Shown: piece by piece, positions 1 through 64,000 of the stretch
How positions within the stretch are numbered: position 1 is the first letter of the stretch
Layout: each line of letters begins with the position of its first letter
NCBI RefSeq assembly: GCF_010994755.1
Contig: NZ_WHSB02000004.1
Span: 124,001-188,000 of the forward strand
From: Shinella lacus
GTDB taxonomy: Bacteria; Pseudomonadota; Alphaproteobacteria; Rhizobiales; Rhizobiaceae
Reading direction: 5' to 3'
DNA length: 64,000 nt
Notes under the pieces: model-generated
What the model was told of the DNA's origin: nothing
The model's database searches: none
What the model saw: the letters and a program-made list of their open reading frames with translations, nothing else
Program-made: the position numbers and the translations under genes

Positions 1-5
1 TCCAT
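1..5 (-). CDS. murG: murG, first codon only (cut by window edge)
   Basis: On the minus strand an ATG at positions 5-3 is preceded by AAGGG with 6 bases between it and the ATG, immediately downstream of the ftsW stop. In dcw clusters the gene after ftsW is normally murG, the UDP-GlcNAc transferase that makes lipid II. Only one codon and two bases are visible, so the identity rests on gene order alone. Confidence 0.5.
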
Positions 6-14
6 GCAAAACCC

Positions 15-1169
15 TTATTCGGCCGGCGCCACGATACCGCCGCGGAAGAGGCTGCGCTCGGAAGCGCGCTTTTCCGGACGGTGGCGGGTCAGCGCCAGGA
101 TGAAGCCGGCCGTCACGCAGATCGCGATCATCGACGAGCCGCCGTAGGAAATCAGCGGCAGCGTCATGCCCTTGGCCGGCAGCAGTTCGAGGTTCACGCC
201 GATATTGATCATCGACTGCGTGCCCATCTGCAAGACGAGGCCGGCGACGGCAAACCGCGTGAAATCGTTGCGCTCCTTGAAGGCATGGTTGAGGCCGCGC
301 ATCACCACGAAGGCGAAGATCAGCACGATGACCATGCAGAACAGGATGCCGAACTCTTCGGCCGCAACGGAGAAGATGAAGTCGGTATGGCTGTCCGGGA
401 TGATGCGCTTGACGGTGCCCTCACCCGGCCCCTGGCCGAACCAGTCGCCGCGGATGATGGCTTCGCGCGCCGTATCCATCTGGAACGTGTCGCCCTCGCC
501 GGTCATGAATTTGTCGATACGGCCCGCCACGTGCGGCAGGAACGTATAGGCCGTCAGAAGGCCGCCGACGGCTGCACCGCCGAGCACGATGATCCACAGC
601 CAGGGCATGCCGGCCATGAAGAACATGCCGCCCCATACGGCGGCCGTCAGGATGGTCTGGCCAAGGTCGGGCTGGGCGACGAGCAGTGCCGCGACGATAC
701 CGAAGAGGATGATAGCGAAGAGGTTGCCGGGGATTTCCGGCTGGCGGGCATGTTCGGCGAAAAGCCAGGCGCAGATGACGACGAAGGCCGGCTTCATGAA
801 TTCCGACGGCTGGATGGAGAAGCTGCCGATGGAAATCCAGCGCCGCGACCCCTTGACCTCGACGCCGAAGAACAGCGCCAGCACCATGGCAGCGAGCGAA
901 ATGACGAGAAGGATCATCGCTGCGCGCCGCACCTGGCGCGGCGACATGAAGGAGATGCCGAACATCACGGCAATCGCCGGCAGCAGGAACACCGCATGGC
1001 GCTTGACGAAGTGGAAGCTGTCGAGCCCGAGACGCTCGGCGACCGGTGGGCTCGCCGCAAAGGACAGCATGAAGCCGAGGCCCATCAAAAGGATGAAGGC
1101 CGCGAGGAAGAACCGGTCTATCGTCCAGAACCAGTCCGCCAATGCACCACGTTCGGCACGACTAACCAT
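15..1169 (-). CDS. ftsW: FtsW, septal peptidoglycan glycosyltransferase
   Basis: This is a SEDS-family polytopic membrane protein that polymerises lipid II at the division septum, acting with the FtsI transpeptidase. The 384-residue protein has about ten hydrophobic segments and the family signature near residues 335-350 (KGMTLPLISYGGSSM). The open frame extends 16 codons further upstream. The ATG at 1169 is preferred because GAGGAAA lies just before it and the protein then starts MVSRAERGALADWF, as in rhizobial FtsW. It lies 69 bp after murD and 9 bp before the putative murG start, inside the dcw operon. Confidence 0.96.
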   Translation of the reverse strand: MVSRAERGALADWFWTIDRFFLAAFILLMGLGFMLSFAASPPVAERLGLDSFHFVKRHAVFLLPAIAVMFGISFMSPRQVRRAAMILLVISLAAMVLALFFGVEVKGSRRWISIGSFSIQPSEFMKPAFVVICAWLFAEHARQPEIPGNLFAIILFGIVAALLVAQPDLGQTILTAAVWGGMFFMAGMPWLWIIVLGGAAVGGLLTAYTFLPHVAGRIDKFMTGEGDTFQMDTAREAIIRGDWFGQGPGEGTVKRIIPDSHTDFIFSVAAEEFGILFCMVIVLIFAFVVMRGLNHAFKERNDFTRFAVAGLVLQMGTQSMINIGVNLELLPAKGMTLPLISYGGSSMIAICVTAGFILALTRHRPEKRASERSLFRGGIVAPAE

Positions 1170-1238
1170 GTCTCTTTCCTCTGTTGCAAAACAATTCCAA
1201 ACGCCGCCGCCGCACACGTTTACGGGAATTGCTTCCGT

Positions 1239-2636
1239 TCAAACTTCAATAAGCATGGACACGCCCGGCAGCGCCGCGACATGTTTCACGAAGGCGTCGC
1301 CTCTGACTTCAAAGTTCTTGTACTGGTCGAAGCTTGCGCAAGCCGGGGATAGGAGAACGGCAACGGGGCCGCTCCCATCCCGCCCGGCATCCGCCGCCGC
1401 ATCCTCGACGGCGCGCTCCAGCGTGCCGGACATCTCGAAAGGCACCGCCTCGCCGAGCGTCGCCGCAAAGGCAGGCGCCGCCTCGCCGATCAGATAGGCC
1501 TTGGCGATCTTCGGGAAGAATTCGCCGAGCGCGGAAATGCCGCCTTCTTTCGGGACACCACCGGCAATCCAGTAGATGCGCTCGAAGCTCGACAGCGCCG
1601 GGGCCGCGGCATCGGCATTGGTGGCCTTGGAATCGTTGACGAACAGCGTGTCGCCCTTGCGCCCGACAGGCTGCATGCGGTGCTTCAGTCCCGGGAACGA
1701 GGCAAGGCCGGCGCGGATCTCATCCTCGCTGACGCCGACCGCAAGGCAGGCGCCGACGGCGGCCGCAGCGTTCTGGGCATTGTGGGCGCCGCGCAGCGTC
1801 TGGATCAGCGAGAGATCGGCGACCTCATGCGTCGCACCATTCCGGGCGAGCACAAGACGAGCGCCATCGGCATAGATGCCATCGGCGAGCACATTGCGCT
1901 TGGAGACGCGCACGACGTTGGTGCCGGCCCGCTCGATGCGGTCGGCGATGCGTTCGCAATAGCTGTCGTCGACACCGACGATCGCGGTCCTGCTGCCGGC
2001 GACCAGGCGCTCCTTGATGTCGGCATAGTGCTCGATCGAGCCATGGCGATCGAGATGATCGGGCGTCACGTTGAGCAGGATGCCGGCCGAGGGGTTGAGC
2101 GTCGGCGCGAGGTCGATCTGGTAGGACGAGCACTCGACCACGTAGAAGCGGCCGGCCTTCGGCGGATCGAGCGTCAGCACGGCCGTGCCGATATTGCCGC
2201 CGAGCTGCGTGTCGCGGCCGCTCGATTTCAGGATATGGGCGATCAGCGCCGTGGTGGTCGACTTGCCGTTCGTGCCGGTGATGGCGATGAAGGGGCAATC
2301 CGGGGCGTGGACGCGGCGCTCGCGCACGAAAAGCTCGATGTCGCCGATCACTTCCACGCCGGCGGCGCGCGCGAGATCGGCGCTCCAATGGGGCTTCGGA
2401 TGGGTCAGCGGCACGCCGGGCGAGAGCACCAGTGCGGCGATGGTGGTCCAGTCGAGATTGCGCAGGTCACCGGTCTTCACGCCGGCAGTGGCGGCATTCT
2501 CGACGCTCGCCGCGCTGTCGTCCCAGGCGGTCACGTCCGCACCGCCGGCGGCAAGCGCCAGCGCCGTCGCAAGGCCGGAGCCGCCGAGCCCGAAGAGCGC
2601 GACCGCCTTGCCCTTGAAGGTGGTGACGGGGATCAT
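1239..2636 (-). CDS. murD: MurD, UDP-MurNAc-L-Ala--D-Glu ligase
   Basis: Cytoplasmic ATP-dependent ligase that adds D-glutamate to UDP-MurNAc-L-alanine. The 465-residue protein starts with a nucleotide-binding fold ([20 protein letters not shown]) and has the Mur ligase P-loop GTNGKST near residue 122. A central Mur domain follows, including [12 protein letters not shown] and later [22 protein letters not shown], with a C-terminal Rossmann domain. Length is typical of MurD. It begins 7 bp after the mraY stop, so the two are very probably co-transcribed and translationally coupled. Confidence 0.97.
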
Positions 2637-2643
2637 CGACGCC

Positions 2644-3744
2644 TCACCGCAGCTTGAGCGTGGAGAGGCCGACCAGGCCGAGCACGACGGCGATGATCCA
2701 GAAGCGCACGACGACCTGGCTTTCCGTCCAGCCCTTCTTCTCGAAATGGTGGTGGATCGGCGCCATGAGGAAGACGCGTTTTCCCGTGAGCTTGAACGAG
2801 GCGACCTGGATGATGACCGACAGCGTCTCCATGACGAAGAGGCCGCCGATGATCGCCATGACGATCTCGTGCTTGGTGGCGACCGCCACCGTCCCGATCA
2901 GGCCGCCGAGCGCCAGCGAACCCGTATCGCCCATGAAGATGGCAGCGGGCGGCGCGTTGAACCACAGGAAGCCGAGGCCGGCGCCTATGACCGCGCCGAG
3001 CACGACGGCCAGTTCCCCAGTGCCGGGCACGAAATGGATCTGCAGGTAATTCGCGAACACCGCGTTGCCAGCGAGATAGGCGATGACGCCGAAGGAGGCC
3101 GCGGAAATCATCACTGGAACGGTGGCGAGGCCGTCGAGGCCGTCCGTCAGGTTCACCGCATTGCCGGCCGCGACGATGACGAAGCCGCCGAACAGCACGA
3201 AGAAGATGCCAAGATTGACCATGAAGTCCTTGGCGAAGGGGAAGGCGATCGAGGAGCCGAAGGTCGAGCCCGCCGGTCCCGTCGCCAGCGAGGCGCGCAT
3301 CATGAAATAGGTCGCAGCACCCGCGATGATGAATTCCAGCGCGAGGCGCGCCTTACCGGAAAAGCCCTTGTCGGTCTGCTTGGTGACCTTCAAGTAGTCG
3401 TCGTAGAAGCCGATAGCGCCGAAGCCGAGCGTCACGAGCAGCGTGGCGACCACATAGACGTTGGAGAGATCCGCCCAGAGCAGCGCGCTGCCGACGATGC
3501 CGGCGAGGATCATCAGGCCGCCCATAGTGGGGGTGCCGGCCTTCTTGAAATGGGTCTGCGGCCCGTCGGCGCGGATCGGCTGACCCTTGCCCTGGCGGAT
3601 GCGCAGGGAGGCGATGATCATCGGCCCGAACAGGAAGACGATGGTGGCCGAGGTGAACAGCGCAGCGCCCGTCCGGAAGGTAATGTAGCGGAACAGGTTG
3701 AACACCTGAACGGTGTCAGCCAGCTCGACGAGCCAAAGCAGCAT
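2644..3744 (-). CDS. mraY: MraY, phospho-MurNAc-pentapeptide transferase
   Basis: Integral membrane enzyme that transfers phospho-MurNAc-pentapeptide to undecaprenyl phosphate, giving lipid I. The protein has about ten membrane segments and the MraY motifs [19 protein letters not shown] (catalytic aspartates) and the HHHFEKKGW loop near the C terminus. An in-frame GTG lies two codons upstream (3750). The ATG at 3744 gives the usual 366 residues and has AAGGG 5 bases upstream, so I prefer it. About 116 bp separate it from murF, the longest gap in this operon. Confidence 0.96.
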
Positions 3745-3860
3745 TGTCACCCTTTCCCCAAAAGGTTCCCCGAAACGCCCGCGGCGTGACGGGCCGACAG
3801 ACAGAGAAGTAAATTACATAAAGAACGAGGTCCGACGGACGTCTGCCCGGCCGAACCTCC

Positions 3861-5294
3861 TCAACTCTCGCGTCCCCTCTCGGAGAACGCCGGATATTTG
3901 TCAAGCAGGGCCGCCACGATGCGGCTGAATCCCGTGCCCTTCGACGATTTGACGACCAGCACGTCGCCCGCCCGCACTGCGCCAAGCGCGAAGGCGGCGA
4001 GGTCGTCGGCGGTGTCGCGATAGTCCCTCTGCACGCCCTCCGGTAGCGCATCCCTCAGCGCCGCCATGTCGGGGCCGGCAAGCCAGACGTCGCCTATACC
4101 GGCTTCCACCAGCGGTTCGGCAAGGCCGGCATGGACAGCGGGCGAGTGCTCGCCCATTTCCAGCATGTCGCCAAGCACGGCGATGCGCCGGCCACCCTCA
4201 TGCGGCTCGGCATCGCGCAAGAGCGCGATTGCGGCGCGCATCGAGGCCGGGTTGGCATTGTAGCTTTCGTCGATCAGCGTGAACCAGCCGCCATCCCGGG
4301 CAAGCTGGTAACGGCGCCCGCGGCCCTTTTCGGCCTGCATGGTAGCAAGGCCCGCCATCGCCTTCTCGATATCGCCGCCGGTGAGGTGCACGGCGCCGAG
4401 CACGGCCACGGCGTTTTCCGCGATGTGCCGGCCGGGCGCACCCATCGGCACTTCCAGCGTCTGCCCGCCGATTGCCGCGCGAAGCAGGCCGCCCTCGGCG
4501 CTCGGCATGAAATCGAGCAGGCGGAACTCCGCCTTCGGATCGGCGCCGAAACTGTGGATATGCGAAACGCCGGCTGCCTTCGCGGCCTTTTCCAGGAAGG
4601 CGAACTGCTCGTTGTCGCGGTTGAGGATGGCATGGCCGCCCGGCACGACGCCCTCGAAGATTTCCGCCTTGGCGGCGGCAATTTCTTCGAGGTCGCGGAA
4701 ATTGCCGAGATGGGCCGGCGCGATCGTCGTGATCATCGCCACATGCGGGCGCACCATGGCGACCAACGGACGGATCTCGTTGGCATGGTTCATGCCGATT
4801 TCGAAAATGCCGAAATCCGTGGTTTCCGCCATGCGGGCGAGCGTCAGCGGCACACCCCAATGGTTATTAAAAGAGGCGACGGAGGCATGCACGCTGCCGG
4901 ACGGCGACAGTGCCTGGCGCAGCATCTCCTTGCTGGTCGTCTTGCCGACGGAGCCGGTGACCGCGATGATGCGGGCCGCGGTGCGATCGCGCGCAGCGCA
5001 GCCGAGATCGACCAGTGCCTGGAGAACGTCCGGCACCACGATCATCGGCGTCACGAGCCGGCCGAGTGCCGGCAGCTTGCCCTCGCTGACGACGAGCAGT
5101 GCGGCGCCATTGGCGACGGCGAAACTTGCGAAATCATGGCCGTCGACGCGGTCGCCCTTGATGGCGAAGAAGGCTTCGCCGGCCCCGATCGCGCGGCTGT
5201 CGATGGAAATGCCGGTCACGCCCTGCGGCAGGTTGCCGATGGGACGGCCATGCATGGCCGCGACGAGATCAGCGCTGGTCCAGAGCCATTTCAC
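3861..5294 (-). CDS. murF: MurF, UDP-MurNAc-tripeptide--D-Ala-D-Ala ligase
   Basis: Cytoplasmic ATP-dependent ligase that adds D-Ala-D-Ala to UDP-MurNAc-tripeptide. The 477-residue protein has the MurF N-terminal domain ([28 protein letters not shown]), the P-loop [11 protein letters not shown] near residue 114, the [11 protein letters not shown] segment and the [14 protein letters not shown] motif. The start is a GTG, and its four bases GTGA overlap the murE stop, which implies translational coupling. Confidence 0.96.
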
Positions 5295-6742
5295 CGGTCG
5301 AGCTCCTCCAAGGCCTTGCGCAATTCGGCATGGTCGGAGAACGGCAGCGTCACCGCGCCAACGGTCTGCCCCTCCTCATGCCCCTTGCCCGCGACGATCA
5401 GCGTATCGCCCGACTGCAACATGCGCACGGCGCTGCGGATCGCCTCCGCCCGGTCGCCGATCTCGGTGGCGCCCTTGGCGGCGTCCAAGATCTCGGCGCG
5501 GATGGTGGCCGGCACTTCGGAGCGCGGATTGTCGTCGGTGACGATGACCACGTCGGCAAGCCGCGTGGCGATCTCGCCCATGATCGGTCGTTTGCCCCTG
5601 TCCCGGTCGCCGCCGCAGCCGAAGACCACGATGACGCGGCCGGTCGTGAAGGGGCGAACGGAGGTCAGCACGTTTTCCAGCGCATCCGGCTTATGGGCGT
5701 AGTCGACATAGGCGAGCGCGCCGTTCTTCGCATGGCCGACCAGTTCGAGGCGGCCGGAGGCGCCGATGAGCTTTTCGAGTGCGGCCATCGCGATAGGTGC
5801 GGGAACGCCGGTCGACATGGCGAGGCCCGCCGCGACCAATGCATTCGCCACCTGGAAATCGCCGGCGAGCGGAATGTGCACTTCATAGATATCGTCGCCG
5901 ACATGCACTTCGGCGGTCTGCTTGTGGCGGAAATGCTCGACGCGCTTCAGCGCCAGATAGTCGCCCTTGCGGCCGACCGTGCGCACGTCGAGCCCGGCCT
6001 TGCGCGCGGCATCCGTCGCAACGCCAGACCATTCGTCGTCGGCATAGATGATGGCGGGAAAACCCTTCGGCAGCAGCGTATCGAACAGCCGCATCTTGGA
6101 GGCCATGTAGTGCTCGACCGTCGGATGGTAATCCATATGGTCGCGGCCGAGATTGGTGAAGGCCGCGGCGGCGAGCTTCACGCCGTCGAGGCGCGCCTGG
6201 TCGAGGCCATGGCTTGAGGCTTCCATCGCCGCATGTGTAACGCCGGCATCGGCCAGTTCGGCGAGGAGTTCATGCAACGACACCGGATCGGGCGTCGTCA
6301 GCGAGCCGTAATCGTTGCGGCCGGGCGCGACGACACCGGTCGTGCCGATCATCGCGGCCGCATGGCCGGCATGCGCCCAGATCTGGCGCGTGAAGGAGGC
6401 GACGGAGGTCTTTCCCGCGGTGCCGGTGACGGCGACCATGGTCTCCGGCTGGCGGCCATGGAAACGGGCGGCGGCGAGCGCCAGGAAACGGCGCGGCTCG
6501 GCAACGGAAATGACCGGAACGGCGGCTTCGACGGCGGCACCAGTGGACACCACGACGGCAGCGGCACCCCGGGAAACCGCATCGGCAACGAAGGCGCTGC
6601 CATCGGCCTTGGTGCCCGAAAGAGCGACGAAGAGGTCGCCCGGCTTCACCTTCCGGCTGTCGCTGGTTATGCCGCTGATGTCTATCGCGGCGGCGGCGCC
6701 CAGGTCGTTGGTTTCGGGTCCGGCAAGGTCACTGATCTTCAT
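5291..6742 (-). CDS. murE: MurE, UDP-MurNAc-dipeptide--meso-DAP ligase
   Basis: Cytoplasmic ligase that adds the third stem residue to UDP-MurNAc-L-Ala-D-Glu. The 483-residue protein has the P-loop GTAGKTS near residue 109, the ATP/substrate motif [12 protein letters not shown] and DDNPRSE near residue 402. DNPR is the established signature for meso-diaminopimelate rather than lysine, as expected for a Gram-negative. The frame is open 23 codons further upstream. The ATG at 6742 is chosen because homologues start at MKISDL and it lies after the ftsI stop without overlap; the SD before it is weak. Confidence 0.96.
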
Positions 6743-6807
6743 TGTCTGCTCTGTTGCTTTCCATGGGCCGCCGTTTCGCTTCCGAATCGGCGTCCCGTCT
6801 TCTCCAT

Positions 6808-8559
6808 TCAATAAGACACAAGCAAGGCAGACCCGTCCTCACCAAATTTCGGCTTTACACCGAGAAGGGCTGCCGAGCGGCGGATGATCTCGCCGACCAT
6901 CGGAGCGGCGTTGAGGCCGGCGGTGCGACCCCCGCCCTCGCCCGTCTGCGGCGCGTCGATGAAGGTCAGAACCACGTATTTCGGGTCGTCGATCGGGAAG
7001 GCCGAGAGGAAGGCGTTGAAGTTCTGCGTGTTGGAATACCGCCCGCCGACGACCTTGTTGGCCGTGCCTGTCTTTCCGCCGACATTGAAGCCCGGAACCA
7101 GCGCGCGGCGGCCGGAACCGTCGTTTGCGTTGAGCTTGAAGAGGTAGCGCATCTGCTCGCCGGTTTCCGGCTTGACGACCACCTTGGCCACCTCGTTCGC
7201 CTCTTCGGCCGTGCGCGGCAGGAAGGTCGGGTTGATGAGCAGGCCGCCGTTCATCAGCGCTGCCGCCGCCACCGCCGTCTGCAACGGCGTCGTCGAGACG
7301 CCGTGGCCGAAGGAGATGGTGATCGAGTTGATCTTCTTCCATTCGCGCGGCTGCGACGGGGTCTTCACCTCCGGCAGTTCCGTGTCGAGCTTGGTGAGCA
7401 GGCCCATGCGGGTCAGGAATTCCTTGTGCCCGGCAATGCCGACGACGTCGGCCATCTTCGCCGTGCCGATGTTCGAGGAATACTGGAAGATTTCCGGCAC
7501 GGTCAGCACGCGGTGTTTTCCGTGGAAGTCCTTGATGGTGAAGCCGCCGATGCGGATCGGCGCGCGCGCGTCAAAACTGTCGGTAAGCTTCACCTTGCCC
7601 GAATCGAGCGCCATCGCGGTGGTGAAGCTCTTGAAGGTCGAGCCCATCTCGAACGTGCCGTTCGACATGCGGTTCATCCAGCCGTCCTTGGCGCCGGCGG
7701 CCGGGTTGTTCGGGTCATAATCCGGCACGGAGGCCATGGCGAGGATCTCGCCGGTGTGCACGTCCATCACGACGGCACCGGCGGCCAGCGCCTTGTATTT
7801 CTCCATGCCCGTCGCAACGACATCGCGCACGATGGCCTGGACGCGCAGGTCGATCGAAAGCCGCACCGGCTCCAGCTTGGCGTCGCTCGTCATGCCGATG
7901 GCGGCAAGGTCGGCGAGACCCTGGCTGTCGATGTAGCGCTCCATGCCGGCAATGCCGCGGTTGTCGATATTGACGTGGCCGACGATGTGCGAGGCGGTGA
8001 CGCCGCCCGGATAGAAGCGGCGCTTTTCCGGCCGGAAGCCGACGCCGGGAATGCCGAGCGCGAGAATGCGGCTCTGCTGCTTGGGGGTCAGCTGGCGCTT
8101 CAGCCACTGGAAACGGGATTTCGAGGTGAGCTTGCGGTAGATGCCGCGCCGGTCGAGTTCCGGCAGCACGGTGGCGAGCATTTCGACCGCCTCGTCCGCA
8201 TCGACGATCTTGTGCGGTTCGGCATAGAGCGAGACCGTGCGGATGTCGGTGGCGAGGATTTCGCCGTTGCGGTCGACGATGTCGGGGCGCGAGGCCATCA
8301 GGTGGTCGGCCGGGCCGATCGAGGACACGGTCTCCGGCGAGGCCATGCCATATTGCACCAGGCGCCCGCCGATCACGGCATAGACCATGCCGAAGCAGCA
8401 GATGATGACGGCGACGCGGCTGCGGGCCTGCGAGCCCGTGCGCTTGCGCGTGCCCTCGAAGGCCTGGCCGCCATTGCCGCCGGTCCTATTGTTATTGTTG
8501 CCGCCGGCGTTGAAATGCGCCTTGCTCTTGACGTCCATGATGCGGGAGAGAAACGACAT
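6808..8559 (-). CDS. ftsI: FtsI (PBP3), septal peptidoglycan transpeptidase
   Basis: Class B penicillin-binding protein that cross-links septal peptidoglycan in the periplasm. The 583-residue protein has a polar Asn/Gly-rich cytoplasmic tail, one membrane anchor near residues 48-68 ([17 protein letters not shown]) and a PBP dimerisation domain. The transpeptidase domain carries SxxK (GSTFKSF, near residue 307), SxN (YSSNIG) and KTG (GGKTGTANK, near residue 493). Its ATG shares one base with the ftsL stop (TGATG), indicating coupled translation. Confidence 0.96.
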
Positions 8560-8957
8560 CAGTTGGCCACCGATCCGGTTTGGATTGCGTCCGTGGTCTT
8601 CTTCTTGGTCTTCTTGCCGTCCTGGGCGACCTTCTCGTCCTTCTCCGGCTCCAGCGCCGGCAGCTCGGCCGTCGCCATGGGCAGCTCGCTCGGCTGCGCA
8701 AGCTGGGTCGATTCGGTCGGCACGAGCTTCAGGTCGGTCTCGTAGGCTTTGACCAGGCGGTTGAGGCGGTTCGGCTGGGTCAGCAGCGCCCAGTCGGCCT
8801 TCAGCAGGTCGATCGTGTCTTCTTCCAGCTTGATCTCGGCATCGAGCTTGCGCACCTGCTCGAGCTTGTTCTCGGCCTGGTGCTTGATCGAGTAGGTGAC
8901 GGTGGCTGCTGCGGTCATGACGGCGATCATCACGACATCAAGGGTACGGAACATCAC
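8559..8957 (-). CDS. ftsL: FtsL-like division protein
   Basis: Small bitopic protein placed between rsmH and ftsI, where FtsL is always found in dcw clusters. The 132 residues comprise a membrane segment near the N terminus (DVVMIAVMTAAATVTYSI), a predicted coiled coil (residues about 25-60, QAENKLEQVRKLDAEIKLEE) and a C-terminal Pro/Lys-rich tail. FtsL scaffolds FtsB and FtsQ and activates FtsWI; that role is inferred from family and position. The frame begins GTG-ATG directly after the rsmH TGA. Either could initiate, with GGGAAG upstream. Confidence 0.88.
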   Translation of the reverse strand: MMFRTLDVVMIAVMTAAATVTYSIKHQAENKLEQVRKLDAEIKLEEDTIDLLKADWALLTQPNRLNRLVKAYETDLKLVPTESTQLAQPSELPMATAELPALEPEKDEKVAQDGKKTKKKTTDAIQTGSVAN

Positions 8958-9983
8958 TCAGCTTCCCATCTTCTCAAGGCTGGCAAGGTTGGGCAGGTTG
9001 AAAATGGACAGATCATCCGTCCCGGCAGGAGCGCTGGTGCGCTCGCCTGCCCTAAGCTTCGCGGATCTTGCGCGCGGATTGACCGCACTCTCCTCGTCGC
9101 TGGCCGCCACCATAGGGCGCCCGACTGGTGCGAAGGTTGCGGCTTTGTCGTGAACTTCGGGCAAATGCCGGGATCCGGCAGCCTTTCCGGCGCGATCCAG
9201 GAAGAATTTCTTGACGATCCGGTCTTCCAGCGAATGAAAACTGACGACGATCAGCCGTCCACCCGGCTTCAAGGCACGCTCGGCGGCAAACAGCGCTTCG
9301 GCGAGTTCGCCGAGCTCGTCGTTGACGAAGACGCGCAGCGCCTGGAAGACGCGCGTCGCCGGATGGATCTTGTCCTTCGCCTTGCGCGGCGTCGTCAGCT
9401 CGATGAGGTTGGCAAGCTGGCGCGTCGTGGTGAAGGGTTCCTTCTCGCGCGCCTTCTCGATGGCGCGGGCGATGCGGCCGGCCTGCTTCTCCTCGCCGAG
9501 GAAACCGAAGATGCGGATGAGGTCGGAGACTTTTGCACGGTTGACGACATCGGCCGCCGAAACGCCCGAGGCCGACATGCGCATGTCGAGCGGGCCGTTC
9601 TTCTGGAAAGAGAAGCCGCGTTCGGCCTCGTCGATCTGCATGGACGAAACGCCGATATCGAGCACGACGCCGTCGAGACCGCCCGCGGGCGCGTGATCGG
9701 CAAGCTCGGAAAAGCGGGAGTGGATGAGGGAAAGCCGTCCGCCCGAAGCTTCGACCAGCGGCTGGCCGCCGGCAATCGCGTTGGGATCGCGGTCGAGCCC
9801 GATGACATTTGCCCCTTCGGCCAGGATGGCGGATGTGTAGCCGCCGGCGCCGAAGGTGCCGTCAAGAATGACCTGGCCGGGTTTGGGCGCGAGCGCCGCG
9901 ATGACCTCCGAGAGAAGAACCGGAATGTGACGGACCGGTCCGTCATCGGCTTCAGTAAAACCTCCGCCAAGATCCGCCGTCAT
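8958..9983 (-). CDS. rsmH: RsmH (MraW), 16S rRNA m4C1402 methyltransferase
   Basis: SAM-dependent N4-methyltransferase for C1402 of 16S rRNA. The 341-residue protein shows [13 protein letters not shown] at the N terminus, the SAM-binding GTFGAGGYT near residue 42, [22 protein letters not shown], and [13 protein letters not shown] near the C terminus. The frame stays open far upstream (to 10628) across mraZ. The ATG at 9983 is chosen because the protein then aligns with the family, and because it lies 14 bp after the mraZ stop. Confidence 0.96.
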
Positions 9984-9997
9984 TCCGATTCTCCGTC

Positions 9998-10438
9998 TTA
10001 CCCCGAGCCCAGACCTCGCAACCTGAACTCTTCCCGGGCGGCCGCCTGCGTCTCTTCGAATGCTTGCGGTGCCCAGAGCTGAAAATGATCCGCCCGACCG
10101 ACAAAGGTCACGTCCGTGGTGATGCCCGTATAGTCCCGGATGAAATCCGTGACCGGCAGGCGCCCCTCCGAATCGAGCTTCATGAAGACGCCGCCCCCGT
10201 GAATGAGGAGCGACATCCGATTGGCTTTCGGCGAAAAAACATCCTCGCTGGCGATCTGGCGCTCCAAACGATCGAGCAAATCCAGCCCACCGACGCTGAT
10301 GGCCGGAAAGGTGAAATCCTGAAAGCAGTACAGCTCCCGGATGTCGCGCTGCGACAGAACGGAACGGAATGCCGAGGGGACGGAAACCCTCCCCTTTGCA
10401 TCGATCCTGTTTGTCGCATTCGACAGGAATCGGTTCAT
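9998..10438 (-). CDS. mraZ: MraZ, transcriptional regulator of the dcw operon
   Basis: AbrB-fold DNA-binding protein that represses its own operon in bacteria where it has been studied. The 146 residues contain two MraZ repeats with DxxxR motifs (DAKGRVSVP near residue 13 and DSEGRLPV near residue 88). It is the first gene of the dcw operon. Four TGGG boxes lie about 180-213 bp upstream, overlapping the best promoter candidate, which supports autoregulation. Confidence 0.95.
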
Positions 10439-10859
10439 GACACGCTACAGCCGCTTCCCCTACCGGAACGCTGTGCATCCGCCCCGGCATAACCAACACA
10501 ACACCACGCGCATGGACCAGCCCAGATGCAACGCATTCGCGTCGCACCGTCCCCAGCCGGTTAGCCTCAAAGCTTTGCGATGGTCGGACGCTCATGCGTC
10601 CTCGTGCAGTGTGATTTTGGGATACCATGGGACCATATGGGCGTCAATGGGAAGGAACCTCTTTCCCGGTCATCGGACCGTCAAACGTTTATAAGGCGTT
10701 AAGTTTAACAAATGGTTAGAAAACGCCGCCCAAGGCCTTGTATTTACACATTCTGAAACACCGGTCGCGTGCGTTTCAACGCGCGGCAAGGCATGCGCGA
10801 ACCCCAAGGATTTCAGCGCATTAGCACTTCATAAAAAATCATCGTCAGGAGGAGGTTTT
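10439..10859. other. Non-coding region between mraZ and rnpB
   Basis: This 421 bp stretch holds the predicted mraZ leader (10439-10612) and the dcw promoter/operator (10618-10651). An AT-rich segment (10681-10860) lies next to the 3' end of rnpB. I see no convincing open frame. A run of A on the minus strand just after the rnpB 3' end has no clear stem, so I do not call a terminator. Confidence 0.6.
10618..10651 (-). promoter_or_regulatory. dcw promoter with four MraZ-type boxes
   Basis: On the plus strand TGGG occurs at 10618, 10628, 10638 and 10648, exactly 10 bp apart, separated by unrelated bases (CCCA on the operon strand). TGGGN repeats with 5-base spacers are the known MraZ operator in E. 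coli. On the minus strand the same stretch holds a promoter candidate: TTGACG (10647-10642), a 17 bp spacer, and TATCCC (10624-10619). The boxes thus cover the -35 to -10 region, and the transcript would carry a leader of about 170 bases before mraZ. Confidence 0.8.
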
Positions 10860-11268
10860 TTGCCAGTTGGCCTGTAAGCCGGGTTCTGTATGGCTCCGGT
10901 CGAAACCGGAACGTGGCAGCCATTCATCTGGGACCGGACTTGCGCCCGGCCTCTTGCAACCCACCCGGATGACCGGCCCGGAAACGGGCTGAAACGCTTG
11001 CGCGTTTCGCGTCATCCCTATTCGGTTTTGCTCCCGGTGGGGTTTGCCTTGCCAGCCCTGTCGCCAGGACCGCGGTGGGCTCTTACCCCACCCTTTCACC
11101 CTTACCTTCCGAGGAAGGCGGTTTGCTTTCTGTGGCACTTTCCCTGGGGTCGCCCCCGCCGGACGTTATCCGGCACCGTGTTTCCGTGGAGCCCGGACTT
11201 TCCTCACCCTGCGGCCTTTCGGCACTTGCAAGGCGCGGCTGCCCGGCCAACTGGCAGGCGCTGACTAG
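10860..11268 (-). ncRNA. rnpB: RNase P RNA (bacterial type A)
   Basis: Read on the minus strand, this contains the conserved RNase P RNA blocks. GAGGAAAGTCCGGGCTCC lies near the 5' end (about 11205-11188), the GGTAAGGGTGAAAGGGTGG and AAGAGCCCACCGCG blocks lie in the middle, and the 3' end reads CAGAACCCGGCTTACAGG. The extreme ends pair (GCCAGTTGG near 11255 with CCAACTGGC at 10862-10870), forming helix P1. The length of about 400 nt fits alphaproteobacteria. It matures the 5' ends of tRNAs. The exact 5' end is uncertain by about 10 bases. Confidence 0.95.
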
Positions 11269-11304
11269 CCTATGCGGAACGGAAAGACCAGAGAGAAACG
11301 GAGC

Positions 11305-12486
11305 TTAGCGGAAATGAACCGCGAAATCCGACTTGTAGTCCGGTTCGTCCATCCGGCCGCGAATCACCAGGTCCGCACCGATACGGCCGATCTCGTCGGA
11401 ACTTTTCGCCGCCGTCCCGTTGCCGCCCGTCAGAAGCGCCACGCGCTCGCCCCCGACGAAGCCGGCATAGGGATAGCCGTGCACCGTGTACGTCGTGACG
11501 CAGGGAACGGAGACGAGCCGCACCGGATCGAGATCCGGAATGGAACGGGCCAGCAGCCGCTTCAGATGGGCGGCCGCTTCCGGACCACCCTCGCCGCGGA
11601 ACCAGTCGCGGATCGCCTGCTCCTCCTCGATCTCGATGTCCGTCGGATCGCCACCGATCTTCAGGTAGGACTGGCCGTCCGGATAGACGATCGGCGGCAG
11701 GAAGTAGAAATGCTCCGAGGGGATGGTGCTCTCGTCGATCCAGGACGGCATCTCCTGGTAAGCTGCCGCCTGCCCCGGCGAAAGCTGCGCCAGCACGACC
11801 GTGCGCGCCTTGATCGTCAGCGCCGGCACCTTCGGCAACAGCCCTGGTGCCCGCGAAAAGCCGCCGGTCGCCACCAGCACGCGCCCGCCCGTCACGACCT
11901 CGCCCGACTTCAGCGTGACCGTCGCCCAGTCGCCCGCATCGGTCACCGAGACCACATCCTCAAGAATAGAAACACCGCCCGCCTTCTCGAAGCAGACGAT
12001 CTGCGCGGCGACGAGCTTGCGCGGGTCGATATAACCGGCACCCTTCGCCTCGAAGACGCCCGCCGAGGTTTCCGGAAGGTCGAACCAGGGGAAACGCGAG
12101 CGCAGTTCCGCGCGGTCGAGCACGGGTGCGTCGAGCCCGTGGCGCTTCGCCACCGCCTCGACCGAATTGACGAAGTCGCCGCCGGCGGGACCGCAGATCA
12201 GGCAGCCGGTCTCGCCGTAGAAGGCGATGCCGCTCTCGGCCTCGATCTCGCGATAGCGCGCAATGGAGCGATTGGCGAGCAGCGCCCAGTCCGGGTCCTC
12301 GTCGATCGTGCGGGTGATGCGGCCGCTGTCGTAATGGCTGGAGAAGACGCCGTCATGGTTTTGCCAGTCGGTCGGTTCGCCCCGGCCGACGAGCGCCACG
12401 GAAGCGCCCGTTCTCGACAGGTGCCGCGCTGCCGCAGCCCCCATCATGCCCCTGCCGACGACGACGAAATCGAAATGCCGATCCAT
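11305..12486 (-). CDS. FAD-dependent oxidoreductase (DAO / sarcosine-oxidase-like)
   Basis: A 393-residue flavoprotein of the D-amino-acid oxidase superfamily. The N terminus has the ADP-binding fold FDFVVVGRGMMGAAAARHLS, and the C-terminal flavin-contact segment includes GYPYAGFVGGERVALLTGGNG. Overall length and layout resemble monomeric sarcosine oxidase or N-methyl-amino-acid oxidases, which oxidise secondary amines using FAD. The substrate cannot be read from sequence. It stands alone between rnpB and the SLT gene on the same strand; its stop is about 36 bp from the 5' end of rnpB, so the rnpB promoter probably lies within its 3' end. Confidence 0.85.
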   Translation of the reverse strand: MDRHFDFVVVGRGMMGAAAARHLSRTGASVALVGRGEPTDWQNHDGVFSSHYDSGRITRTIDEDPDWALLANRSIARYREIEAESGIAFYGETGCLICGPAGGDFVNSVEAVAKRHGLDAPVLDRAELRSRFPWFDLPETSAGVFEAKGAGYIDPRKLVAAQIVCFEKAGGVSILEDVVSVTDAGDWATVTLKSGEVVTGGRVLVATGGFSRAPGLLPKVPALTIKARTVVLAQLSPGQAAAYQEMPSWIDESTIPSEHFYFLPPIVYPDGQSYLKIGGDPTDIEIEEEQAIRDWFRGEGGPEAAAHLKRLLARSIPDLDPVRLVSVPCVTTYTVHGYPYAGFVGGERVALLTGGNGTAAKSSDEIGRIGADLVIRGRMDEPDYKSDFAVHFR

Positions 12487-12563
12487 GCTGCATCCTCACC
12501 TGAACGCTGACGGCATAGCATGCTCGCGGGCCGAATCCAGCCCGCGAAACGTTACCGTCGACA

Positions 12564-13277
12564 TTAGTCGATGATGCTCTGGACCTTGCCGCAATAGCGC
12601 TTGGAGACCGGGTTCATGCGCTTGGCGCCATGGCCGGCATTGTATTTCAGGATCGTGCCGCAGGTCGTGCCGCCGCCGAGCTCATGGGCCATGGCGAGAT
12701 ACTTCATGCCGAACTTGATGTTGGTTTCCGGATCGTAGAGACCCTTGGCGCCGCCGCTATAGCCCATGGCGCGTGCTGTTGCCGGCTTGATCTGCATGAG
12801 GCCGATTTCGCCGGCACTGCCGCGCGCCCGCGGGTTGAAATTGCTCTCGACGCGAACGACGGCATGGGCGAGATCCACCGGCACGCCATAGGTCTTCGCA
12901 TAGGTCTGGATCAGGCTGGAATAGCTTGCCGACTTGAGGTCCGCCGTCAGCGGGTTTTCCGCCTTGGGGTAACCGGTCGTGCTGTTGAAGGTCTTCAGCT
13001 TGCCGACGACCACGCCGTCCTTGTCGACGACCGTCGTGCGCTTGGAGCGCTTGCTGGATACTTTGCGGGATTTCGTCTTGCTGGCTACCTTTTGGGATTT
13101 CGCCTTGCTGGAAACCTTGGTGGGTTTCGCCTTGCTGCCCGCATCTTCCTTGGCGGAGGGCTGGAAGAGATATTGTTTTTTCGTCGGCCCGTTGGTGGCC
13201 TCGGCATGCGCCATTCCGGCGGAAAAAACGGACACACAAAAGCAGGCCGCGCTAAGGGCAGCAAGAAGTCTTCTCAT
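12564..13277 (-). CDS. Secreted SLT-domain lytic transglycosylase with Lys/Ser-rich linker
   Basis: A 237-residue protein with a signal peptide (LLAALSAACFCVSVFSAGMAHA, residues about 4-25) and a basic linker at residues about 45-85 built of repeated K-V-S-S-K type units. The C-terminal SLT domain has catalytic Glu near residue 143 (VVRVESNFNPRARG), followed by GEIGLMQIKPATARAMGY and AYLAM/YNAGHG-type motifs. It should cleave glycan strands to 1,6-anhydro-MurNAc ends in the periplasm. It is monocistronic, and its linker charge is unusual compared with the neighbouring transglycosylases. Confidence 0.9.
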   Translation of the reverse strand: MRRLLAALSAACFCVSVFSAGMAHAEATNGPTKKQYLFQPSAKEDAGSKAKPTKVSSKAKSQKVASKTKSRKVSSKRSKRTTVVDKDGVVVGKLKTFNSTTGYPKAENPLTADLKSASYSSLIQTYAKTYGVPVDLAHAVVRVESNFNPRARGSAGEIGLMQIKPATARAMGYSGGAKGLYDPETNIKFGMKYLAMAHELGGGTTCGTILKYNAGHGAKRMNPVSKRYCGKVQSIID

Positions 13278-13502
13278 CTAGTTTTCGTCTCCAAAAGGCG
13301 CAAAGGCAGAGCCCTGGCCGGCGGCATCTCAAGCCGCACAGACCGCGCAAACGTCTCGATCCTCGTTGATAGCGATCAGGCCCTGACCGCATGTTGCGCT
13401 GCACTGAACGCAGCCGGAAAAGACATGGCCAATCGGGTCAGGATGTGGCGAAGCGGTAAACTTCTGTTACAGTCTGTAATATTCGAATATTCGTAAAGGC
13501 TG

Positions 13503-14267
13503 TCAGGCGGCCAGCCGCGGCAGGGCGGAAAGCAGCCTGTGCAGCGTGTCTATGGTCGAAAAATCGGCAATGCCATCGACCCGTTCCGGCCGGAAATGAC
13601 GCTGGAAAGCGGCCACGTCCCCTTCGGTTTTTTCCGAGTAAAAACCATTGATTTCAGTGCCATAGCCGTAGAGCGACAGCATCGTCTGCAAGGCTTCGAC
13701 GGGTTGGCCCAAATCGCCGCGCTGGAAGAAGCGCCCGCCGGCGATCGGCGATGGCGTCACCCAGTGCCCGACACCCGCGGCATGGAGGCGCATCCAGGGG
13801 AATTTTTCACCCGGATCGACCTTGCGAATGGGGGCCACATCGCTGTGCGCCAGCACCCGCTCGGGGGCGATTTCCCACCTTCTGCCACAATCGAGACACA
13901 GTTCGACGACCGCTTTCACCTGCATTTCGGGGAAATCCGGCAGCCCGCCGGGATGGCCGGCATTGGCGATCTCGATGCCGATGGAGGCCGAATTGATGTC
14001 GGCCTCACCCTTCCAGACGCTTTTCCCGGCATGCCAGGCGCGGTCCGCCTCGCGCACGAGCTGCTCGACGCGCCCATCCTCATGCACGAAGTAATGACAG
14101 GAGACCTGGCTTTCCGGCGCGCGAAGCCACTTCAGCGCGCCGTCTGCCGTTGCCATGCCGGTATAATGCAGGAGGATGATGTCCGGGGAGCGCCCGCCCG
14201 CCCGTTCGCCAAAGTTCGGCGACGGCGCGGCGGTCGCACCGGAATAGTCACATGTGAATGCGCTCAT
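13503..14267 (-). CDS. N-acetylmuramoyl-L-alanine amidase (Amidase_2) with peptidoglycan-binding domain
   Basis: A 254-residue zinc amidase of the AmpD/AmiD type, which removes stem peptides from MurNAc or anhydro-MurNAc. Zinc ligand candidates are His in ILLHYTG (near residue 34), His in VLAHSDVAP (near 141) and Asp in RKVDPG. A PG_binding_1 domain occupies residues about 185-250 (DLGQPVEALQTMLSLYGYG). No signal peptide is evident, so a cytoplasmic recycling role like AmpD is possible. Its ATG overlaps the stop of the upstream DjlA-like gene by 4 bp. Confidence 0.9.
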   Translation of the reverse strand: MSAFTCDYSGATAAPSPNFGERAGGRSPDIILLHYTGMATADGALKWLRAPESQVSCHYFVHEDGRVEQLVREADRAWHAGKSVWKGEADINSASIGIEIANAGHPGGLPDFPEMQVKAVVELCLDCGRRWEIAPERVLAHSDVAPIRKVDPGEKFPWMRLHAAGVGHWVTPSPIAGGRFFQRGDLGQPVEALQTMLSLYGYGTEINGFYSEKTEGDVAAFQRHFRPERVDGIADFSTIDTLHRLLSALPRLAA

Positions 14268-15004
14268 GCAGCGCAGCGTTCCTTCTCGATCGCCTCATAG
14301 GCAGCGTTGAGCGCGGCCATGCGGTCGTTCGCGATCTGATGGAACTCGGCCGGCACGCCACGCGCCACCAGCCTATCAGGATGGTTCTCCGAGGCAAGCA
14401 CCCGGTAGCGCTTGCGGATCTCGGCAAAATCGTCGCTCGGCTTGACGCCCAGAACTTTATAAGGGTCACGACCGCTGACATGGACGTGGCGCGCGGTGAT
14501 CTGCTCGAAGCGCTCGTCGGCCATGCCGAAGATTTCGGCGACACGGCCGAGGAAGGCCATCTCGTTCTCGTGGATCAGACCGTCAGCCTTGGCGATATGG
14601 AACAGGCCATCGACGATGTCTTCCAGGATCGGGCAATTCTTCTCGCAGGAGACGCAGAGCGCCTTCATCTTCTCCGCATAGGCCTCGTAGCCGGCGACAT
14701 CCTGGCGCGCGAGGTTATAGAGCCGGGCGACATTGGCCGCCTGGTTATCCGGATATTTGAAGATGTCCTTGAAGGCATCCACCTCGGCCGTCGTGACGAT
14801 GCCGTCCGCCTTCGCCATCTTGGCGGAAAGCGCGATCATCGCGATCGAGAAGGCAACCTGCTTGCGCGTTTCCGGATCCCCTTCGAAAAGGGTACGCACG
14901 GCTTCCACCACGCCGGACAGCACGTTGCTGGCGGCATCCGAGACCATGCCGACGAGGCGATCCCACACGGCACTGATGAAGCAACTGGGCGAATTCTGGA
15001 ACAT
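14264..15004 (-). CDS. DjlA-like co-chaperone (TerB plus DnaJ domain)
   Basis: A 246-residue protein with a TerB/DjlA-like helical domain (residues about 40-160; AFSIAMIALSAKMAKADGIVTTAE and HIAKADGLIHENEMAFL are the paired acidic repeats). A C-terminal J domain (residues about 175-245) has the HPD motif in ASENHPDRLV. The J domain should stimulate DnaK. There is no clear membrane anchor, unlike enterobacterial DjlA. The frame opens earlier with TTG at 15040; the ATG at 15004 is chosen as the more likely codon. It forms a two-gene unit with the amidase. Confidence 0.87.
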   Translation of the reverse strand: MFQNSPSCFISAVWDRLVGMVSDAASNVLSGVVEAVRTLFEGDPETRKQVAFSIAMIALSAKMAKADGIVTTAEVDAFKDIFKYPDNQAANVARLYNLARQDVAGYEAYAEKMKALCVSCEKNCPILEDIVDGLFHIAKADGLIHENEMAFLGRVAEIFGMADERFEQITARHVHVSGRDPYKVLGVKPSDDFAEIRKRYRVLASENHPDRLVARGVPAEFHQIANDRMAALNAAYEAIEKERCAA

Positions 15005-15257
15005 AAGGTGATCTTGATCAGACAATTGCAGGGAAAGCAAGGCACGGAACCCGCATTTCTTGTCCGGATGACGAAATTTTGATGGCCCTCATGAAGTGGA
15101 GGCATCGGAAATCCGGCGCTGCGGGATTTTCGCCTGTGGAGCACGAAAGACAATCCGTCATGGAGTGCGGATAAGTTCACCGCGCCGTTTCCCTTGAGGG
15201 GGATTCTGCGCTAGACAACGCCCACCCATCCAGACGTGCTGAAGCCGAGGAGGAATT

Positions 15258-16472
15258 ATGGCCAAGCAGAAAGTCGCAATGCTGACCGCCGGCGGGCTCG
15301 CGCCCTGCCTGTCGTCCGCCGTCGGAGGCCTCATCGAGCGTTACAGCGACGTCGCACCGGAGATCGAGCTGGTCGCCTATCGCTCGGGCTACCAGGGCGT
15401 GCTGCTTGGCGACCGCATCGAGATCACCAAGGACATGCGCGAAAAGGCGCCGCTCCTGCACCGTTACGGCGGCTCGCCGATCGGCAACAGCCGCGTCAAG
15501 CTGACGAACGCCGCCGACTGCGTGAAGCGCGGCCTCGTCAAGGAAGGCGAGAACCCGCTGCGTGTGGCCGCCGAGCGCCTCGCCAAGGACGGCATCACCA
15601 TACTGCACACGATCGGCGGCGACGACACCAACACGACGGCCGCCGACCTTGCCGCCTATCTTGGCGCCAACGGCTACAACCTCACCGTCGTCGGCCTGCC
15701 GAAGACGGTCGACAACGACGTCGTGCCGATCCGCCAGTCGCTCGGCGCCTGGACGGCAGCCGAAGTCGGCGCCGGCTTCTTCGACCATGTCAGCAACGAA
15801 CAAAGTGCGGCACCGAAGACGCTGGTCGTACATGAAGTGATGGGCCGCCATTGCGGCTGGCTCACCGCCGCCACCGCGCGCGCCTATATCCAGAAAACCG
15901 GCGCCAACGAATATGTCGACGGCTTCATGATGAACAAGCAACTGAAGAACATCGACGGCCTCTACCTGCCGGAGCTGGACTTCAACCTGGAGGCCGAGGC
16001 CGAACGCCTGAAGGCCACCATGGACCGCGCCGGCTTCGTCACGCTCTTCGTTTCGGAAGGCGCCTGCCTCGACGCCATCGTCGCCGAGCGGGAAGCGGCC
16101 GGCGAAACCGTCAAGCGCGACGCCTTCGGCCACGTGAAGATCGACACGATCAATGTCGGCAACTGGTTCTCCAAGCAGTTCGCGGCGCTTCTCGGCGCAG
16201 AACGTTCCATGGTTCAGAAGTCCGGCTACTACGCCCGCTCGGCACCGGCCAACCGCGACGACCTGCGCCTGATCCAGAGCATGACCGACCTCGCCGTCGA
16301 AAGCGCGCTGAACAAGGTCTCCGGCGTCACCGGCCATGACGAGGGCCAGGGCGGGAAGCTCCGCACCATCGAGTTCCCGCGCATCAAGGGCGGCAAGCAC
16401 TTCGATACCTCGGCAAAGTGGTTCGGCGAGGTGATGGATGTCATCGGCCAGAAGTGGAAGCCGGCGGACTGA
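15258..16472 (+). CDS. pfp: Pyrophosphate-dependent 6-phosphofructokinase
   Basis: A 404-residue cytoplasmic enzyme that interconverts fructose 6-phosphate and fructose 1,6-bisphosphate using pyrophosphate. The motif HTIGGDDTNTTAADLA has GGDD, the established PPi-type residue pattern (ATP-type enzymes have GGDG). PKTVDNDVVP carries the lysine associated with PPi use, and the MGRHCGWLTA and ESGAC-like FVSEGACLD motifs follow. The start has GAGGAATT directly before the ATG. It is followed by a strong terminator, so it is monocistronic. Confidence 0.95.
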   Translation: MAKQKVAMLTAGGLAPCLSSAVGGLIERYSDVAPEIELVAYRSGYQGVLLGDRIEITKDMREKAPLLHRYGGSPIGNSRVKLTNAADCVKRGLVKEGENPLRVAAERLAKDGITILHTIGGDDTNTTAADLAAYLGANGYNLTVVGLPKTVDNDVVPIRQSLGAWTAAEVGAGFFDHVSNEQSAAPKTLVVHEVMGRHCGWLTAATARAYIQKTGANEYVDGFMMNKQLKNIDGLYLPELDFNLEAEAERLKATMDRAGFVTLFVSEGACLDAIVAEREAAGETVKRDAFGHVKIDTINVGNWFSKQFAALLGAERSMVQKSGYYARSAPANRDDLRLIQSMTDLAVESALNKVSGVTGHDEGQGGKLRTIEFPRIKGGKHFDTSAKWFGEVMDVIGQKWKPAD

Positions 16473-16508
16473 TGATTGTTCTTGACGCCAAAATAGCGTG
16501 ATGGCTTG

Positions 16509-16542
16509 CTCCCCGGATCGATACTGATCCGGGGAGTTTTTT
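16509..16542 (+). terminator. Rho-independent terminator after pfp, overlapping the next RBS
   Basis: A perfect 11 bp stem, CTCCCCGGATC (16509-16519) and GATCCGGGGAG (16526-16536) with a 6-base loop, is followed directly by TTTTTT (16537-16542). The ATG of the LysE-family gene begins at the next base. The GGGGAG of the 3' arm is also the only plausible Shine-Dalgarno sequence for that gene, at a suitable distance (6 bases). Confidence 0.92.
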
Positions 16543-17172
16543 ATGTCCTTCGAACATTGGCTGGCCTTCGCCGCAGCCTCCGCCGTCATGCTGGCCATTC
16601 CAGGCCCGACGATCCTCCTCGTGATCTCCTATGCGCTCGGCCATGGCCGCCGCACCGCAGGCGCCACCGTTGCGGGCGTGGCCCTCGGCGATTTCACCGC
16701 CATGACCGCCTCCATGCTCGGCCTCGGCGCGCTGCTCGCGACCTCCGCCGCCGTCTTCACCGTGTTGAAATGGGTGGGCGCCGCCTATCTCATCTGGCTC
16801 GGCATCAAGCTGTGGCGGGCACCCGTCTCCAGCGGTGCCGAAGGCGAGGCGCCCGCGGAGGAAAAGCCGTTCCGCATCTTCGCCCACGCCTATGTGGTGA
16901 CGGCGCTGAACCCCAAGAGCATCATCTTCTTCGTCGCCTTCCTGCCGCAGTTCCTCGACCTTACCCAGCCGGTGCTGCCGCAGATGGTGATCTTCGAAGT
17001 GACCTTCCTCGTGCTCGCCACGCTGAACGCCTTTTCCTACGCCCTGCTCGCCGCCGCCGCCCGCAAGACCATCCGCAAACCCTCGGTCCAGAAGGCCGTC
17101 AACCGCACCGGCGGCACGCTGCTGATCGGTGCCGGATTGCTCACCGCCGGCCTCAAGCGGGCGACCACCTGA
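16543..17172 (+). CDS. LysE/RhtB-family amino acid exporter
   Basis: A 209-residue inner-membrane protein with six hydrophobic segments and the family N-terminal signature AVMLAIPGPTILLVISYALGHGRR (GPxxLxV plus GxRxG-like turn). Family members export amino acids such as lysine, homoserine or threonine. The middle segment NPKSIIFFVAFLPQFLD is also typical. The substrate is not predictable. The start at 16543 is supported by the family N terminus but sits directly on the U-tract of the pfp terminator. Confidence 0.9.
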   Translation: MSFEHWLAFAAASAVMLAIPGPTILLVISYALGHGRRTAGATVAGVALGDFTAMTASMLGLGALLATSAAVFTVLKWVGAAYLIWLGIKLWRAPVSSGAEGEAPAEEKPFRIFAHAYVVTALNPKSIIFFVAFLPQFLDLTQPVLPQMVIFEVTFLVLATLNAFSYALLAAAARKTIRKPSVQKAVNRTGGTLLIGAGLLTAGLKRATT

Positions 17173-17304
17173 GACGTCGGTAAGCCTACGGGTTGCCGCT
17201 TCGCGCCTGATCGGCTATGGACGGGGACGGCCACGGCCGATTGATTTGCAAAACGTGCGGGCGTTCCAGCGCCCGCGCATCCCGGCAAACCGAGAGCGAC
17301 GACC

Positions 17305-18219
17305 ATGGCTGATACTTCCGTTTCCCGTCCAGCACGCCTTGCCACGCTTGCCTGCGCAGGCCTTCTTGTTACGCTTGCCGGCTGCGCCAGCGTCGCCGAC
17401 GACGCGACCTCGGCGAAAACCGTGTCGCCCACGTCGACCACGGAGATTGCCGCTGCGGACGGCACGACGACCGAAGTCGCCTATGCCGCCCTCCCCGCCG
17501 CAAAGCCCGGCACGGAGAACACGGCACAAGCCCTGCCCACACCGATCATGGTTGCCGTTGCGACCGATGCCGAAGGCGGTGCCGTGCCGGTCTCGGCCCT
17601 TACGGAATCAAAATCCATGACGGGTGCAGCCGCCGCGACGGCCGCCCTTGCCGGCAACACGGCGACCAAGGTCCAGCCCATGGACACGGTCATCGGCGTC
17701 TCGGTGATGGAGCCGGGCTTCGACAGCGGCGAGCCCGAAGGCCTCGAACAGCTTGTCGCCAGCCGCAAGATCGTGCCGATGGCCAAGCCGGCGCTCATCA
17801 GCAACGCCGTGCTGACGACACAGACGCGTCTCGTCGTGACGCAGGGCGATCAGCCTTTCAAGAAGTCCGGCACGCCGATCGACGCGATCATCAGCAAATA
17901 TGCGGCGCTCTATGGCATACCGGAATCGCTGCTGCATCGCGTCGTCAAGCGCGAGAGCACCTACAATCCCAAGGCCTATAATCGCGGCCATTACGGCCTG
18001 ATGCAGATCAAATATGCGACGGCCAAGAGCATGGGCTTCGACGGCCCGGCCGAAGGCCTGTTCGACGCCGAGACGAACATCAAATATGCCGGCAAATACC
18101 TGCGCGGCGCCTGGATGGTCGCGGACGACAAGAACGACGGCGCGGTGCGCCTCTACGCCGCCGGTTATTATTACCACGCCAAGCGCAAGGGCCTGCTCGA
18201 CGAGACCGGCCTGAGATAA
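17305..18219 (+). CDS. Lipoprotein lytic transglycosylase (SLT domain)
   Basis: A 304-residue protein with a lipoprotein signal (LLVTLAGCAS, lipid-modified Cys near residue 28), a long Ala/Thr-rich linker and a C-terminal SLT domain. Catalytic Glu lies in RVVKRESTYNPKAYN (near residue 217), followed by GHYGLMQIKYATAKSMGF and YAAGYYYHAKRKG. It should be anchored at a membrane and cleave murein glycan strands. Its stop is 4 bp from the stop of the convergent GNAT gene. Confidence 0.9.
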   Translation: MADTSVSRPARLATLACAGLLVTLAGCASVADDATSAKTVSPTSTTEIAAADGTTTEVAYAALPAAKPGTENTAQALPTPIMVAVATDAEGGAVPVSALTESKSMTGAAAATAALAGNTATKVQPMDTVIGVSVMEPGFDSGEPEGLEQLVASRKIVPMAKPALISNAVLTTQTRLVVTQGDQPFKKSGTPIDAIISKYAALYGIPESLLHRVVKRESTYNPKAYNRGHYGLMQIKYATAKSMGFDGPAEGLFDAETNIKYAGKYLRGAWMVADDKNDGAVRLYAAGYYYHAKRKGLLDETGLR

Positions 18220-18223
18220 GCCG

Positions 18224-18811
18224 CTACCGCGCGGCCTTCAGCCAGAACGACATCGGCTTTTCCGTCTCGTTGTCTTCCCCGATATCCTGCCAGGCCAGCA
18301 TCGTGCGCAGATCCGCGCGGTGCTCGTATCCGCGCTTGCCCCAGAATGCATCGAGCGGCACATAGTCCGTCGGGCGCAGGGGATGGTCCTGCGGCCGTTC
18401 GACGGCGCAGAAGCTGCACCAGTCGAAGCGGCCGAGGCGGCGCGCATAGGCTTCGCGCTCCTCGAAGAAGCGCACGCCGAGCCCCCTGCCCCGGTAGCTT
18501 GAAAGCAGCACCGATTCGCCGAAATAGAAGATCTTTTCCGGCGCGATGCCGGCGGCGATGAACGGCGCTTGAAAAACGTCCGACGCATCCGGCATCGGCA
18601 CGCCGGTCGAGGCGCCGACGATGCGCTCGCCGTCGAGCGCCAGCACGAACAGGCTTTCGGGCGACCTTGCATAGGTCGCGAGATAGGAGGCCTCGTAGTC
18701 CTCGCTGCCTTCGTAGAGGTACGGAAAAGCACGGAAAACGTGCGTGCGCAGCCGCGCGAGGTCCGCGATATGCGGCGTCACGGCTTCTCCCTGGACGATC
18801 TTGATGTGCAT
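18224..18811 (-). CDS. GNAT-family N-acetyltransferase
   Basis: A 195-residue protein with the GNAT fold. The acetyl-CoA binding motif is in ESVLLSSYRGRGLGVRFFEERE (RGRGLG pyrophosphate loop, residues about 105-115). Preceding strands include LFVLALDGERIVGASTGVP. The acceptor substrate is unknown. It is a single gene, transcribed away from the SnoaL-like gene; the 70-80 bp between them must hold both promoters. Confidence 0.85.
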   Translation of the reverse strand: MHIKIVQGEAVTPHIADLARLRTHVFRAFPYLYEGSEDYEASYLATYARSPESLFVLALDGERIVGASTGVPMPDASDVFQAPFIAAGIAPEKIFYFGESVLLSSYRGRGLGVRFFEEREAYARRLGRFDWCSFCAVERPQDHPLRPTDYVPLDAFWGKRGYEHRADLRTMLAWQDIGEDNETEKPMSFWLKAAR

Positions 18812-18892
18812 GATCCGTGAATGTTCCCAAAGGCTTGAACAATGCTATAAGGCGATCTGGTTCCGCCTGACGCCATTGATATGAGGGATGAC

Positions 18893-19294
18893 ATGCCAGC
18901 AAAAGAGACGATCCGCGCCTATTACGATGCTTTCAACAGGCAGGATATGGAGGCCTTCCTCGATCTCTTGCACGACGACGTCGTCCACGACATCAACCAG
19001 GGCGGTCGCCAGGTCGGCAAGCAGGCATTTCGCGACTTCATGGCGCATATGAACCGCAGCTACCGCGAGACGCTGACCGACATCGTCATCATGTCGAGCG
19101 AGGACGGCAAACGGGGTGCGGCGGAATTCGTCGTCAACGGCCAGTATCTCGCCACCGACGAGGGCCTGCCGGAGGCAAACGGCCAGACCTATGTGCTGCC
19201 CGCCGGCGCCTTCTTCGATATCCGCGACGGCAAGGTCGCGCGCATCTCCAACACCTACAACCTCAACGACTGGATCGCTCAGGTCGGTGCCTGA
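18893..19294 (+). CDS. SnoaL-like / ketosteroid-isomerase-related protein
   Basis: A 133-residue protein of the NTF2-like fold. The pattern IRAYYDAFNRQDMEAFLDLLHDDVVHD at the N terminus and FFDIRDGKVARISNTYNLNDW at the C terminus is typical of ketosteroid-isomerase-related proteins. The catalytic role is unknown. An upstream in-frame ATG exists at 18881, but 18893 has GAGGG at proper distance and is preferred. The last 16 bp overlap the 3' end of the convergent serine hydrolase gene. Confidence 0.8.
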   Translation: MPAKETIRAYYDAFNRQDMEAFLDLLHDDVVHDINQGGRQVGKQAFRDFMAHMNRSYRETLTDIVIMSSEDGKRGAAEFVVNGQYLATDEGLPEANGQTYVLPAGAFFDIRDGKVARISNTYNLNDWIAQVGA

Positions 19295-20676
19295 GCGGTT
19301 TTCGCATCCAGCACGTCGAGGATGCGCTTGATCAGGACCTGGGGCCGATAGCCGCGTTTCGACGGCGTCAGCCCCAGCCGGATCACCGCCAGCTTGCGCG
19401 AAGGGATGATCGCGGCCGACTGCCCGTCATGGCCGAGTATCCAGAACGTCTCATCCGGCAGGCCGTAATCCGTGTCGCTCTCCCGGCCCGGCCCCATGGT
19501 CCAGGTCTGCATCTGGCTATAGGCGCCGCCCGAGGCCCTGGTCGGCGTCGCCATGGCGCCGACGAACCCTGCCGGCAGCAGCCGGCTCCCCTTCCAGACA
19601 CCGTCGTTCAAGAGAAACAGCGAGAACCGCGCCCAGTCGCGCGCCGTCGCATACATGTAGGACGAACCGACGAAGATGCCGGTCTCGTCCGGCTCCATCA
19701 CCGCGCTTGCCATGCCGAGCGGCGCAAACAGCGCCTTTGCCGGGAAGGACAGCGCCTGGCTGCGGCCGCCGAGCGCGCCCATCCACAGGCGTGACAGCAG
19801 CATCGCGGTGCCGCTCGAATAGTTGAACTTTTCGCCTGGATTGGCCTCCAGCGGCAGCGAAAGTACGAATCGCGTCATGTCCGGCTCCAGGAAGAGCATG
19901 CGCGTGACATCGGCGACATCGCCGTAGCTCTCGTTGAAGGCGAGCCCGCTTTCCATGGCGAGAAGCTGGGCGAGCGTGATCTCGGAGCGCGCATCCTCCC
20001 GCCATTCCGGAAACAGGCCCTTCATCTCCGGCGAAAGCGCCCCGGCCTGCATCAGCCGCCCGACGAGCGCCGCATTGACCGACTTGGTCATCGACCAGCC
20101 GAGCAGCGGTGTCTTGGCGTCAAAACCGTCACCATAGGCTTCCGCGACGATGCGCCCGTCATGCACCACCACGGTCGCGCGCATGCCCGGCCCGGTGAGG
20201 CTCGTATCGGCAAGCAGCGCCAACAGGTCTGCGTCCAGCGTCACAGCCTCGCCATCCGGCCAGGCCACGGCCGGGTCCGCGACAGGCAGTTTCGGCAGCG
20301 CGATATCGGAAACGGCCTGATGCGCGGCGCGGAAATCGCCGTCCGGCACGCTGGAGCAGCCGAATCCTTCGTGCCAGGCGGCATAACCCGGTGCGAAGAG
20401 GCCGAGCAGATGGGTCGTCACGGTCTTGCCCGCGAGATCGACGTCCTGCCGCATCAGCTTCAACAGCGGATGGCCGGGCGCCTGCACGTCCTCGGCAAGC
20501 ACTTGCGCCGGGTCGCGGCCGGAAACGAAGACGCTGGAGCAGACGATTTTTGCGGCATAACCGGAGCCGACACTGAGCAGCGCGGGCGGCGATACGATGA
20601 GCCAGCTCGCCCCCACCAGGACGACGAGGGCAAGGAGGGAAAGCACCCAAGCGGCCAGCCTGTAGAATCGTCTCAT
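19279..20676 (-). CDS. Membrane-anchored serine hydrolase (class C beta-lactamase fold)
   Basis: A 465-residue protein with one N-terminal membrane segment (LAAWVLSLLALVVLVGASWLIV) and a periplasmic beta-lactamase/esterase domain. The nucleophile motif SxxK is seen in LLGWSMTKSVNAALVG, the YxS/N-type motif in FNYSSGTAMLLSRLW, and a third-motif candidate in WILGHDGQSA. Such proteins act as peptidases or esterases rather than true beta-lactamases; the substrate is unknown. It is probably monocistronic. Confidence 0.83.
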   Translation of the reverse strand: MRRFYRLAAWVLSLLALVVLVGASWLIVSPPALLSVGSGYAAKIVCSSVFVSGRDPAQVLAEDVQAPGHPLLKLMRQDVDLAGKTVTTHLLGLFAPGYAAWHEGFGCSSVPDGDFRAAHQAVSDIALPKLPVADPAVAWPDGEAVTLDADLLALLADTSLTGPGMRATVVVHDGRIVAEAYGDGFDAKTPLLGWSMTKSVNAALVGRLMQAGALSPEMKGLFPEWREDARSEITLAQLLAMESGLAFNESYGDVADVTRMLFLEPDMTRFVLSLPLEANPGEKFNYSSGTAMLLSRLWMGALGGRSQALSFPAKALFAPLGMASAVMEPDETGIFVGSSYMYATARDWARFSLFLLNDGVWKGSRLLPAGFVGAMATPTRASGGAYSQMQTWTMGPGRESDTDYGLPDETFWILGHDGQSAAIIPSRKLAVIRLGLTPSKRGYRPQVLIKRILDVLDAKTAQAPT

Positions 20677-20751
20677 AACGGCCTCTCCTTCCAGTCGCGA
20701 GACAAGCAGGATTCCACTGTCATGAAAAGGCTTTTCGCGCTTGTGACAACG

Positions 20752-22314
20752 TCAGGCCGAACGACGATTTTCCGTGTGTAGAAGGAAGCGCATCACATCC
20801 TGAGCGGCCACCGGCCCGGAAATCAGGAAACCCTGGGCCTCGGAAGCGCCACGCTGGCGGATGAAATCAAGCTGGCCTTCCGATTCGATGCCCTCCACCG
20901 TGGTCGTCACCTGGAATGTCTGGCCGAGCTTCAGGATGATATCGACCAGGTCGGCGTCCCGCTTGCTCTCCATCATCGCGCGCGCAAAGGAGCGGTCGAT
21001 CTTCAACTGGTCGATCGGGAAGGCGCGCAGGTTGTTGATAGAGGAAAAGCCGATGCCGAAATCGTCGAGCGCGACGCGCACGCCATGGTCGCGCAGCTCG
21101 CAGAGGCTCTCGCGGATCACCGTCTCGTCGACCGAGAACACCGATTCCGTCACCTCGATGGTGAGGCGTCCCGGCGCAAGCCCGGCCTCGGCCAGGCACG
21201 TCTTCACATAGTCGACGAAGGCGCGGTCCTTGAACTGGTCGCCGACGACATTGACGGCGACGCCGGCCGGTGCGGGCCACTTCGCGGCCTCCCGGCAGGC
21301 CTCGCGCACCACCCAGTTGCCGAGCGGCAGGATGAGGCCGGTCTTTTCCGCCGCCGGAATGAACAGGTCCGGCATGATCCGCCCCTTTTCGGGATGCCGC
21401 CAGCGCAGCAGCGCCTCGAAGGAGCGCACGACGCGGCTCTCGACGCCGACGATCGGCTGGTATTCGAGGAAGAATTCCTCCGCACCCATTGCGCGGGCGA
21501 GATCGTGCTCGATGGCCGCGCGTGCCTGGACGGCGGCGGCGAGCGCCGCATCGAAGAAGCGGAAGCCGCTGCCCGGCATGCCCTTCGCCTCATAGAGCGC
21601 GACATCGGCGCGCTTCAGGAGCTCCGACATCGAGTTGTCACCGGCCTCCATATAGGTCACGCCGATGCTGCAGCCGCTGGAAACCCGGTGGCGCTTCAGC
21701 TCGAACGGGTCCTGGAACAGATCGCAGATCGTGCGGCAGACATTCTCGATCTTGCCCTCGGAGGGCCGTCCGGCGATCGTCACGACGAATTCGTCGCCGC
21801 CGAGCCGGTAGACGCGCGCCGTTGCCGAAAGCGCGCGCTGGAGGCGCACGGCAATAGCCGCGAGCAGCGCATCGCCCACATCATGGCCGAGGCTGTCATT
21901 GACGAACTTGAAACGGTCGAGATCGAGCAGCAGCAGCGCCGGACGGTCGTCCTCGTCGCTGCCCTCCACGACCGCCTGGATATCGCGCTCCAGGCAGAAG
22001 CGGTTCGCAAGCCCGGTCAGCCGGTCGTGATAGGCCTCGTGCGTCAGCCGCTGCTCCGTCTGCCGGCGCTGGTGAAGTTCGGCGACAAGCCGCGCCTTCG
22101 ACCGGCCGATCTCGTAGAAGCCGACGCCAAAAAAGACCGGCATGAGGGCAAGTGCGGTGGCGGTCGGCGCGGAAAAACCGAAAAGGCTGGCCTGCGTATG
22201 GTCGCGCAGAAACTGGTCGGCGGCTACACATATTGTCGGTAGGAAGGCTCCGAAAACCGATCCCACCAACGCATAGCGCTGCTCGATCTTCGGGGAGAAG
22301 TTTTTCAACATCAT
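20752..22314 (-). CDS. GGDEF-EAL protein (c-di-GMP synthesis/degradation)
   Basis: A 520-residue inner-membrane protein with two hydrophobic N-terminal segments (residues about 15-65) and a short coiled linker. Its GGDEF domain has an intact active site (VYRLGGDEFVVT) and its EAL domain is intact (SFEALLRWRHPEKG, IEVTES, ALDDFGIGFSSINNL, VEGIES, EAQGFLISGP). Both cyclase and phosphodiesterase residues appear present, so the net activity cannot be predicted. No obvious sensor domain is seen besides the membrane segments. The frame opens with two adjacent ATG codons. Confidence 0.92.
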   Translation of the reverse strand: MMLKNFSPKIEQRYALVGSVFGAFLPTICVAADQFLRDHTQASLFGFSAPTATALALMPVFFGVGFYEIGRSKARLVAELHQRRQTEQRLTHEAYHDRLTGLANRFCLERDIQAVVEGSDEDDRPALLLLDLDRFKFVNDSLGHDVGDALLAAIAVRLQRALSATARVYRLGGDEFVVTIAGRPSEGKIENVCRTICDLFQDPFELKRHRVSSGCSIGVTYMEAGDNSMSELLKRADVALYEAKGMPGSGFRFFDAALAAAVQARAAIEHDLARAMGAEEFFLEYQPIVGVESRVVRSFEALLRWRHPEKGRIMPDLFIPAAEKTGLILPLGNWVVREACREAAKWPAPAGVAVNVVGDQFKDRAFVDYVKTCLAEAGLAPGRLTIEVTESVFSVDETVIRESLCELRDHGVRVALDDFGIGFSSINNLRAFPIDQLKIDRSFARAMMESKRDADLVDIILKLGQTFQVTTTVEGIESEGQLDFIRQRGASEAQGFLISGPVAAQDVMRFLLHTENRRSA

Positions 22315-22546
22315 GTAACCCTAAACCGTTGTTATCATGACAACAGGGCGCATTCGACCGGGCATCGGCCGCACGAATGTTTCTAGAGGACAAAGAATGA
22401 CAGAGTGTTAAGGGAGCGTTGGCATTCGCCCCCAAGATTCAACGGGATTCCGTCTCCAGGGAACCATGGCCGGCTTCAGGCGTTCGGGCCTTGTTGTCAT
22501 TCGTGCGTGGGGCTTTGCGCGACTATCGAGTGGGAAGGACCATCAG

Positions 22547-23212
22547 ATGAAATCCATGATCTTCGGTGCCGCCGGCATCCTCGTTTCCGCCGGTGCGCTT
22601 CCGGTCTTCGCGGCCGACATGGCCGTTGCCGAACCGCCGATCGAAACACCAATCGTCGAGACGGCCGGCATCTACGATTGGGGCGGCTTCTATGTCGGTG
22701 TGAACGGCGGTTACGGCTGGACGAACGCCGATTCGGGTGGCCCGGCGCCTGCCATCGACCAGGATCTCGGCGGCTTCGCGCTTGGCGCCTTCGCCGGCTA
22801 TAACTTCTTCAACAATGGTTGGGTCTACGGTGTCGAAGCCGACGTCAAACACGACTTCAACAACGAGCGCTTCTCGTCCGGCGGCACGCGCTACGAGGCA
22901 GAGACGAACTGGGGCGGGTCGGTCCGCGCGCGTCTCGGCTACGCCTTCGACCGCACGCTGATCTACGGCACCGGCGGCTGGGCCTTCACCCGCGCCGAAC
23001 TCCGGGACCGCGATGCCGGCGTGACGGAAAAGGACACGGCGCATGGCTGGACGGTCGGCGCCGGCGTCGAGCAGGCCTTCACCGACACGGTGGCGGGCCG
23101 CGTCGAGTATCGCTACACCGACTACGGCAATTCCGACATCTTCGATGCGGCAGGCCGCCGGGGCGACCTCGATTCGCACTCCATCATGCTCGGCGTCAGC
23201 ATGAAGTTCTGA
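22547..23212 (+). CDS. Outer-membrane beta-barrel protein (Omp25/Omp31-like)
   Basis: A 221-residue protein with a signal peptide ending in LPVFAADM and an eight-strand-type barrel of the Omp25/31 porin-like family common in Rhizobiales. Typical motifs are YDWGGFYVGVNGGYGW, FALGAFAGYNFFNNGWVYGVE, RARLGYAFDRTLIYGTGGWAF and the C-terminal SIMLGVSMKF ending in Phe, the outer-membrane assembly signal. The open frame extends upstream, but ATG 22547 has GGAAGG before it and starts the signal peptide. Confidence 0.93.
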   Translation: MKSMIFGAAGILVSAGALPVFAADMAVAEPPIETPIVETAGIYDWGGFYVGVNGGYGWTNADSGGPAPAIDQDLGGFALGAFAGYNFFNNGWVYGVEADVKHDFNNERFSSGGTRYEAETNWGGSVRARLGYAFDRTLIYGTGGWAFTRAELRDRDAGVTEKDTAHGWTVGAGVEQAFTDTVAGRVEYRYTDYGNSDIFDAAGRRGDLDSHSIMLGVSMKF

Positions 23213-23221
23213 CATTGATCC

Positions 23222-23252
23222 GGGCGGCGGTATCAGCCGCCGCCCCGGTTTA
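23222..23252 (+). terminator. Probable terminator after the outer-membrane protein gene
   Basis: A perfect 9 bp GC stem, GGGCGGCGG (23222-23230) with CCGCCGCCC (23237-23245), is followed by CGGTTTAA. The U-tract is short, so termination may be partial. Confidence 0.6.
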
Positions 23253-23375
23253 ACGTCCCGCTAACCGTAATTTTACGAAAATAAGCGATAGGTCATGGGA
23301 CCTGCTCGCGCGCTCCCCTTTACGGCCCGCCCCATTCGAGGCAGGATTGGTAAACGCGCGAAACACGGGACCTCC

Positions 23376-24155
23376 ATGCGTCGGCTCATTCTGGCTCTCC
23401 TGCCCCTCGCCTTCCTCGCCACGTCCTGTTCCACCACCGACTACGATCTCGTGGCGACCGCTTCCGTGCCGCCGCGCTTCGAGGACAAGGATCCACAGGA
23501 TTTCGGCGCGCGCACGCCGCATCGTCATCAGGTGCACGGCATCGACGTTTCGAAGTGGAACGGCGATATCGACTGGCACGCCGTGAAGAAGGGCGGCGTC
23601 TCCTTCGCCTTCCTGAAGGCGACCGAGGGCACGGACCGTCTGGACAGCCGGTTCAACGAATATTGGAGCGGTGCCCGCGCCGCCGGTGTCGCGCACGCGC
23701 CCTATCACTTCTATTATTTCTGCTCGACGGCGGATGCGCAGGCCGACTGGTTCATCGCCAATGTGCCCAAGCAGGCCGTGCAGCTTCCTCCGGTGCTGGA
23801 TGCCGAATGGAACCCCGCCTCGCCGACCTGCAAGACCCGCCCGCCGGCCGACGAGGTGCGCGTCGCGCTCAAGCGCTTCATGGACCGCCTCGAAGCACAT
23901 TACGGCAAGCGGCCGATCATCTACACGACCGTCGACTTCCACCGCGAAAATCTCGTCGGCCATTTCGAGAACTATCCCTTCTGGCTGCGCGCGGTGGCCG
24001 AGCATCCGGAAAACATCTATTCGTCACGCAAGTGGGCGTTCTGGCAGTACACCTCGACGGGCGTGGTTCCGGGCATTTCCGGCGACACGGATATCAACGT
24101 CTTCGCGGGTTCCGCCAAGAACTGGAACACCTGGGTGGCGACGGTTTCCCGCTGA
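23376..24155 (+). CDS. GH25 lysozyme-family lipoprotein
   Basis: A 259-residue protein with a lipoprotein signal (LALLPLAFLATSCS) and a glycoside hydrolase family 25 domain (N-acetylmuramidase). Catalytic and binding acids are in HGIDVSKWNGDIDW, FAFLKATEGTDRLD and LPPVLDAEWN (DxE), with YHFYYFC and the C-terminal WQYTSTGVVPGISGDTDINVF typical of the family. The frame is open 27 codons upstream; ATG 23376 is chosen for the lipoprotein signal. It is a likely envelope peptidoglycan hydrolase. Confidence 0.92.
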   Translation: MRRLILALLPLAFLATSCSTTDYDLVATASVPPRFEDKDPQDFGARTPHRHQVHGIDVSKWNGDIDWHAVKKGGVSFAFLKATEGTDRLDSRFNEYWSGARAAGVAHAPYHFYYFCSTADAQADWFIANVPKQAVQLPPVLDAEWNPASPTCKTRPPADEVRVALKRFMDRLEAHYGKRPIIYTTVDFHRENLVGHFENYPFWLRAVAEHPENIYSSRKWAFWQYTSTGVVPGISGDTDINVFAGSAKNWNTWVATVSR

Positions 24156-24287
24156 TTCCAGCACAATTGCGTGACAAAAAGCGGCAGCACGCCGAGGTTG
24201 CCTTTTTCTTCTTGCTTCCGTCACATTCATCTGAGACAGCCGGGCCAATCTGAGATAGCAGGGCAACGGACCCAAGGAGCATTCACG

Positions 24288-25508
24288 ATGCGGCAAAACC
24301 TGAAGACGATACTCGCGGCAAGCCTCACGGCGCTTCTCCTCGCCGGCGGCGCCCATGCCCAGACGGCCGCAGGCACGGCAGCAGAGCCCGCCGCGGTCTG
24401 TGGTGGCGATATCAGCGCCTTCCTTCAGGGCGTGAAGGCCGAGGCGCTGACGCGCGGCGTTTCCGCCGAGATCGCCGACCGCGCGCTTGCCGGTGCCGCG
24501 ATCGACCCGAAAGTGCTGTCGCGTGACCGCGCCCAGGGCGTCTTCCGCCAGACCTTCCTCGAATTTTCCAAGCGCACGGTCAGCCAGTCGCGCCTCGACA
24601 TCGGCCGCAAGAAGCTGACGGACCTCTCCTCCGTCTTCGCCCGCTCCGAGCAGGAATTCGGCGTGCCCGGCGCGGTCATCGCCGCCTTCTGGGCGATGGA
24701 AACCGACTTCGGCGCCGTGCAGGGCGATTTCAACACCCGCAACGCCCTGGTGACACTGTCGCATGACTGCCGCCGCCCGGAACTCTTCCGTCCGCAGCTT
24801 CTCGCAGCCGTCGAGATGGTCGGCCATGGCGACCTCGACCCGAACGGCACGACGGGCGCCTGGGCCGGCGAAATCGGCCAGGTGCAGATGCTGCCGAAGG
24901 ACATCATCGAATTCGGCGTGGACGGCGACGGCGACGGCCATATCGACGTCAAGAAGAGCTCGCCGGACGCCATCCTGACGGCCGCGAAATTCATCCAGCA
25001 TCTCGGCTTCGTGAAGGGCCAGCCCTGGATCCAGGAAGTCTCCGTGCCGGACGTGCTGCCCTTCGAAAAGACCGGCCTGCAGCCGGGCATGAAGGCCGCC
25101 GACTGGTTCGCGCTCGGCGTGACGCCGCGCGACGGCGACACCTCCTTCGGCAATCTCGAAGCCTCGCTGGTGATCCCGCAGGGCCGCAAGGGCCCAGCCT
25201 TCATCACCTATCCGAACTTCAACATCTATCTCGAATGGAACCAGTCCTTCATCTACACGACGTCGGCCGCCTACTTCGCGACGCGTCTCGCCGGCGCTCC
25301 GCCCTATGAGCGCGGCACGCCGGAAGAGGGCCTTTCCGAAGACGGCATGAAGCAGCTCCAGACCAAGCTGCAAGGCCTCGGCCACGACGTCGGCAAGGTC
25401 GACGGCATCCTTGGCTCCGGCACGCGCGCCGCGATCCAGAAGGAACAGCTCCGCCTCGGCCTGCCGGCCGACGGCTGGGCGACGCAGGCCCTGCTCTCCG
25501 CCCTCTGA
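24288..25508 (+). CDS. MltB-type lytic murein transglycosylase with peptidoglycan-binding domain
   Basis: A 406-residue secreted protein: signal peptide (LAASLTALLLAGGAHAQ), SLT_2/MltB domain and C-terminal PG_binding_1 domain (residues about 345-405, LQTKLQGLGHDVGKVDGILG). The catalytic Glu is probably in AFWAMETDFGAVQGDFNT, and GEIGQVQMLPKDIIEFG is the following family motif. It cleaves glycan strands in the periplasm. The frame is open upstream, but ATG 24288 has AAGGAG and begins the signal peptide. A strong terminator follows. Confidence 0.92.
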   Translation: MRQNLKTILAASLTALLLAGGAHAQTAAGTAAEPAAVCGGDISAFLQGVKAEALTRGVSAEIADRALAGAAIDPKVLSRDRAQGVFRQTFLEFSKRTVSQSRLDIGRKKLTDLSSVFARSEQEFGVPGAVIAAFWAMETDFGAVQGDFNTRNALVTLSHDCRRPELFRPQLLAAVEMVGHGDLDPNGTTGAWAGEIGQVQMLPKDIIEFGVDGDGDGHIDVKKSSPDAILTAAKFIQHLGFVKGQPWIQEVSVPDVLPFEKTGLQPGMKAADWFALGVTPRDGDTSFGNLEASLVIPQGRKGPAFITYPNFNIYLEWNQSFIYTTSAAYFATRLAGAPPYERGTPEEGLSEDGMKQLQTKLQGLGHDVGKVDGILGSGTRAAIQKEQLRLGLPADGWATQALLSAL

Positions 25509-25565
25509 CGAAATCGGGTGGCCGCGCGCCGCCCGGTATTATAGGACAGGACGAGACCAAGAACG

Positions 25566-25596
25566 CAGCCCGGTCATGCCGGGCTGTTTCTATTTT
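25566..25596 (+). terminator. Rho-independent terminator after the MltB-type gene
   Basis: A perfect 8 bp stem, CAGCCCGG (25566-25573) with CCGGGCTG (25579-25586) and a 5-base loop, is followed by TTTCTATTTT. Confidence 0.9.
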
Positions 25597-25620
25597 GACG
25601 ACATGCCCTGGGAGGGGATG

Positions 25621-26556
25621 ATGGAACAGCGCGCCGCCCCGGCAGCAACGGGCATGAGCATCCAGACCTGGGGCCTGCTGGCCCTCCTCGGCATGATCTG
25701 GGGCGGCTCCTTCTTCTTCGCCCGCGTGGCCGTCGCCTACATACCGCCGGCGACGCTGGTGCTGCTGCGCGTCGGCATCGCCGCCCTCGCCCTCCATATC
25801 TATATTGCCGGCCGTTTCGGCATCTACCCGACGCTGCGCGCCCGCTGGCGTGAATTCCTGTTGCTCGGCCTCATCAACAACGCCGTGCCGCACATGCTGA
25901 TCTTCCTCGGCCAGACGCAGATCGGCGCCGGGCTTGCCGCCATCTTGAACGCCACGACGCCGATCTTCACGGTTCTCATTGCCAACAAGATGACGGAAGA
26001 CGAAAAGCTCTCCTCGCAGAAGATCGCCGGCTGCCTCATCGGCCTCGTCGGCACCGCGGTGCTGATCGGCCCGCGCGCGCTTGCCCCCTTTACGGGCGAC
26101 AGCGGCCCACCGCTCTGGGCCGTGCTGCTGCCCGTGTTCGCCGCCGTCTCCTACGGCCTAGCCGCGACCTATGGCAAACGCTTCCGCGGCGTCGCCCCGC
26201 CGGTCACGGCCGCCGGCCAGCTCACCGCCTCGACGCTGCTGATGCTGCCGGTCTCCTTCGCGCTCGACACGCCCTGGCAGCTTTCCCTGCCGCCGCTGAC
26301 CGCCATCCTCGCCGTGCTGGCGCTGGCGCTCATCTCGACCGCCTACGGCTACATCCTGTTCTTCCGAATCATGGCGGCGGCCGGCGCGACCAATACGTCC
26401 CTCGTCACCCTGCTCGTGCCGCCGAGCGCCATCCTCGCCGGCATGCTCTTCCTCGGTGAAGAACTGACGGCGCTCGGCATGCTCGGCATGGCCCTCGTGC
26501 TGTTCGGCCTGGTGGTGCTCGACGGGCGCGTTTTCGCCCGTTTCCGGCGCGCCTGA
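25621..26556 (+). CDS. EamA/DMT-family transporter
   Basis: A 311-residue protein with about ten membrane segments forming two EamA repeats (GMIWGGSFFFARVAVAYIPP in the first, PPVTAAGQLTASTLLMLPVSFAL in the second). The family exports metabolites and amino acids; the substrate is unknown. Several in-frame starts exist: GGAGGGG overlaps ATG 25618 and lies about 4 bases before ATG 25621, and the latter is chosen. It sits downstream of a terminator, so it should have its own promoter. Confidence 0.88.
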   Translation: MEQRAAPAATGMSIQTWGLLALLGMIWGGSFFFARVAVAYIPPATLVLLRVGIAALALHIYIAGRFGIYPTLRARWREFLLLGLINNAVPHMLIFLGQTQIGAGLAAILNATTPIFTVLIANKMTEDEKLSSQKIAGCLIGLVGTAVLIGPRALAPFTGDSGPPLWAVLLPVFAAVSYGLAATYGKRFRGVAPPVTAAGQLTASTLLMLPVSFALDTPWQLSLPPLTAILAVLALALISTAYGYILFFRIMAAAGATNTSLVTLLVPPSAILAGMLFLGEELTALGMLGMALVLFGLVVLDGRVFARFRRA

Positions 26557-26671
26557 AAAAGCCGGGAACAAAGCGCGCTGCCGGCCGTTTCATGGCAATC
26601 CGCCGGATCGTCGGCCCGACTTGCGCCACAATGGTAAATGCACAATGTCGGCATTCGTCATCTGGTAGGGA

Positions 26672-26700
26672 TTGTGAATTTTTTGTGGCATCCACATTAA
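26672..26700 (+). promoter_or_regulatory. Candidate promoter for the small membrane protein gene
   Basis: TTGTGA (26672-26677) is separated by 17 bp from CATTAA (26695-26700) in an AT-rich patch about 135 bp before the small gene. It is the best sigma-70-like match I see between the DMT gene and the small gene. This is pattern recognition only. Confidence 0.35.
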
Positions 26701-26835
26701 GGGAGGAAATTCAGCAGGTTAGCGCTGTGAATAACCGGCCGCCATTGGCCGTATGTTGCAGCGCAGCAACAAAACACCTTTCCAACACGCTTTTTTCGGT
26801 CGTAATATCAGGCCGCAAACGCAAGGAGGTAAGCC

Positions 26836-26913
26836 ATGGGACTCACACATTCCTTGAATGTTCTGATGATCAGTGCAGCGTTCCTCTTCATCGCAACGAT
26901 GATCTTCATCTGA
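26836..26913 (+). CDS. 25-residue single-pass membrane peptide
   Basis: ATG at 26836 opens a 25-codon frame ending in TGA at 26911-26913. It is preceded by AAGGAGGT with 6 bases before the ATG, the strongest Shine-Dalgarno sequence in the window. The product starts MGLTHSLNVLMISAAFLF and is hydrophobic from about residue 8 to the C terminus, fitting one membrane helix with a short polar N terminus. A hairpin with a T-rich tail lies 75 bp downstream, so it looks like a self-contained unit. I do not recognise a named family, and the function is unknown. Confidence 0.7.
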   Translation: MGLTHSLNVLMISAAFLFIATMIFI

Positions 26914-26987
26914 AGCGAACCAAGCGCAGTCCGGGAGGTCAGGGACGAAAAATAACAAAAGACCCTGCCGAAACGAATTCATGAAAG

Positions 26988-27021
26988 ATGCATGGCCCCG
27001 GAGACGGCGCCATGCATTTTC
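26988..27021. terminator. Bidirectional terminator between the small gene and metF
   Basis: A 9 bp stem, ATGCATGGC (26988-26996) with GCCATGCAT (27009-27017), is followed by TTTCATTT on the plus strand and by CTTTC on the minus strand. It can serve both the plus-strand small gene and the convergent metF. Confidence 0.7.
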
Positions 27022-27044
27022 ATTTCAGGCAGCGTTTTGAAGGC

Positions 27045-27950
27045 TCAGGCCGCGGCGCCGGCGGCGGGCCGGCGGTCGATCTTGGCGAAGCCGACACGGT
27101 CGCAGACGGCCGAGACCAGCGTGGCGCGGTTCATCGTATAGAAATGGAACTCGCCGATGCCGCGGGCGATGAGATCCTCGATCTGCCTGGCCGCAAGGTC
27201 GATTGCCACTGCCGCGCGCTCCTGAGGCCGGTCGTCGACCGGCGCCAGCCGATCGGCAAGCCAGCCCGGCACCGAGGCGCCGCACATGCCGGCAAATTTC
27301 TGGACCTGGGAAAGGTTGTGCACCGGCAGGATGCCCGGCACGACGGGGATCGTGATTCCCGCCTTGCGCACACGCTCCAGGTAACGCTCGAAATCGTCGT
27401 TCTCGAAGAAGAACTGGGTGAGGGCGCGCGTCGCACCGCCATCCACCTTGCGCTTCAGCATGTCGATATCGGCCGCGACATCCGGGCTCTGCGGGTGTTT
27501 TTCCGGATAGGCGGACACCGAGATCTCGAAATCGGCGAGACCGCGCAGGCCGGCGGCGAGTTCCGCAGCATTGGCATAGCCGCCCGGATGCGGATGGTAA
27601 GCCGTGCCCACGCCGCCCGGCGGATCGCCACGCAGGGCCACGAAGTGCCGCACCCCGACCGCCTGGAAATCGGCCACCACGGCATGCACCTCTTCCTTCG
27701 TCGCGCCGACGCAGGTGAGGTGCGAGGCGGCAGGCAGGCCCATCTTCAGGAGCTGGCGCACGGTCGACAGCGTCGGCACCTTGGTGGAGCCGCCGGCGCC
27801 GTAGGTCACCGACATGAAACCCGGATCATAGGCCGAAAGCTCGGCGGCCGTTTCCCAGAGCTGGCCTTCGGCCTCCGCCGATTTCGGCGGGAAGAACTCG
27901 AAAGACAGGCGGATGTCCTTGCGGGCTGGGCTTAGGGTCGCCGGTTTCAT
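27045..27950 (-). CDS. metF: MetF, 5,10-methylenetetrahydrofolate reductase
   Basis: A 301-residue FAD enzyme that reduces methylene-THF to methyl-THF for methionine synthesis. The N terminus has LSFEFFPPKSAEAEGQLW (catalytic Glu), then FMSVTYGAGGST, ALRGDPPGG, FFFENDDFERYL and a GIGEFHFYTMNRA segment near the end. ATG 27950 has AGGAGGAG before it and lies 1 bp after the stop of the upstream ArsR-methyltransferase gene, so the pair form one operon. Confidence 0.95.
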   Translation of the reverse strand: MKPATLSPARKDIRLSFEFFPPKSAEAEGQLWETAAELSAYDPGFMSVTYGAGGSTKVPTLSTVRQLLKMGLPAASHLTCVGATKEEVHAVVADFQAVGVRHFVALRGDPPGGVGTAYHPHPGGYANAAELAAGLRGLADFEISVSAYPEKHPQSPDVAADIDMLKRKVDGGATRALTQFFFENDDFERYLERVRKAGITIPVVPGILPVHNLSQVQKFAGMCGASVPGWLADRLAPVDDRPQERAAVAIDLAARQIEDLIARGIGEFHFYTMNRATLVSAVCDRVGFAKIDRRPAAGAAA

Positions 27951-27951
27951 G

Positions 27952-28959
27952 TCAACTCCTCCTGCGGATCGCGATGGGGTCGGCCGCCCGCACGCGCTGG
28001 TCGCGGGCAAGCCAGATGGTAACGGTCAGCGCATCATTGGTCGAATGCGCGGGGTTGAGGTCGACGACCTGCTCGACGGCGAGTCCTGCCTTCTCCAGCC
28101 ATTCGGACATCGTCTGGTGCGAAAAGCCGAGGCGGATATGGGCGTGTTCGTCGCGCAGGTGCTCCAGCGCGTGCGGCGCGAGGTCGATGATGGCGAGGCG
28201 CCCGCCGGGGGCCAGCATGCGCGCCGCCTCCCCGATCGCCGCTTCCGGCTCTTCGAGGAAGTGCAGGACCTGATGGATCGTCACGACGTCGAACTCGTCG
28301 CGCTCCAGGGGCAGGTTGAAAATGTCGCCGTGGCGGATCGAGGCCTTGGTGATGCCGGCGCGGTCGAGATTGGCGCGCGCGACCGCGAGCATGTCACGGC
28401 TGGCATCGACGCCGACGCCGCGCCGGTAAAGCCCTTCGAAGAGCTGGAGGATGCGCCCCGTGCCGGTGCCGAGGTCGAGAAAGGCATCGACGGGCTCGGT
28501 GCCGATCAACTCGGCGAGCTTCGCCTCGACTTCCGCCTCGCTGACATGCAGACGGCGCACGGCATCCCACTCCGCCGCGTTGCGGCTGAAATAGGCCTGC
28601 GCCTTGTCGGAGCGGATCTTCTTGAGCGCCCGAAGCCGCTCGTCGTCGCGGGCGAAAACCGCATCCGCCCGATCGCTGGCTTCAAGGAGCTGACGGGCGA
28701 GCGCCACGGCCGGACCACCCTGGCTCAGCCGGAAGAACGCCCAGGCGCCCTCCTGGTAGCGATCGATGAGGGCCGCTTCCGCAAGGAGCTTCAGGTGGCG
28801 CGAGATGCGCGGCTGGGACTGGCCGAGGATGTCGGTGAGATCCGTCACGGTGAGATCGCCATGCGCGAGCAGCGCGATGAGGCGAAGGCGCGTCGGTTCG
28901 CCCGCCGCCTTCAGGATCTCCACGATGTCGTCCAGTCCGAGTTTCTGCATGTCGCCCAT
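27952..28959 (-). CDS. ArsR-type regulator fused to a SAM methyltransferase domain
   Basis: A 335-residue two-domain protein. Residues about 1-90 form an ArsR winged helix (LKAAGEPTRLRLIALLAHGDLTV, SQPRISRHLKLLAEAAL). Residues about 145-320 form a class I methyltransferase fold (DAFLDLGTGTGRILQLFEG, RHGDIFNLPLERDEFDVVTIHQVLHFL). ArsR-family SahR regulators control methionine-cycle genes and sense S-adenosylhomocysteine. A methyltransferase-like domain beside metF would suit such sensing, but that is inference. TTG 28974 is an alternative start. A palindrome sits 17 bp upstream. Confidence 0.85.
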   Translation of the reverse strand: MGDMQKLGLDDIVEILKAAGEPTRLRLIALLAHGDLTVTDLTDILGQSQPRISRHLKLLAEAALIDRYQEGAWAFFRLSQGGPAVALARQLLEASDRADAVFARDDERLRALKKIRSDKAQAYFSRNAAEWDAVRRLHVSEAEVEAKLAELIGTEPVDAFLDLGTGTGRILQLFEGLYRRGVGVDASRDMLAVARANLDRAGITKASIRHGDIFNLPLERDEFDVVTIHQVLHFLEEPEAAIGEAARMLAPGGRLAIIDLAPHALEHLRDEHAHIRLGFSHQTMSEWLEKAGLAVEQVVDLNPAHSTNDALTVTIWLARDQRVRAADPIAIRRRS

Positions 28960-28975
28960 GACCAATCCAATCAAG

Positions 28976-28995
28976 ACATAAAGATATGTTTATGT
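28976..28995 (-). promoter_or_regulatory. Palindromic operator upstream of the ArsR-methyltransferase/metF operon
   Basis: ACATAAAGATATGTTTATGT reads the same on both strands at 18 of 20 positions (ACATAAA arms around an ATAT core). It ends 17 bp before the regulator ATG, a position that would block the promoter or early transcription, so autoregulation is likely. ArsR-family proteins bind such dyads. Assignment to this regulator is inferred from position. Confidence 0.75.
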
Positions 28996-29060
28996 GATTA
29001 ACCCGCGTCGCGCAAGGGCAAATCCGTGTCGCTGATCTTCCCACCAACGGACCCAAAGAA

Positions 29061-29082
29061 AAACCCCGGCAAGCCGGGGTTT
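29061..29082 (-). terminator. Rho-independent terminator after ettA
   Basis: AAACCCCGG (29061-29069) pairs with CCGGGGTTT (29074-29082) around a 4-base loop. On the minus strand it is followed by TTCTTT, 27 bp after the ettA stop. Confidence 0.88.
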
Positions 29083-29108
29083 CTCAAAGCCTGTGATGGC
29101 GCTTCGGC

Positions 29109-30758
<1,650 letters not shown>

Positions 30759-30880
30759 GCAAACGTGCTCCGGGTCGGACGAATTTGCCCGCTATGTAGG
30801 CGAATTCTCTGCCCGCGGCAATGTAAGAAAGCCGCGTTATCGGCCTCCGCACGCATGGACCGCCCGTTCGCTCCCGGCGA

Positions 30881-31633
30881 TCAGCCCGCCTGCGCAACTC
30901 CTGTGATACCCTCTATGCAGCGCGACTTCGTCGGCGACGCGCCGCCGATCAGCGCTGCCAGCTTGCCGTCGTCCCCGGCAATGCCGATGGTGAGGCCGAT
31001 CACCACGGTCTTGTCGCCCGTCTTGCGGCAGCTCAGACGCACCCGCTCGCCGGCACCGGCGCCAAAAGCCTTGTCGAAGGCCGCCCGGACGTCGGCGAGT
31101 TTGATGGGCCCGCCCGCCTTTTCCGTGAAGAGCGTGCGCACCGGCGAGGCATTGAGCTGGTCGAGCAGGTCCAGCGACCGGCTGTAATAGGCTTCTGCGG
31201 AGGCCGCGACGCAACTGCCGCTTCTCAGCCATTGCTGGCGGTCGAGGCCGAGGCGCGCGGCGGGCATGGCGGCGAGCAGGCGCTGCTTGGTGCCGGAGGC
31301 GAGCATGATGTCCGGCAACTCCGTCCATTTGCCCTTGCGCGCCCGCTGTTTCAGATCGGCCTCGATGCCGCAATAGCTCTTGCGCACCTGGAAGAGGCTC
31401 ACCAGCGAGAATTGCCGGGCGGCAGGCGACGTGGCGGAGAAATCCGCGCAGCCGCGGCTTTTCGGCCGCGCCGCGCAATAGCCGGGCTGCCAGCTGATCG
31501 AAAGAACCTCGCGCACCGGCTCCCCGGCCGGCACCGATTGGGCGATCGCGAGACCGGGGCCTGCGAAGAACGATAGACATAGGACGAGAAAGGACAATGC
31601 GGCTTTGAAAGTCAGTGCAGCTTGCGTCTTCAT
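30881..31633 (-). CDS. RNase T2-family protein lacking catalytic histidines
   Basis: A 250-residue secreted protein with a signal peptide (LSFLVLCLSFFAGPGLAIAQ). The RNase T2 scaffold is clear: SISWQPGYCAARPKSRGC near the N terminus, KWTELPDIMLASGTKQRLL and a C-terminal GAGAGERVRLSC segment. The first catalytic block, normally HGLWP, reads VSLFQ here. The second, normally HEWxKHGTC, reads QQWLRSGSC. Both histidines and the glutamate are therefore replaced while the cysteines and spacing stay. ATG 31633 (AGGGGCC upstream) starts the signal peptide; the frame is open further upstream. Confidence 0.75.
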   Translation of the reverse strand: MKTQAALTFKAALSFLVLCLSFFAGPGLAIAQSVPAGEPVREVLSISWQPGYCAARPKSRGCADFSATSPAARQFSLVSLFQVRKSYCGIEADLKQRARKGKWTELPDIMLASGTKQRLLAAMPAARLGLDRQQWLRSGSCVAASAEAYYSRSLDLLDQLNASPVRTLFTEKAGGPIKLADVRAAFDKAFGAGAGERVRLSCRKTGDKTVVIGLTIGIAGDDGKLAALIGGASPTKSRCIEGITGVAQAG

Positions 31634-31799
31634 GACCGGCCCCTGATGAGAACAAAACAAGATCATATGCAACCAAAAATCCAGAAATTGCAACCCTGAA
31701 TCGGAAAAATCCCGAAATGCGCGAGGATTTCCAAAAATACACGCCGCATCCCATTGTCTTTGCATGGCAAATCGCGTTGACCTTGCGCAAACGGGAGGA

Positions 31800-32765
31800 A
31801 TGGCGGTGTTTTCTGAAGCCGGGACGCTGAAAAGCCCCAGTGGGGCGACGCTGGCGCTGCGCCACGAGCCCGCCCGCGGCGAGGCGAGCGGCATCCTGCT
31901 TTTGAGCCACGGCCTTGCCGAACACAGCGTGCGTTACGCGGATTTTGCCGCGTGCATGGCCTCCGAAGGCTTTCATGTCTACGCCCATGATCATCGCGGC
32001 CATGGCTTCACCACGGCACCCGATGCGCCGCGCGGGCAGTTCGCGCCACGGAACGGCATTGCCCGCGTGATCGAGGACATGCGGGCGGTGCGCGATTACG
32101 CGGCCGCGCGCCATCCGGGCCTGCCGATCGTGCTGTTCGGCCATTCGATGGGCGGCCTGCTGGCGCTCGCCTTCGCGCAAAACCATGCCGCGGATATCGA
32201 CGCGCTCGCCGTCTGGAATTCCAACTTCGAACCCGGCCTTGCGGGCCGCGTGGCGCAGATCGTGCTGGCGGCGGAGCGCATGCTGAAGGGATCGGACGTG
32301 CCGAGCGGCATCCTACCGCGCCTCACCTTCGGCGCCTGGGGCAGATCGATCGCCGGACGGCGGACGGAATTCGACTGGCTGTCCCACGATGCGGCTGAGG
32401 TGGACGCCTATGTCGCCGATCCGCTCTGCGGCTTCGACGTCAATGTCTCGATGTGGATCGACATCTTTGCCGTCACCTTTGCCGGCGCCTCCGCGGACGG
32501 CCTCGCGCGCCTGCCAAAAAGCTTGCCGATCCACCTGGCGGGCGGCGACGAGGACCCGGCAACCGATTGCGGCCGGGCGACGCTCGCCTTTGCCGAACGA
32601 CTGAAGAAATCGCGGCTTGAGGACGTCACGACGATCGTCTATCGCGGCCTGCGTCACGAAACACTGAAGGAGAGCCGGGCTCTGCGCGAGCCCGCCATCG
32701 ACGCCTTCGCCTGCTGGTGCCAGCGGGTGGTCGCCGAGCGGCGCCGCGCACCGGAACACGCATGA
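31800..32765 (+). CDS. Alpha/beta hydrolase (monoacylglycerol-lipase-like)
   Basis: A 321-residue serine hydrolase of the lysophospholipase/monoacylglycerol lipase group. The nucleophile elbow GHSMGG lies near residue 115 (IVLFGHSMGGLLALAF), the oxyanion region is LLLSHGLAEHSVRYADFA, and a C-terminal YRGLRHETLKES supplies the likely catalytic His. A short cap domain follows the nucleophile. ATG 31800 lies very close to GGGAGGA; GTG 31806 two codons later has better spacing and may be the real start. Its stop overlaps the next gene by 4 bp. Confidence 0.87.
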   Translation: MAVFSEAGTLKSPSGATLALRHEPARGEASGILLLSHGLAEHSVRYADFAACMASEGFHVYAHDHRGHGFTTAPDAPRGQFAPRNGIARVIEDMRAVRDYAAARHPGLPIVLFGHSMGGLLALAFAQNHAADIDALAVWNSNFEPGLAGRVAQIVLAAERMLKGSDVPSGILPRLTFGAWGRSIAGRRTEFDWLSHDAAEVDAYVADPLCGFDVNVSMWIDIFAVTFAGASADGLARLPKSLPIHLAGGDEDPATDCGRATLAFAERLKKSRLEDVTTIVYRGLRHETLKESRALREPAIDAFACWCQRVVAERRRAPEHA

Positions 32766-33706
32766 CCACAACAGCCATCACGCCGCTGCGCAACGAGGTC
32801 AGCCTTGGGCTCGTCCTCATGGTGCTCTCGGTGCTCATCTCGCCGATCATCGATATTTTCGCAAAACTCGCCGTCACCTCCGTGCCGGCGACCGAGATCA
32901 CCTTCGTGCGCCTGCTCTTCCAGATGACGGTGCTGGGACCGATCTGTCTGATGCGCGGCACGCTGTTCGACGTGACCTGGAGGAAGACCGGGCTGCATGC
33001 CGCACGAGGCCTCCTGATGGCCATCACCATGATCACCTTCGTCACGCCGCTCGCTGTCATGGAAGTGGCGGATGCGATTGCGATCTTCTTCGTCGAGCCG
33101 ATCATCCTGACCATCCTCGGCTCGATCGTGCTGAAGGAGACCATCGGCTGGCGACGCTATACGGCCTGCGGCGTCGGCTTCTTCGGCTCGCTGCTGGTCA
33201 TCCAGCCGAGCCTGCAGGAGGTCGGCCCGATCGCGCTGCTGCCGGTCGTCTCGGCCTTTTCGCTGGCGCTGTTCTTCCTGCTGACGCGGCTCGTCTCGCA
33301 GAAGGAAGATCCCTGGTCGATGCAGTTCTATGCGGGGCTCTGGGGCGGGCTGTTCTCCGGCCTGCTCCTCGTCTTCGGCAGCGCCACCGGCATCGCCTTC
33401 CTGACGCCCGTGATGCCGGACATGGCGAACACGCTCTATATTGCCGCGGCCGCCGTCGCGGCCACCATTGCCGGCGTGCTCGGCGTCTATGCCTATCGCG
33501 CGGCCCCCGCCTCCACGCTGGCGCCGCTGCAATATCTGGAGATCGTCTCGGCCAGCATTCTCGGCTGGTGGGTGTTCGGCGACCTGCCGGATGCGGTGAA
33601 ATGGCTCGGCATCGCCATCATCATCGCCTCGGGCCTCTATGTCATCTGGCGCGAACGCAAGCTCAACAAGACGGCGACGATCCCGCCGGTTTCAACACCC
33701 ATCTGA
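32762..33706 (+). CDS. EamA/DMT-family transporter
   Basis: A 314-residue inner-membrane protein with ten predicted membrane segments in two EamA repeats (ISPIIDIFAKLAVTSVPATEITFVR; LAPLQYLEIVSASILGWWVFGDLPD). The family usually exports small metabolites. The ATG overlaps the hydrolase stop (ATGA), so the two genes are translationally coupled, suggesting that the hydrolase product or a related compound is transported; this is inference. Confidence 0.9.
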   Translation: MTTTAITPLRNEVSLGLVLMVLSVLISPIIDIFAKLAVTSVPATEITFVRLLFQMTVLGPICLMRGTLFDVTWRKTGLHAARGLLMAITMITFVTPLAVMEVADAIAIFFVEPIILTILGSIVLKETIGWRRYTACGVGFFGSLLVIQPSLQEVGPIALLPVVSAFSLALFFLLTRLVSQKEDPWSMQFYAGLWGGLFSGLLLVFGSATGIAFLTPVMPDMANTLYIAAAAVAATIAGVLGVYAYRAAPASTLAPLQYLEIVSASILGWWVFGDLPDAVKWLGIAIIIASGLYVIWRERKLNKTATIPPVSTPI

Positions 33707-33724
33707 CGCGGCCGCGCGCGAAAA

Positions 33725-33754
33725 ACATCATGTCAGTCTCAGCCGTCATGATGT
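33725..33754. repeat. Inverted repeat before the CoA-transferase gene
   Basis: Perfect 8 bp arms, ACATCATG (33725-33732) and CATGATGT (33747-33754), are separated by 14 bp and lie about 110 bp before the CoA-transferase ATG. It may be a regulator site or a weak stem-loop; there is no T-tract. Confidence 0.5.
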
Positions 33755-33862
33755 CCCGCCGGCCCGCGGCTATCGTGCCTGCCGCCTTTTTGTTATCCAG
33801 AGCAAAACGGGCGAAAAGCCCGGCGGTCGGCCGTATCGCGGCCGTCGAAGAGGGAGTGCACG

Positions 33863-35059
33863 ATGGAGAAGTCGAACCTGCCGCTTTCCGGCATCCGGGT
33901 CATCGAGCTGGCGCGGGTTCTTGCCGGCCCCTGGGCCGGGCAGATGCTGGCCGATCTCGGCGCTGACGTCATCAAGATCGAAAATCCGGAGGGCGGCGAC
34001 GACACGCGCGCCTGGGGCCCGCCCTTCGTAACGGGCAAGGACGGCGAAAACCTGTCGGCCGCCTATTACCACTCCACCAACCGCGGCAAACGCTCGATCT
34101 CAGTCGATCTCAGGACCGAGGAAGGCCGGGACACCGTGCACCGCCTGATCGCGACCGCCGACGTGGTGATCGAGAATTTCAAGGTCGGCGGCCTCGTGAA
34201 ATACGGGCTCGACTACCGGAGCCTCGCCGAGAAACACCCGAAACTCGTCTATTGCTCGATCACCGGCTTCGGCCAGGATGGTCCCTATGCCGCTCGTGCC
34301 GGCTACGATTATATCGTGCAGGGCATGTCCGGCTTCATGTCGGTGACGGGTGCGCCGGATGGCGAGCCGATGAAGGCGGGCGTGGCGATCGCCGATATCT
34401 TCACCGGCATCTATGCCGTCACCGCCATTCAGGCGGCGCTCATCCATGTCATGAAGACCGGCCATGGCCAGCATGTCGACATGGCGCTGCTCGACGTGCA
34501 ATCCGCCGTCATGGCGAACCAGAACATGAATTTTCTGGCCTCCGGCACGGCGCCCAGGCGGCTCGGCAATGCGCATCCCAACATCTCGCCCTACGAGGTC
34601 GTGCCGACGTCGGATGGCTACATTATTTTGGCCGTCGGCAATGACGGGCAGTTCCGCAAGCTCTGCGGGCTCCTGAAGCTCGATGGCGTGGCCGACGACG
34701 AGCGCTTCGCCACCAACCGCGCCCGCGTCGCCAACCGCGACGAGGTTCGCCGCCGCGTTACGGGCGCGACCGCCAAGGTCACCAAGGCCGAATTGCTCGA
34801 TGCCTGCGAGCGCGAGGGCGTGCCGGCCGGGCCGATCAACTCCATCGCCGAAACCTTCGACGACCCGCAGGTGAAGGCGCGCGGGCTGCGCGTCGACCTG
34901 CCGGATGCCGATGGCAACCTTATTCCGGGCGTGCGCACCCCGATCGTTTTCTCCGAGACGCCGCTTGTCTACGACCGGCCGAGCCCGCGGCTTGGCGAAC
35001 ATACCGATGCCGTGATGGCAGAACTGCAATCCCTCGAAGCAGGAAAGAAAAGCGCATGA
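33863..35059 (+). CDS. CaiB/BaiF (class III) CoA-transferase
   Basis: A 398-residue cytoplasmic class III CoA-transferase. The N terminus has LSGIRVIELARVLAGPWAGQMLADLGADVIKIENPEGGDDTR. The catalytic Asp is expected in the SVTGAPDGEPMKAGVAIADIFTG region (DIFTG motif near residue 175), and the C-terminal half has the smaller interlocking domain. GAGGGAG precedes the ATG. The stop overlaps the ThDP-enzyme gene by 4 bp. The acyl group is unknown; formyl/oxalyl-CoA chemistry is one option because of the neighbour. Confidence 0.9.
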   Translation: MEKSNLPLSGIRVIELARVLAGPWAGQMLADLGADVIKIENPEGGDDTRAWGPPFVTGKDGENLSAAYYHSTNRGKRSISVDLRTEEGRDTVHRLIATADVVIENFKVGGLVKYGLDYRSLAEKHPKLVYCSITGFGQDGPYAARAGYDYIVQGMSGFMSVTGAPDGEPMKAGVAIADIFTGIYAVTAIQAALIHVMKTGHGQHVDMALLDVQSAVMANQNMNFLASGTAPRRLGNAHPNISPYEVVPTSDGYIILAVGNDGQFRKLCGLLKLDGVADDERFATNRARVANRDEVRRRVTGATAKVTKAELLDACEREGVPAGPINSIAETFDDPQVKARGLRVDLPDADGNLIPGVRTPIVFSETPLVYDRPSPRLGEHTDAVMAELQSLEAGKKSA

Positions 35060-36705
35060 AGACCGGTGGCCAGTTGATCGTCGACGCCCTCGTTGCCAAC
35101 GGCGTCAAGCGCGTCGCCTGCGTGCCGGGCGAAAGCTATCTCGCCGTGCTCGATGCGCTGCACGATACGGATATCGACGTGCTCGTCTGCCGCCAGGAAG
35201 GCGGCGCGGCGATGATGGCGGATTGCTGGGGCCGGCTCACCGGCCAGCCCGGCATCTGCATGGTCACCCGCGGCCCCGGCGCCACCAATGCTTCGGCCGG
35301 CCTGCATATCGCGCGGCAGGATTCGATCCCGATGATCCTGTTCATCGGCCAGGTGCAGCGCGATGCGCGCGAGCGCGAGGCCTTCCAGGAAGTGGAATAT
35401 CGCCGCGCCTTCACCGAAGTCGCCAAGTGGGTGGCTGATATCGACGATGCGCGGCGCATTCCGGAATTCATCACCCGCGCCTTCGCCGTCGCCACGTCGG
35501 GACGGCCCGGCCCGGTCGTGCTGGCGCTGCCGGAGGATATGCTGACGGACGAAGTCGAGACCGTCGAGGCCAGGCCCTACATGCCCGTCGAGGCCCATCC
35601 GGGCCGCAGGCAGGTAGAGGAACTGGCGCGGCTTCTGGAGGCGGCAGAACGCCCGCTCGTCATTCTCGGCGGCACGCGCTGGTCCGAGGCCAGCGTTTCG
35701 GCCTTCACCGCCTTTGCCGAGCGCTGGTCGCTGCCGGTCGCCTGTTCGTTCCGCCGGCAGATGCTGTTCGATCACCTGCATCCGAATTATGCGGGCGATT
35801 CCGGTATCGGCATCAACCCGGCGCTGGGCAAGGAAATCCGCGAGGCGGATCTCGTCGTGTTGCTCGGCGGGCGCTATTCCGAGATGCCGTCCTCGACCTA
35901 CAGCCTGATTCAGAGCCCCTACCCGCAGCAAAAGCTGGTGCATGTCTATCCCGATCCGTCCGAGCTCGGCCGCGTCTACCGCCCGGATCTCGCGATCTCG
36001 GCGGCGCCCGAGGATTTCGTCGCAGCGCTCGAGGATCTCGCGCCGAAAACCGCACCCCGCTGGACGGCGCGCACGGCCGCCATGCACCAGGCCTATCTCG
36101 CCTGGTCGACGCCGCCGCAAAGCGGCCCCGGCGACGTGCAGATGGGGCCGATCGTCGCGTGGCTGGAAGAAAACACGCCGGAAGACACGATCTTCACCAA
36201 TGGCGCCGGAAATTATGCGACCTGGGTGCACCGCTTCCACCGGTTCCGCCGCTTCGCCACGCAGGCCGCTCCAACCTCCGGCTCGATGGGCTATGGCCTG
36301 CCGGCCGCCGTGGCCGCGAAGCGCCTGTTTCCCGAGCGCGAAGTCATCTGCTTTGCCGGCGACGGCTGCTTCCTCATGCACGGCCAGGAATTCGCGACCG
36401 CCGTGCGCTACAACCTCCCGATCATCACCGTCGTCGTCAACAACGGCATCTACGGCACGATCCGCATGCATCAGGAGCGGGATTATCCCGGCCGCGTCAG
36501 CGCCACGGACCTCACCAATCCGGATTTTGCAGCGCTGGCCTTCGCCTATGGCGGGCATGGCGAGACGGTTGAGAAGACGGAAGAGTTCGCAGCCGCCTTC
36601 CTGCGGGCACGCGCCAGCGGCAAGCCGGCGATCATCGAGGTGAAGCTCGACCCCGAAGCGATAACGCCGACGCGCACGCTGTCGGATATTCGTAGCGGGA
36701 AGTAA
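35056..36705 (+). CDS. Thiamine-diphosphate-dependent enzyme (acetolactate-synthase-like)
   Basis: A 549-residue three-domain ThDP enzyme. The Pyr domain has the activating Glu in VCRQEGGAAMMAD (near residue 49). The central domain follows, and the PP domain carries the Mg-ThDP motif GDGCFLMHGQEFATAVRYN...NN near residues 435-465. Tetramer-type GxPGATNASAG motifs are present. The fold alone does not separate acetolactate synthase-like enzymes, 2-hydroxyacyl-CoA lyases and oxalyl-CoA decarboxylases. It is translationally coupled to the CoA-transferase, which hints at an acyl-CoA substrate, but the RQEGGAAMMAD region is not the one I recall for oxalyl-CoA decarboxylase. Confidence 0.88.
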   Translation: MKTGGQLIVDALVANGVKRVACVPGESYLAVLDALHDTDIDVLVCRQEGGAAMMADCWGRLTGQPGICMVTRGPGATNASAGLHIARQDSIPMILFIGQVQRDAREREAFQEVEYRRAFTEVAKWVADIDDARRIPEFITRAFAVATSGRPGPVVLALPEDMLTDEVETVEARPYMPVEAHPGRRQVEELARLLEAAERPLVILGGTRWSEASVSAFTAFAERWSLPVACSFRRQMLFDHLHPNYAGDSGIGINPALGKEIREADLVVLLGGRYSEMPSSTYSLIQSPYPQQKLVHVYPDPSELGRVYRPDLAISAAPEDFVAALEDLAPKTAPRWTARTAAMHQAYLAWSTPPQSGPGDVQMGPIVAWLEENTPEDTIFTNGAGNYATWVHRFHRFRRFATQAAPTSGSMGYGLPAAVAAKRLFPEREVICFAGDGCFLMHGQEFATAVRYNLPIITVVVNNGIYGTIRMHQERDYPGRVSATDLTNPDFAALAFAYGGHGETVEKTEEFAAAFLRARASGKPAIIEVKLDPEAITPTRTLSDIRSGK

Positions 36706-36712
36706 CGCTGTA

Positions 36713-36735
36713 TGAGGGGCGTGGAACGCCCCTCA
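36713..36735. terminator. Hairpin between convergent genes
   Basis: A perfect 9 bp stem, TGAGGGGCG (36713-36721) with CGCCCCTCA (36727-36735) and loop TGGAA, lies between the convergent ThDP-enzyme and TIGR01244 genes. It has no clear T-tract on either strand, so it is a probable transcript-end structure rather than a textbook terminator. Confidence 0.55.
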
Positions 36736-36740
36736 CCGTC

Positions 36741-37079
36741 TCAGCCGCGAATGTGCTGCGTCTGCTCGTAAATCTTCGTCGAGCGCGCACCGGAGCGGCA
36801 ATAGCCGAGCATCGGGCGGGGCAATTCGTCGAGCGCGTCGACCATGCCGTGCACGGCTTCGGCCGTCACACCCATCGAGCCGACCGGCACATGCGCCACT
36901 TCGATGCCGAGTTCCTTCGCGCGCGCGGCGATGGCGGAAAACTCCGGCTGGTCGGGCTGCTCATGGTCGGGGCGGTGGCAGACGATGGATTTGAACCCCA
37001 GGTTGGCGATCGCGTCGAGGTCTTCGACTTCGATCTGGCCGGAGACGGAATATTCGTCGTTGATCGCGCGGATATCCAT
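36741..37079 (-). CDS. TIGR01244-family sulfur transferase / phosphatase-like protein
   Basis: A 112-residue protein of the DUF442 family, related to the N-terminal domain of the Blh beta-lactamase-like hydrolase and to dual-specificity phosphatases. The active-site loop CRSGARS (near residue 95) matches CxxxxxR, and SVSGQIEVEDLDAIANLGFKSIVCHRPDHE is the typical first half. In sulfide-oxidising systems such domains act as sulfur transferases; no partner gene is adjacent here. AAGGA precedes the ATG. Confidence 0.88.
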   Translation of the reverse strand: MDIRAINDEYSVSGQIEVEDLDAIANLGFKSIVCHRPDHEQPDQPEFSAIAARAKELGIEVAHVPVGSMGVTAEAVHGMVDALDELPRPMLGYCRSGARSTKIYEQTQHIRG

Positions 37080-37247
37080 GGGTGGTTCCTTTTCAAAAAT
37101 GGGGTGCTCACCGTTTACGCCCGCGGCGCAGGAGCGTCAATCATGCGAAATCTAGCGTGGCGGCGGCACGGGCGCGAAGCGCTTTTGTGTCCGCAATCGC
37201 ATGGAAACAAAAAGCGTTTTCGCTTTTCGGGCAAATGAAGAAACGCT

Positions 37248-38102
37248 CTACCGGACCTCGAAGGCCAGCCCGTAACCGACGCTTTCACCAGGCGCGAAAT
37301 CCGGCGCATCGCCGGCAGCGATCAGTTCTTCGCGGGGCGCAAGGCGATGCGACACCGGCTCGATGCCGAGCACGGCACAGCCCGGCGACTGGTTCCGCCA
37401 GACCTGAAGATAAGGCAACGTATCGGTGCGGAAGCGGATCTGCACGCTGCGGCCGCCAAGCGCTGCGATCGGGCCGATCGCGATCTCCGCCCAGCCGTGT
37501 TTCGCCGTCTCCGCCGCCGGCACGCAGAAGATCTTCATGTCACCCTCGTCGAACCGCCACGGCAGGCTGCCGCCGGGCAGCATCGCGCCGGTCAGCCGCG
37601 TGTTCTCGTCGAAGAGGCCGGTGCCGAAATTGATGTGGTACATGCCGAAGGGCGGCCAGGAGGTCTCGCCGCGGTTGGTGACGACGTCCTCCAGCGTGAT
37701 ATGGCCGGTGCCCCGGTCGACGCGCCAGCGGCGGGCGAGATCGGCCGCACCGCCATGCGCAAGCGCGACGGCGACCCGCCCCTCGCACACCAGTTCGCCC
37801 TCGTCCTCCTCGATCAGGATGTCGCGCGCCGGGCTGGACGACAGCGAGCCGTGCAGCGGGTAGCGCCGCCCGTCGGCAGCCCCTTCGATCGGCACCGGAT
37901 GGCGGATATGATCCGGCCCGCAGGTGAACATGAAACCCGGCAGCGCCTTGTCGATGCGCGGATCGCCATCCGAGGGAACCGCGGCGCCCGGCGCGAGTTC
38001 CACCCCATGGAAGACCGCGCTGCCGACATCGAGCGCCGATTGCGGCGTCAGCGCGAGGCGGAACGACTGGTCTGGCGTGTCGGCGGTCAAGGCAAAGGTC
38101 AT
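37248..38102 (-). CDS. Aldose 1-epimerase-like protein (DUF4432)
   Basis: A 284-residue protein of the galactose-mutarotase-like superfamily, DUF4432 branch. Recognisable parts are GVELAPGAAVPSDGDPRIDKALPGFMFTCGP, RYPLHGSLSS, PPFGMYHINFG and YLQVWRNQSPGCAVLGIEPVSH. Family members bind or epimerise sugars; the exact substrate is unknown. The frame is open 48 codons further upstream, but ATG 38102 has GGAG before it and gives the family N terminus MTFAL. It is transcribed divergently from the L,D-transpeptidase gene. Confidence 0.8.
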   Translation of the reverse strand: MTFALTADTPDQSFRLALTPQSALDVGSAVFHGVELAPGAAVPSDGDPRIDKALPGFMFTCGPDHIRHPVPIEGAADGRRYPLHGSLSSSPARDILIEEDEGELVCEGRVAVALAHGGAADLARRWRVDRGTGHITLEDVVTNRGETSWPPFGMYHINFGTGLFDENTRLTGAMLPGGSLPWRFDEGDMKIFCVPAAETAKHGWAEIAIGPIAALGGRSVQIRFRTDTLPYLQVWRNQSPGCAVLGIEPVSHRLAPREELIAAGDAPDFAPGESVGYGLAFEVR

Positions 38103-38248
38103 CCGGGGCTCCGGTGAAAGGGACAATGAAAGCGGGCATGCTAGGATCAAAGGCGTCGCGAGGCTATGGGGCGTATAATCTTTCCGCGGGAACCAACGCG
38201 GGCGATCACAAGTTTTTGCCATGCGCGTTGACCTTACGTTCACCATCG

Positions 38249-38277
38249 ATTCAGATTTTCCATATTAAGGTCTGAAT
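38249..38277. repeat. Inverted repeat upstream of the L,D-transpeptidase gene
   Basis: ATTCAGA (38249-38255) and TCTGAAT (38271-38277) are perfect 7 bp arms separated by 15 bp, in an AT-rich stretch 49 bp before the transpeptidase start and between two divergent genes. It is a candidate regulator site. Confidence 0.5.
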
Positions 38278-38325
38278 TGAAGTGTTCCGTCCGCGCGTTA
38301 TGTGCAAGCTGGCAGGTCTAGAGTC

Positions 38326-39738
38326 GTGAATTCTATTTTTAAAACAAGCGTTTCGCTTCTTACTGCGGCATCCGTGCTCGGATTCGCGCTGGCCCCTGCC
38401 CATGCGCAGACCTATCTCTCGAACGATACGGTGCTGGTTTCGCCCGAAGGCGACCTGCTCGACTACATTCCCGACGATGCCCGCGTGATGCGCGACAATC
38501 GCGGACGCACGGTCTATGTCGATGGCTGGGGCAATATCATCGCCACGGCCCAGTCCGCCGACCGCTATTTCGCCCGCGGCGATTCCCGCCCGCGGCGCGA
38601 TCGCTACCGCGCGGTGCAGGGCTACCCGGAAACCAACCCCGACTATTTTCCGCCGGCACCCGAATCCGAGTTCGGCGACGAGCTGACGACCAGTTCCGTG
38701 CCGGAGATGCGCGAAGCGCTGCCGGGCGATATCGAGCGCCAGGAACTGCCGGATGCCGATTTCGGCGGCTCGCAGCCCCTGCCCGATTTCGACGGCAACG
38801 GCGACAATGCGGCCCTGCCGGAAAACGGCGTCGACCCCAATGCGGAATTCGTGCCCGGCCCGAAATTCGAGCCGGCCATCGCCATCGGCAAGATGTCCTC
38901 GGCCGAGATCACAGCGCTCCAGGTCTTTCTCGACCGCGAGGGTTTCTCGCCGGGCGTGATCGACGGCAAGAAGGGCTCCAACGTCACCAAGGCGATCGAG
39001 GCCTGGCAGAGCGTGTCGGGCGAGACGCTCGACCCGAACAATGCCGACGACATCCTGGAGCGCCTGCGCCTGTCGGGCGGCATGGCGTTCACCACCTACG
39101 AAATAACCGCCGCCGATGCCGCCGGCCCCTATGTCGCCGCCATCCCGGAAGACTACGCCCAGAAGGCGGCGCTGCCGCATCTCTCCTTCACGTCCACGAC
39201 GGAGATGCTGGCCGAAAAGTTCCACATGGACGAGGCCTATCTCAAGGAGATCAATCCGGGCGTCGACTTCACCATCCCCGGCACGATCGTCAAGGTCATC
39301 GACACCGGCGTGGCGAAGACCGGCAAGGTGGCAAAAATCCTCGCCGACAAGGGCCGCAAGCAGATTCTCGCCTATGCCGCGGACGGCACGCTGATCGCCG
39401 CCTATCCGGCCAGCATCGGTTCCGCCGACACGCCCTCGCCCTCCGGCCTGGTCACCGTCGAGCGCATCGCGCTCAATCCGGGTTACACCTACAATCCGAA
39501 GATCAACTTCCAGCAGGGCGAAAACAACAAGGTGCTGACGCTGCAGCCCGGCCCGAACGGCCCGGTCGGCACCGTGTGGATCGCGCTGTCGAAGCCGACC
39601 TACGGCATCCACGGCACGCCGGAACCCTCGAAGATCGGCAAGACGCAGAGCCACGGCTGCATCCGCATGACCAACTGGGATGCGACCGAGCTCGCCAAGA
39701 TGACGAGCGCCGGCGTCACGGTCGAATTCGTCGACTGA
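38326..39738 (+). CDS. L,D-transpeptidase (YkuD) with peptidoglycan-binding domain
   Basis: A 470-residue secreted enzyme that makes 3-3 peptidoglycan cross-links or anchors proteins. It has a signal peptide (SLLTAASVLGFALAPAHAQ), an acidic Pro-rich region (residues about 100-180), a PG_binding_1-like domain (ITALQVFLDREGFSPGVIDG) and a C-terminal YkuD domain. The catalytic motif is HGTPEPSKIGKTQSHGCIRM (near residue 437). Rhizobiales use such enzymes in polar growth. GTG 38326 starts the signal peptide and is preferred; GTG 38302 is in frame upstream. No ATG fits. Confidence 0.92.
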   Translation: MNSIFKTSVSLLTAASVLGFALAPAHAQTYLSNDTVLVSPEGDLLDYIPDDARVMRDNRGRTVYVDGWGNIIATAQSADRYFARGDSRPRRDRYRAVQGYPETNPDYFPPAPESEFGDELTTSSVPEMREALPGDIERQELPDADFGGSQPLPDFDGNGDNAALPENGVDPNAEFVPGPKFEPAIAIGKMSSAEITALQVFLDREGFSPGVIDGKKGSNVTKAIEAWQSVSGETLDPNNADDILERLRLSGGMAFTTYEITAADAAGPYVAAIPEDYAQKAALPHLSFTSTTEMLAEKFHMDEAYLKEINPGVDFTIPGTIVKVIDTGVAKTGKVAKILADKGRKQILAYAADGTLIAAYPASIGSADTPSPSGLVTVERIALNPGYTYNPKINFQQGENNKVLTLQPGPNGPVGTVWIALSKPTYGIHGTPEPSKIGKTQSHGCIRMTNWDATELAKMTSAGVTVEFVD

Positions 39739-39760
39739 CACGCTCCATGGCATGATCCGA

Positions 39761-39788
39761 AGCCGGCCTTATGGGCCGGCTTTTGTTT
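39761..39788 (+). terminator. Rho-independent terminator after the L,D-transpeptidase gene
   Basis: A perfect 8 bp stem, AGCCGGCC (39761-39768) with GGCCGGCT (39774-39781) and a 5-base loop, is followed by TTTGTTT. Confidence 0.9.
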
Positions 39789-39906
39789 GCGCGATGGAAA
39801 GGCGCGCTTCCGCCACGAAGCGAACCGGAAAATGCCCATTTTTGCGGCGAAGCATCCGGCCGTCCTCCGGCTCCCTGACGGGCCGCATTCACGCATTCGG
39901 TGTCCC

Positions 39907-41091
39907 ATGCTCGCAAAATTCCGCCCCGCCCTCCTCTGTCTCGCGCTGGCCTGCACCCCAGCCTCCGCCGCCGATCTCATGACCTTTTGGGACAGCCCGC
40001 AAAAGGGCGGCAACAGTTTTAATGCCGGCGAGCCGGATGCCGCCTATTTCGAGGCACTGGCGGCAACGGGCGCCTCCTGGGTGCGCCTCACCTTCAGCAA
40101 ATGGAAGGGTGAAGGTCGCGATTTTCTCATCGGCAACGCCGATCACTATGAGGGTCTTCCGGCGAAGGATCTGGAGAGGCTGAAGAAAGCACTCGATGCC
40201 GCGCATGCCGCCGGCCTCAAGGTCGTGGTGACGCCGCTCAGCCTGCCCGGCGCCCGTTGGAAGCAGCAGAACGGCGGCAAATTCGACGATCGGCTGTGGT
40301 CCGATCCGGCCTTTGCCGGCCAGGCCGTCAAATTCTGGGGCGATCTCGCCGGCGCGCTGAAAGACCACCCTGCCGTCGCCGCCTATAACCTGCTCAACGA
40401 GCCGGCGCCGGAAAAGACCACCGGGCTTACGGAAAACGCCGCCATGGCGGACATCCAGGCTTGGCAGCAGAAGAATGCCGGTGGCACCCGCGACCTGCCG
40501 CAGCTCTATGCACGCATGATCGAAGCAATCCGCGCCGTCGATCCGGTGACGCCGGTCATGGTGGATGGCGGCTACTATGCCAATCCGCGTGCTCTCGCCG
40601 CCTGGCCGAAGCGGCTTGCCGACGACAAGGTGCTCTACGCCTTCCACATGTACGAACCCTATGACGCGACCAGCGCGCCGAACATGAAGCGCGAAACGCC
40701 GCTCTCCTATCCCGGCATCACGACGGACTATGCCGGCGGCAGGACGACATGGGATCGCAAGGCCGTCGCACAGCATATCGACACGGCCTTCGATTGGGCG
40801 AAGGCGCAGGGCCTGCCGCCGACGCGCGTGGTCGCCGCTGAATTCGGCTGCATGCGGCTCTGGGCCGATTGCGGCACCTATCTCACCGACGTGATGGATG
40901 CGGTGGAGGAAAAAGGCGGCCACTGGGCCTTCTATTCCTTCCGCGAGGATGAGTGGGAAGGCATGGACTACGAGCTGTCGGCAAAGGTGAAGCCCGGCCA
41001 GTTCTACTGGCTGAAAGACCAGGGCAAGGCCGATACGCTACCGAGAAATGGCAAGCTGATGGACCTGCTGAAGGCGCGCATGCAGAAATAG
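39907..41091 (+). CDS. GH5-type glycosidase (cellulase family), secreted
   Basis: A 394-residue protein with a signal peptide (FRPALLCLALACTPASAADL) and a (beta/alpha)8 domain of the GH5 cellulase type. The acid/base Glu is in AYNLLNEPAPE (near residue 170) and the nucleophile Glu in RVVAAEFGCMR (near residue 314), with HMYEPYDATS between. It should hydrolyse a beta-glucan-like polysaccharide; it may process the cell's own cellulose or exopolysaccharide. The frame is open 40 codons upstream; ATG 39907 starts the signal peptide. Confidence 0.87.
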   Translation: MLAKFRPALLCLALACTPASAADLMTFWDSPQKGGNSFNAGEPDAAYFEALAATGASWVRLTFSKWKGEGRDFLIGNADHYEGLPAKDLERLKKALDAAHAAGLKVVVTPLSLPGARWKQQNGGKFDDRLWSDPAFAGQAVKFWGDLAGALKDHPAVAAYNLLNEPAPEKTTGLTENAAMADIQAWQQKNAGGTRDLPQLYARMIEAIRAVDPVTPVMVDGGYYANPRALAAWPKRLADDKVLYAFHMYEPYDATSAPNMKRETPLSYPGITTDYAGGRTTWDRKAVAQHIDTAFDWAKAQGLPPTRVVAAEFGCMRLWADCGTYLTDVMDAVEEKGGHWAFYSFREDEWEGMDYELSAKVKPGQFYWLKDQGKADTLPRNGKLMDLLKARMQK

Positions 41092-41111
41092 AGCGGCGTG
41101 CCACGCCGCTC
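41091..41111 (-). terminator. Hairpin/terminator between GH5 and chemoreceptor genes
   Basis: GAGCGGCG and CGCCGCTC form a tight stem that includes the GH5 stop region. Read on the minus strand it is followed by TATTTCT, so it can end the convergent chemoreceptor transcript; on the plus strand there is no T-tract. Confidence 0.55.
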
Positions 41112-41124
41112 TGATGCCGATGGT

Positions 41125-42648
41125 TCAGGCGGCGCGTGTGTAACCGGAGCCGTGCGCCGGCTGGGCCGTCCCACCGGTGCGGAAGGCGCTGAGCTGGGCG
41201 GCGATGGAAGCGGCTTCCTGCGTCAGCGCCTGGCTGGCGGCATTGGCCTGCTCGACCATGGCGGCATTCTGCTGGGTGATCTGGTCCATGGCGTTGACCG
41301 CCTGGTTCACCGCCTGCAGGCCCGTCGCCTGCTCCGCCGTGCTGGAGCGGATGGTGTTGAAGACCGCGCTGACATCCACCACCTGCGACACGATCTGGCG
41401 CAGCGACTGGGCGACCTCGTTGACCGAGCGCACGCCATCCTCGACCTGGCCATGCGACTTAACGATGAGGTTCTGGATGTCCTTGGCGGCATCCGCACAG
41501 CGCTGGGCAAGGGCGCGCACTTCCGAGGCGACGACCGCGAAGCCGCGCCCCGCCTCGCCCGCCCGCGCGGCCTCGATGCCGGCATTGAGCGCGAGCAGGT
41601 TGGTCTGGAAGGCAATCTCGTCGATCACCTCGACAATGTTGGCAATGGCCGAAGACGAGGCCTGGATCTCGCCCATGGCGACGATCGCATGCTCCACCAC
41701 CTCGCCGCCGCGCTGCGCATTGTCACGCGCCGCCATCACGAGGGCATTCGCCTCGTTGGCGCTCTGCGCGGTTTGGCGCACGGTGGTCGTGACCTGCTCG
41801 ACGGCGGCCGCCGTCTCTTCGAGGTTTGCCGCCTGCCGCTCCGTGCGCTTGGCGAGATCGTCGGACGCGGCCGCGATCTCCTGGGCGCTGAGATGGATCG
41901 AGCCGGCACCGACGCCGATATTGCCGATGGCCTGTGCCAGCGTGGACATGGCATGGTTGAAGTCGTCGCGCAGCGCCTCATAGGCCTGCGGCAGCGGGCC
42001 GGTGATGCGCGCCGTCAGGTCGCCGTCGGAAATGCGCTTCAAAGCCGCGCCAAAACTGTCGCCGACGATCTTACGCTCTTCGGCCACGACTTGCGCCTGC
42101 ACCGCCTGCTGCTTGGTGACGTCGGACGTGTCCATATAGACCGAGATCGAAAGGTCCATGTCGAGGAACATCGCCTTGAGCAAGCTGGAGAACTTTGCGG
42201 CAAATTCGTCCGGCGTGATCTCCTGGCGGCTGAAGAGGCCCGGCTTCGGCCAGAGCGATTTCACGGCCTCGGCGAGCAGATGTTCGACGATCAGCGCATA
42301 ACCGCCGATATACCAGCGCGGCTCCAGCCCGATGCGCGCATGAACATGGCCGATCGTCTGCACCTTGGCGGCATAATCGCCGGTGAAATCGCCGGCGGCG
42401 ATGTTTGCCCAATGGCCGATCTGCGCCTTCTTGGCGCGGTCGATATGGGCGTCGGAGGAAAACAGGTGGTTGACCTCCGGGCTCTTGCGCACGATCGCAT
42501 AGAACTTGTCGAGCGCCGGGCCGAGCTCCTTCTCGATGAAGGGTTTGAGGCTGCGCAGCCGCTTCAGGGCCGGTTCGTCGAGGCCGAGATAATCCAGACG
42601 GCGCGCGATGTCGTGATTCTGGCTGGCGGTCGCAGGGGTCGGCTTCAT
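41125..42648 (-). CDS. Globin-coupled chemoreceptor (soluble MCP)
   Basis: A 507-residue protein without membrane segments. Residues about 15-175 form a sensor-globin domain (LDEPALKRLRSLKPFIEKELGPALDKFYAIV). The likely haem-binding His is in QTIGHVHARIGLEPRWYIGGY (near residue 97). A HAMP-like region (DSFGAALKRISDGDLTARI) and a full MCP signalling domain follow, with hairpin tip EVIDEIAFQTNLLALNAGIEAARAGE. HemAT/IcpA-like proteins sense oxygen and steer aerotaxis. No che genes are nearby, so it must use a distant CheA. Confidence 0.93.
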   Translation of the reverse strand: MKPTPATASQNHDIARRLDYLGLDEPALKRLRSLKPFIEKELGPALDKFYAIVRKSPEVNHLFSSDAHIDRAKKAQIGHWANIAAGDFTGDYAAKVQTIGHVHARIGLEPRWYIGGYALIVEHLLAEAVKSLWPKPGLFSRQEITPDEFAAKFSSLLKAMFLDMDLSISVYMDTSDVTKQQAVQAQVVAEERKIVGDSFGAALKRISDGDLTARITGPLPQAYEALRDDFNHAMSTLAQAIGNIGVGAGSIHLSAQEIAAASDDLAKRTERQAANLEETAAAVEQVTTTVRQTAQSANEANALVMAARDNAQRGGEVVEHAIVAMGEIQASSSAIANIVEVIDEIAFQTNLLALNAGIEAARAGEAGRGFAVVASEVRALAQRCADAAKDIQNLIVKSHGQVEDGVRSVNEVAQSLRQIVSQVVDVSAVFNTIRSSTAEQATGLQAVNQAVNAMDQITQQNAAMVEQANAASQALTQEAASIAAQLSAFRTGGTAQPAHGSGYTRAA

Positions 42649-42836
42649 ACTTGCGGGTATCCTGACGGCTATGGAAATGGAAGAACAATGTCCATCGGGG
42701 CGGCGATGCCGGTCCCGCGACCCGTCATAGGTCCTGCCGGAGGCACCGGGCCTCCGTGGATCAAGCTTTCTGTTGCGATATCACTAGGTTAGCCGTGGTA
42801 AATTGTTCATTACCAGCGGGCGTGCAATCTTGGGAA

Positions 42837-42866
42837 ACGGCTGCGCAATTGGTCGCAGCCGTTTTT
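42837..42866. terminator. Bidirectional terminator downstream of the first ParA-like gene
   Basis: ACGGCTGCG (42837-42845) pairs with CGCAGCCGT (42854-42862) around an 8-base loop. TTTTG follows on the plus strand, and TTTCCC follows on the minus strand, where the ParA-like gene ends at 42888. Confidence 0.85.
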
Positions 42867-42887
42867 GTCTTTCGTCAAGTCCGGGGA

Positions 42888-43604
42888 TCAGGCCGCCCGC
42901 TGGATCGTGCGGAAGAAGCCGCGCTCCGTCGATGTGCGCTTGGGCACCGGCATGAGGCGCAGCACTTCCTCGGCGAAGAGCCGCGCGTTTTCGCGCGCCT
43001 TGTCGAGGTTGCTCACCTTGGCCGGGTCCATCGAATAGAGCGTGCCGCCACAGTCGAAAATGTCGCGGAAGGCGGTGCGCTCGCCGATCGGCGTATCGAG
43101 CACGGTGACACCGCGGGCCGACAGCAGCCCCTTGATGGTGGTCATGGCGCGGGTCGTCACCATGGCGTTCATGCGGGTGAGCACGACCGAATGGTTGATG
43201 CGGATACCCGCCTTCTCGTCGAGCTGCTTCAGCAGTTCAAGGATCTGCGCCGCGCCGCGCGCATCCATCGCACAGCCCTGCACCGGGATCATCACATGGT
43301 CCGACAGGCCGATGGCGGTGGCGACGAGCGCATCGCGCGCACCGGCGAGGTCGATGATGAAATAGTCGGTCGTGTCGCGGTTCTCGCGGATATGGCACTG
43401 GATGGAGGCCATCGAGACTTCCGAGATCACGGCGATATTGCGCTGGCGGCCGGAAATCTCGTGCCAGTGGCTGATCCAGCGCTGCGGGTCGGCGTCGAGA
43501 ATGGTGACGCGATGGCCCTGGCTTGCAAGCTCCGTTGCAAGGATGAGGGCAGCGGTGGTCTTGCCCGCGCCGCCCTTGGCATTGGCAAATGTGATGACTG
43601 GCAT
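42888..43604 (-). CDS. VirC1-like ParA-family ATPase, copy 1
   Basis: A 238-residue P-loop ATPase of the MinD/ParA superfamily, closest in layout to VirC1-type proteins. It has the deviant Walker A FANAKGGAGKTTAAL at the N terminus, switch I DADPQRW, Walker B FIIDLAGARD and the conserved VPVQGCAMDARGAAQILELL. No ParB or centromere-like repeats are seen. ATG 43604 has GAGG before it; the frame opens at TTG four codons earlier. A related gene lies upstream on the same strand, separated by a terminator. Confidence 0.88.
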   Translation of the reverse strand: MPVITFANAKGGAGKTTAALILATELASQGHRVTILDADPQRWISHWHEISGRQRNIAVISEVSMASIQCHIRENRDTTDYFIIDLAGARDALVATAIGLSDHVMIPVQGCAMDARGAAQILELLKQLDEKAGIRINHSVVLTRMNAMVTTRAMTTIKGLLSARGVTVLDTPIGERTAFRDIFDCGGTLYSMDPAKVSNLDKARENARLFAEEVLRLMPVPKRTSTERGFFRTIQRAA

Positions 43605-43770
43605 GTCGTACCTCAAAAAATGCTGCGAGCTTGGTCATCGCTCTCGTCAGGCGACCCCGTGCAAATGGCGCCCGCTTCCTCAAATCTTTCAAAACATGGT
43701 TAACGAAGTGGAAATTTCCGCATCGCGAAGATTAATGAGATGACGGCGCGAATTTGCGCCCGGACAGGAA

Positions 43771-43805
43771 AAAGCCCGGCAAACCTGTGGTTTCCGGGCT
43801 TTTGT
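43771..43805. terminator. Bidirectional terminator between the two ParA-like genes
   Basis: AAAGCCCGG (43771-43779) pairs with CCGGGCTTT (43794-43802), with an inner AAACC/GGTTT stem, and T runs follow on both strands. The second copy, which ends at 43836, therefore terminates before the first copy. Confidence 0.9.
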
Positions 43806-43835
43806 CAATAATTAACGGTAAGAATTGAGGGGTGC

Positions 43836-44573
43836 CTACCACGCCGCCGCCGGCTGTCCATCCGACGCGGCGGTGCGAATCTCCGCCCTCGCCCGCGGCT
43901 TCCAGCTTTCCTCCGCGCCGACGAGCCGAAGCACGTCGCTGGCAAAGGCCTGCATGTTGAGGACCGCCTTGTCGAGATTGCTGATCCGGCCGCCCTGCAT
44001 CGAATGAAGCGTGCCGCCGGTCTCGAACATGTCGCGAAACGCGCTGCGCTCGATGATCGGCGTCGAGACCACCGGAATTTTCGCCGCATCCAGCACCGAC
44101 TTCACATTGCGCAGCGCCCGGGTGGTGACGAGCGGATTGACGCGCGACAGCACGACGGCCCGGTTGATCGGCTTGTGTGCATTGGCGCTGACGAGATCGA
44201 TGAGTTCGAGCACATGGGCGGCCCCGCGGCTATCCATGGCGCAACCCTGCACGGGCACCAGCACCAGATCGGAAAGCCCGACGGCCAGCGCCACCAGCGC
44301 ATCGCGCGCGCCGGAAAGATCGATGATGACGTGATGGTGGCTGCTGCGCATGGCCCTGAGCGGGCTGGCGAGATTGGAGGCGGCGACGTTTTCCACCAGC
44401 GTCAGGCCTTCGCCGAGCCGTGCGGCCCGCGCCCAGGCGGCAGCCAGTTTCAGGTCGTCGCAATCGAGAAGGCAGATGCGTGCGCCACGCTCAACGAGTT
44501 CACTCGCCAGCAGCACCGCCGCTGTAGTCTTGCCCGAACCGCCCTTGGCGTTCGCTATGGATATGACCGCCAT
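43836..44573 (-). CDS. VirC1-like ParA-family ATPase, copy 2
   Basis: A 245-residue P-loop ATPase collinear with the neighbouring copy throughout: ISIANAKGGSGKTTAAVLLASE, LLDCDDLKLA, VIIDLSGARDALVALAVGLSD, VPVQGCAMDSRGAAHVLELI, then RNVKSVLDAAKIPVVSTPIIERSAFRDMFETGGTL. The two differ in switch I (DCDD here, DADP in copy 1), which may alter ATP handling. The frame opens GTG-ATG; the ATG at 44573 is used. The function and partner are unknown. Confidence 0.88.
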   Translation of the reverse strand: MAVISIANAKGGSGKTTAAVLLASELVERGARICLLDCDDLKLAAAWARAARLGEGLTLVENVAASNLASPLRAMRSSHHHVIIDLSGARDALVALAVGLSDLVLVPVQGCAMDSRGAAHVLELIDLVSANAHKPINRAVVLSRVNPLVTTRALRNVKSVLDAAKIPVVSTPIIERSAFRDMFETGGTLHSMQGGRISNLDKAVLNMQAFASDVLRLVGAEESWKPRARAEIRTAASDGQPAAAW

Positions 44574-44701
44574 CACTTTACCGCCGCATCAGACCGTCAC
44601 GCCGCGCCGGAAAAAGCGGCTCGCAAATCATGACAGTAGAATGACATTTTGATGACAACCGGTGCGCGATGCAATCCGTAATATTGAGGGAGTAGAAATC
44701 G

Positions 44702-44727
44702 GGGCGGCGATCCTGCGACCGCCGCCC
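44702..44727 (-). terminator. Probable terminator after the Fe-ADH gene
   Basis: GGGCGGCG (44702-44709) pairs with CGCCGCCC (44720-44727). On the minus strand it is followed by CGATTTCTAC, 11 bp after the stop of the last gene of the catabolic operon. Confidence 0.6.
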
Positions 44728-44737
44728 TTCTTGATTG

Positions 44738-45883
44738 TCAGATGCACTCGACGAAGAGACGCTTTGCGGCGTCCAGCGTCAGTTCCACCGGGTTGCCGCC
44801 GGCCGTCGGGTCGACGATCGCCATGGCCGACATCTCGTCGATCCGGTCCGTACCGACGCCGAGCGCCGACAGCTTGTCCGGCACGCCGAGCTCTTCGCGC
44901 AGGCGCAACACGTAGTCGAAGAAGCCGTCGAAACCGCCGGCAATGCCGAGATAGGCGGCGGCGCTGGCGATCTTCGCTTCGATCGCCGGACGGTTGAAGG
45001 TCAGCACCGGCGGCATCACGACGGCATTGGTCATGCCATGGTGCGTGTTGTAGATCGCGCCGACCGGGTGCGACAGCGAGTGGATCGCGCCGAGACCCTT
45101 CTGGAAGGCGACGGCGCCCATGGCGGCGGCCGACATCATGTTGGCGCGGGCCTCGATATCCGTGCCGTCCTTGTAGGCGCGCGGCAGGTATTCCTTGACG
45201 AGGCGCAGGCCTTCGAGCGCGATGCCCTGGCTCATCGGGTGGTAGAACGGCGAGCAATAGGCTTCCAGGCAATGGGCAAAGGCGTCCATGCCGGTGCCGG
45301 CCGTGATGACCTTTGGCATGCCGACCGTCAGTTCCGGGTCGCAGATCGTCACCGAAGGCAGGAACTTCGGGTGGAAGATCACCTTCTTGGTGTGCGTCTC
45401 GGAATTGGTGACGACCGAGGCGCGGCCGGCTTCCGAGCCGGTGCCGGCCGTCGTCGGCACGGCGACGATCGGCGCGATGCCGTCGGAATTGGCGCGCGTC
45501 CACCAGTCGCCGATATCCTCGAAATCCCAGACCGGGCGCGTCTGGCCCGACATGAAGGCGACCGCCTTGCCGAGGTCGAGGCCCGAGCCGCCGCCGAAGG
45601 CGACGACGCCGTCATGGCCGCCGTCCTTGAAGGCTTTTACGCCGGCATCGAGGTTCTTGTCGTTCGGGTTCGGGTCGACATCGGCGAACATCGCCCGGCC
45701 GAGGCCGGCGGCGTCCAGGATATCGAGTGCGTTCTGCGTGATCGGCATCGTGGACAGGCCGCGATCGGTGACGAGCAGCGGCTTCTTCATGCCGACCGCC
45801 TTGCAATGATCGGCCAGTTCCTTGATGCGCCCTGCCCCGAACTTGATGGCGGTCGGGTAGCTCCAGTTGGCGGTGATGGTCAT
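44738..45883 (-). CDS. Iron-containing alcohol dehydrogenase
   Basis: A 381-residue group III alcohol dehydrogenase. NAD is bound by VAFGGGSGLDLGKAVAF. The metal ligands are expected in GTGMDAFAHCLEAY and in SHPVGAIYNTHHGMTNAVVMP. Such enzymes oxidise primary alcohols to aldehydes with NAD. ATG 45883 lies 5 bp after the aldehyde dehydrogenase stop; TTG 45892 is an unlikely alternative. Downstream of the aldehyde dehydrogenase and GS-like genes, it probably oxidises the alcohol whose aldehyde goes to the dehydrogenase next door. Confidence 0.93.
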   Translation of the reverse strand: MTITANWSYPTAIKFGAGRIKELADHCKAVGMKKPLLVTDRGLSTMPITQNALDILDAAGLGRAMFADVDPNPNDKNLDAGVKAFKDGGHDGVVAFGGGSGLDLGKAVAFMSGQTRPVWDFEDIGDWWTRANSDGIAPIVAVPTTAGTGSEAGRASVVTNSETHTKKVIFHPKFLPSVTICDPELTVGMPKVITAGTGMDAFAHCLEAYCSPFYHPMSQGIALEGLRLVKEYLPRAYKDGTDIEARANMMSAAAMGAVAFQKGLGAIHSLSHPVGAIYNTHHGMTNAVVMPPVLTFNRPAIEAKIASAAAYLGIAGGFDGFFDYVLRLREELGVPDKLSALGVGTDRIDEMSAMAIVDPTAGGNPVELTLDAAKRLFVECI

Positions 45884-45888
45884 GCTCT

Positions 45889-47268
45889 TCAAGCTTTCCT
45901 GAAGTGATAGGATTTCGGTCGGGTGAGGTTGTGGAAACCGATGACGGAGAGCGAGCCGCCACGGCCCGTTTCCTTGACGCCGGTCCAGCAGAGCGCCGGA
46001 TCGAGATAGTCGGCGCGGTTCTGGAACACGGTGCCGGTCTCCAGATCGCGGGCGATGCGGGCGGCGCGGTCAGAGTCTTTCGTCCAGAGCGAAACGGTAA
46101 GGCCGTACTTGCAGTCGTTCATCAGGGCGAGCGCCTCTTCGTCGCTCTTCACCTTCATGATGCCAACGGCGGGGCCGAAGGTTTCTTCCGTCATGAACTC
46201 CATCGAATGATCGACATCGACGAGCACCTGCGGGGCGACATAGGCGCCGCCGTCATCGGCCGGGAACAGCTTGGGATCGACCAGCGCCTTGGCGCCCTTC
46301 GAAACCGCATCGGCGATCTGCGACCGCACGGTCGCGGCAAAGCGCTTGTGCGCCATCGGGCCGAGCGTCGTTTCGGGATCGAGCGGGTTGCCGAGCTTGT
46401 AGTTCGACACCCAGGCGACCGACTTTTCGACGAAGGCGTCGTAGAGCTTCTCGTTGACGTAGACGCGCTCGATGCCGCAGCAGCACTGGCCGGAATTGTA
46501 GGTGGCGCCGTCCATCAGCGTGTCGACGGCGGCGTCCAGGTCCGCGTCTTCCATGACGTAGCCCGGGTCCTTGCCGCCGAGTTCCAGACCGACCGGCGTG
46601 AACGTGCCGGCAGCGGCGCGCTCGATGGAGCGGCCGCCCTCGACGGAGCCGGTGAAGTTGATGAAATCGAACGCATTGCCGGCGATCAACGCCGAGGTCG
46701 TGTCATGGTCGAGGAAGACGTTCTGGAAGACGTCTTCCGGCACGCCGGCCTCGTTGAAGGCGCGCACCAGCCGCTCGCCGACGAGCAGCGTCTGCGCGGC
46801 ATGCTTGATGATGACCGTGTTGCCGGCCATCAGCGCCGGCGCGATCGTGTTGATCGCGGTCATGTAGGGATAGTTCCACGGCGCAATAACAAAGACGACG
46901 CCATGCGGCTCGCGCTCGATGCGGCGCTCGAAGCGCTCGCTGTTCTCGATGACGATCGGCGCCAGCGACGAGCCGGCGATCTCGGCGACGTAGTTGGAAC
47001 GCTCGTTGAAGCCCTTGAACTCGCCACCGTAGCGGACCGGGCGGCCCATCTGCCAGGCGATTTCCGGCACGATCTCGTCGGCCATCTCGTTGACGCGGGC
47101 CACACCCTTCAGCACGAGCTGGATACGGTCTTCCAGCGGGCGCTTCGCCCAGGATTTCTGCGCCTTCTTCGCGCGGGCGACGACGTCCTGCGCCGCTGCC
47201 AGCGGCAGCGACTCACGCTCGGCGTAAACCGAGCCATCCACGGGGGATATGCATTTGATCACAGTCAT
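45889..47268 (-). CDS. NAD(P)-dependent aldehyde dehydrogenase
   Basis: A 459-residue aldehyde dehydrogenase. It has PWNYPYMTAINTIAPALMAGN (cofactor site), NFTGSVEGGRSI, the general-base Glu in GLELGGKDPGYV and the catalytic Cys in YNSGQCCCGIERVYV (near residue 260), with ETFGPAVGI towards the end. The layout is like succinate-semialdehyde or 4-(gamma-glutamylamino)butanal type enzymes. It is sandwiched between the GS-like ligase and the Fe-ADH in one operon, which fits oxidation of a gamma-glutamyl aldehyde; the substrate is inferred. Confidence 0.93.
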   Translation of the reverse strand: MTVIKCISPVDGSVYAERESLPLAAAQDVVARAKKAQKSWAKRPLEDRIQLVLKGVARVNEMADEIVPEIAWQMGRPVRYGGEFKGFNERSNYVAEIAGSSLAPIVIENSERFERRIEREPHGVVFVIAPWNYPYMTAINTIAPALMAGNTVIIKHAAQTLLVGERLVRAFNEAGVPEDVFQNVFLDHDTTSALIAGNAFDFINFTGSVEGGRSIERAAAGTFTPVGLELGGKDPGYVMEDADLDAAVDTLMDGATYNSGQCCCGIERVYVNEKLYDAFVEKSVAWVSNYKLGNPLDPETTLGPMAHKRFAATVRSQIADAVSKGAKALVDPKLFPADDGGAYVAPQVLVDVDHSMEFMTEETFGPAVGIMKVKSDEEALALMNDCKYGLTVSLWTKDSDRAARIARDLETGTVFQNRADYLDPALCWTGVKETGRGGSLSVIGFHNLTRPKSYHFRKA

Positions 47269-47379
47269 GATCGACTTCCTGTTGGTTCTTTCGGAATTCT
47301 GGTTTTGACGGCGGTCGCCGCGCCTGAACGCCTGCGAGATGGTCTCCCGCAGGCGTCGAGGGGCAGACCCGCGCCGTTC

Positions 47380-48750
47380 TTACGCTCTCTCGAAGCCCCG
47401 CGCCACCTCCCAGTCGGTGATGCGGCGATCGTACTCTTCCTGCTCCCATTCGGCCGCGCGGACATAATGTTCGATGACGTCGTCGCCGAAAGCGTCGCGC
47501 AGCATCTTGGAATCCTTCAGCGCCGCGGTGGCGCCGCGCAGGGTCTTCGGGATTTCGCGGGCATCCTTGCCGCCATAGGCATCGCCGACGAAGGGCGCCT
47601 CAAGCTCCAGCTTCTCCTCGATGCCGGCAATGCCGGCGGCGAGCAGCGCGGCCATAGCGAGATACGGATTGAGGTCCGAACCGCCGACGCGGCATTCGAT
47701 GCGGATGCCCTTGGTGCCTTCGCCGCACAGGCGATAGCCGGCCGTGCGGTTGTCCTTGCTCCAGATCGCCTTGGTCGGCGCGAAAGTGCCGGCGACGAAG
47801 CGCTTGTAGGAATTGATGTAGGGCGCGAGGAAGTAGGTGATTTCGCTGGCATGCGCCAAGAGGCCGGCCACATAGTTCCGCATCAGCTCCGACATGCCGT
47901 ACTTGGCTTCCTTGTCGAAGAACTTCGCTTCCTTGCCGTCGACGCTCCACAGCGACTGGTGGATATGCGACGAGGAGCCTGCGGAATTGTAGTTCCACTT
48001 TGCAAGGAAGGTGACGGACTTGCCGCGCTGCCAGGCGATTTCCTTGGTGGCGTTCTTGATGATCGAATGCCGGTCGGCCATCGTGACGGCCTCGGCATAC
48101 CGCACGTTGATCTCTTCCTGGCCGGGCGAAGCCTCGCCCTTGGAATTCTCCACCGGAATGCCGGCGCCCTGCAGGCCATTGCGCAGCGCCCGCATCACGT
48201 CCTCTTCCTTGGTGGTCTGGAAGATGTGGTAGTCCTCGTTATAGCCCGAGGCGGGGCGCAGATCGCGGTAGCCGCTCTCGCGTGCGTCGTCGAAGGTCTG
48301 GTCGAACAGGAAGAATTCGAGCTCGCTCGCCATGAACGGCTTCAGGCCCATGGCTTCGAGGCGCTTGACCTGCTTCTTTAGGATGGCGCGCGGCGAATGC
48401 GGCACTTCCTCATGGGTGTGGTGGTCAAGCACGTCGCAGAGAACCAGCGCCGTGCCTTCGAGCCAGGGCAGCTTGCGCAGCGTCGAAAGGTCCGGCTTCA
48501 TCGTATAGTCGCCGTAGCCCGCTTCCCAGCTCGTCGACTTGTAGCCGGCAACGGTCTCCATCTCGATGTCGGTGGCGAGCAGGTAGTTGCAGCTATGCGT
48601 CTCCTCGAAGGCGCTTTCCACGAAATAGACCGCGTGAAAACGCTTGCCCATGAGACGGCCCTGCATGTCGACGAGGCAGGCGAGAACGGTGTCGATGCGG
48701 CCGTCGGCAACATCCTTCTTCAGATCATTAAAGCTATAGGTCATGGTCAT
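47380..48750 (-). CDS. Glutamine-synthetase-like gamma-glutamyl-amine ligase (PuuA-like)
   Basis: A 456-residue protein of the glutamine synthetase superfamily. It has the N-terminal beta-grasp segment LACLVDMQGRLMGKRF, then Mg/ATP motifs SELEFFLFD, GQEEINVRYAEAVTMAD, NSAGSSSHIHQSLW and RIECRVGGSDLNPYLAMAALLAAG. The sequence pattern is that of amine ligases such as gamma-glutamylputrescine synthetase rather than housekeeping GlnA. It should join glutamate to an amine using ATP. ATG 48750 is followed two codons later by another ATG. Confidence 0.92.
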   Translation of the reverse strand: MTMTYSFNDLKKDVADGRIDTVLACLVDMQGRLMGKRFHAVYFVESAFEETHSCNYLLATDIEMETVAGYKSTSWEAGYGDYTMKPDLSTLRKLPWLEGTALVLCDVLDHHTHEEVPHSPRAILKKQVKRLEAMGLKPFMASELEFFLFDQTFDDARESGYRDLRPASGYNEDYHIFQTTKEEDVMRALRNGLQGAGIPVENSKGEASPGQEEINVRYAEAVTMADRHSIIKNATKEIAWQRGKSVTFLAKWNYNSAGSSSHIHQSLWSVDGKEAKFFDKEAKYGMSELMRNYVAGLLAHASEITYFLAPYINSYKRFVAGTFAPTKAIWSKDNRTAGYRLCGEGTKGIRIECRVGGSDLNPYLAMAALLAAGIAGIEEKLELEAPFVGDAYGGKDAREIPKTLRGATAALKDSKMLRDAFGDDVIEHYVRAAEWEQEEYDRRITDWEVARGFERA

Positions 48751-48782
48751 GGGGCGGTCCTGGGGGTTATGGCGTCGTGCCG

Positions 48783-48807
48783 GACCGGGCCGTCAAGGCC
48801 CGGTCCG
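48783..48807 (-). other. Intercistronic stem-loop between dctP and the GS-like gene
   Basis: A perfect 10 bp stem, GGACCGGGCC (48783-48792) with GGCCCGGTCC (48798-48807) and a 5-base loop, lies 16 bp after the dctP stop, without a T-tract. Such structures commonly protect the upstream binding-protein message from 3' decay or partly end transcription. Confidence 0.75.
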
Positions 48808-48822
48808 AGGAGTTTGGCGGGA

Positions 48823-49878
48823 TCAGCCGTTGACGTAGGGCGGTCCGGCCTTGTTGATGACGGCGTTGTAATCCTCGAAGATCTTGACGACCTTGGCGGC
48901 CACTTCGCCCTGCTCCGCGATCTCCTTCCAGAATACCTTTGCGGCATCCTCGACCGGCTTCCATTCGGCAGCCGGAATGCTGGTGAGTTTCAGCTTCGTA
49001 CCCTCGGCGCGCAGCTTCGCCTCACCACCCCAGTACCACTGGTCGCGGTAGTTGTTGCCGGCCTCGATCGCCGTCATGACAAGCTTCTTCAGATGGTCCG
49101 GCAGTTCCGCCCACTTCTTCTCGTTGACGAAGAACGAGCCGATCCAGGCGCCCGAAATGTTGTTGGTCAGGAAGTGCTCGGTGACGTCGGCCCAGCCGAC
49201 CGTGTAGTCTTCGGTGATGCCCGACCAGGCCATGCCGTCGAGTTCGCCCGTCTGAACGGCCACCTGCGCATCCTCGTAGGGGATCGTCACCGGCACGACG
49301 CCGAACTGGCTCAGGAACCGGCCGGCCGTTGGGAAGGTGTAGAGACGCAGGCCCTGGAGGTCGGCAAGGGTGTTGATGGGCTTCTTGGTGTTAAAGTGGC
49401 ACGGATCCTGGCCCGAGGACGACAGCCAGACAACGCCGCCGACTTTCTCGTAGGCCGTCCTCCAGATATCGGCGAGGCCGTATTGCTTGAACAGCACCGG
49501 CACGTCGAGGATCTGCTTGGTGGCGAGCGGGAAATAGCCGCCGAAGGTCGCGACCTCCGCAGGCGAGGCCATTGAATCGTCGTCCGAATGAACGGCGTCG
49601 ATCGTGCCGGCCTGGAGCGCGCGGAACAGTTCGCCGGTCGGCACGATCTGGTCGGCGTAGAAGAGTTCGATTTCGAGCTCGCCCTTGGCGGTAGCATTGA
49701 TCGCGTCGATGATCGGCTTGGTGACATGCTCGCCAAGTGCAGCACCAGCATAGGTCTGGAAGCGCCACTTGATGGCCGTCTGCGCCTTGACGACGGCAGG
49801 CGCCGCAAGCGTTACGGCACCGGCAGCACCGATCGTCGCGGCACCGGCCCTGGTAAGAAACTGCCTTCTGTTGGTCAT
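48823..49878 (-). CDS. dctP: TRAP transporter solute-binding protein (DctP-like)
   Basis: A 351-residue periplasmic binding protein with a twin-arginine-type signal (NRRQFLTRAGAATIGAAGAV, then AAPAVVKAQ). The DctP fold is indicated by HVTKPIIDAINATAKGELEIELFYADQIVPTGEL, the carboxylate-binding region with LQGLRLYTFPTAGRFLSQFG, and YEDAQVAVQTGELDGMAW. TRAP receptors bind organic acids, including amino acid derivatives. It is upstream of the GS-like gene and downstream of dctM. Confidence 0.93.
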   Translation of the reverse strand: MTNRRQFLTRAGAATIGAAGAVTLAAPAVVKAQTAIKWRFQTYAGAALGEHVTKPIIDAINATAKGELEIELFYADQIVPTGELFRALQAGTIDAVHSDDDSMASPAEVATFGGYFPLATKQILDVPVLFKQYGLADIWRTAYEKVGGVVWLSSSGQDPCHFNTKKPINTLADLQGLRLYTFPTAGRFLSQFGVVPVTIPYEDAQVAVQTGELDGMAWSGITEDYTVGWADVTEHFLTNNISGAWIGSFFVNEKKWAELPDHLKKLVMTAIEAGNNYRDQWYWGGEAKLRAEGTKLKLTSIPAAEWKPVEDAAKVFWKEIAEQGEVAAKVVKIFEDYNAVINKAGPPYVNG

Positions 49879-50012
49879 ATCTATATCCCTCTGGTTATCG
49901 TTTGGTTTTCTGCCGGGAACGGCCGTTTGCCCCGGTCTGTCAATGGTCTTTTCTTCTATCCGGCCTCATTGCTCCGTGGAAACCGGCGGCCGTGGCCGCC
50001 GGGCATAATTGG

Positions 50013-51335
50013 TCATTTTGCGTAGAAATTCTCCGGCAGCCACGTCGCGATCTCCGGGAAGCAGCCGATGATGATCAGGCTTGCGACCATGATCCCGACG
50101 AAAGGCCAGATCGATTTGTAGATGTCGGACATGCCAATGCCGGGCGGCGCCATGGCACGCATCATGAACAGGTTGTAGCCGAAGGGCGGCGTGATGTAGG
50201 CGATCTGGCAGGTAATCGTGTAGAGCACGCCGTACCAGACGAGATCGAAGCCGAGTTTCTGGACGAGCGGAATGTAGAGCGGCGCCACGATGACGAGCAT
50301 CGCCGTGTCGTCGAGGAACATCCCCATGATCAGGAACGACAGTTGCATCAGCACCAGCACCTGCCACGGCTCAAGGCCGAGGTCGCCGAGGAAGAAACGC
50401 TCGATCGACTTGACCGCGCCGAGGCCGTCGAAAACGGCACCGAAGCAGAGCGAGGCGATCAGAATCCACATGAACATGCAGGTGATGCCAAGCGTCTTCT
50501 GCAGCACGTCGTTCCACAGCCGGCCGGTGAGCCGGCCGCGCCACCAGGCGACCAGCGCCGAGGAGATCGCGCCGATGGCGGAGCTTTCCACTAGGCTGGT
50601 AATACCGCTCAGGAACAGCGACATCATCAGCGCGAAGATGCCGAGCGGCAGAATACCCGCTGTAAGCAGCTTCAGCTTTTCGCCCAGGGGCACGTTGCGT
50701 TCTTCCATCGGCAGCGCCGGTCCAAGCAACGGATTGATCCGGCAGCGCACATAGACGTAGATCGCCATCAGCGTCGCCATCAGAAGGCCCGGAAGCAGGC
50801 CAGCGAGCCAGAGTTGGCCGACCGGCACGCGGGCGATCATGCCGTAAAGCACGAGCACGATGCTCGGCGGGATGAGGATGCCGAGCGTCGAGCCGCCCTG
50901 CACGACGCCCGTCGTCATTACCTTGTCGTACCCGCGGCGCAACAGCTCCGGCAGTGCGATCGTAGCACCGATCGCCATGCCGGCAACCGAAAGCCCGTTC
51001 ATGGCGGATATGATCACCATCAGGCCGATCGTGCCGAGCGCCAGTCCGCCGTTGATCGGCCCCATCCAGACGTGGAATGCCTTGTAGAGGTCTTCGGCGA
51101 TGCCCGATTCCGACAGCATGTAGCCCATGAACACGAACATCGGCACCGTCAGCATCGGATACCATTTGACGAGCTTCATGGCCGATGCGAAGCCCATTTC
51201 CGAACCGCCCTCGCCCCACAGCAGATAGGCGGCGACGACGCCGACGAAACCGATGACGGCAAAGACCCGCTGCCCCGTGAGCAGCAGCACCATCATGGCC
51301 GCAAACATCGTGATTGCGATGAATTCATAACTCAT
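50013..51335 (-). CDS. dctM: TRAP transporter large permease (DctM-like)
   Basis: A 440-residue membrane protein with about 12 segments, the ion-coupled channel of a TRAP system. Family motifs include MIISAMNGLSVAGMAIGATIALPELLRRGYD, GGSTLGILIPPSIVLVLYG, MFLDDTAMLVIVAPLYIPL and ITPPFGYNLFMM. The start overlaps the dctQ stop by 4 bp. The 134 bp gap to dctP carries no strong terminator. Confidence 0.94.
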   Translation of the reverse strand: MSYEFIAITMFAAMMVLLLTGQRVFAVIGFVGVVAAYLLWGEGGSEMGFASAMKLVKWYPMLTVPMFVFMGYMLSESGIAEDLYKAFHVWMGPINGGLALGTIGLMVIISAMNGLSVAGMAIGATIALPELLRRGYDKVMTTGVVQGGSTLGILIPPSIVLVLYGMIARVPVGQLWLAGLLPGLLMATLMAIYVYVRCRINPLLGPALPMEERNVPLGEKLKLLTAGILPLGIFALMMSLFLSGITSLVESSAIGAISSALVAWWRGRLTGRLWNDVLQKTLGITCMFMWILIASLCFGAVFDGLGAVKSIERFFLGDLGLEPWQVLVLMQLSFLIMGMFLDDTAMLVIVAPLYIPLVQKLGFDLVWYGVLYTITCQIAYITPPFGYNLFMMRAMAPPGIGMSDIYKSIWPFVGIMVASLIIIGCFPEIATWLPENFYAK

Positions 51336-51841
51336 GCGATGGGCCTTCCCCGCAATTCAGCGATATCCTTGAACAGCGAGGAAAATGCCTGAGCAAGCAT
51401 CATCACGACGCCGAAGGTCATGACGATCTTGATCGGCGCCATATAAGGCGCCCATGCGCTAAAACTCTTTTCCTTAAACTGGATGGCGTAGGTGGTGCTG
51501 GCGATACCGCCGTAAAGCATGAAACCGAGGAAGATGATCAGCGCGATGACGGTGATCGTGTCGAACGCGGCCCGCTTGCGCACCGACCAGTCGCTGTAGA
51601 AAAGGTCCATGCGCACATGGTCGCTGGTCTGCATGGCAAAGGCACCGCCGAGCATATAGTAGGCGGCCATGGTGAACTGCGCGGATTCCAGCGTCCAGTT
51701 CGCCGGCAGGTGGAATGCCTTCGAGACGGATGAATAGAGTAGGATCGCGAACATCGCAAAAATCAAATACATGGCAAGAATGCCGACGCGCCGGTTGAAC
51801 GTGTCGACGACGCGCACATAGCGCTTGATGAAATCAGGCAT
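51332..51841 (-). CDS. dctQ: TRAP transporter small permease (DctQ-like)
   Basis: A 169-residue protein with four membrane segments, the small subunit that pairs with DctM. Family features are IKRYVRVVDTFNRRVG at the N terminus, FAMQTSDHVRMDLFYS (the conserved H-R-D region) and SAWAPYMAPIKIVMTFGVVMMLAQAF. ATG 51841 has AGGGG before it; the frame is open 10 codons upstream. Confidence 0.93.
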   Translation of the reverse strand: MPDFIKRYVRVVDTFNRRVGILAMYLIFAMFAILLYSSVSKAFHLPANWTLESAQFTMAAYYMLGGAFAMQTSDHVRMDLFYSDWSVRKRAAFDTITVIALIIFLGFMLYGGIASTTYAIQFKEKSFSAWAPYMAPIKIVMTFGVVMMLAQAFSSLFKDIAELRGRPIA

Positions 51842-51976
51842 GACCCCTGCCTTTGCTGGCAGTGACGGCATTTTCAGCCCGGCCGGCCCTCCGATACGAC
51901 AACATAAGCATCCGCTTGGCCTCTCCAGTTCGTGTTCATTTCCGTCTCCACAGACGCTTGTTCCCCGGGTCGGTTC

Positions 51977-52738
51977 TTATTGTACTTTGGGCAGGCTCTC
52001 GAGGAGCAGTCCCGTCAGATAGTCGGCCACGACCCCTTGGCCGGCTTCGTCTTTAATGAGGTCGTTGCGGACCTCTATCATCACATTGGGCAGGCCGTTC
52101 GCGAGGCCATGCTCTTTCAAAGTATGCGTCACGCCGTCTTCAGGCCCGTAGGGCTCGTTGCGGCGGGTGTCGTAAAGGCTTTTTTCGCCGGCCGCGGCCA
52201 GCATGGCATCGGCAAGCCGCGTATCCGCATCGTGCAGGATGCCGATCTCGACGGCACGCGGCTTTCCGAAATAGACCGGCGTGAAACTGTGCATCGTCAC
52301 GATGACCGGCGGCCGCCCCTCGGCGATCCGGTTTTCGACGAGGCGGCCGAGCCCCTTGCGGAACGGCAGGTAGAGAGCCTCGGTGCGGGCATCGCGCGCC
52401 GCCTGGTCGAGGCCGGCATTGCCCGGCACCTCGAAGACCTCGCTCTTTTCCGGCATGGCGGCCGGCGATTCGGGCGGGCGGTTGCAATCATAGACGAGGC
52501 GCGAAAAACGCTGGAAAACCAGCGTCGCATCAAGGCTTCTGGCCATCAGGCGCGATACGGCGAGCGCGCCGGGATCCCAGGCGATATGGCTTGCGAGCGC
52601 TTCTTCCGTAAGACCCAGCGTACCGAGCGCCTTCGGAAGCAAGCGGGAGGCATGCTCGCAGACGAGGATCACCCGGCCACGCGCAGCACTGTTTTCAAGG
52701 GCGACGGGGTCGCCCTCCTCTCCAGTCAGAATTCCCAT
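51977..52738 (-). CDS. N-formylglutamate amidohydrolase-family protein
   Basis: A 253-residue protein of the FGase family, zinc hydrolases acting on N-acylated glutamate. Likely metal/active-site motifs are ILVCEHASRLLPK, HIAWDPGALAVSRLMARSLDA, DCNRPPESPAAMPE, VIVTMHSFTPVYFGKPR and VMIEVRNDLI. No histidine-utilisation genes are nearby. It is the first gene of the minus-strand catabolic unit and is divergent from the RpiR regulator, so removal of glutamate from a gamma-glutamyl intermediate is an attractive but unproven role. Confidence 0.88.
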   Translation of the reverse strand: MGILTGEEGDPVALENSAARGRVILVCEHASRLLPKALGTLGLTEEALASHIAWDPGALAVSRLMARSLDATLVFQRFSRLVYDCNRPPESPAAMPEKSEVFEVPGNAGLDQAARDARTEALYLPFRKGLGRLVENRIAEGRPPVIVTMHSFTPVYFGKPRAVEIGILHDADTRLADAMLAAAGEKSLYDTRRNEPYGPEDGVTHTLKEHGLANGLPNVMIEVRNDLIKDEAGQGVVADYLTGLLLESLPKVQ

Positions 52739-52773
52739 CGGGCCTGATCCCCTCGACCGGCTCTTGTCATTTC

Positions 52774-52789
52774 TGAAGAGAATTCTTCA
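52774..52789. promoter_or_regulatory. Inverted repeat in the rpiR / hydrolase intergenic region
   Basis: TGAAGA (52774-52779) and TCTTCA (52784-52789) are perfect 6 bp arms 4 bp apart, 36 bp before the start of the minus-strand hydrolase gene. Two further TCTTCA copies lie at 52826 and 52869. The dyad could be an operator for the divergent RpiR regulator. Confidence 0.5.
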
Positions 52790-52840
52790 CAGTTTTGTCC
52801 ATGTCAACGGTCCAATGAAAAAATCTCTTCAAAAAAACAT

Positions 52841-52869
52841 TTGACTTGAATTGTGACAGTGCGTTTTAT
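52841..52869 (+). promoter_or_regulatory. Candidate promoter of the rpiR-type gene
   Basis: TTGACT (52841-52846), a 17 bp spacer and TTTTAT (52864-52869) lie 42 bp before the TTG start. The spacer contains TGTGACAGT, the reverse complement of a 9-mer found before the next gene's start (53837-53845), so both promoters may be bound by the same factor. Confidence 0.5.
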
Positions 52870-52910
52870 CTTCAAAAGCCCGGCGAAAGACCGGGCCGCA
52901 GGGGAAGAAT

Positions 52911-53810
52911 TTGACGCTTAACCAAGCATCCATGACGGTGTCGGATGTGATCCATGCTCATTTCGCCACGCTGACCCGTGCCGAAAAACAGCTGGCCGCA
53001 TCGCTGCTCGACAATTATCCCGTCTCCGGCCTCGGTTCCATCACGACGGTCGCGGAAAACGCCGGCGTGTCGACCCCGACGGTCGCCCGCATGGTGCAGA
53101 AGCTTGGGTTCCGCGGCTTTCCGGATTTCCAGGCCCGCCTGCACCATGAGCTGGAGGCGACGCTTTCCAGCCCGATCAGCAAACACGACCGCTGGGCGGC
53201 CAACGCGCCGGGCACGCATATCCTCAACCGTTTTGCCGACGCGATCATGAACAACCTGCGCCAGACCCTGTCGCAGGTCGAGACCGCCGAGTTCAACGGG
53301 GCGAGCGCCCTCCTCGCCGACCGCCAGCGCAGCATCTACATCATCGGCGGGCGCATCACCAAGGCGCTTGCCGACTACCTCTTCACGCATTTGCAGGTCA
53401 TCCGCCCGCACGTCACCCAGATCGCGTCCAATCCGAGTTCATGGCCGCACTACGTGCTGAACATGAAGGCGGGCGACGTGCTCGTCATCTTCGACATCCG
53501 CCGCTACGAGCAGGAAATGGAGACGCTCGGTCGGATCGCCCGCGAGCGCGGCGTCGAGATCGTGCTCTTCACCGACCAGTGGGCCTCGCCCGTCGCCAAG
53601 GTCGCCGCGAAGGTTTTTCGCGTCCATATCGAGGCGCCGTCGGCCTGGGATTCGTCCGTCGTGACGCTTTTTATCGTCGAGGCGCTCATCGAAGCGGTGC
53701 AGAGTTCGGGCTGGGAAGAGACCAGCGATCGCATGAAGACGCTGGAGGGCCTCTTCGAGGCCAGCCGGCTTTTTCGAAAACCCCGGCCGGAGGTCTCTGG
53801 CAAATCCTAA
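52911..53810 (+). CDS. MurR/RpiR-family transcriptional regulator
   Basis: A 299-residue regulator with an N-terminal RpiR helix-turn-helix (LTRAEKQLAASLLDNYP, GSITTVAENAGVSTPTVARMVQKLGFRGFPDFQ) and a C-terminal SIS sugar-phosphate-type sensing domain (SIYIIGGRITKALADYLFTHL, VLVIFDIRRYEQEMETL). It would respond to a phosphorylated or acidic ligand. TTG 52911 is chosen because AGGGG lies 6 bases upstream; ATG 52932 has no SD. It sits between the TRAP/GS cluster and the ABC importer and could control either. Confidence 0.88.
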   Translation: MTLNQASMTVSDVIHAHFATLTRAEKQLAASLLDNYPVSGLGSITTVAENAGVSTPTVARMVQKLGFRGFPDFQARLHHELEATLSSPISKHDRWAANAPGTHILNRFADAIMNNLRQTLSQVETAEFNGASALLADRQRSIYIIGGRITKALADYLFTHLQVIRPHVTQIASNPSSWPHYVLNMKAGDVLVIFDIRRYEQEMETLGRIARERGVEIVLFTDQWASPVAKVAAKVFRVHIEAPSAWDSSVVTLFIVEALIEAVQSSGWEETSDRMKTLEGLFEASRLFRKPRPEVSGKS

Positions 53811-53837
53811 CAGGCATACGAAAAAACCGAAACAAAA

Positions 53838-53862
53838 CTGTCACATAAGCTTCATCTGTCGC
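53838..53862 (+). promoter_or_regulatory. Repeated CTGTCAC-type element before the ABC importer
   Basis: CTGTCAC (53838-53844), GCTTCAT (53849-53855, 11 bp later) and CTGTCGC (53856-53862) lie 50-75 bp before the binding-protein gene. The 11 bp phase resembles a degenerate PhoB box (CTGTCAT direct repeats), but the second half matches poorly. ACTGTCACA is shared with the rpiR promoter. Confidence 0.35.
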
Positions 53863-53911
53863 CAGTATCAGCTTCGCCGAAGTTGACTGACTCACAACAA
53901 GGAGAACACCC

Positions 53912-55018
53912 GTGATGTCACATACGAGACGCCTGCTTTCGCTCTCCACCGCAATGGTGGTTGCGTCCTCCTCGTTTGCCTTTGCCGAGCCGAGCGCCGA
54001 GCTCGTCGCTGCCGCCAAGGCCGAAGGCAAGCTGACGACCATCGCGCTTCCGCATTCCTGGTGCGGCTACGGCGACATTATTGCCGGCTTCAAGGCCAAG
54101 TACCCGGAAATCACGGTCAACGAACTGAACCCGGACGCAGGCTCGGGCGACGAAATCGAAGCCATCAAGGCCAACAAGGGCAACACCGGCGACCAGGCTC
54201 CTGACGTCATCGACGTCGGCCTGTCCTTCGGCCCGTCGTCCAAGGCCGAAGGCCTGATCCAGCCCTACAAGGTCGAAACCTGGGATTCGATCCCGGACAG
54301 CGCCAAGGATGCTGACGGCCACTGGTACGGCGACTATTACGGCGTTCTCTCGTTCGTCGTGAACACCGACATCGTCAAGGAAGTTCCGAAGGACTGGAAG
54401 GACCTGACCAAGGCCGACTACGCCAACGCCGTAGCACTCGCCGGCGACCCGCGCACGTCGAACCAGGCCGTTCAGGCCGCCTACGCTGCCGGGCTCGCCA
54501 CCGGTGAAAAGGACGCCGCGAAGATCGGTGAAGCCGGTCTGGCGCTGTTTGCCGAAGTCAACAAGGCCGGCAACTTCGTTCCGGTCATCGGCAAGTCGGC
54601 TTCGCTCGCCCAGGGCTCGACCCCGATCGTCATCGCATGGGACTATAACGGCCTGTCCTGGCGCGACACGCTCGGCGGCAACCCGCCGCTCGAAGTCGTC
54701 GTTCCGGCAACCGGCGTCGTCGCCGGCGTCTACGTCCAGGCGATCTCGGCCTTCGCACCGCACCCGAACGCTGCCAAGCTCTGGATGGAGTACCTCTATT
54801 CCGACGAAGGCCAGCTCGGCTACCTGAAGGGCTATTGCCACCCCATCCGCTTCAACGATCTCGCCAAGAACGGCAAGATCCCGCAGGAAATGCTCGACAA
54901 GCTGCCGCCGGCAGAAGCCTATGAAAAGGCTGTCTTCCCGACGCTCGAAGAGCAGGAAGCCGGCAAGGGCGTGATCACCACGAAGTGGGACAGCGTCGTC
55001 GGCGCCAACGTCCAGTAA
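53912..55018 (+). CDS. ABC transporter substrate-binding protein, unknown substrate
   Basis: A 368-residue periplasmic binding protein (signal peptide STAMVVASSSFAFAEP) of the iron/polyamine/thiamine type (SBP_bac fold). Notable segments are IALPHSWCGYGDIIAGFKAKYP, DAGSGDEIEAIKANKG, WYGDYYGVLSFVVNTDIV, ALAGDPRTSNQAVQAAYAAG and SAFAPHPNAAKLWMEYLYSDEGQ. Possible ligands include polyamines, Fe(III) or 2-aminoethylphosphonate; none is proven. AAGGAG precedes a GTG-ATG pair (53912/53915). It is the first gene of a four-gene importer. Confidence 0.87.
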   Translation: MMSHTRRLLSLSTAMVVASSSFAFAEPSAELVAAAKAEGKLTTIALPHSWCGYGDIIAGFKAKYPEITVNELNPDAGSGDEIEAIKANKGNTGDQAPDVIDVGLSFGPSSKAEGLIQPYKVETWDSIPDSAKDADGHWYGDYYGVLSFVVNTDIVKEVPKDWKDLTKADYANAVALAGDPRTSNQAVQAAYAAGLATGEKDAAKIGEAGLALFAEVNKAGNFVPVIGKSASLAQGSTPIVIAWDYNGLSWRDTLGGNPPLEVVVPATGVVAGVYVQAISAFAPHPNAAKLWMEYLYSDEGQLGYLKGYCHPIRFNDLAKNGKIPQEMLDKLPPAEAYEKAVFPTLEEQEAGKGVITTKWDSVVGANVQ

Positions 55019-55032
55019 CATCGTGCAGATAC

Positions 55033-55060
55033 CCCTTCCCGCCGTCCGCGGCGGGAAGGG
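55033..55060 (+). other. Intercistronic stem-loop after the binding-protein gene
   Basis: A perfect 11 bp stem, CCCTTCCCGCC (55033-55043) with GGCGGGAAGGG (55050-55060), begins 14 bp after the stop and has no T-tract. It probably stabilises or partly terminates the message so that more binding protein than permease is made. Confidence 0.75.
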
Positions 55061-55169
55061 CCTGGCATTCCCGGCTGGTGTGCGTCACGATTGCGCGCCA
55101 GCCGTTTCCGTCTGAAATTCTTTTCTCTAAAATTCTTTCCTCGCCTCGCACCCGGGACCCGCCGCCCCT

Positions 55170-56039
55170 ATGAGCACCGCAACCCTGATAGACCGTCGCA
55201 AGGTCATCGATTGGCTCGGTATCGCGCCCTTCATGATCTTTGCGCTGATGTTCCTCATCCTGCCGACGCTCTATCTGGTGGCCGGCGCCTTCTTCAACCC
55301 GCAGGGCGAATTCACCTTCCAGAACATCAAAGACCTGACGCATCCGACGATCCTCAGCGCCTACTGGATCTCGATCAAGGTCTCCGTCGCCTCCTCGCTC
55401 GGCGGCGCGCTCATCGGTTTCTTCCTCGCCTGGGCTATCGTGCTCGGCGGGCTGCCGAGCTGGATCCGCTCGGGCATGCTCACCTTCTCCGGCGTCGCCT
55501 CCAACTTCGCCGGCGTGCCGCTCGCCTTCGCCTTCATCGCCACGCTCGGCCGCACCGGCCTCGTGACGGTGTTCCTCAACGAGTGGTTCGGTTTCAACCT
55601 CTATTCGACCGGCTTCAACCTCCTCTCCTTCTTCGGCCTCACCATCACCTACATGTTCTTCCAGATTCCGCTGATGGTGCTGATCTTGACGCCGGCGCTG
55701 GACGGCCTGAAGAAGGAATGGCGCGAAGCTTCGGAAATCCTCGGTGCCTCGAACTGGCAATACTGGCGCCTGGTGGCCTTGCCGATCCTCTGGCCGAGCC
55801 TGATGGGCACGACGCTGCTGCTGTTCGCCAATGCCTTCGGCGCCATCGCCACGGCCTATGCGCTGACCGGCTCCTCGCTCAACATCGTGCCAATCCTGCT
55901 CTATGCGCAGATCCGCGGCGACGTGCTGCACAACCCCAATCTCGGCTATGCGCTGGCGCTCGGCATGATCGTCATCACCGGCGCCTCCAATATCCTCTAC
56001 ATCTGGCTGCGCTCGCGCGCTGAACGGTGGCAGAAATGA
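55170..56039 (+). CDS. ABC transporter permease (first)
   Basis: A 289-residue inner-membrane permease with six segments. The EAA loop is seen in EWREASEILGASNWQYWRLVALPILWPSL (near residues 185-213), the contact site for the ATPase. It follows the binding-protein gene by 151 bp and overlaps the second permease by 4 bp (ATGA). Confidence 0.91.
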   Translation: MSTATLIDRRKVIDWLGIAPFMIFALMFLILPTLYLVAGAFFNPQGEFTFQNIKDLTHPTILSAYWISIKVSVASSLGGALIGFFLAWAIVLGGLPSWIRSGMLTFSGVASNFAGVPLAFAFIATLGRTGLVTVFLNEWFGFNLYSTGFNLLSFFGLTITYMFFQIPLMVLILTPALDGLKKEWREASEILGASNWQYWRLVALPILWPSLMGTTLLLFANAFGAIATAYALTGSSLNIVPILLYAQIRGDVLHNPNLGYALALGMIVITGASNILYIWLRSRAERWQK

Positions 56040-56824
56040 AGTCGTCCCGCCTCCTCGCCTGGATCGCCATCGCCATCGGCGTCATCTATTTCATCGTGCC
56101 GCTCATCGGCACCTTCGAATTCTCGTTGCGCATGCGGCGCGGCGAATACACGTTCGACGCCTACCAGTCGGTCTTCTCCGACCTGCAGTTCCGCGCCACC
56201 TTCGGCTATTCCATGCTGATGGCGCTCTTGACGATCGTCTTCGGCATGCTGCTCGTGGTGCCGACCGCCTACTGGGTGCGCCTGCGCCTGCCGCAGATCC
56301 GCCCGGTCATCGAGTTCATCACGCTCTTACCGCTCGTCATCCCGGCCATCGTCATCGTCTTCGGCTACCTGCGCCTCTACAATTCGTCGTCCTGGCTGCC
56401 GCTCACCAACACGACCAGCGGCACCAACGTGCTTTTGATGTTCTCCTACATGACGCTGTCGCTGCCCTACATGTACCGGGCGGTCGACACGGCGATGCGC
56501 GCCATCGACGTCGCGACCTTGACCGAGGCCGCCGAAAGCCTCGGCGCCAAGTGGCCGACGATCATGTTCCGCTGCATCTTCCCGAATGTCATGAGCGGCG
56601 TGCTCTCCGGCGCCTTCATCACCTTTGCCATCGTCATGGGCGAGTTCACCATGGCCGCCCTGCTGAACCGGCCGGCTTTCGGTCCCTATCTCCAGCTCGT
56701 CGGCGCCAACAAGGCCTATGAGCCCTCCGCGCTCGCCATCATCGCCTTCGCGATCACCTGGCTGAGCATGGGCTTCCTGCAACTCGTCTCCCGCTTCCAG
56801 AAAACCGCGCCGCTCAAGGCCTGA
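56036..56824 (+). CDS. ABC transporter permease (second)
   Basis: A 262-residue inner-membrane permease with six segments. The EAA loop is in LTEAAESLGAKWPTIMFRCIFPNVMSG (near residues 160-188). The ATG at 56036 overlaps the previous stop and is preferred to the upstream in-frame 56027. It pairs with the first permease to form the channel. Confidence 0.91.
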   Translation: MKSSRLLAWIAIAIGVIYFIVPLIGTFEFSLRMRRGEYTFDAYQSVFSDLQFRATFGYSMLMALLTIVFGMLLVVPTAYWVRLRLPQIRPVIEFITLLPLVIPAIVIVFGYLRLYNSSSWLPLTNTTSGTNVLLMFSYMTLSLPYMYRAVDTAMRAIDVATLTEAAESLGAKWPTIMFRCIFPNVMSGVLSGAFITFAIVMGEFTMAALLNRPAFGPYLQLVGANKAYEPSALAIIAFAITWLSMGFLQLVSRFQKTAPLKA

Positions 56825-56832
56825 GGATCTCC

Positions 56833-57894
56833 ATGTCGTTTCTCAATCTCAGCAACATCCAGAAGGCCTTCGGCCCGGTGCAGGTCGTTAAGGATTTCAA
56901 CATGGCCATCGAGAAGGGCGAGTTCGTCTCCTTTCTCGGCCCGTCGGGCTGCGGCAAGACGACGGTTCTGCGCATGATCGCCGGCTTCGAAACGCCGACC
57001 GGCGGCTCGATCACCGTCAACGGCAAGAGCCAGGCGAACCTGAAGCCCAACCAACGCAACATCGGCATGGTCTTCCAGGCCTACGCCCTCTTCCCGAACA
57101 TGAACGTCGCCGAAAACGTCGCCTTCGGCCTCAAGATCGCCGGCAAGCCGAAAGCCGAGATCGACGCCCGCGTCAAGGAAATGCTCGGCCTCATCAAGCT
57201 CGACCACCTTGCCGAACGCTACCCCTACCAGATGTCCGGCGGCCAGCAGCAGCGCGTGGCGCTCGCCCGCGCGCTGGCACCGAAGCCGCAGGTGCTGCTG
57301 CTCGACGAGCCGCTCTCGGCCCTCGACGCCAAGATCCGCGTGTCGCTGCGCGAAGAAATCCGCATGATCCAGCAGCAACTCGGCATCACCACGGTCTTCG
57401 TCACGCATGACCAGGAAGAGGCGCTGTCGATCTCCGACCGCATCGTCGTCATGAACGCCGGCAAGGCCGACCAGATCGGCAAGCCGGCCGAGATCTACAA
57501 CCGCCCCGCCACTCGCTTCGTCGCCAACTTCGTCGGCACGCTGAACCTGATCGAGGCGAAGGTCGTCGACCCGGTGGCCAACCGCATCACCATCGGCGAC
57601 CAGGGCGTGACGCTGCGCGAACCGCTCGGCAATGTGAAGGTCGGCGACACGGTCTCCCTGGCGCTGCGCCCGGAAGCGGGCTCGACGGCGCCGGATGCCA
57701 AGGGCGACACGGCGCTGACCGGCGAGGTCATCTCCTCGAACTTCCTCGGCTCGGTCATCCGCACCCGCATGAAGGTCGGCCCCGCCGTCATCTCCTTCGA
57801 CATGTTCAACAGCCCCGGCCTCGTGCCGCCGGCCGTCGGCGAGACCGCCACGCTGCGATTCACCGCCGGCGATCTTCTGATCATCCGCGACTGA
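56833..57894 (+). CDS. ABC transporter ATP-binding protein
   Basis: A 353-residue ATPase with Walker A GPSGCGKTTVLRMIAG (near residue 40), Q-loop MVFQAYALFPNMNV, signature MSGGQQQRVALARAL, Walker B VLLLDEPLSALD and H-loop VTHDQEEAL. A C-terminal TOBE-type regulatory domain is present (residues about 270-350), typical of polyamine/iron importers. It closes the operon, and a terminator-like hairpin follows. Confidence 0.93.
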   Translation: MSFLNLSNIQKAFGPVQVVKDFNMAIEKGEFVSFLGPSGCGKTTVLRMIAGFETPTGGSITVNGKSQANLKPNQRNIGMVFQAYALFPNMNVAENVAFGLKIAGKPKAEIDARVKEMLGLIKLDHLAERYPYQMSGGQQQRVALARALAPKPQVLLLDEPLSALDAKIRVSLREEIRMIQQQLGITTVFVTHDQEEALSISDRIVVMNAGKADQIGKPAEIYNRPATRFVANFVGTLNLIEAKVVDPVANRITIGDQGVTLREPLGNVKVGDTVSLALRPEAGSTAPDAKGDTALTGEVISSNFLGSVIRTRMKVGPAVISFDMFNSPGLVPPAVGETATLRFTAGDLLIIRD

Positions 57895-57897
57895 GCG

Positions 57898-58001
57898 AGA
57901 GCATTTCCAGCCGAAGCGGCATCGCGTCGGCGTCGGATAATGCGGCGAGAACAAAAACCTGGAGCGTTCCCGGTGAACCGGAGTTCACCGGAAGCGCTCC
58001 A
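57898..58001. repeat. Rhizobial intergenic repeat (RIME-like), containing a terminator hairpin
   Basis: The stretch has the look of the dispersed GAGCATTTCCAG repeats of rhizobia (RIME-type). It opens with GAGCATTTCCAG, has GCGTCGG and AACAAAAACCTGGAGCG in the middle, and ends in a long hairpin. The hairpin arms are GGAGCG..CGGTGAAC and GTTCACCG..CGCTCC (57961-58000), followed by TTCTATTTTT, so it can end the ABC operon. Identification is from memory of the repeat family. Confidence 0.5.
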
Positions 58002-58016
58002 GTCATTCTATTTTTC
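57961..58016 (+). terminator. Terminator of the ABC importer operon
   Basis: A roughly 18 bp near-perfect stem (arms 57961-57978 and 57983-58000) with a tetraloop is followed within 6 bases by TTCTATTTTT. Confidence 0.8.
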
Positions 58017-58106
58017 CGCCGCGGCGTGGAAAAATCTGTCGTGATTTGCGTGTTTTCCGTCGCCTCGGGATTTGATCTCCGGGCGACGGCCGGCTAATCT
58101 TCCATC

Positions 58107-58250
58107 GTTCTCAGGGCGGGGTGAAACTCCCCACCGGCGGTATCTGGAGCGATCCAGGAGCCCGCGAGCGCCTTCCGCCCCAAACGGAAGGGTCAGCAGA
58201 TCCGGTGCGATGCCGGAGCCGACGGTCATAGTCCGGATGGAAGAGGGCAA
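58107..58250 (+). promoter_or_regulatory. FMN riboswitch (RFN element)
   Basis: The conserved RFN blocks are in order: TCAGGGCGGGGTGAAACTCC at 58111, ACCGGCGGTA, AGCCCGCGAGCG (about 58160), GGTCAGCAGATCCGGTG (about 58190), GATGCCGGAGCCGACGGT and TAGTCCGGATGGAAGAG (ends about 58245). It binds FMN and shuts off the downstream gene. The short stem CCCGA/TCGGG just after it, with TTTC, may be the expression platform. The next gene is ribH at 58346. Confidence 0.95.
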
Positions 58251-58315
58251 GCAGGAGGCACCCGATTTCGGTCGGGTTTCAAACCTCGTGCGTGTTCGCC
58301 CAAGGGGATCATTGA

Positions 58316-58822
<507 letters not shown>

Positions 58823-58829
58823 ATCGACG

Positions 58830-58863
58830 TCTCAATGACCGGAATCGTTCCGGCAGCTTGAGA
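58830..58863. terminator. Hairpin between convergent ribH2 and LuxR-type genes
   Basis: A two-part stem, TCTCAA with TTGAGA outside (58830-58835, 58858-58863) and CCGGAA with TTCCGG inside (58839-58844, 58848-58853), lies 8 bp after the ribH2 stop. No T-tract follows, so it is a probable transcript-end structure. Confidence 0.55.
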
Positions 58864-58919
58864 TGGCAAGCCATTGAAATGTTTAGAGAGCTCGGTAGCG
58901 ATGCCGGGCTTTCGTCGAT

Positions 58920-59711
58920 TCAGGACTGAAGGTTCTTCAAATAGATCGACAGCAACTGGATCTGCGACGAGATCCCGAGCTTGCGGTAGACGTTGCGGCG
59001 GTGGACCTTTACCGTGCCGGTGGAAATGTCGAGTTTCAGGCCGATCGATTCCGACGAATGGCCCTGCAACACAAGCTCGATGATCGAGGCCTCGCGGTCC
59101 GTGAGGTTGAGCTTGCGCCACACCCGGTCCGCCTCGCTCACCGGCTCTGCGCGCCGCCCTCGCCCCGGCCCAGCAAAGCGGCCGGCAAGATCGCCCCACG
59201 CACGGCGCACGAAGGCGGCGACGAAGGGTTCGGCGTCGTTAAGCAAGGCAAGCTCCGGGGCCGGGAAGACGCCGGTCTTTTCCCGGCGCATCAGCGACAC
59301 GACCACCGTCACGCCATCCGCCGTCGGCACGAAGAAGCCGAGTTCCTCGGCAAGCCGGGTCTGCGAATAATAGGTTCGAAAATATTCGCTGGAGAAGAAC
59401 CGGTCCGGCGCCAGTTCCCGCATGCGAAAAACGCCGGCCTTCTCCGCGCGGGTCGTGTGGTAGAACGGATCGAGCAGGTAGGGGCCGGCCTGGTAGAGCG
59501 TGACGTAGATGTGGTGGTCATCCGCATCGAAGGTGCTGAACAGGTCGATCGGCCGGGCCTTGTCGCGATAGGCGAAGATGACGATATCGTCGAAGCGCAC
59601 CAGGGCGCGCATCATGGCGAGCAGGGTTTCGCCGGTCTGCCGGTCGGAAACCTCCGTCTCGCCGGCCCAGCCGGCAAGCGCGCGGAAAAGGCCCGTGAAA
59701 TCGACTCGCAT
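58920..59711 (-). CDS. LuxR-type transcriptional regulator
   Basis: A 263-residue regulator with a C-terminal LuxR (GerE) helix-turn-helix (LTDREASIIELVLQGHSSESIGLKLDISTGTVKVHRRNVYRKLGISSQ, residues about 205-255) and an N-terminal domain of about 190 residues that I do not recognise as an autoinducer or response-receiver domain. GGAGGAG lies 11 bases before ATG 59711. It is divergent from the polyamine-type importer and probably controls it. Confidence 0.85.
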   Translation of the reverse strand: MRVDFTGLFRALAGWAGETEVSDRQTGETLLAMMRALVRFDDIVIFAYRDKARPIDLFSTFDADDHHIYVTLYQAGPYLLDPFYHTTRAEKAGVFRMRELAPDRFFSSEYFRTYYSQTRLAEELGFFVPTADGVTVVVSLMRREKTGVFPAPELALLNDAEPFVAAFVRRAWGDLAGRFAGPGRGRRAEPVSEADRVWRKLNLTDREASIIELVLQGHSSESIGLKLDISTGTVKVHRRNVYRKLGISSQIQLLSIYLKNLQS

Positions 59712-59762
59712 GACGCCGACGCTCCTCCGATTCCCCAATGGCGGCCGTTTTTCGCCGCTCGT

Positions 59763-59821
59763 GAGATATACTCCTCCCACAGCCGATTTACGGATAAAAT
59801 ACCTCTCTCGGGGTATATACC
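59763..59821. promoter_or_regulatory. Paired ATATAC sites between the LuxR-type gene and the importer
   Basis: GAGATATACTC (59763-59773) and the perfect palindrome GGTATATACC (59812-59821) share the core ATATAC, and their centres are 48-49 bp apart in the 196 bp divergent intergenic region. They are candidate binding sites for the LuxR-type regulator. Confidence 0.45.
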
Positions 59822-59907
59822 GCCCACCGGCGGCTGACTAGCATTCCTCCCGACGGTGGCCAAAGCGGCAGAGATCGCTGAGAGACCAACAACCGCAGGG
59901 AACAGAC

Positions 59908-60984
59908 GTGACATCCGCCCCAACGAACGACATCGAGTTCCGTTCGGTGACCAAGCGCTATGGCGCGGTGACCGCGGTCTCCGACATCAATCTCGCCGTG
60001 CCCAAGGGCGCGTTCGTCGCCCTTCTAGGGCCGTCCGGCTGCGGCAAGACGACATGCCTGCGCATGATCGGCGGCTTCGAGCAGCCGACGGAGGGCGAGG
60101 TGCTGATCGCCGGCAATGTGGCCAATGGAGTTCCGGCCTATCGCCGCCCGGTCAACATGGTCTTCCAGCAATATGCCCTCTTCCCGCATTTCGACGTCGA
60201 GCAAAACGTCGCCTACGGGCTGAAGCAGCTACGGCCGAGACTGCCGGCAGCGGAAATCTCACGCCGCGTCGGCGAGGCACTGGAAATGGTGCGCCTTTCC
60301 GGCTTTTCGAAGCGCCGCATCCATGAAATGTCCGGCGGCCAGCAGCAGCGCGTGGCGCTGGCGCGTGCGCTCGTCAACAAGCCTTCCGTGCTGCTGCTCG
60401 ACGAGCCGCTCGCCGCCCTCGACAAGAAGCTGCGCACCGCCATGCAGATCGAGCTGCAGACGCTGCAACGCGACCTCGGCATCACCTTCGTTCTCGTCAC
60501 CCACGACCAGGAGGAAGCGCTGTCGATGAGCGACCTCGTCTGCGTGATGAGCGCCGGCAGCATCCGTCAGCTTGCCACGCCCCAAGAAGTCTACGACCGT
60601 CCCGCCGATCTCTTCGTCGCCGATTTCGTCGGCAAGACCAACCGCTTCGACGGCACGATGGAAGCCGGCGGCATGGTGCGCCTCGGCAATGGTTCGGCGC
60701 TCGCCTCCGGGCGAACGGACCTCGCCCCCGGCGCCGTCACCGTGGCGCTCCGGCCGGAGGCGATCCGCCTCTCCCGCCAGGCCGGCGCCACCACGCTGGA
60801 AGGCACCGTCACGCACCGCATCTTCCTCGGCTCGGCCGCCGAATATTCCGTCGCCGTCGATGGCCTCGGCGACTTCCTCATCACGGCCGAACGCCAGAGC
60901 CAATCAGAAAACGACCTCGTCGCACCGGGCGAGCGGGTCGCAATAAGCTTCGATCCCGGTACAGCGCATATCTTTCCGGCCTGA
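59908..60984 (+). CDS. potA: Polyamine-type ABC transporter ATP-binding protein (PotA-like)
   Basis: A 358-residue ATPase: Walker A GPSGCGKTTCLRMIGG, Q-loop MVFQQYALFPHFDV, signature MSGGQQQRVALARAL, Walker B VLLLDEPLAALDKK, H-loop VTHDQEEALSMSD, and a TOBE domain at residues about 275-355 (VALRPEAIRLS...HRIFLGSAAEYSV). It starts with GTG at 59908. It is the first gene of an importer whose other parts follow on the same strand. Confidence 0.9.
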   Translation: MTSAPTNDIEFRSVTKRYGAVTAVSDINLAVPKGAFVALLGPSGCGKTTCLRMIGGFEQPTEGEVLIAGNVANGVPAYRRPVNMVFQQYALFPHFDVEQNVAYGLKQLRPRLPAAEISRRVGEALEMVRLSGFSKRRIHEMSGGQQQRVALARALVNKPSVLLLDEPLAALDKKLRTAMQIELQTLQRDLGITFVLVTHDQEEALSMSDLVCVMSAGSIRQLATPQEVYDRPADLFVADFVGKTNRFDGTMEAGGMVRLGNGSALASGRTDLAPGAVTVALRPEAIRLSRQAGATTLEGTVTHRIFLGSAAEYSVAVDGLGDFLITAERQSQSENDLVAPGERVAISFDPGTAHIFPA

Positions 60985-61019
60985 GGGAAACAGGCCCGTC
61001 ACGACAACAAGGGAACAGT

Positions 61020-62186
61020 GTGATGTCCAAATGGTTCAGAGAGAATGCCCCGATCAGTGCCCGTGATCTGACGGAAGAATTCATGCGCCTGAAGCGCGGT
61101 TCGGTCACCCGCCGCCACTTCCTTGGCGTCACCGGCCTCGGCCTTGCCGCCGCCGTGCTCGCCCGCCAGCCCGGCCTCTTCTCGTCGGAAGCCTATGCGG
61201 CGGAAGACCTCGGCTCCGCCATGTCGCTCGCCACCTGGCCGAACTATCACGACCCGGCGACCTTCGAGGCCTTCACCGCCGCGACCGGCGTTGCCGTCGA
61301 GGTCAATGTCTTCGGCTCGAACGAGGAAATGCTCGCAAAGCTCCAGGCCGGCGGCACCGGCTGGGACCTGTTCGTGCCCACCAACTACACGATCTCCACC
61401 TATGTCAGCCTCGGCCTGATCGACCCGATCGACCTTGCCAAGGTGCCGAATTTCGACCCGAAGACCCAGAACACCCGCTTCACCAACGAAGGCACCGTCG
61501 ACGGCAAGGTTTTCGCCCTGCCGAAGAACTGGGGCACGACGGGCATCGCCTTCAACTCTGACAAGGTGAAGTCGCCGGTCACGAGCTGGAAGGAATTCTT
61601 CGAGGTCGCGATGACCGAGGCCGATGGCCGCGCCATGGTGCACGACTACCAGCTCACCACCATCGGCAACGCGCTCGTCTCGCTCGGCTTCTCGTTCAAT
61701 TCCGTGAAGCCCGAAGAGCTTGCCAAGGCCGAGGAGCTGCTGATCAAGGTCAAGCCGCATCTCTACGCCATCAACAGCGACTACCAGCCCTCCATGCGCG
61801 CTTCGGACGCGTGGATGACCATGTGCTGGACCAATGACGGCGCGCAGCTCAACCGCGACATCCCGGAAATCCAGTTCGTGCTCGGCACGGATGGCGGCGA
61901 AATCTGGTCGGATTTCTACGCGGTCCCGACGAGCGCCGCCAACAAGCCGGCCGGTTATGCGCTGCTGAACTTCCTGATGGACCCGCAAAACGCCGTGAAG
62001 GAACACGTCGCCAACGGCGCGCCCACCACCGACAGCCGCGTGCTCTCGCTGCTGCCCGCCGAGATCACCGGCAACAAGATCGTCTATCCGGACGAGGCAG
62101 CGCTGACCCCGCTGGAGTTCGGCGCAGCCGTGACGCTGACCGACCCGGCGCGCGCGGAGCTGATGGCGCGGTTCAAGTCGGCGTAG
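61020..62186 (+). CDS. potD: Polyamine-type ABC transporter substrate-binding protein (PotD-like)
   Basis: A 388-residue periplasmic protein with a twin-arginine signal (VTRRHFLGVTGLGLAAAVLA), exported folded. The PotD/PotF-like body has MSLATWPNYHDPATFEAFTAATGV, GGTGWDLFVPTNYTISTYV, GKVFALPKNWGTTGIAFNS and WTNDGAQLNRDIPEIQFVLGTDGGEIWSDFYAVP. A GTG-ATG pair (61020/61023) begins the frame behind AAGGGA. The ligand is likely a polyamine or related amine. Confidence 0.89.
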   Translation: MMSKWFRENAPISARDLTEEFMRLKRGSVTRRHFLGVTGLGLAAAVLARQPGLFSSEAYAAEDLGSAMSLATWPNYHDPATFEAFTAATGVAVEVNVFGSNEEMLAKLQAGGTGWDLFVPTNYTISTYVSLGLIDPIDLAKVPNFDPKTQNTRFTNEGTVDGKVFALPKNWGTTGIAFNSDKVKSPVTSWKEFFEVAMTEADGRAMVHDYQLTTIGNALVSLGFSFNSVKPEELAKAEELLIKVKPHLYAINSDYQPSMRASDAWMTMCWTNDGAQLNRDIPEIQFVLGTDGGEIWSDFYAVPTSAANKPAGYALLNFLMDPQNAVKEHVANGAPTTDSRVLSLLPAEITGNKIVYPDEAALTPLEFGAAVTLTDPARAELMARFKSA

Positions 62187-62193
62187 CGGGAAG

Positions 62194-62345
62194 CCCCTCA
62201 TCCGGCTGCCGCCACCTTCTCCCCGCAAGCGGGGCGAAGGGATCAGCGGCGCCGTATCATTCCTTTCCAGAGGGAACGGGACGCAGCCACACATTTCCTT
62301 CTCCCCGCTTGCGGGGAGAAGGTGGCCGGCAGGCCGGATGAGGGG
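62194..62345. repeat. Long imperfect inverted repeat between potD and potB
   Basis: The left arm (62194-62240, beginning CCCCTCATCCGGCTGCC) is largely the reverse complement of the right arm (62297-62345, ending GGCCGGATGAGGGG), nearly 50 bp each with a 56 bp loop. Each arm holds its own stem, CTTCTCCCCGC/GCGGGG. This is a dispersed intergenic repeat seen widely in rhizobial genomes (my recollection). It follows the potD stop by 7 bp, with no strong T-tract. Confidence 0.8.
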
Positions 62346-62377
62346 CGACCCTCTTATGCGCAACAGGACTCGAAACA

Positions 62378-63244
62378 ATGCCCCTGACGATGACGACAAA
62401 GAGACGGCTGGTGACGACGGCGCTGCTGGCGCCGGCGTCCGTCTGGCTGTTCGTCTTCCTCGTGCTGCCCTTCATCGCCATGATGGTGTTTTCCGTCGGC
62501 GAGCGCGGACCGGCGGGCGGTTACCAGACGGCGTTCACCTTCGCGCAATATGCCAACCTGCCGGCCCGGTCCGCCGCCTACTGGAACACGCTGATGCTCG
62601 CGCCGGTCGGCGCCTTCGTCTGCCTCATCGTCGCGTATCCCACGGCCTATTACCTCGCCGTCAAGGCGAACCCGCGCTACCGGCTGCTGCTGGTCTCACT
62701 GGTCGTCGTCCCCTTCTGGACGAGCCTGCTGGTGCGCACCTATGCCTGGATGTACATCCTCGGCTCGCGCGGCATTCCGAACCTGCTGGACATGATCGGC
62801 ATCGAAGACGTGCGCCTGCTCAACACGCCCGGCGCCGTGCTGCTCGGCATCGTCTACGGCTACCTGCCGCTGATGATCATGCCGATCTATGTCAGCCTCG
62901 AAAAGCTCGACCGGCGCCTGCTGGAAGCCTCGGCCGATCTCGGCGCCAAACCCGTCTCGACCTTCTTCTCCGTCACGCTGCCGCTGTCGCTGCCGGGCGT
63001 CATGACGGGGGTGGCGCTCGTCACCATCCTGCTGCTCGGCGAGTACCTCATCCCGCAGCTCTTGGGCGGCGGCAAGGTGTTCTTCATCGGCAATGCGCTG
63101 GTCGATCTTTTCCTGCAATCGCGCAACTGGCCCTTCGGCTCGGCCATCGCCGTCACGCTGGTCGCCATCGTCGTGGTGGTGCTGATGGTCGCCATGCGCA
63201 TCGCCTGGCGGATTTCCGGCACCAGACAGGTGGATCTCGTCTGA
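62378..63244 (+). CDS. potB: Polyamine-type ABC transporter permease (PotB-like)
   Basis: A 288-residue inner-membrane permease with six segments (LLAPASVWLFVFLVLPFIAMMVFSV first). The EAA loop is in LLEASADLGAKPVSTFFSVTLPLSLPGVM (near residues 185-210). The stop TGA shares bases with the ATG of the next gene (TGATG), showing coupling. Confidence 0.91.
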   Translation: MPLTMTTKRRLVTTALLAPASVWLFVFLVLPFIAMMVFSVGERGPAGGYQTAFTFAQYANLPARSAAYWNTLMLAPVGAFVCLIVAYPTAYYLAVKANPRYRLLLVSLVVVPFWTSLLVRTYAWMYILGSRGIPNLLDMIGIEDVRLLNTPGAVLLGIVYGYLPLMIMPIYVSLEKLDRRLLEASADLGAKPVSTFFSVTLPLSLPGVMTGVALVTILLLGEYLIPQLLGGGKVFFIGNALVDLFLQSRNWPFGSAIAVTLVAIVVVVLMVAMRIAWRISGTRQVDLV

Positions 63245-64000
63245 TGCGCGCGCTGATCACGTCCGTCTATCTTTTCCTCTACGCGCCAATCGCGCTGGTC
63301 GTGCTGTTCTCCTTCAATGCGGGGCGCAATGCGAGCGAGTTCACCGGCTTCTCCACGGAGTGGTACGGCAAGGCGCTGGCCAACCCGTTCCTCGTCACGG
63401 CTTTGCAGAACAGCCTGATCATCGCCGTCGTCAGCGCCACGCTCGCCGCCGTCTTCGGCACGATGGCCGCGCTTGGCCTCGAACGGCTGGGCAGCCGCGC
63501 CCGCGCCGTCTTCGATGGCCTGCTCGCCGCCGCGATCGTCGTGCCGGGCGTCGTCATCGGCATCGCGACGCTGGTCGCCCTCGTTGCTGTCTTCGGCGCC
63601 ATCAACCCGGCCATCGCCGCCATCTGGCCCGGCGAGAAACCACCGCAGCTCGGCCTCGGCTACGGCTCGATCATCGCCGCGCACGGTCTTTTCACCATGG
63701 CGCTCGTCACCATGATCGTGAAGGCGCGCATCGCCACGCTGGGGCGCGATATCGTCGAGGCCTCGGCCGATCTTTACGCCACACCGCTCACCACCTTCCG
63801 CCAGATCGTGCTGCCGCAGATCCTGCCGTCGGTGCTCGCCGGCTTCCTGCTTGCGTTCACCTTCTCCTTCGACGATTTTATCGTGGCCTTCTTCGTCGCG
63901 GGCTCGAAGACGACGCTGCCGATCTACGTCTTCGCCTCGATCCGTCGCGGCGTGACGCCGGAGGTCAATGCGATCGCCACCATGGTCCTCGTCGCCTCGC
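63244..64000 (+). CDS. potC: Polyamine-type ABC transporter permease (PotC-like), cut by window edge
   Basis: About 252 codons are visible from ATG 63244, beginning MRALITSVYLFLYAPIALVV. Five or six membrane segments and the EAA loop (IVEASADLYATPLTTFRQIVLPQILPSVL) are present, followed by FTFSFDDFIVAFFVAGSKTTLP, the PotC-type motif. The frame is still open at the right edge; typical PotC proteins end soon after this point. Confidence 0.9.
   Translation, partial: MRALITSVYLFLYAPIALVVLFSFNAGRNASEFTGFSTEWYGKALANPFLVTALQNSLIIAVVSATLAAVFGTMAALGLERLGSRARAVFDGLLAAAIVVPGVVIGIATLVALVAVFGAINPAIAAIWPGEKPPQLGLGYGSIIAAHGLFTMALVTMIVKARIATLGRDIVEASADLYATPLTTFRQIVLPQILPSVLAGFLLAFTFSFDDFIVAFFVAGSKTTLPIYVFASIRRGVTPEVNAIATMVLVAS

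Follow-up and report, generated by a model that had tools for sequence, protein, structure and literature searches.

Gamma-glutamylation of amines is known from the Puu pathway for putrescine and the Ipu pathway for isopropylamine, in which glutamylation is followed by oxidation and release of glutamate, a scheme resembling the route considered here for Shinella lacus. While the initial annotation of the present locus took these two pathways as its models, closer precedents are the eto operon and the systems of Chromohalobacter salexigens and Streptomyces, all concerned with ethanolamine. The eto operon belongs to Phaeobacter sp. MED193, a member of the Rhodobacteraceae. It encodes an RpiR regulator, a hydrolase, EtoV, EtoW, EtoX, a ligase, an aldehyde dehydrogenase (ALDH) and an alcohol dehydrogenase (ADH) (PMC10132767). 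Work by others on these relatives has shown that EtoX of MED193 (Kd 7.9 μM) and Csal_0678 of C. salexigens bind ethanolamine, that phosphoethanolamine induces the operon, five of whose products are increased on this compound (PMC10132767), and that a Streptomyces ligase glutamylates ethanolamine. In C. salexigens, the ethanolamine gamma-glutamylation enzymes are assigned to PF00120, PF00465, PF00171 and PF05013 (Table 2 of a review, PMC9397018), a Pfam set equal to that of S. lacus; the evidence for them is termed "demonstrated to function" in one source (PMC10132767), whereas another describes them as "predicted in an in silico approach" (PMC6529630). The GlnA4 cluster of Streptomyces coelicolor (SCO1610-SCO1615), for which an FGase-family hydrolase is named, shares with S. 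lacus a glutamine synthetase (GS)-like ligase, a dehydrogenase, an ALDH, the FGase-family hydrolase and a Phe at the E327 position of the ligase, but differs in that the available text mentions no TRAP importer and gives some Streptomyces clusters an amino-acid-type permease (PMC6529630).

The window analyzed here is a 64,000-nucleotide stretch of the S. lacus genome. Its ORF list contains seven ORFs at 44738-52738, all on the minus strand and in agreement with the initial annotation, whose assignments (Fe-dependent ADH, ALDH, GS-like ligase, three-part TRAP importer and FGase-family enzyme) were borne out by Pfam matches that each exceeded the gathering score (Table 1); a divergent RpiR gene lies beside them. 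Two gene pairs overlap by 4 bp (ADH/ALDH and DctM/DctQ), and the remaining gaps are 111 bp (ALDH-GS), 72 bp (GS-DctP), 134 bp (DctP-DctM) and 105 bp (DctQ-FGase). MED193_10021-10056 agrees with this locus in all eight genes and their order, beginning with RpiR, as well as in importer type and proposed reactions; the available part of its description names no neighbouring ABC importer, whereas S. lacus has one (PMC10132767). The annotated record of Paracoccus denitrificans PD1222 plasmid 1 likewise shows the same order in PDEN_RS22625-22660 (RpiR, FGase, TRAP small, large and binding proteins, GS family, ALDH and Fe-ADH), although its flanks differ, carrying IS66, group II intron genes and acs. 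Both the pathway and the operon are therefore already known, and a kit with identical gene order is described in another bacterium. The remark in the initial annotation that the set was not recognised as described is not supported: the operon, importer included, is reported in MED193 (PMC10132767) and the enzymes in C. salexigens and Streptomyces (PMC9397018, PMC6529630). Judging from the sequence comparisons below, 44738-52738 is very probably an eto operon serving the use of ethanolamine as both nitrogen and carbon source.

Table 1. Features of the predicted eto locus of S. lacus (window coordinates)
Feature	Coordinates	Strand	Basis
Fe-dependent alcohol dehydrogenase, predicted gamma-glutamylethanolamide dehydrogenase (GETADH of MED193)	44738..45892	-	PF00465/PF25137; position as MED193_10056
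Aldehyde dehydrogenase, predicted to convert gamma-glutamyl aldehyde to gamma-glutamylglycine	45889..47268	-	PF00171, 402 bits; position as MED193_10051
Glutamine-synthetase-like ethanolamine gamma-glutamylase (predicted)	47380..48750	-	PF00120; solved relatives 11zs, 5dm3; Phe323
TRAP periplasmic binding protein EtoX	48823..49878	-	PF03480; best solved relative 4uab; Glu223
TRAP large permease EtoW	50013..51335	-	PF06808, 234 bits
TRAP small permease EtoV	51332..51871	-	PF04290, 63 bits
N-formylglutamate-amidohydrolase-family enzyme, predicted gamma-glutamylglycine amidohydrolase (GGAH)	51977..52738	-	PF05013, 147 bits; 2odf; position as MED193_10026
Divergent RpiR/MurR-family regulator (HTH_6 + SIS)	52911..53810	+	PF01418, PF01380
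ABC importer (binding protein, two permeases, ATPase), possible second importer	53912..57894	+	SBP_bac_6, BPD_transp_1 x2, ABC_tran

Conservation of the gene set was assessed in the best 80 of 411 related loci, anchored on the TRAP binding protein, of which 65 offered sufficient flanking sequence for a judgement. All seven genes were present with order and strand unchanged in 57 of these 65 loci, the pattern being broken in the other 8, and a divergent RpiR gene adjoined the hydrolase gene in 62; the grouping is therefore not due to chance. Among 101 Rhizobiaceae genomes, 73 ligase loci were located in 70 genomes, and an ADH, an FGase and a TRAP binding protein were encoded within 6 kb of 69, 63 and 42 of these loci, respectively. 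Given the 57 complete loci and these family-wide counts, the ligase, ADH and hydrolase genes do occur together in related genomes, whereas the initial annotation had named a lack of such co-occurrence as a refutation of its proposal.

The ligase scored 261 bits against the GlnA profile TIGR00653, below the NCBIfam cut-off of 429 bits. Its best solved relatives were 11zs (687 bits) and 5dm3 (679 bits), the latter of which we take to be Csal_0679 of C. salexigens, and the next reached only 189 bits. In the alignment, Phe323 occupies the column of GlnA Glu327, and a Phe was found there in all 74 ligase matches obtained from the best 80 of 411 loci. Both the score and this column set the ligase apart from plain type I glutamine synthetases. 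The alternative of plain ammonia assimilation, with a spare glutamine synthetase standing beside unrelated oxidoreductases, could draw on the GS fold and on the conservation, in the alignment, of the residues for metal and ATP and of most of those for glutamate, yet it is contradicted by the profile score and the invariant Phe, by the recurrent ADH and FGase neighbours, and by a genome holding eight other GS-like matches, of which one of seven aligned (L008) has Glu at the E327 column; we therefore regard it as extremely improbable.

As for the importer, the best solved relative of EtoX was 4uab (Csal_0678 of C. salexigens; 471 bits, the next reaching 64 bits), the structure of which contains bound ethanolamine. 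The platform residue reported as Glu220 best fits Glu223 in the window (chain index 217, with an inferred offset of 3), and Glu223 was kept in all 80 loci (the best 80 of 411 binding-protein relatives). EtoX is thus predicted to belong to the Csal_0678 subfamily with an acidic platform residue, the residue mapping depending on the inferred offset of 3. The same gene set could also serve another short amino alcohol as the preferred substrate, such as L-alaninol or 3-aminopropanol, yielding gamma-glutamyl-alanine or -beta-alanine. Alaninol was proposed in the initial annotation, and 4xf5, the second entry of the Csal_0678 sequence, was reportedly solved with an amino-propanol. Against this stand the binding of and response to ethanolamine or its phosphate by the MED193 operon (PMC10132767) and the location of the TRAP importer or its replacing permease next to EutBC described below, and we consider such a preference quite unlikely. 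Csal_0678 was reported to lack the equivalent of Arg-147 of carboxylate-binding TRAP proteins (PMC4646407).

Of the two dehydrogenases, the ADH matched 16 NCBIfam families, none above cut-off (best 349 vs 500 bits), and none of the 25 NCBIfam matches listed for the ALDH (of 45) exceeded its cut-off. The sole solved relative of the hydrolase at E<=0.001 was 2odf (Atu2144), with 150 of 247 aligned columns identical. A Puu/Ipu-type route, acting on putrescine, isopropylamine or some other simple amine, would likewise begin with a GS-like ligase and include an ALDH. However, the ligase reached only 207 bits against the gamma-glutamylputrescine synthetase profile NF045547 (cut-off 650), the nearest solved relative of the importer holds ethanolamine, and, as the initial annotation had correctly pointed out, neither a PuuB-type oxidase nor a PuuD-type hydrolase is found among the seven genes, the hydrolase belonging to PF05013 and E. 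coli PuuD to PF07722/PF00117. We thus give this route next to no weight. TRAP-fed gamma-glutamylation of a small amino alcohol closed by an FGase-family hydrolase, as initially proposed, is supported, best with ethanolamine.

A link to ethanolamine ammonia-lyase was also observed. In one locus (L020), EutB and EutC come immediately after a TRAP importer whose binding protein is 83% identical to S. lacus EtoX, and in another genome (L159), a permease 87% identical to the Eat-like permease of the eto slot adjoins EutC-EutB. Among the 101 Rhizobiaceae genomes, EutB was detected in 4 of 70 with the ligase versus 15 of 31 without it (Fisher, p=1.8e-6, phylogeny ignored), and the 16 genomes with neither include small genomes; the S. 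lacus genome gave no match to EutB (PF06751). The TRAP importer and the Eat-like permease beside EutBC and the rare coexistence of ligase and EutB lend additional support to ethanolamine. It is the best-supported substrate of the S. lacus cluster, and the function proposed in the initial annotation is largely right.

In some eto loci, the TRAP slot is taken by a permease of the Eat-like type, whose best-matching family is "ethanolamine permease". Among 24 fetched loci without TRAP, 17 had a permease-like ORF adjoining the ligase gene, 16 of them in the slot and one upstream of the ligase (L133), and six of the 16 slot ORFs were scanned as APC permeases; in another TRAP-less locus (L134), no importer was recognised. 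The importer slot is exchangeable, which, together with the six ABC-only loci described below, is a small and possibly new point.

The ABC importer of S. lacus lies just past the RpiR gene, on the same strand as the regulator. In Rhizobiaceae, 40 of the 61 loci of this SBP_bac_6-type ABC importer lay within 9 kb of the ligase, in two arrangements; counted from the ligase, an ABC importer was this close in 40 of the 73 loci, and both ABC and TRAP were near it in 17 of the 73. A role as a regular TRAP substitute was rejected as a general rule, given these 17 loci and the permease-like ORFs in 17 of the 24 TRAP-less loci. Local replacement is nevertheless possible, because in six loci lacking TRAP (L112, L117, L121, L131, L135 and L136), three of them in genomes without an EtoX match, no importer other than the ABC system was recognised next to the eto enzymes. 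Among the 31 ligase-less Rhizobiaceae genomes, EutB was present in 11 of 13 ABC-bearing versus 4 of 18 ABC-less genomes (Fisher, p=0.001, phylogeny ignored). This signal was not borne out outside the family, where neither an eto ligase nor EutB lay close to any of 51 ABC loci (51 ABC-bearing genomes), and where EutB was present anywhere in the genome in 18 of 51 with the ABC importer versus 61 of 233 without it (p=0.23), and the idea of a general ethanolamine importer was rejected. The loci compared showed no further gene conserved alongside the ABC importer. It is a possible, not established, second importer. We tentatively suggest, while considering it rather doubtful, that the Rhizobiaceae eto system is modular, its slot taking unrelated importers (TRAP, Eat-like and other APC) and the ABC system providing the ethanolamine regulon with an additional uptake route, either for ethanolamine itself or for one of its esters.

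From the comparisons above, we infer the following enzyme and importer activities, hydrolase reaction and regulator ligand in S. lacus. EtoX would capture periplasmic ethanolamine, which EtoV/EtoW would bring inside, and the GS-like ligase would join it to the gamma-carboxyl of glutamate at the expense of ATP to give gamma-glutamylethanolamide. The Fe-ADH would oxidize the alcohol of this compound to the aldehyde, the ALDH would convert the gamma-glutamyl aldehyde to gamma-glutamylglycine, and the FGase-family hydrolase would release glycine and glutamate. The ligand of RpiR is probably an intermediate or ethanolamine.

Reading a raw window from first principles thus recovered a published pathway. 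The locus adds a Shinella-like member, together with comparative support for ethanolamine from importers common to EutBC neighbourhoods and from the near-exclusion of eto ligase and EutB.

As listed in the table, the seven genes lie on one strand where the initial annotation had placed them, in the families Fe-ADH, Aldedh, Gln-synt_C, DctP, DctM, DctQ and FGase (Pfam), with two 4-bp overlaps and a largest gap of 134 bp. The accompanying proposal of an ethanolamine-type gamma-glutamylation pathway was well supported; its supposed novelty was not, the pathway being already in print (PMC10132767). The gene order in the window matches that of the Phaeobacter sp. MED193 operon described there (RpiR, GGAH, EtoV, EtoW, EtoX, ETAGA, GAADDH, GETADH), whose EtoX binds ethanolamine with a Kd of 7.9 μM and leaves four named analogues unbound, and five of whose products (GGAH, EtoX and the three other enzymes) are raised by phosphoethanolamine. 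For both C. salexigens and A. tumefaciens C58 the same paper, citing Vetting et al. 2015, states that function of the genes was demonstrated; PMC6529630, by contrast, describes the pathway of C. salexigens as predicted in silico.

Features of the eto region in the window
Feature	Position	Strand or orientation	Remark
Seven-gene eto operon	44738-52738	minus	
RpiR-family regulator	52911-53810	divergent from operon	172 bp beyond operon
ABC importer, four genes	53912-57894	regulator's strand	after RpiR
Two tandem ParA/VirC1-like ATPases	42888-43616, 43836-44576		past operon's ADH end; relatives of the first adjoin the operon in many Rhizobiaceae loci compared
Lumazine synthase, stand-alone	58319-58822		downstream of ABC genes; NF009084, 233 bits vs cut-off 160

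According to two papers, the C. salexigens enzymes belong to PF00120, PF00465, PF00171 and PF05013 (PMC9397018), S. coelicolor GlnA4 glutamylates ethanolamine in vitro, and an FGase-family gamma-glutamylglycine hydrolase is predicted in Streptomyces (PMC6529630). Since these published pathways name the same family, the hydrolase, initially regarded as unprecedented, is not so. Ethanolamine would pass from the importer to the ligase, next to the ADH and the ALDH and lastly to the hydrolase, ending as glycine and glutamate; we infer all of these activities in S. lacus, binding, induction and ligation having been shown in other organisms.

The top two solved structures matched the ligase at 687 and 679 bits and the third at 189. 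Aligned with GlnA, it keeps the residues for metal and ATP and most of those for glutamate; the columns of D50 and Y179 align poorly and were given no weight. The Glu327 column holds Phe323, and Phe likewise in the aligned C. salexigens and P. denitrificans ligases, in all 74 ligase matches found among the 80 EtoX loci and, as reported, in S. coelicolor GlnA4 (PMC6529630). Alignment of the hydrolase with Atu2144 gave 150 identities over 247 columns.

The best solved relative of EtoX was 4uab (471 bits; runner-up 64 bits), a structure of Csal_0678 in which the platform residue Glu220 holds ethanolamine (PMC12410723). Glu223 in the SGITEDY stretch of the window protein is its likely sequence counterpart, mapped through chain index 217 with an inferred offset of 3, and was kept in 80/80 loci, the best 80 of 411 EtoX relatives in the genome collection. 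Among six further TRAP binding proteins in the 7.04-Mb genome, the five alignable at this position carry D, D, L, K and V, which is weak evidence because identity is only about 25%. One relative retaining the Glu (58%; Rhizobium sp. ACO-34A plasmid pRACO34Ac) lies near annotated glycerol kinase and FAD oxidoreductase genes, and EtoX relatives below 60% identity may therefore serve another substrate.

Among these best 80 loci, 65 were testable (flanks of at least 4.5 kb before and at least 6 kb after EtoX), and the co-occurrence expected across related genomes was borne out, the full set standing in order in 57/65 and a divergent RpiR in 62/65. The exceptions were L020 (EutBC instead), L021 (TRAP permeases and FGase unmatched), L044 and L051 (ligase, ALDH and ADH unmatched), L058, L070 and L082 (ALDH unmatched) and L077 (FGase unmatched). 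P. denitrificans PD1222 carries the same annotated set. The most similar EtoX proteins among the 80 named loci were from Rhizobium, Mycoplana and Shinella; for the eto genes and RpiR together, the closest records were Shinella. Across 101 Rhizobiaceae genomes, searched with a separate E-value limit per protein, matches were found for the ligase in 70, EtoX in 50, FGase in 69, ADH in 71 and the ABC binding protein in 57. Within 6 kb of the 73 ligase loci lay ADH at 69, FGase at 63 and both at 61. Small HTH-like and then PIN-like ORFs, judged by eye, separate ALDH and ligase in two genomes (L123:5024-5879; L127:5615-6431), looking like an inserted toxin-antitoxin pair.

Of the importers, EtoX (within 6 kb) accompanied 42 of the 73 ligase loci, the ABC importer (within 9 kb) 40, both 17 and neither 8. 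The ABC binding protein is of the SBP_bac_6 family (best solved relative 5t1p, 208 bits), and the importer's genes occur near eto in 19/80 named loci, 12 past RpiR on its strand and 7 downstream of ADH. In 6/30 fetched family loci, chosen non-randomly as TRAP-less or ABC-linked, the ABC importer was the sole one recognised beside the eto enzymes (L112, L117, L121, L131, L135, L136); ORFs further out in L117 are possibly another ABC set. EtoX had no match at 1e-60 in three of the six genomes (G002, G033, G008), and a 55-61% relative lay elsewhere in the others (G038, G054, G070). This link to eto within the family may be new; among the titles listed by the literature searches none named an ethanolamine ABC importer, a weak indication with most subscription papers outside the scope. 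Speaking against the link, neither the eto ligase nor EutB was nearby in any of 51 ABC loci outside the family, where EutB was not significantly enriched with ABC (18/51 vs 61/233 genomes, p=0.23). In 6/7 Shinella-named loci the ABC ATPase is 89-92% identical and the binding protein and permeases 69-75%, as if the latter block had been swapped.

Gene neighbourhoods and the distribution of EutB gave further support for ethanolamine as the substrate. In L020, a Methylobacteriaceae MAG, EtoVWX-like TRAP genes (64, 81 and 83% identical to those of the window) are directly followed by EutB (726 bits) and EutC (294 bits) at 8450-13341, and this importer would seem to supply ethanolamine ammonia-lyase. 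In 16 of the 30 fetched loci, an ORF of 499-558 aa occupies the slot that separates hydrolase from ligase; three of six permeases scanned best matched TIGR00908, 'ethanolamine permease', at 339-367 bits, below the cut-off of 381.75, and the remaining three the general TIGR00907, far below its cut-off. In L159, a relative sharing 87% identity with the Eat-like permease lies next to EutC-EutB. EutB had no match in the window's genome, and within the family was found in 4/70 ligase-bearing genomes vs 15/31 others, uncorrected for phylogeny and with small genomes among the 16 having neither. This distribution is consistent with the ligase and EutB belonging to alternative routes for the same substrate. 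The exchangeable importer slot of the eto operon may be new.
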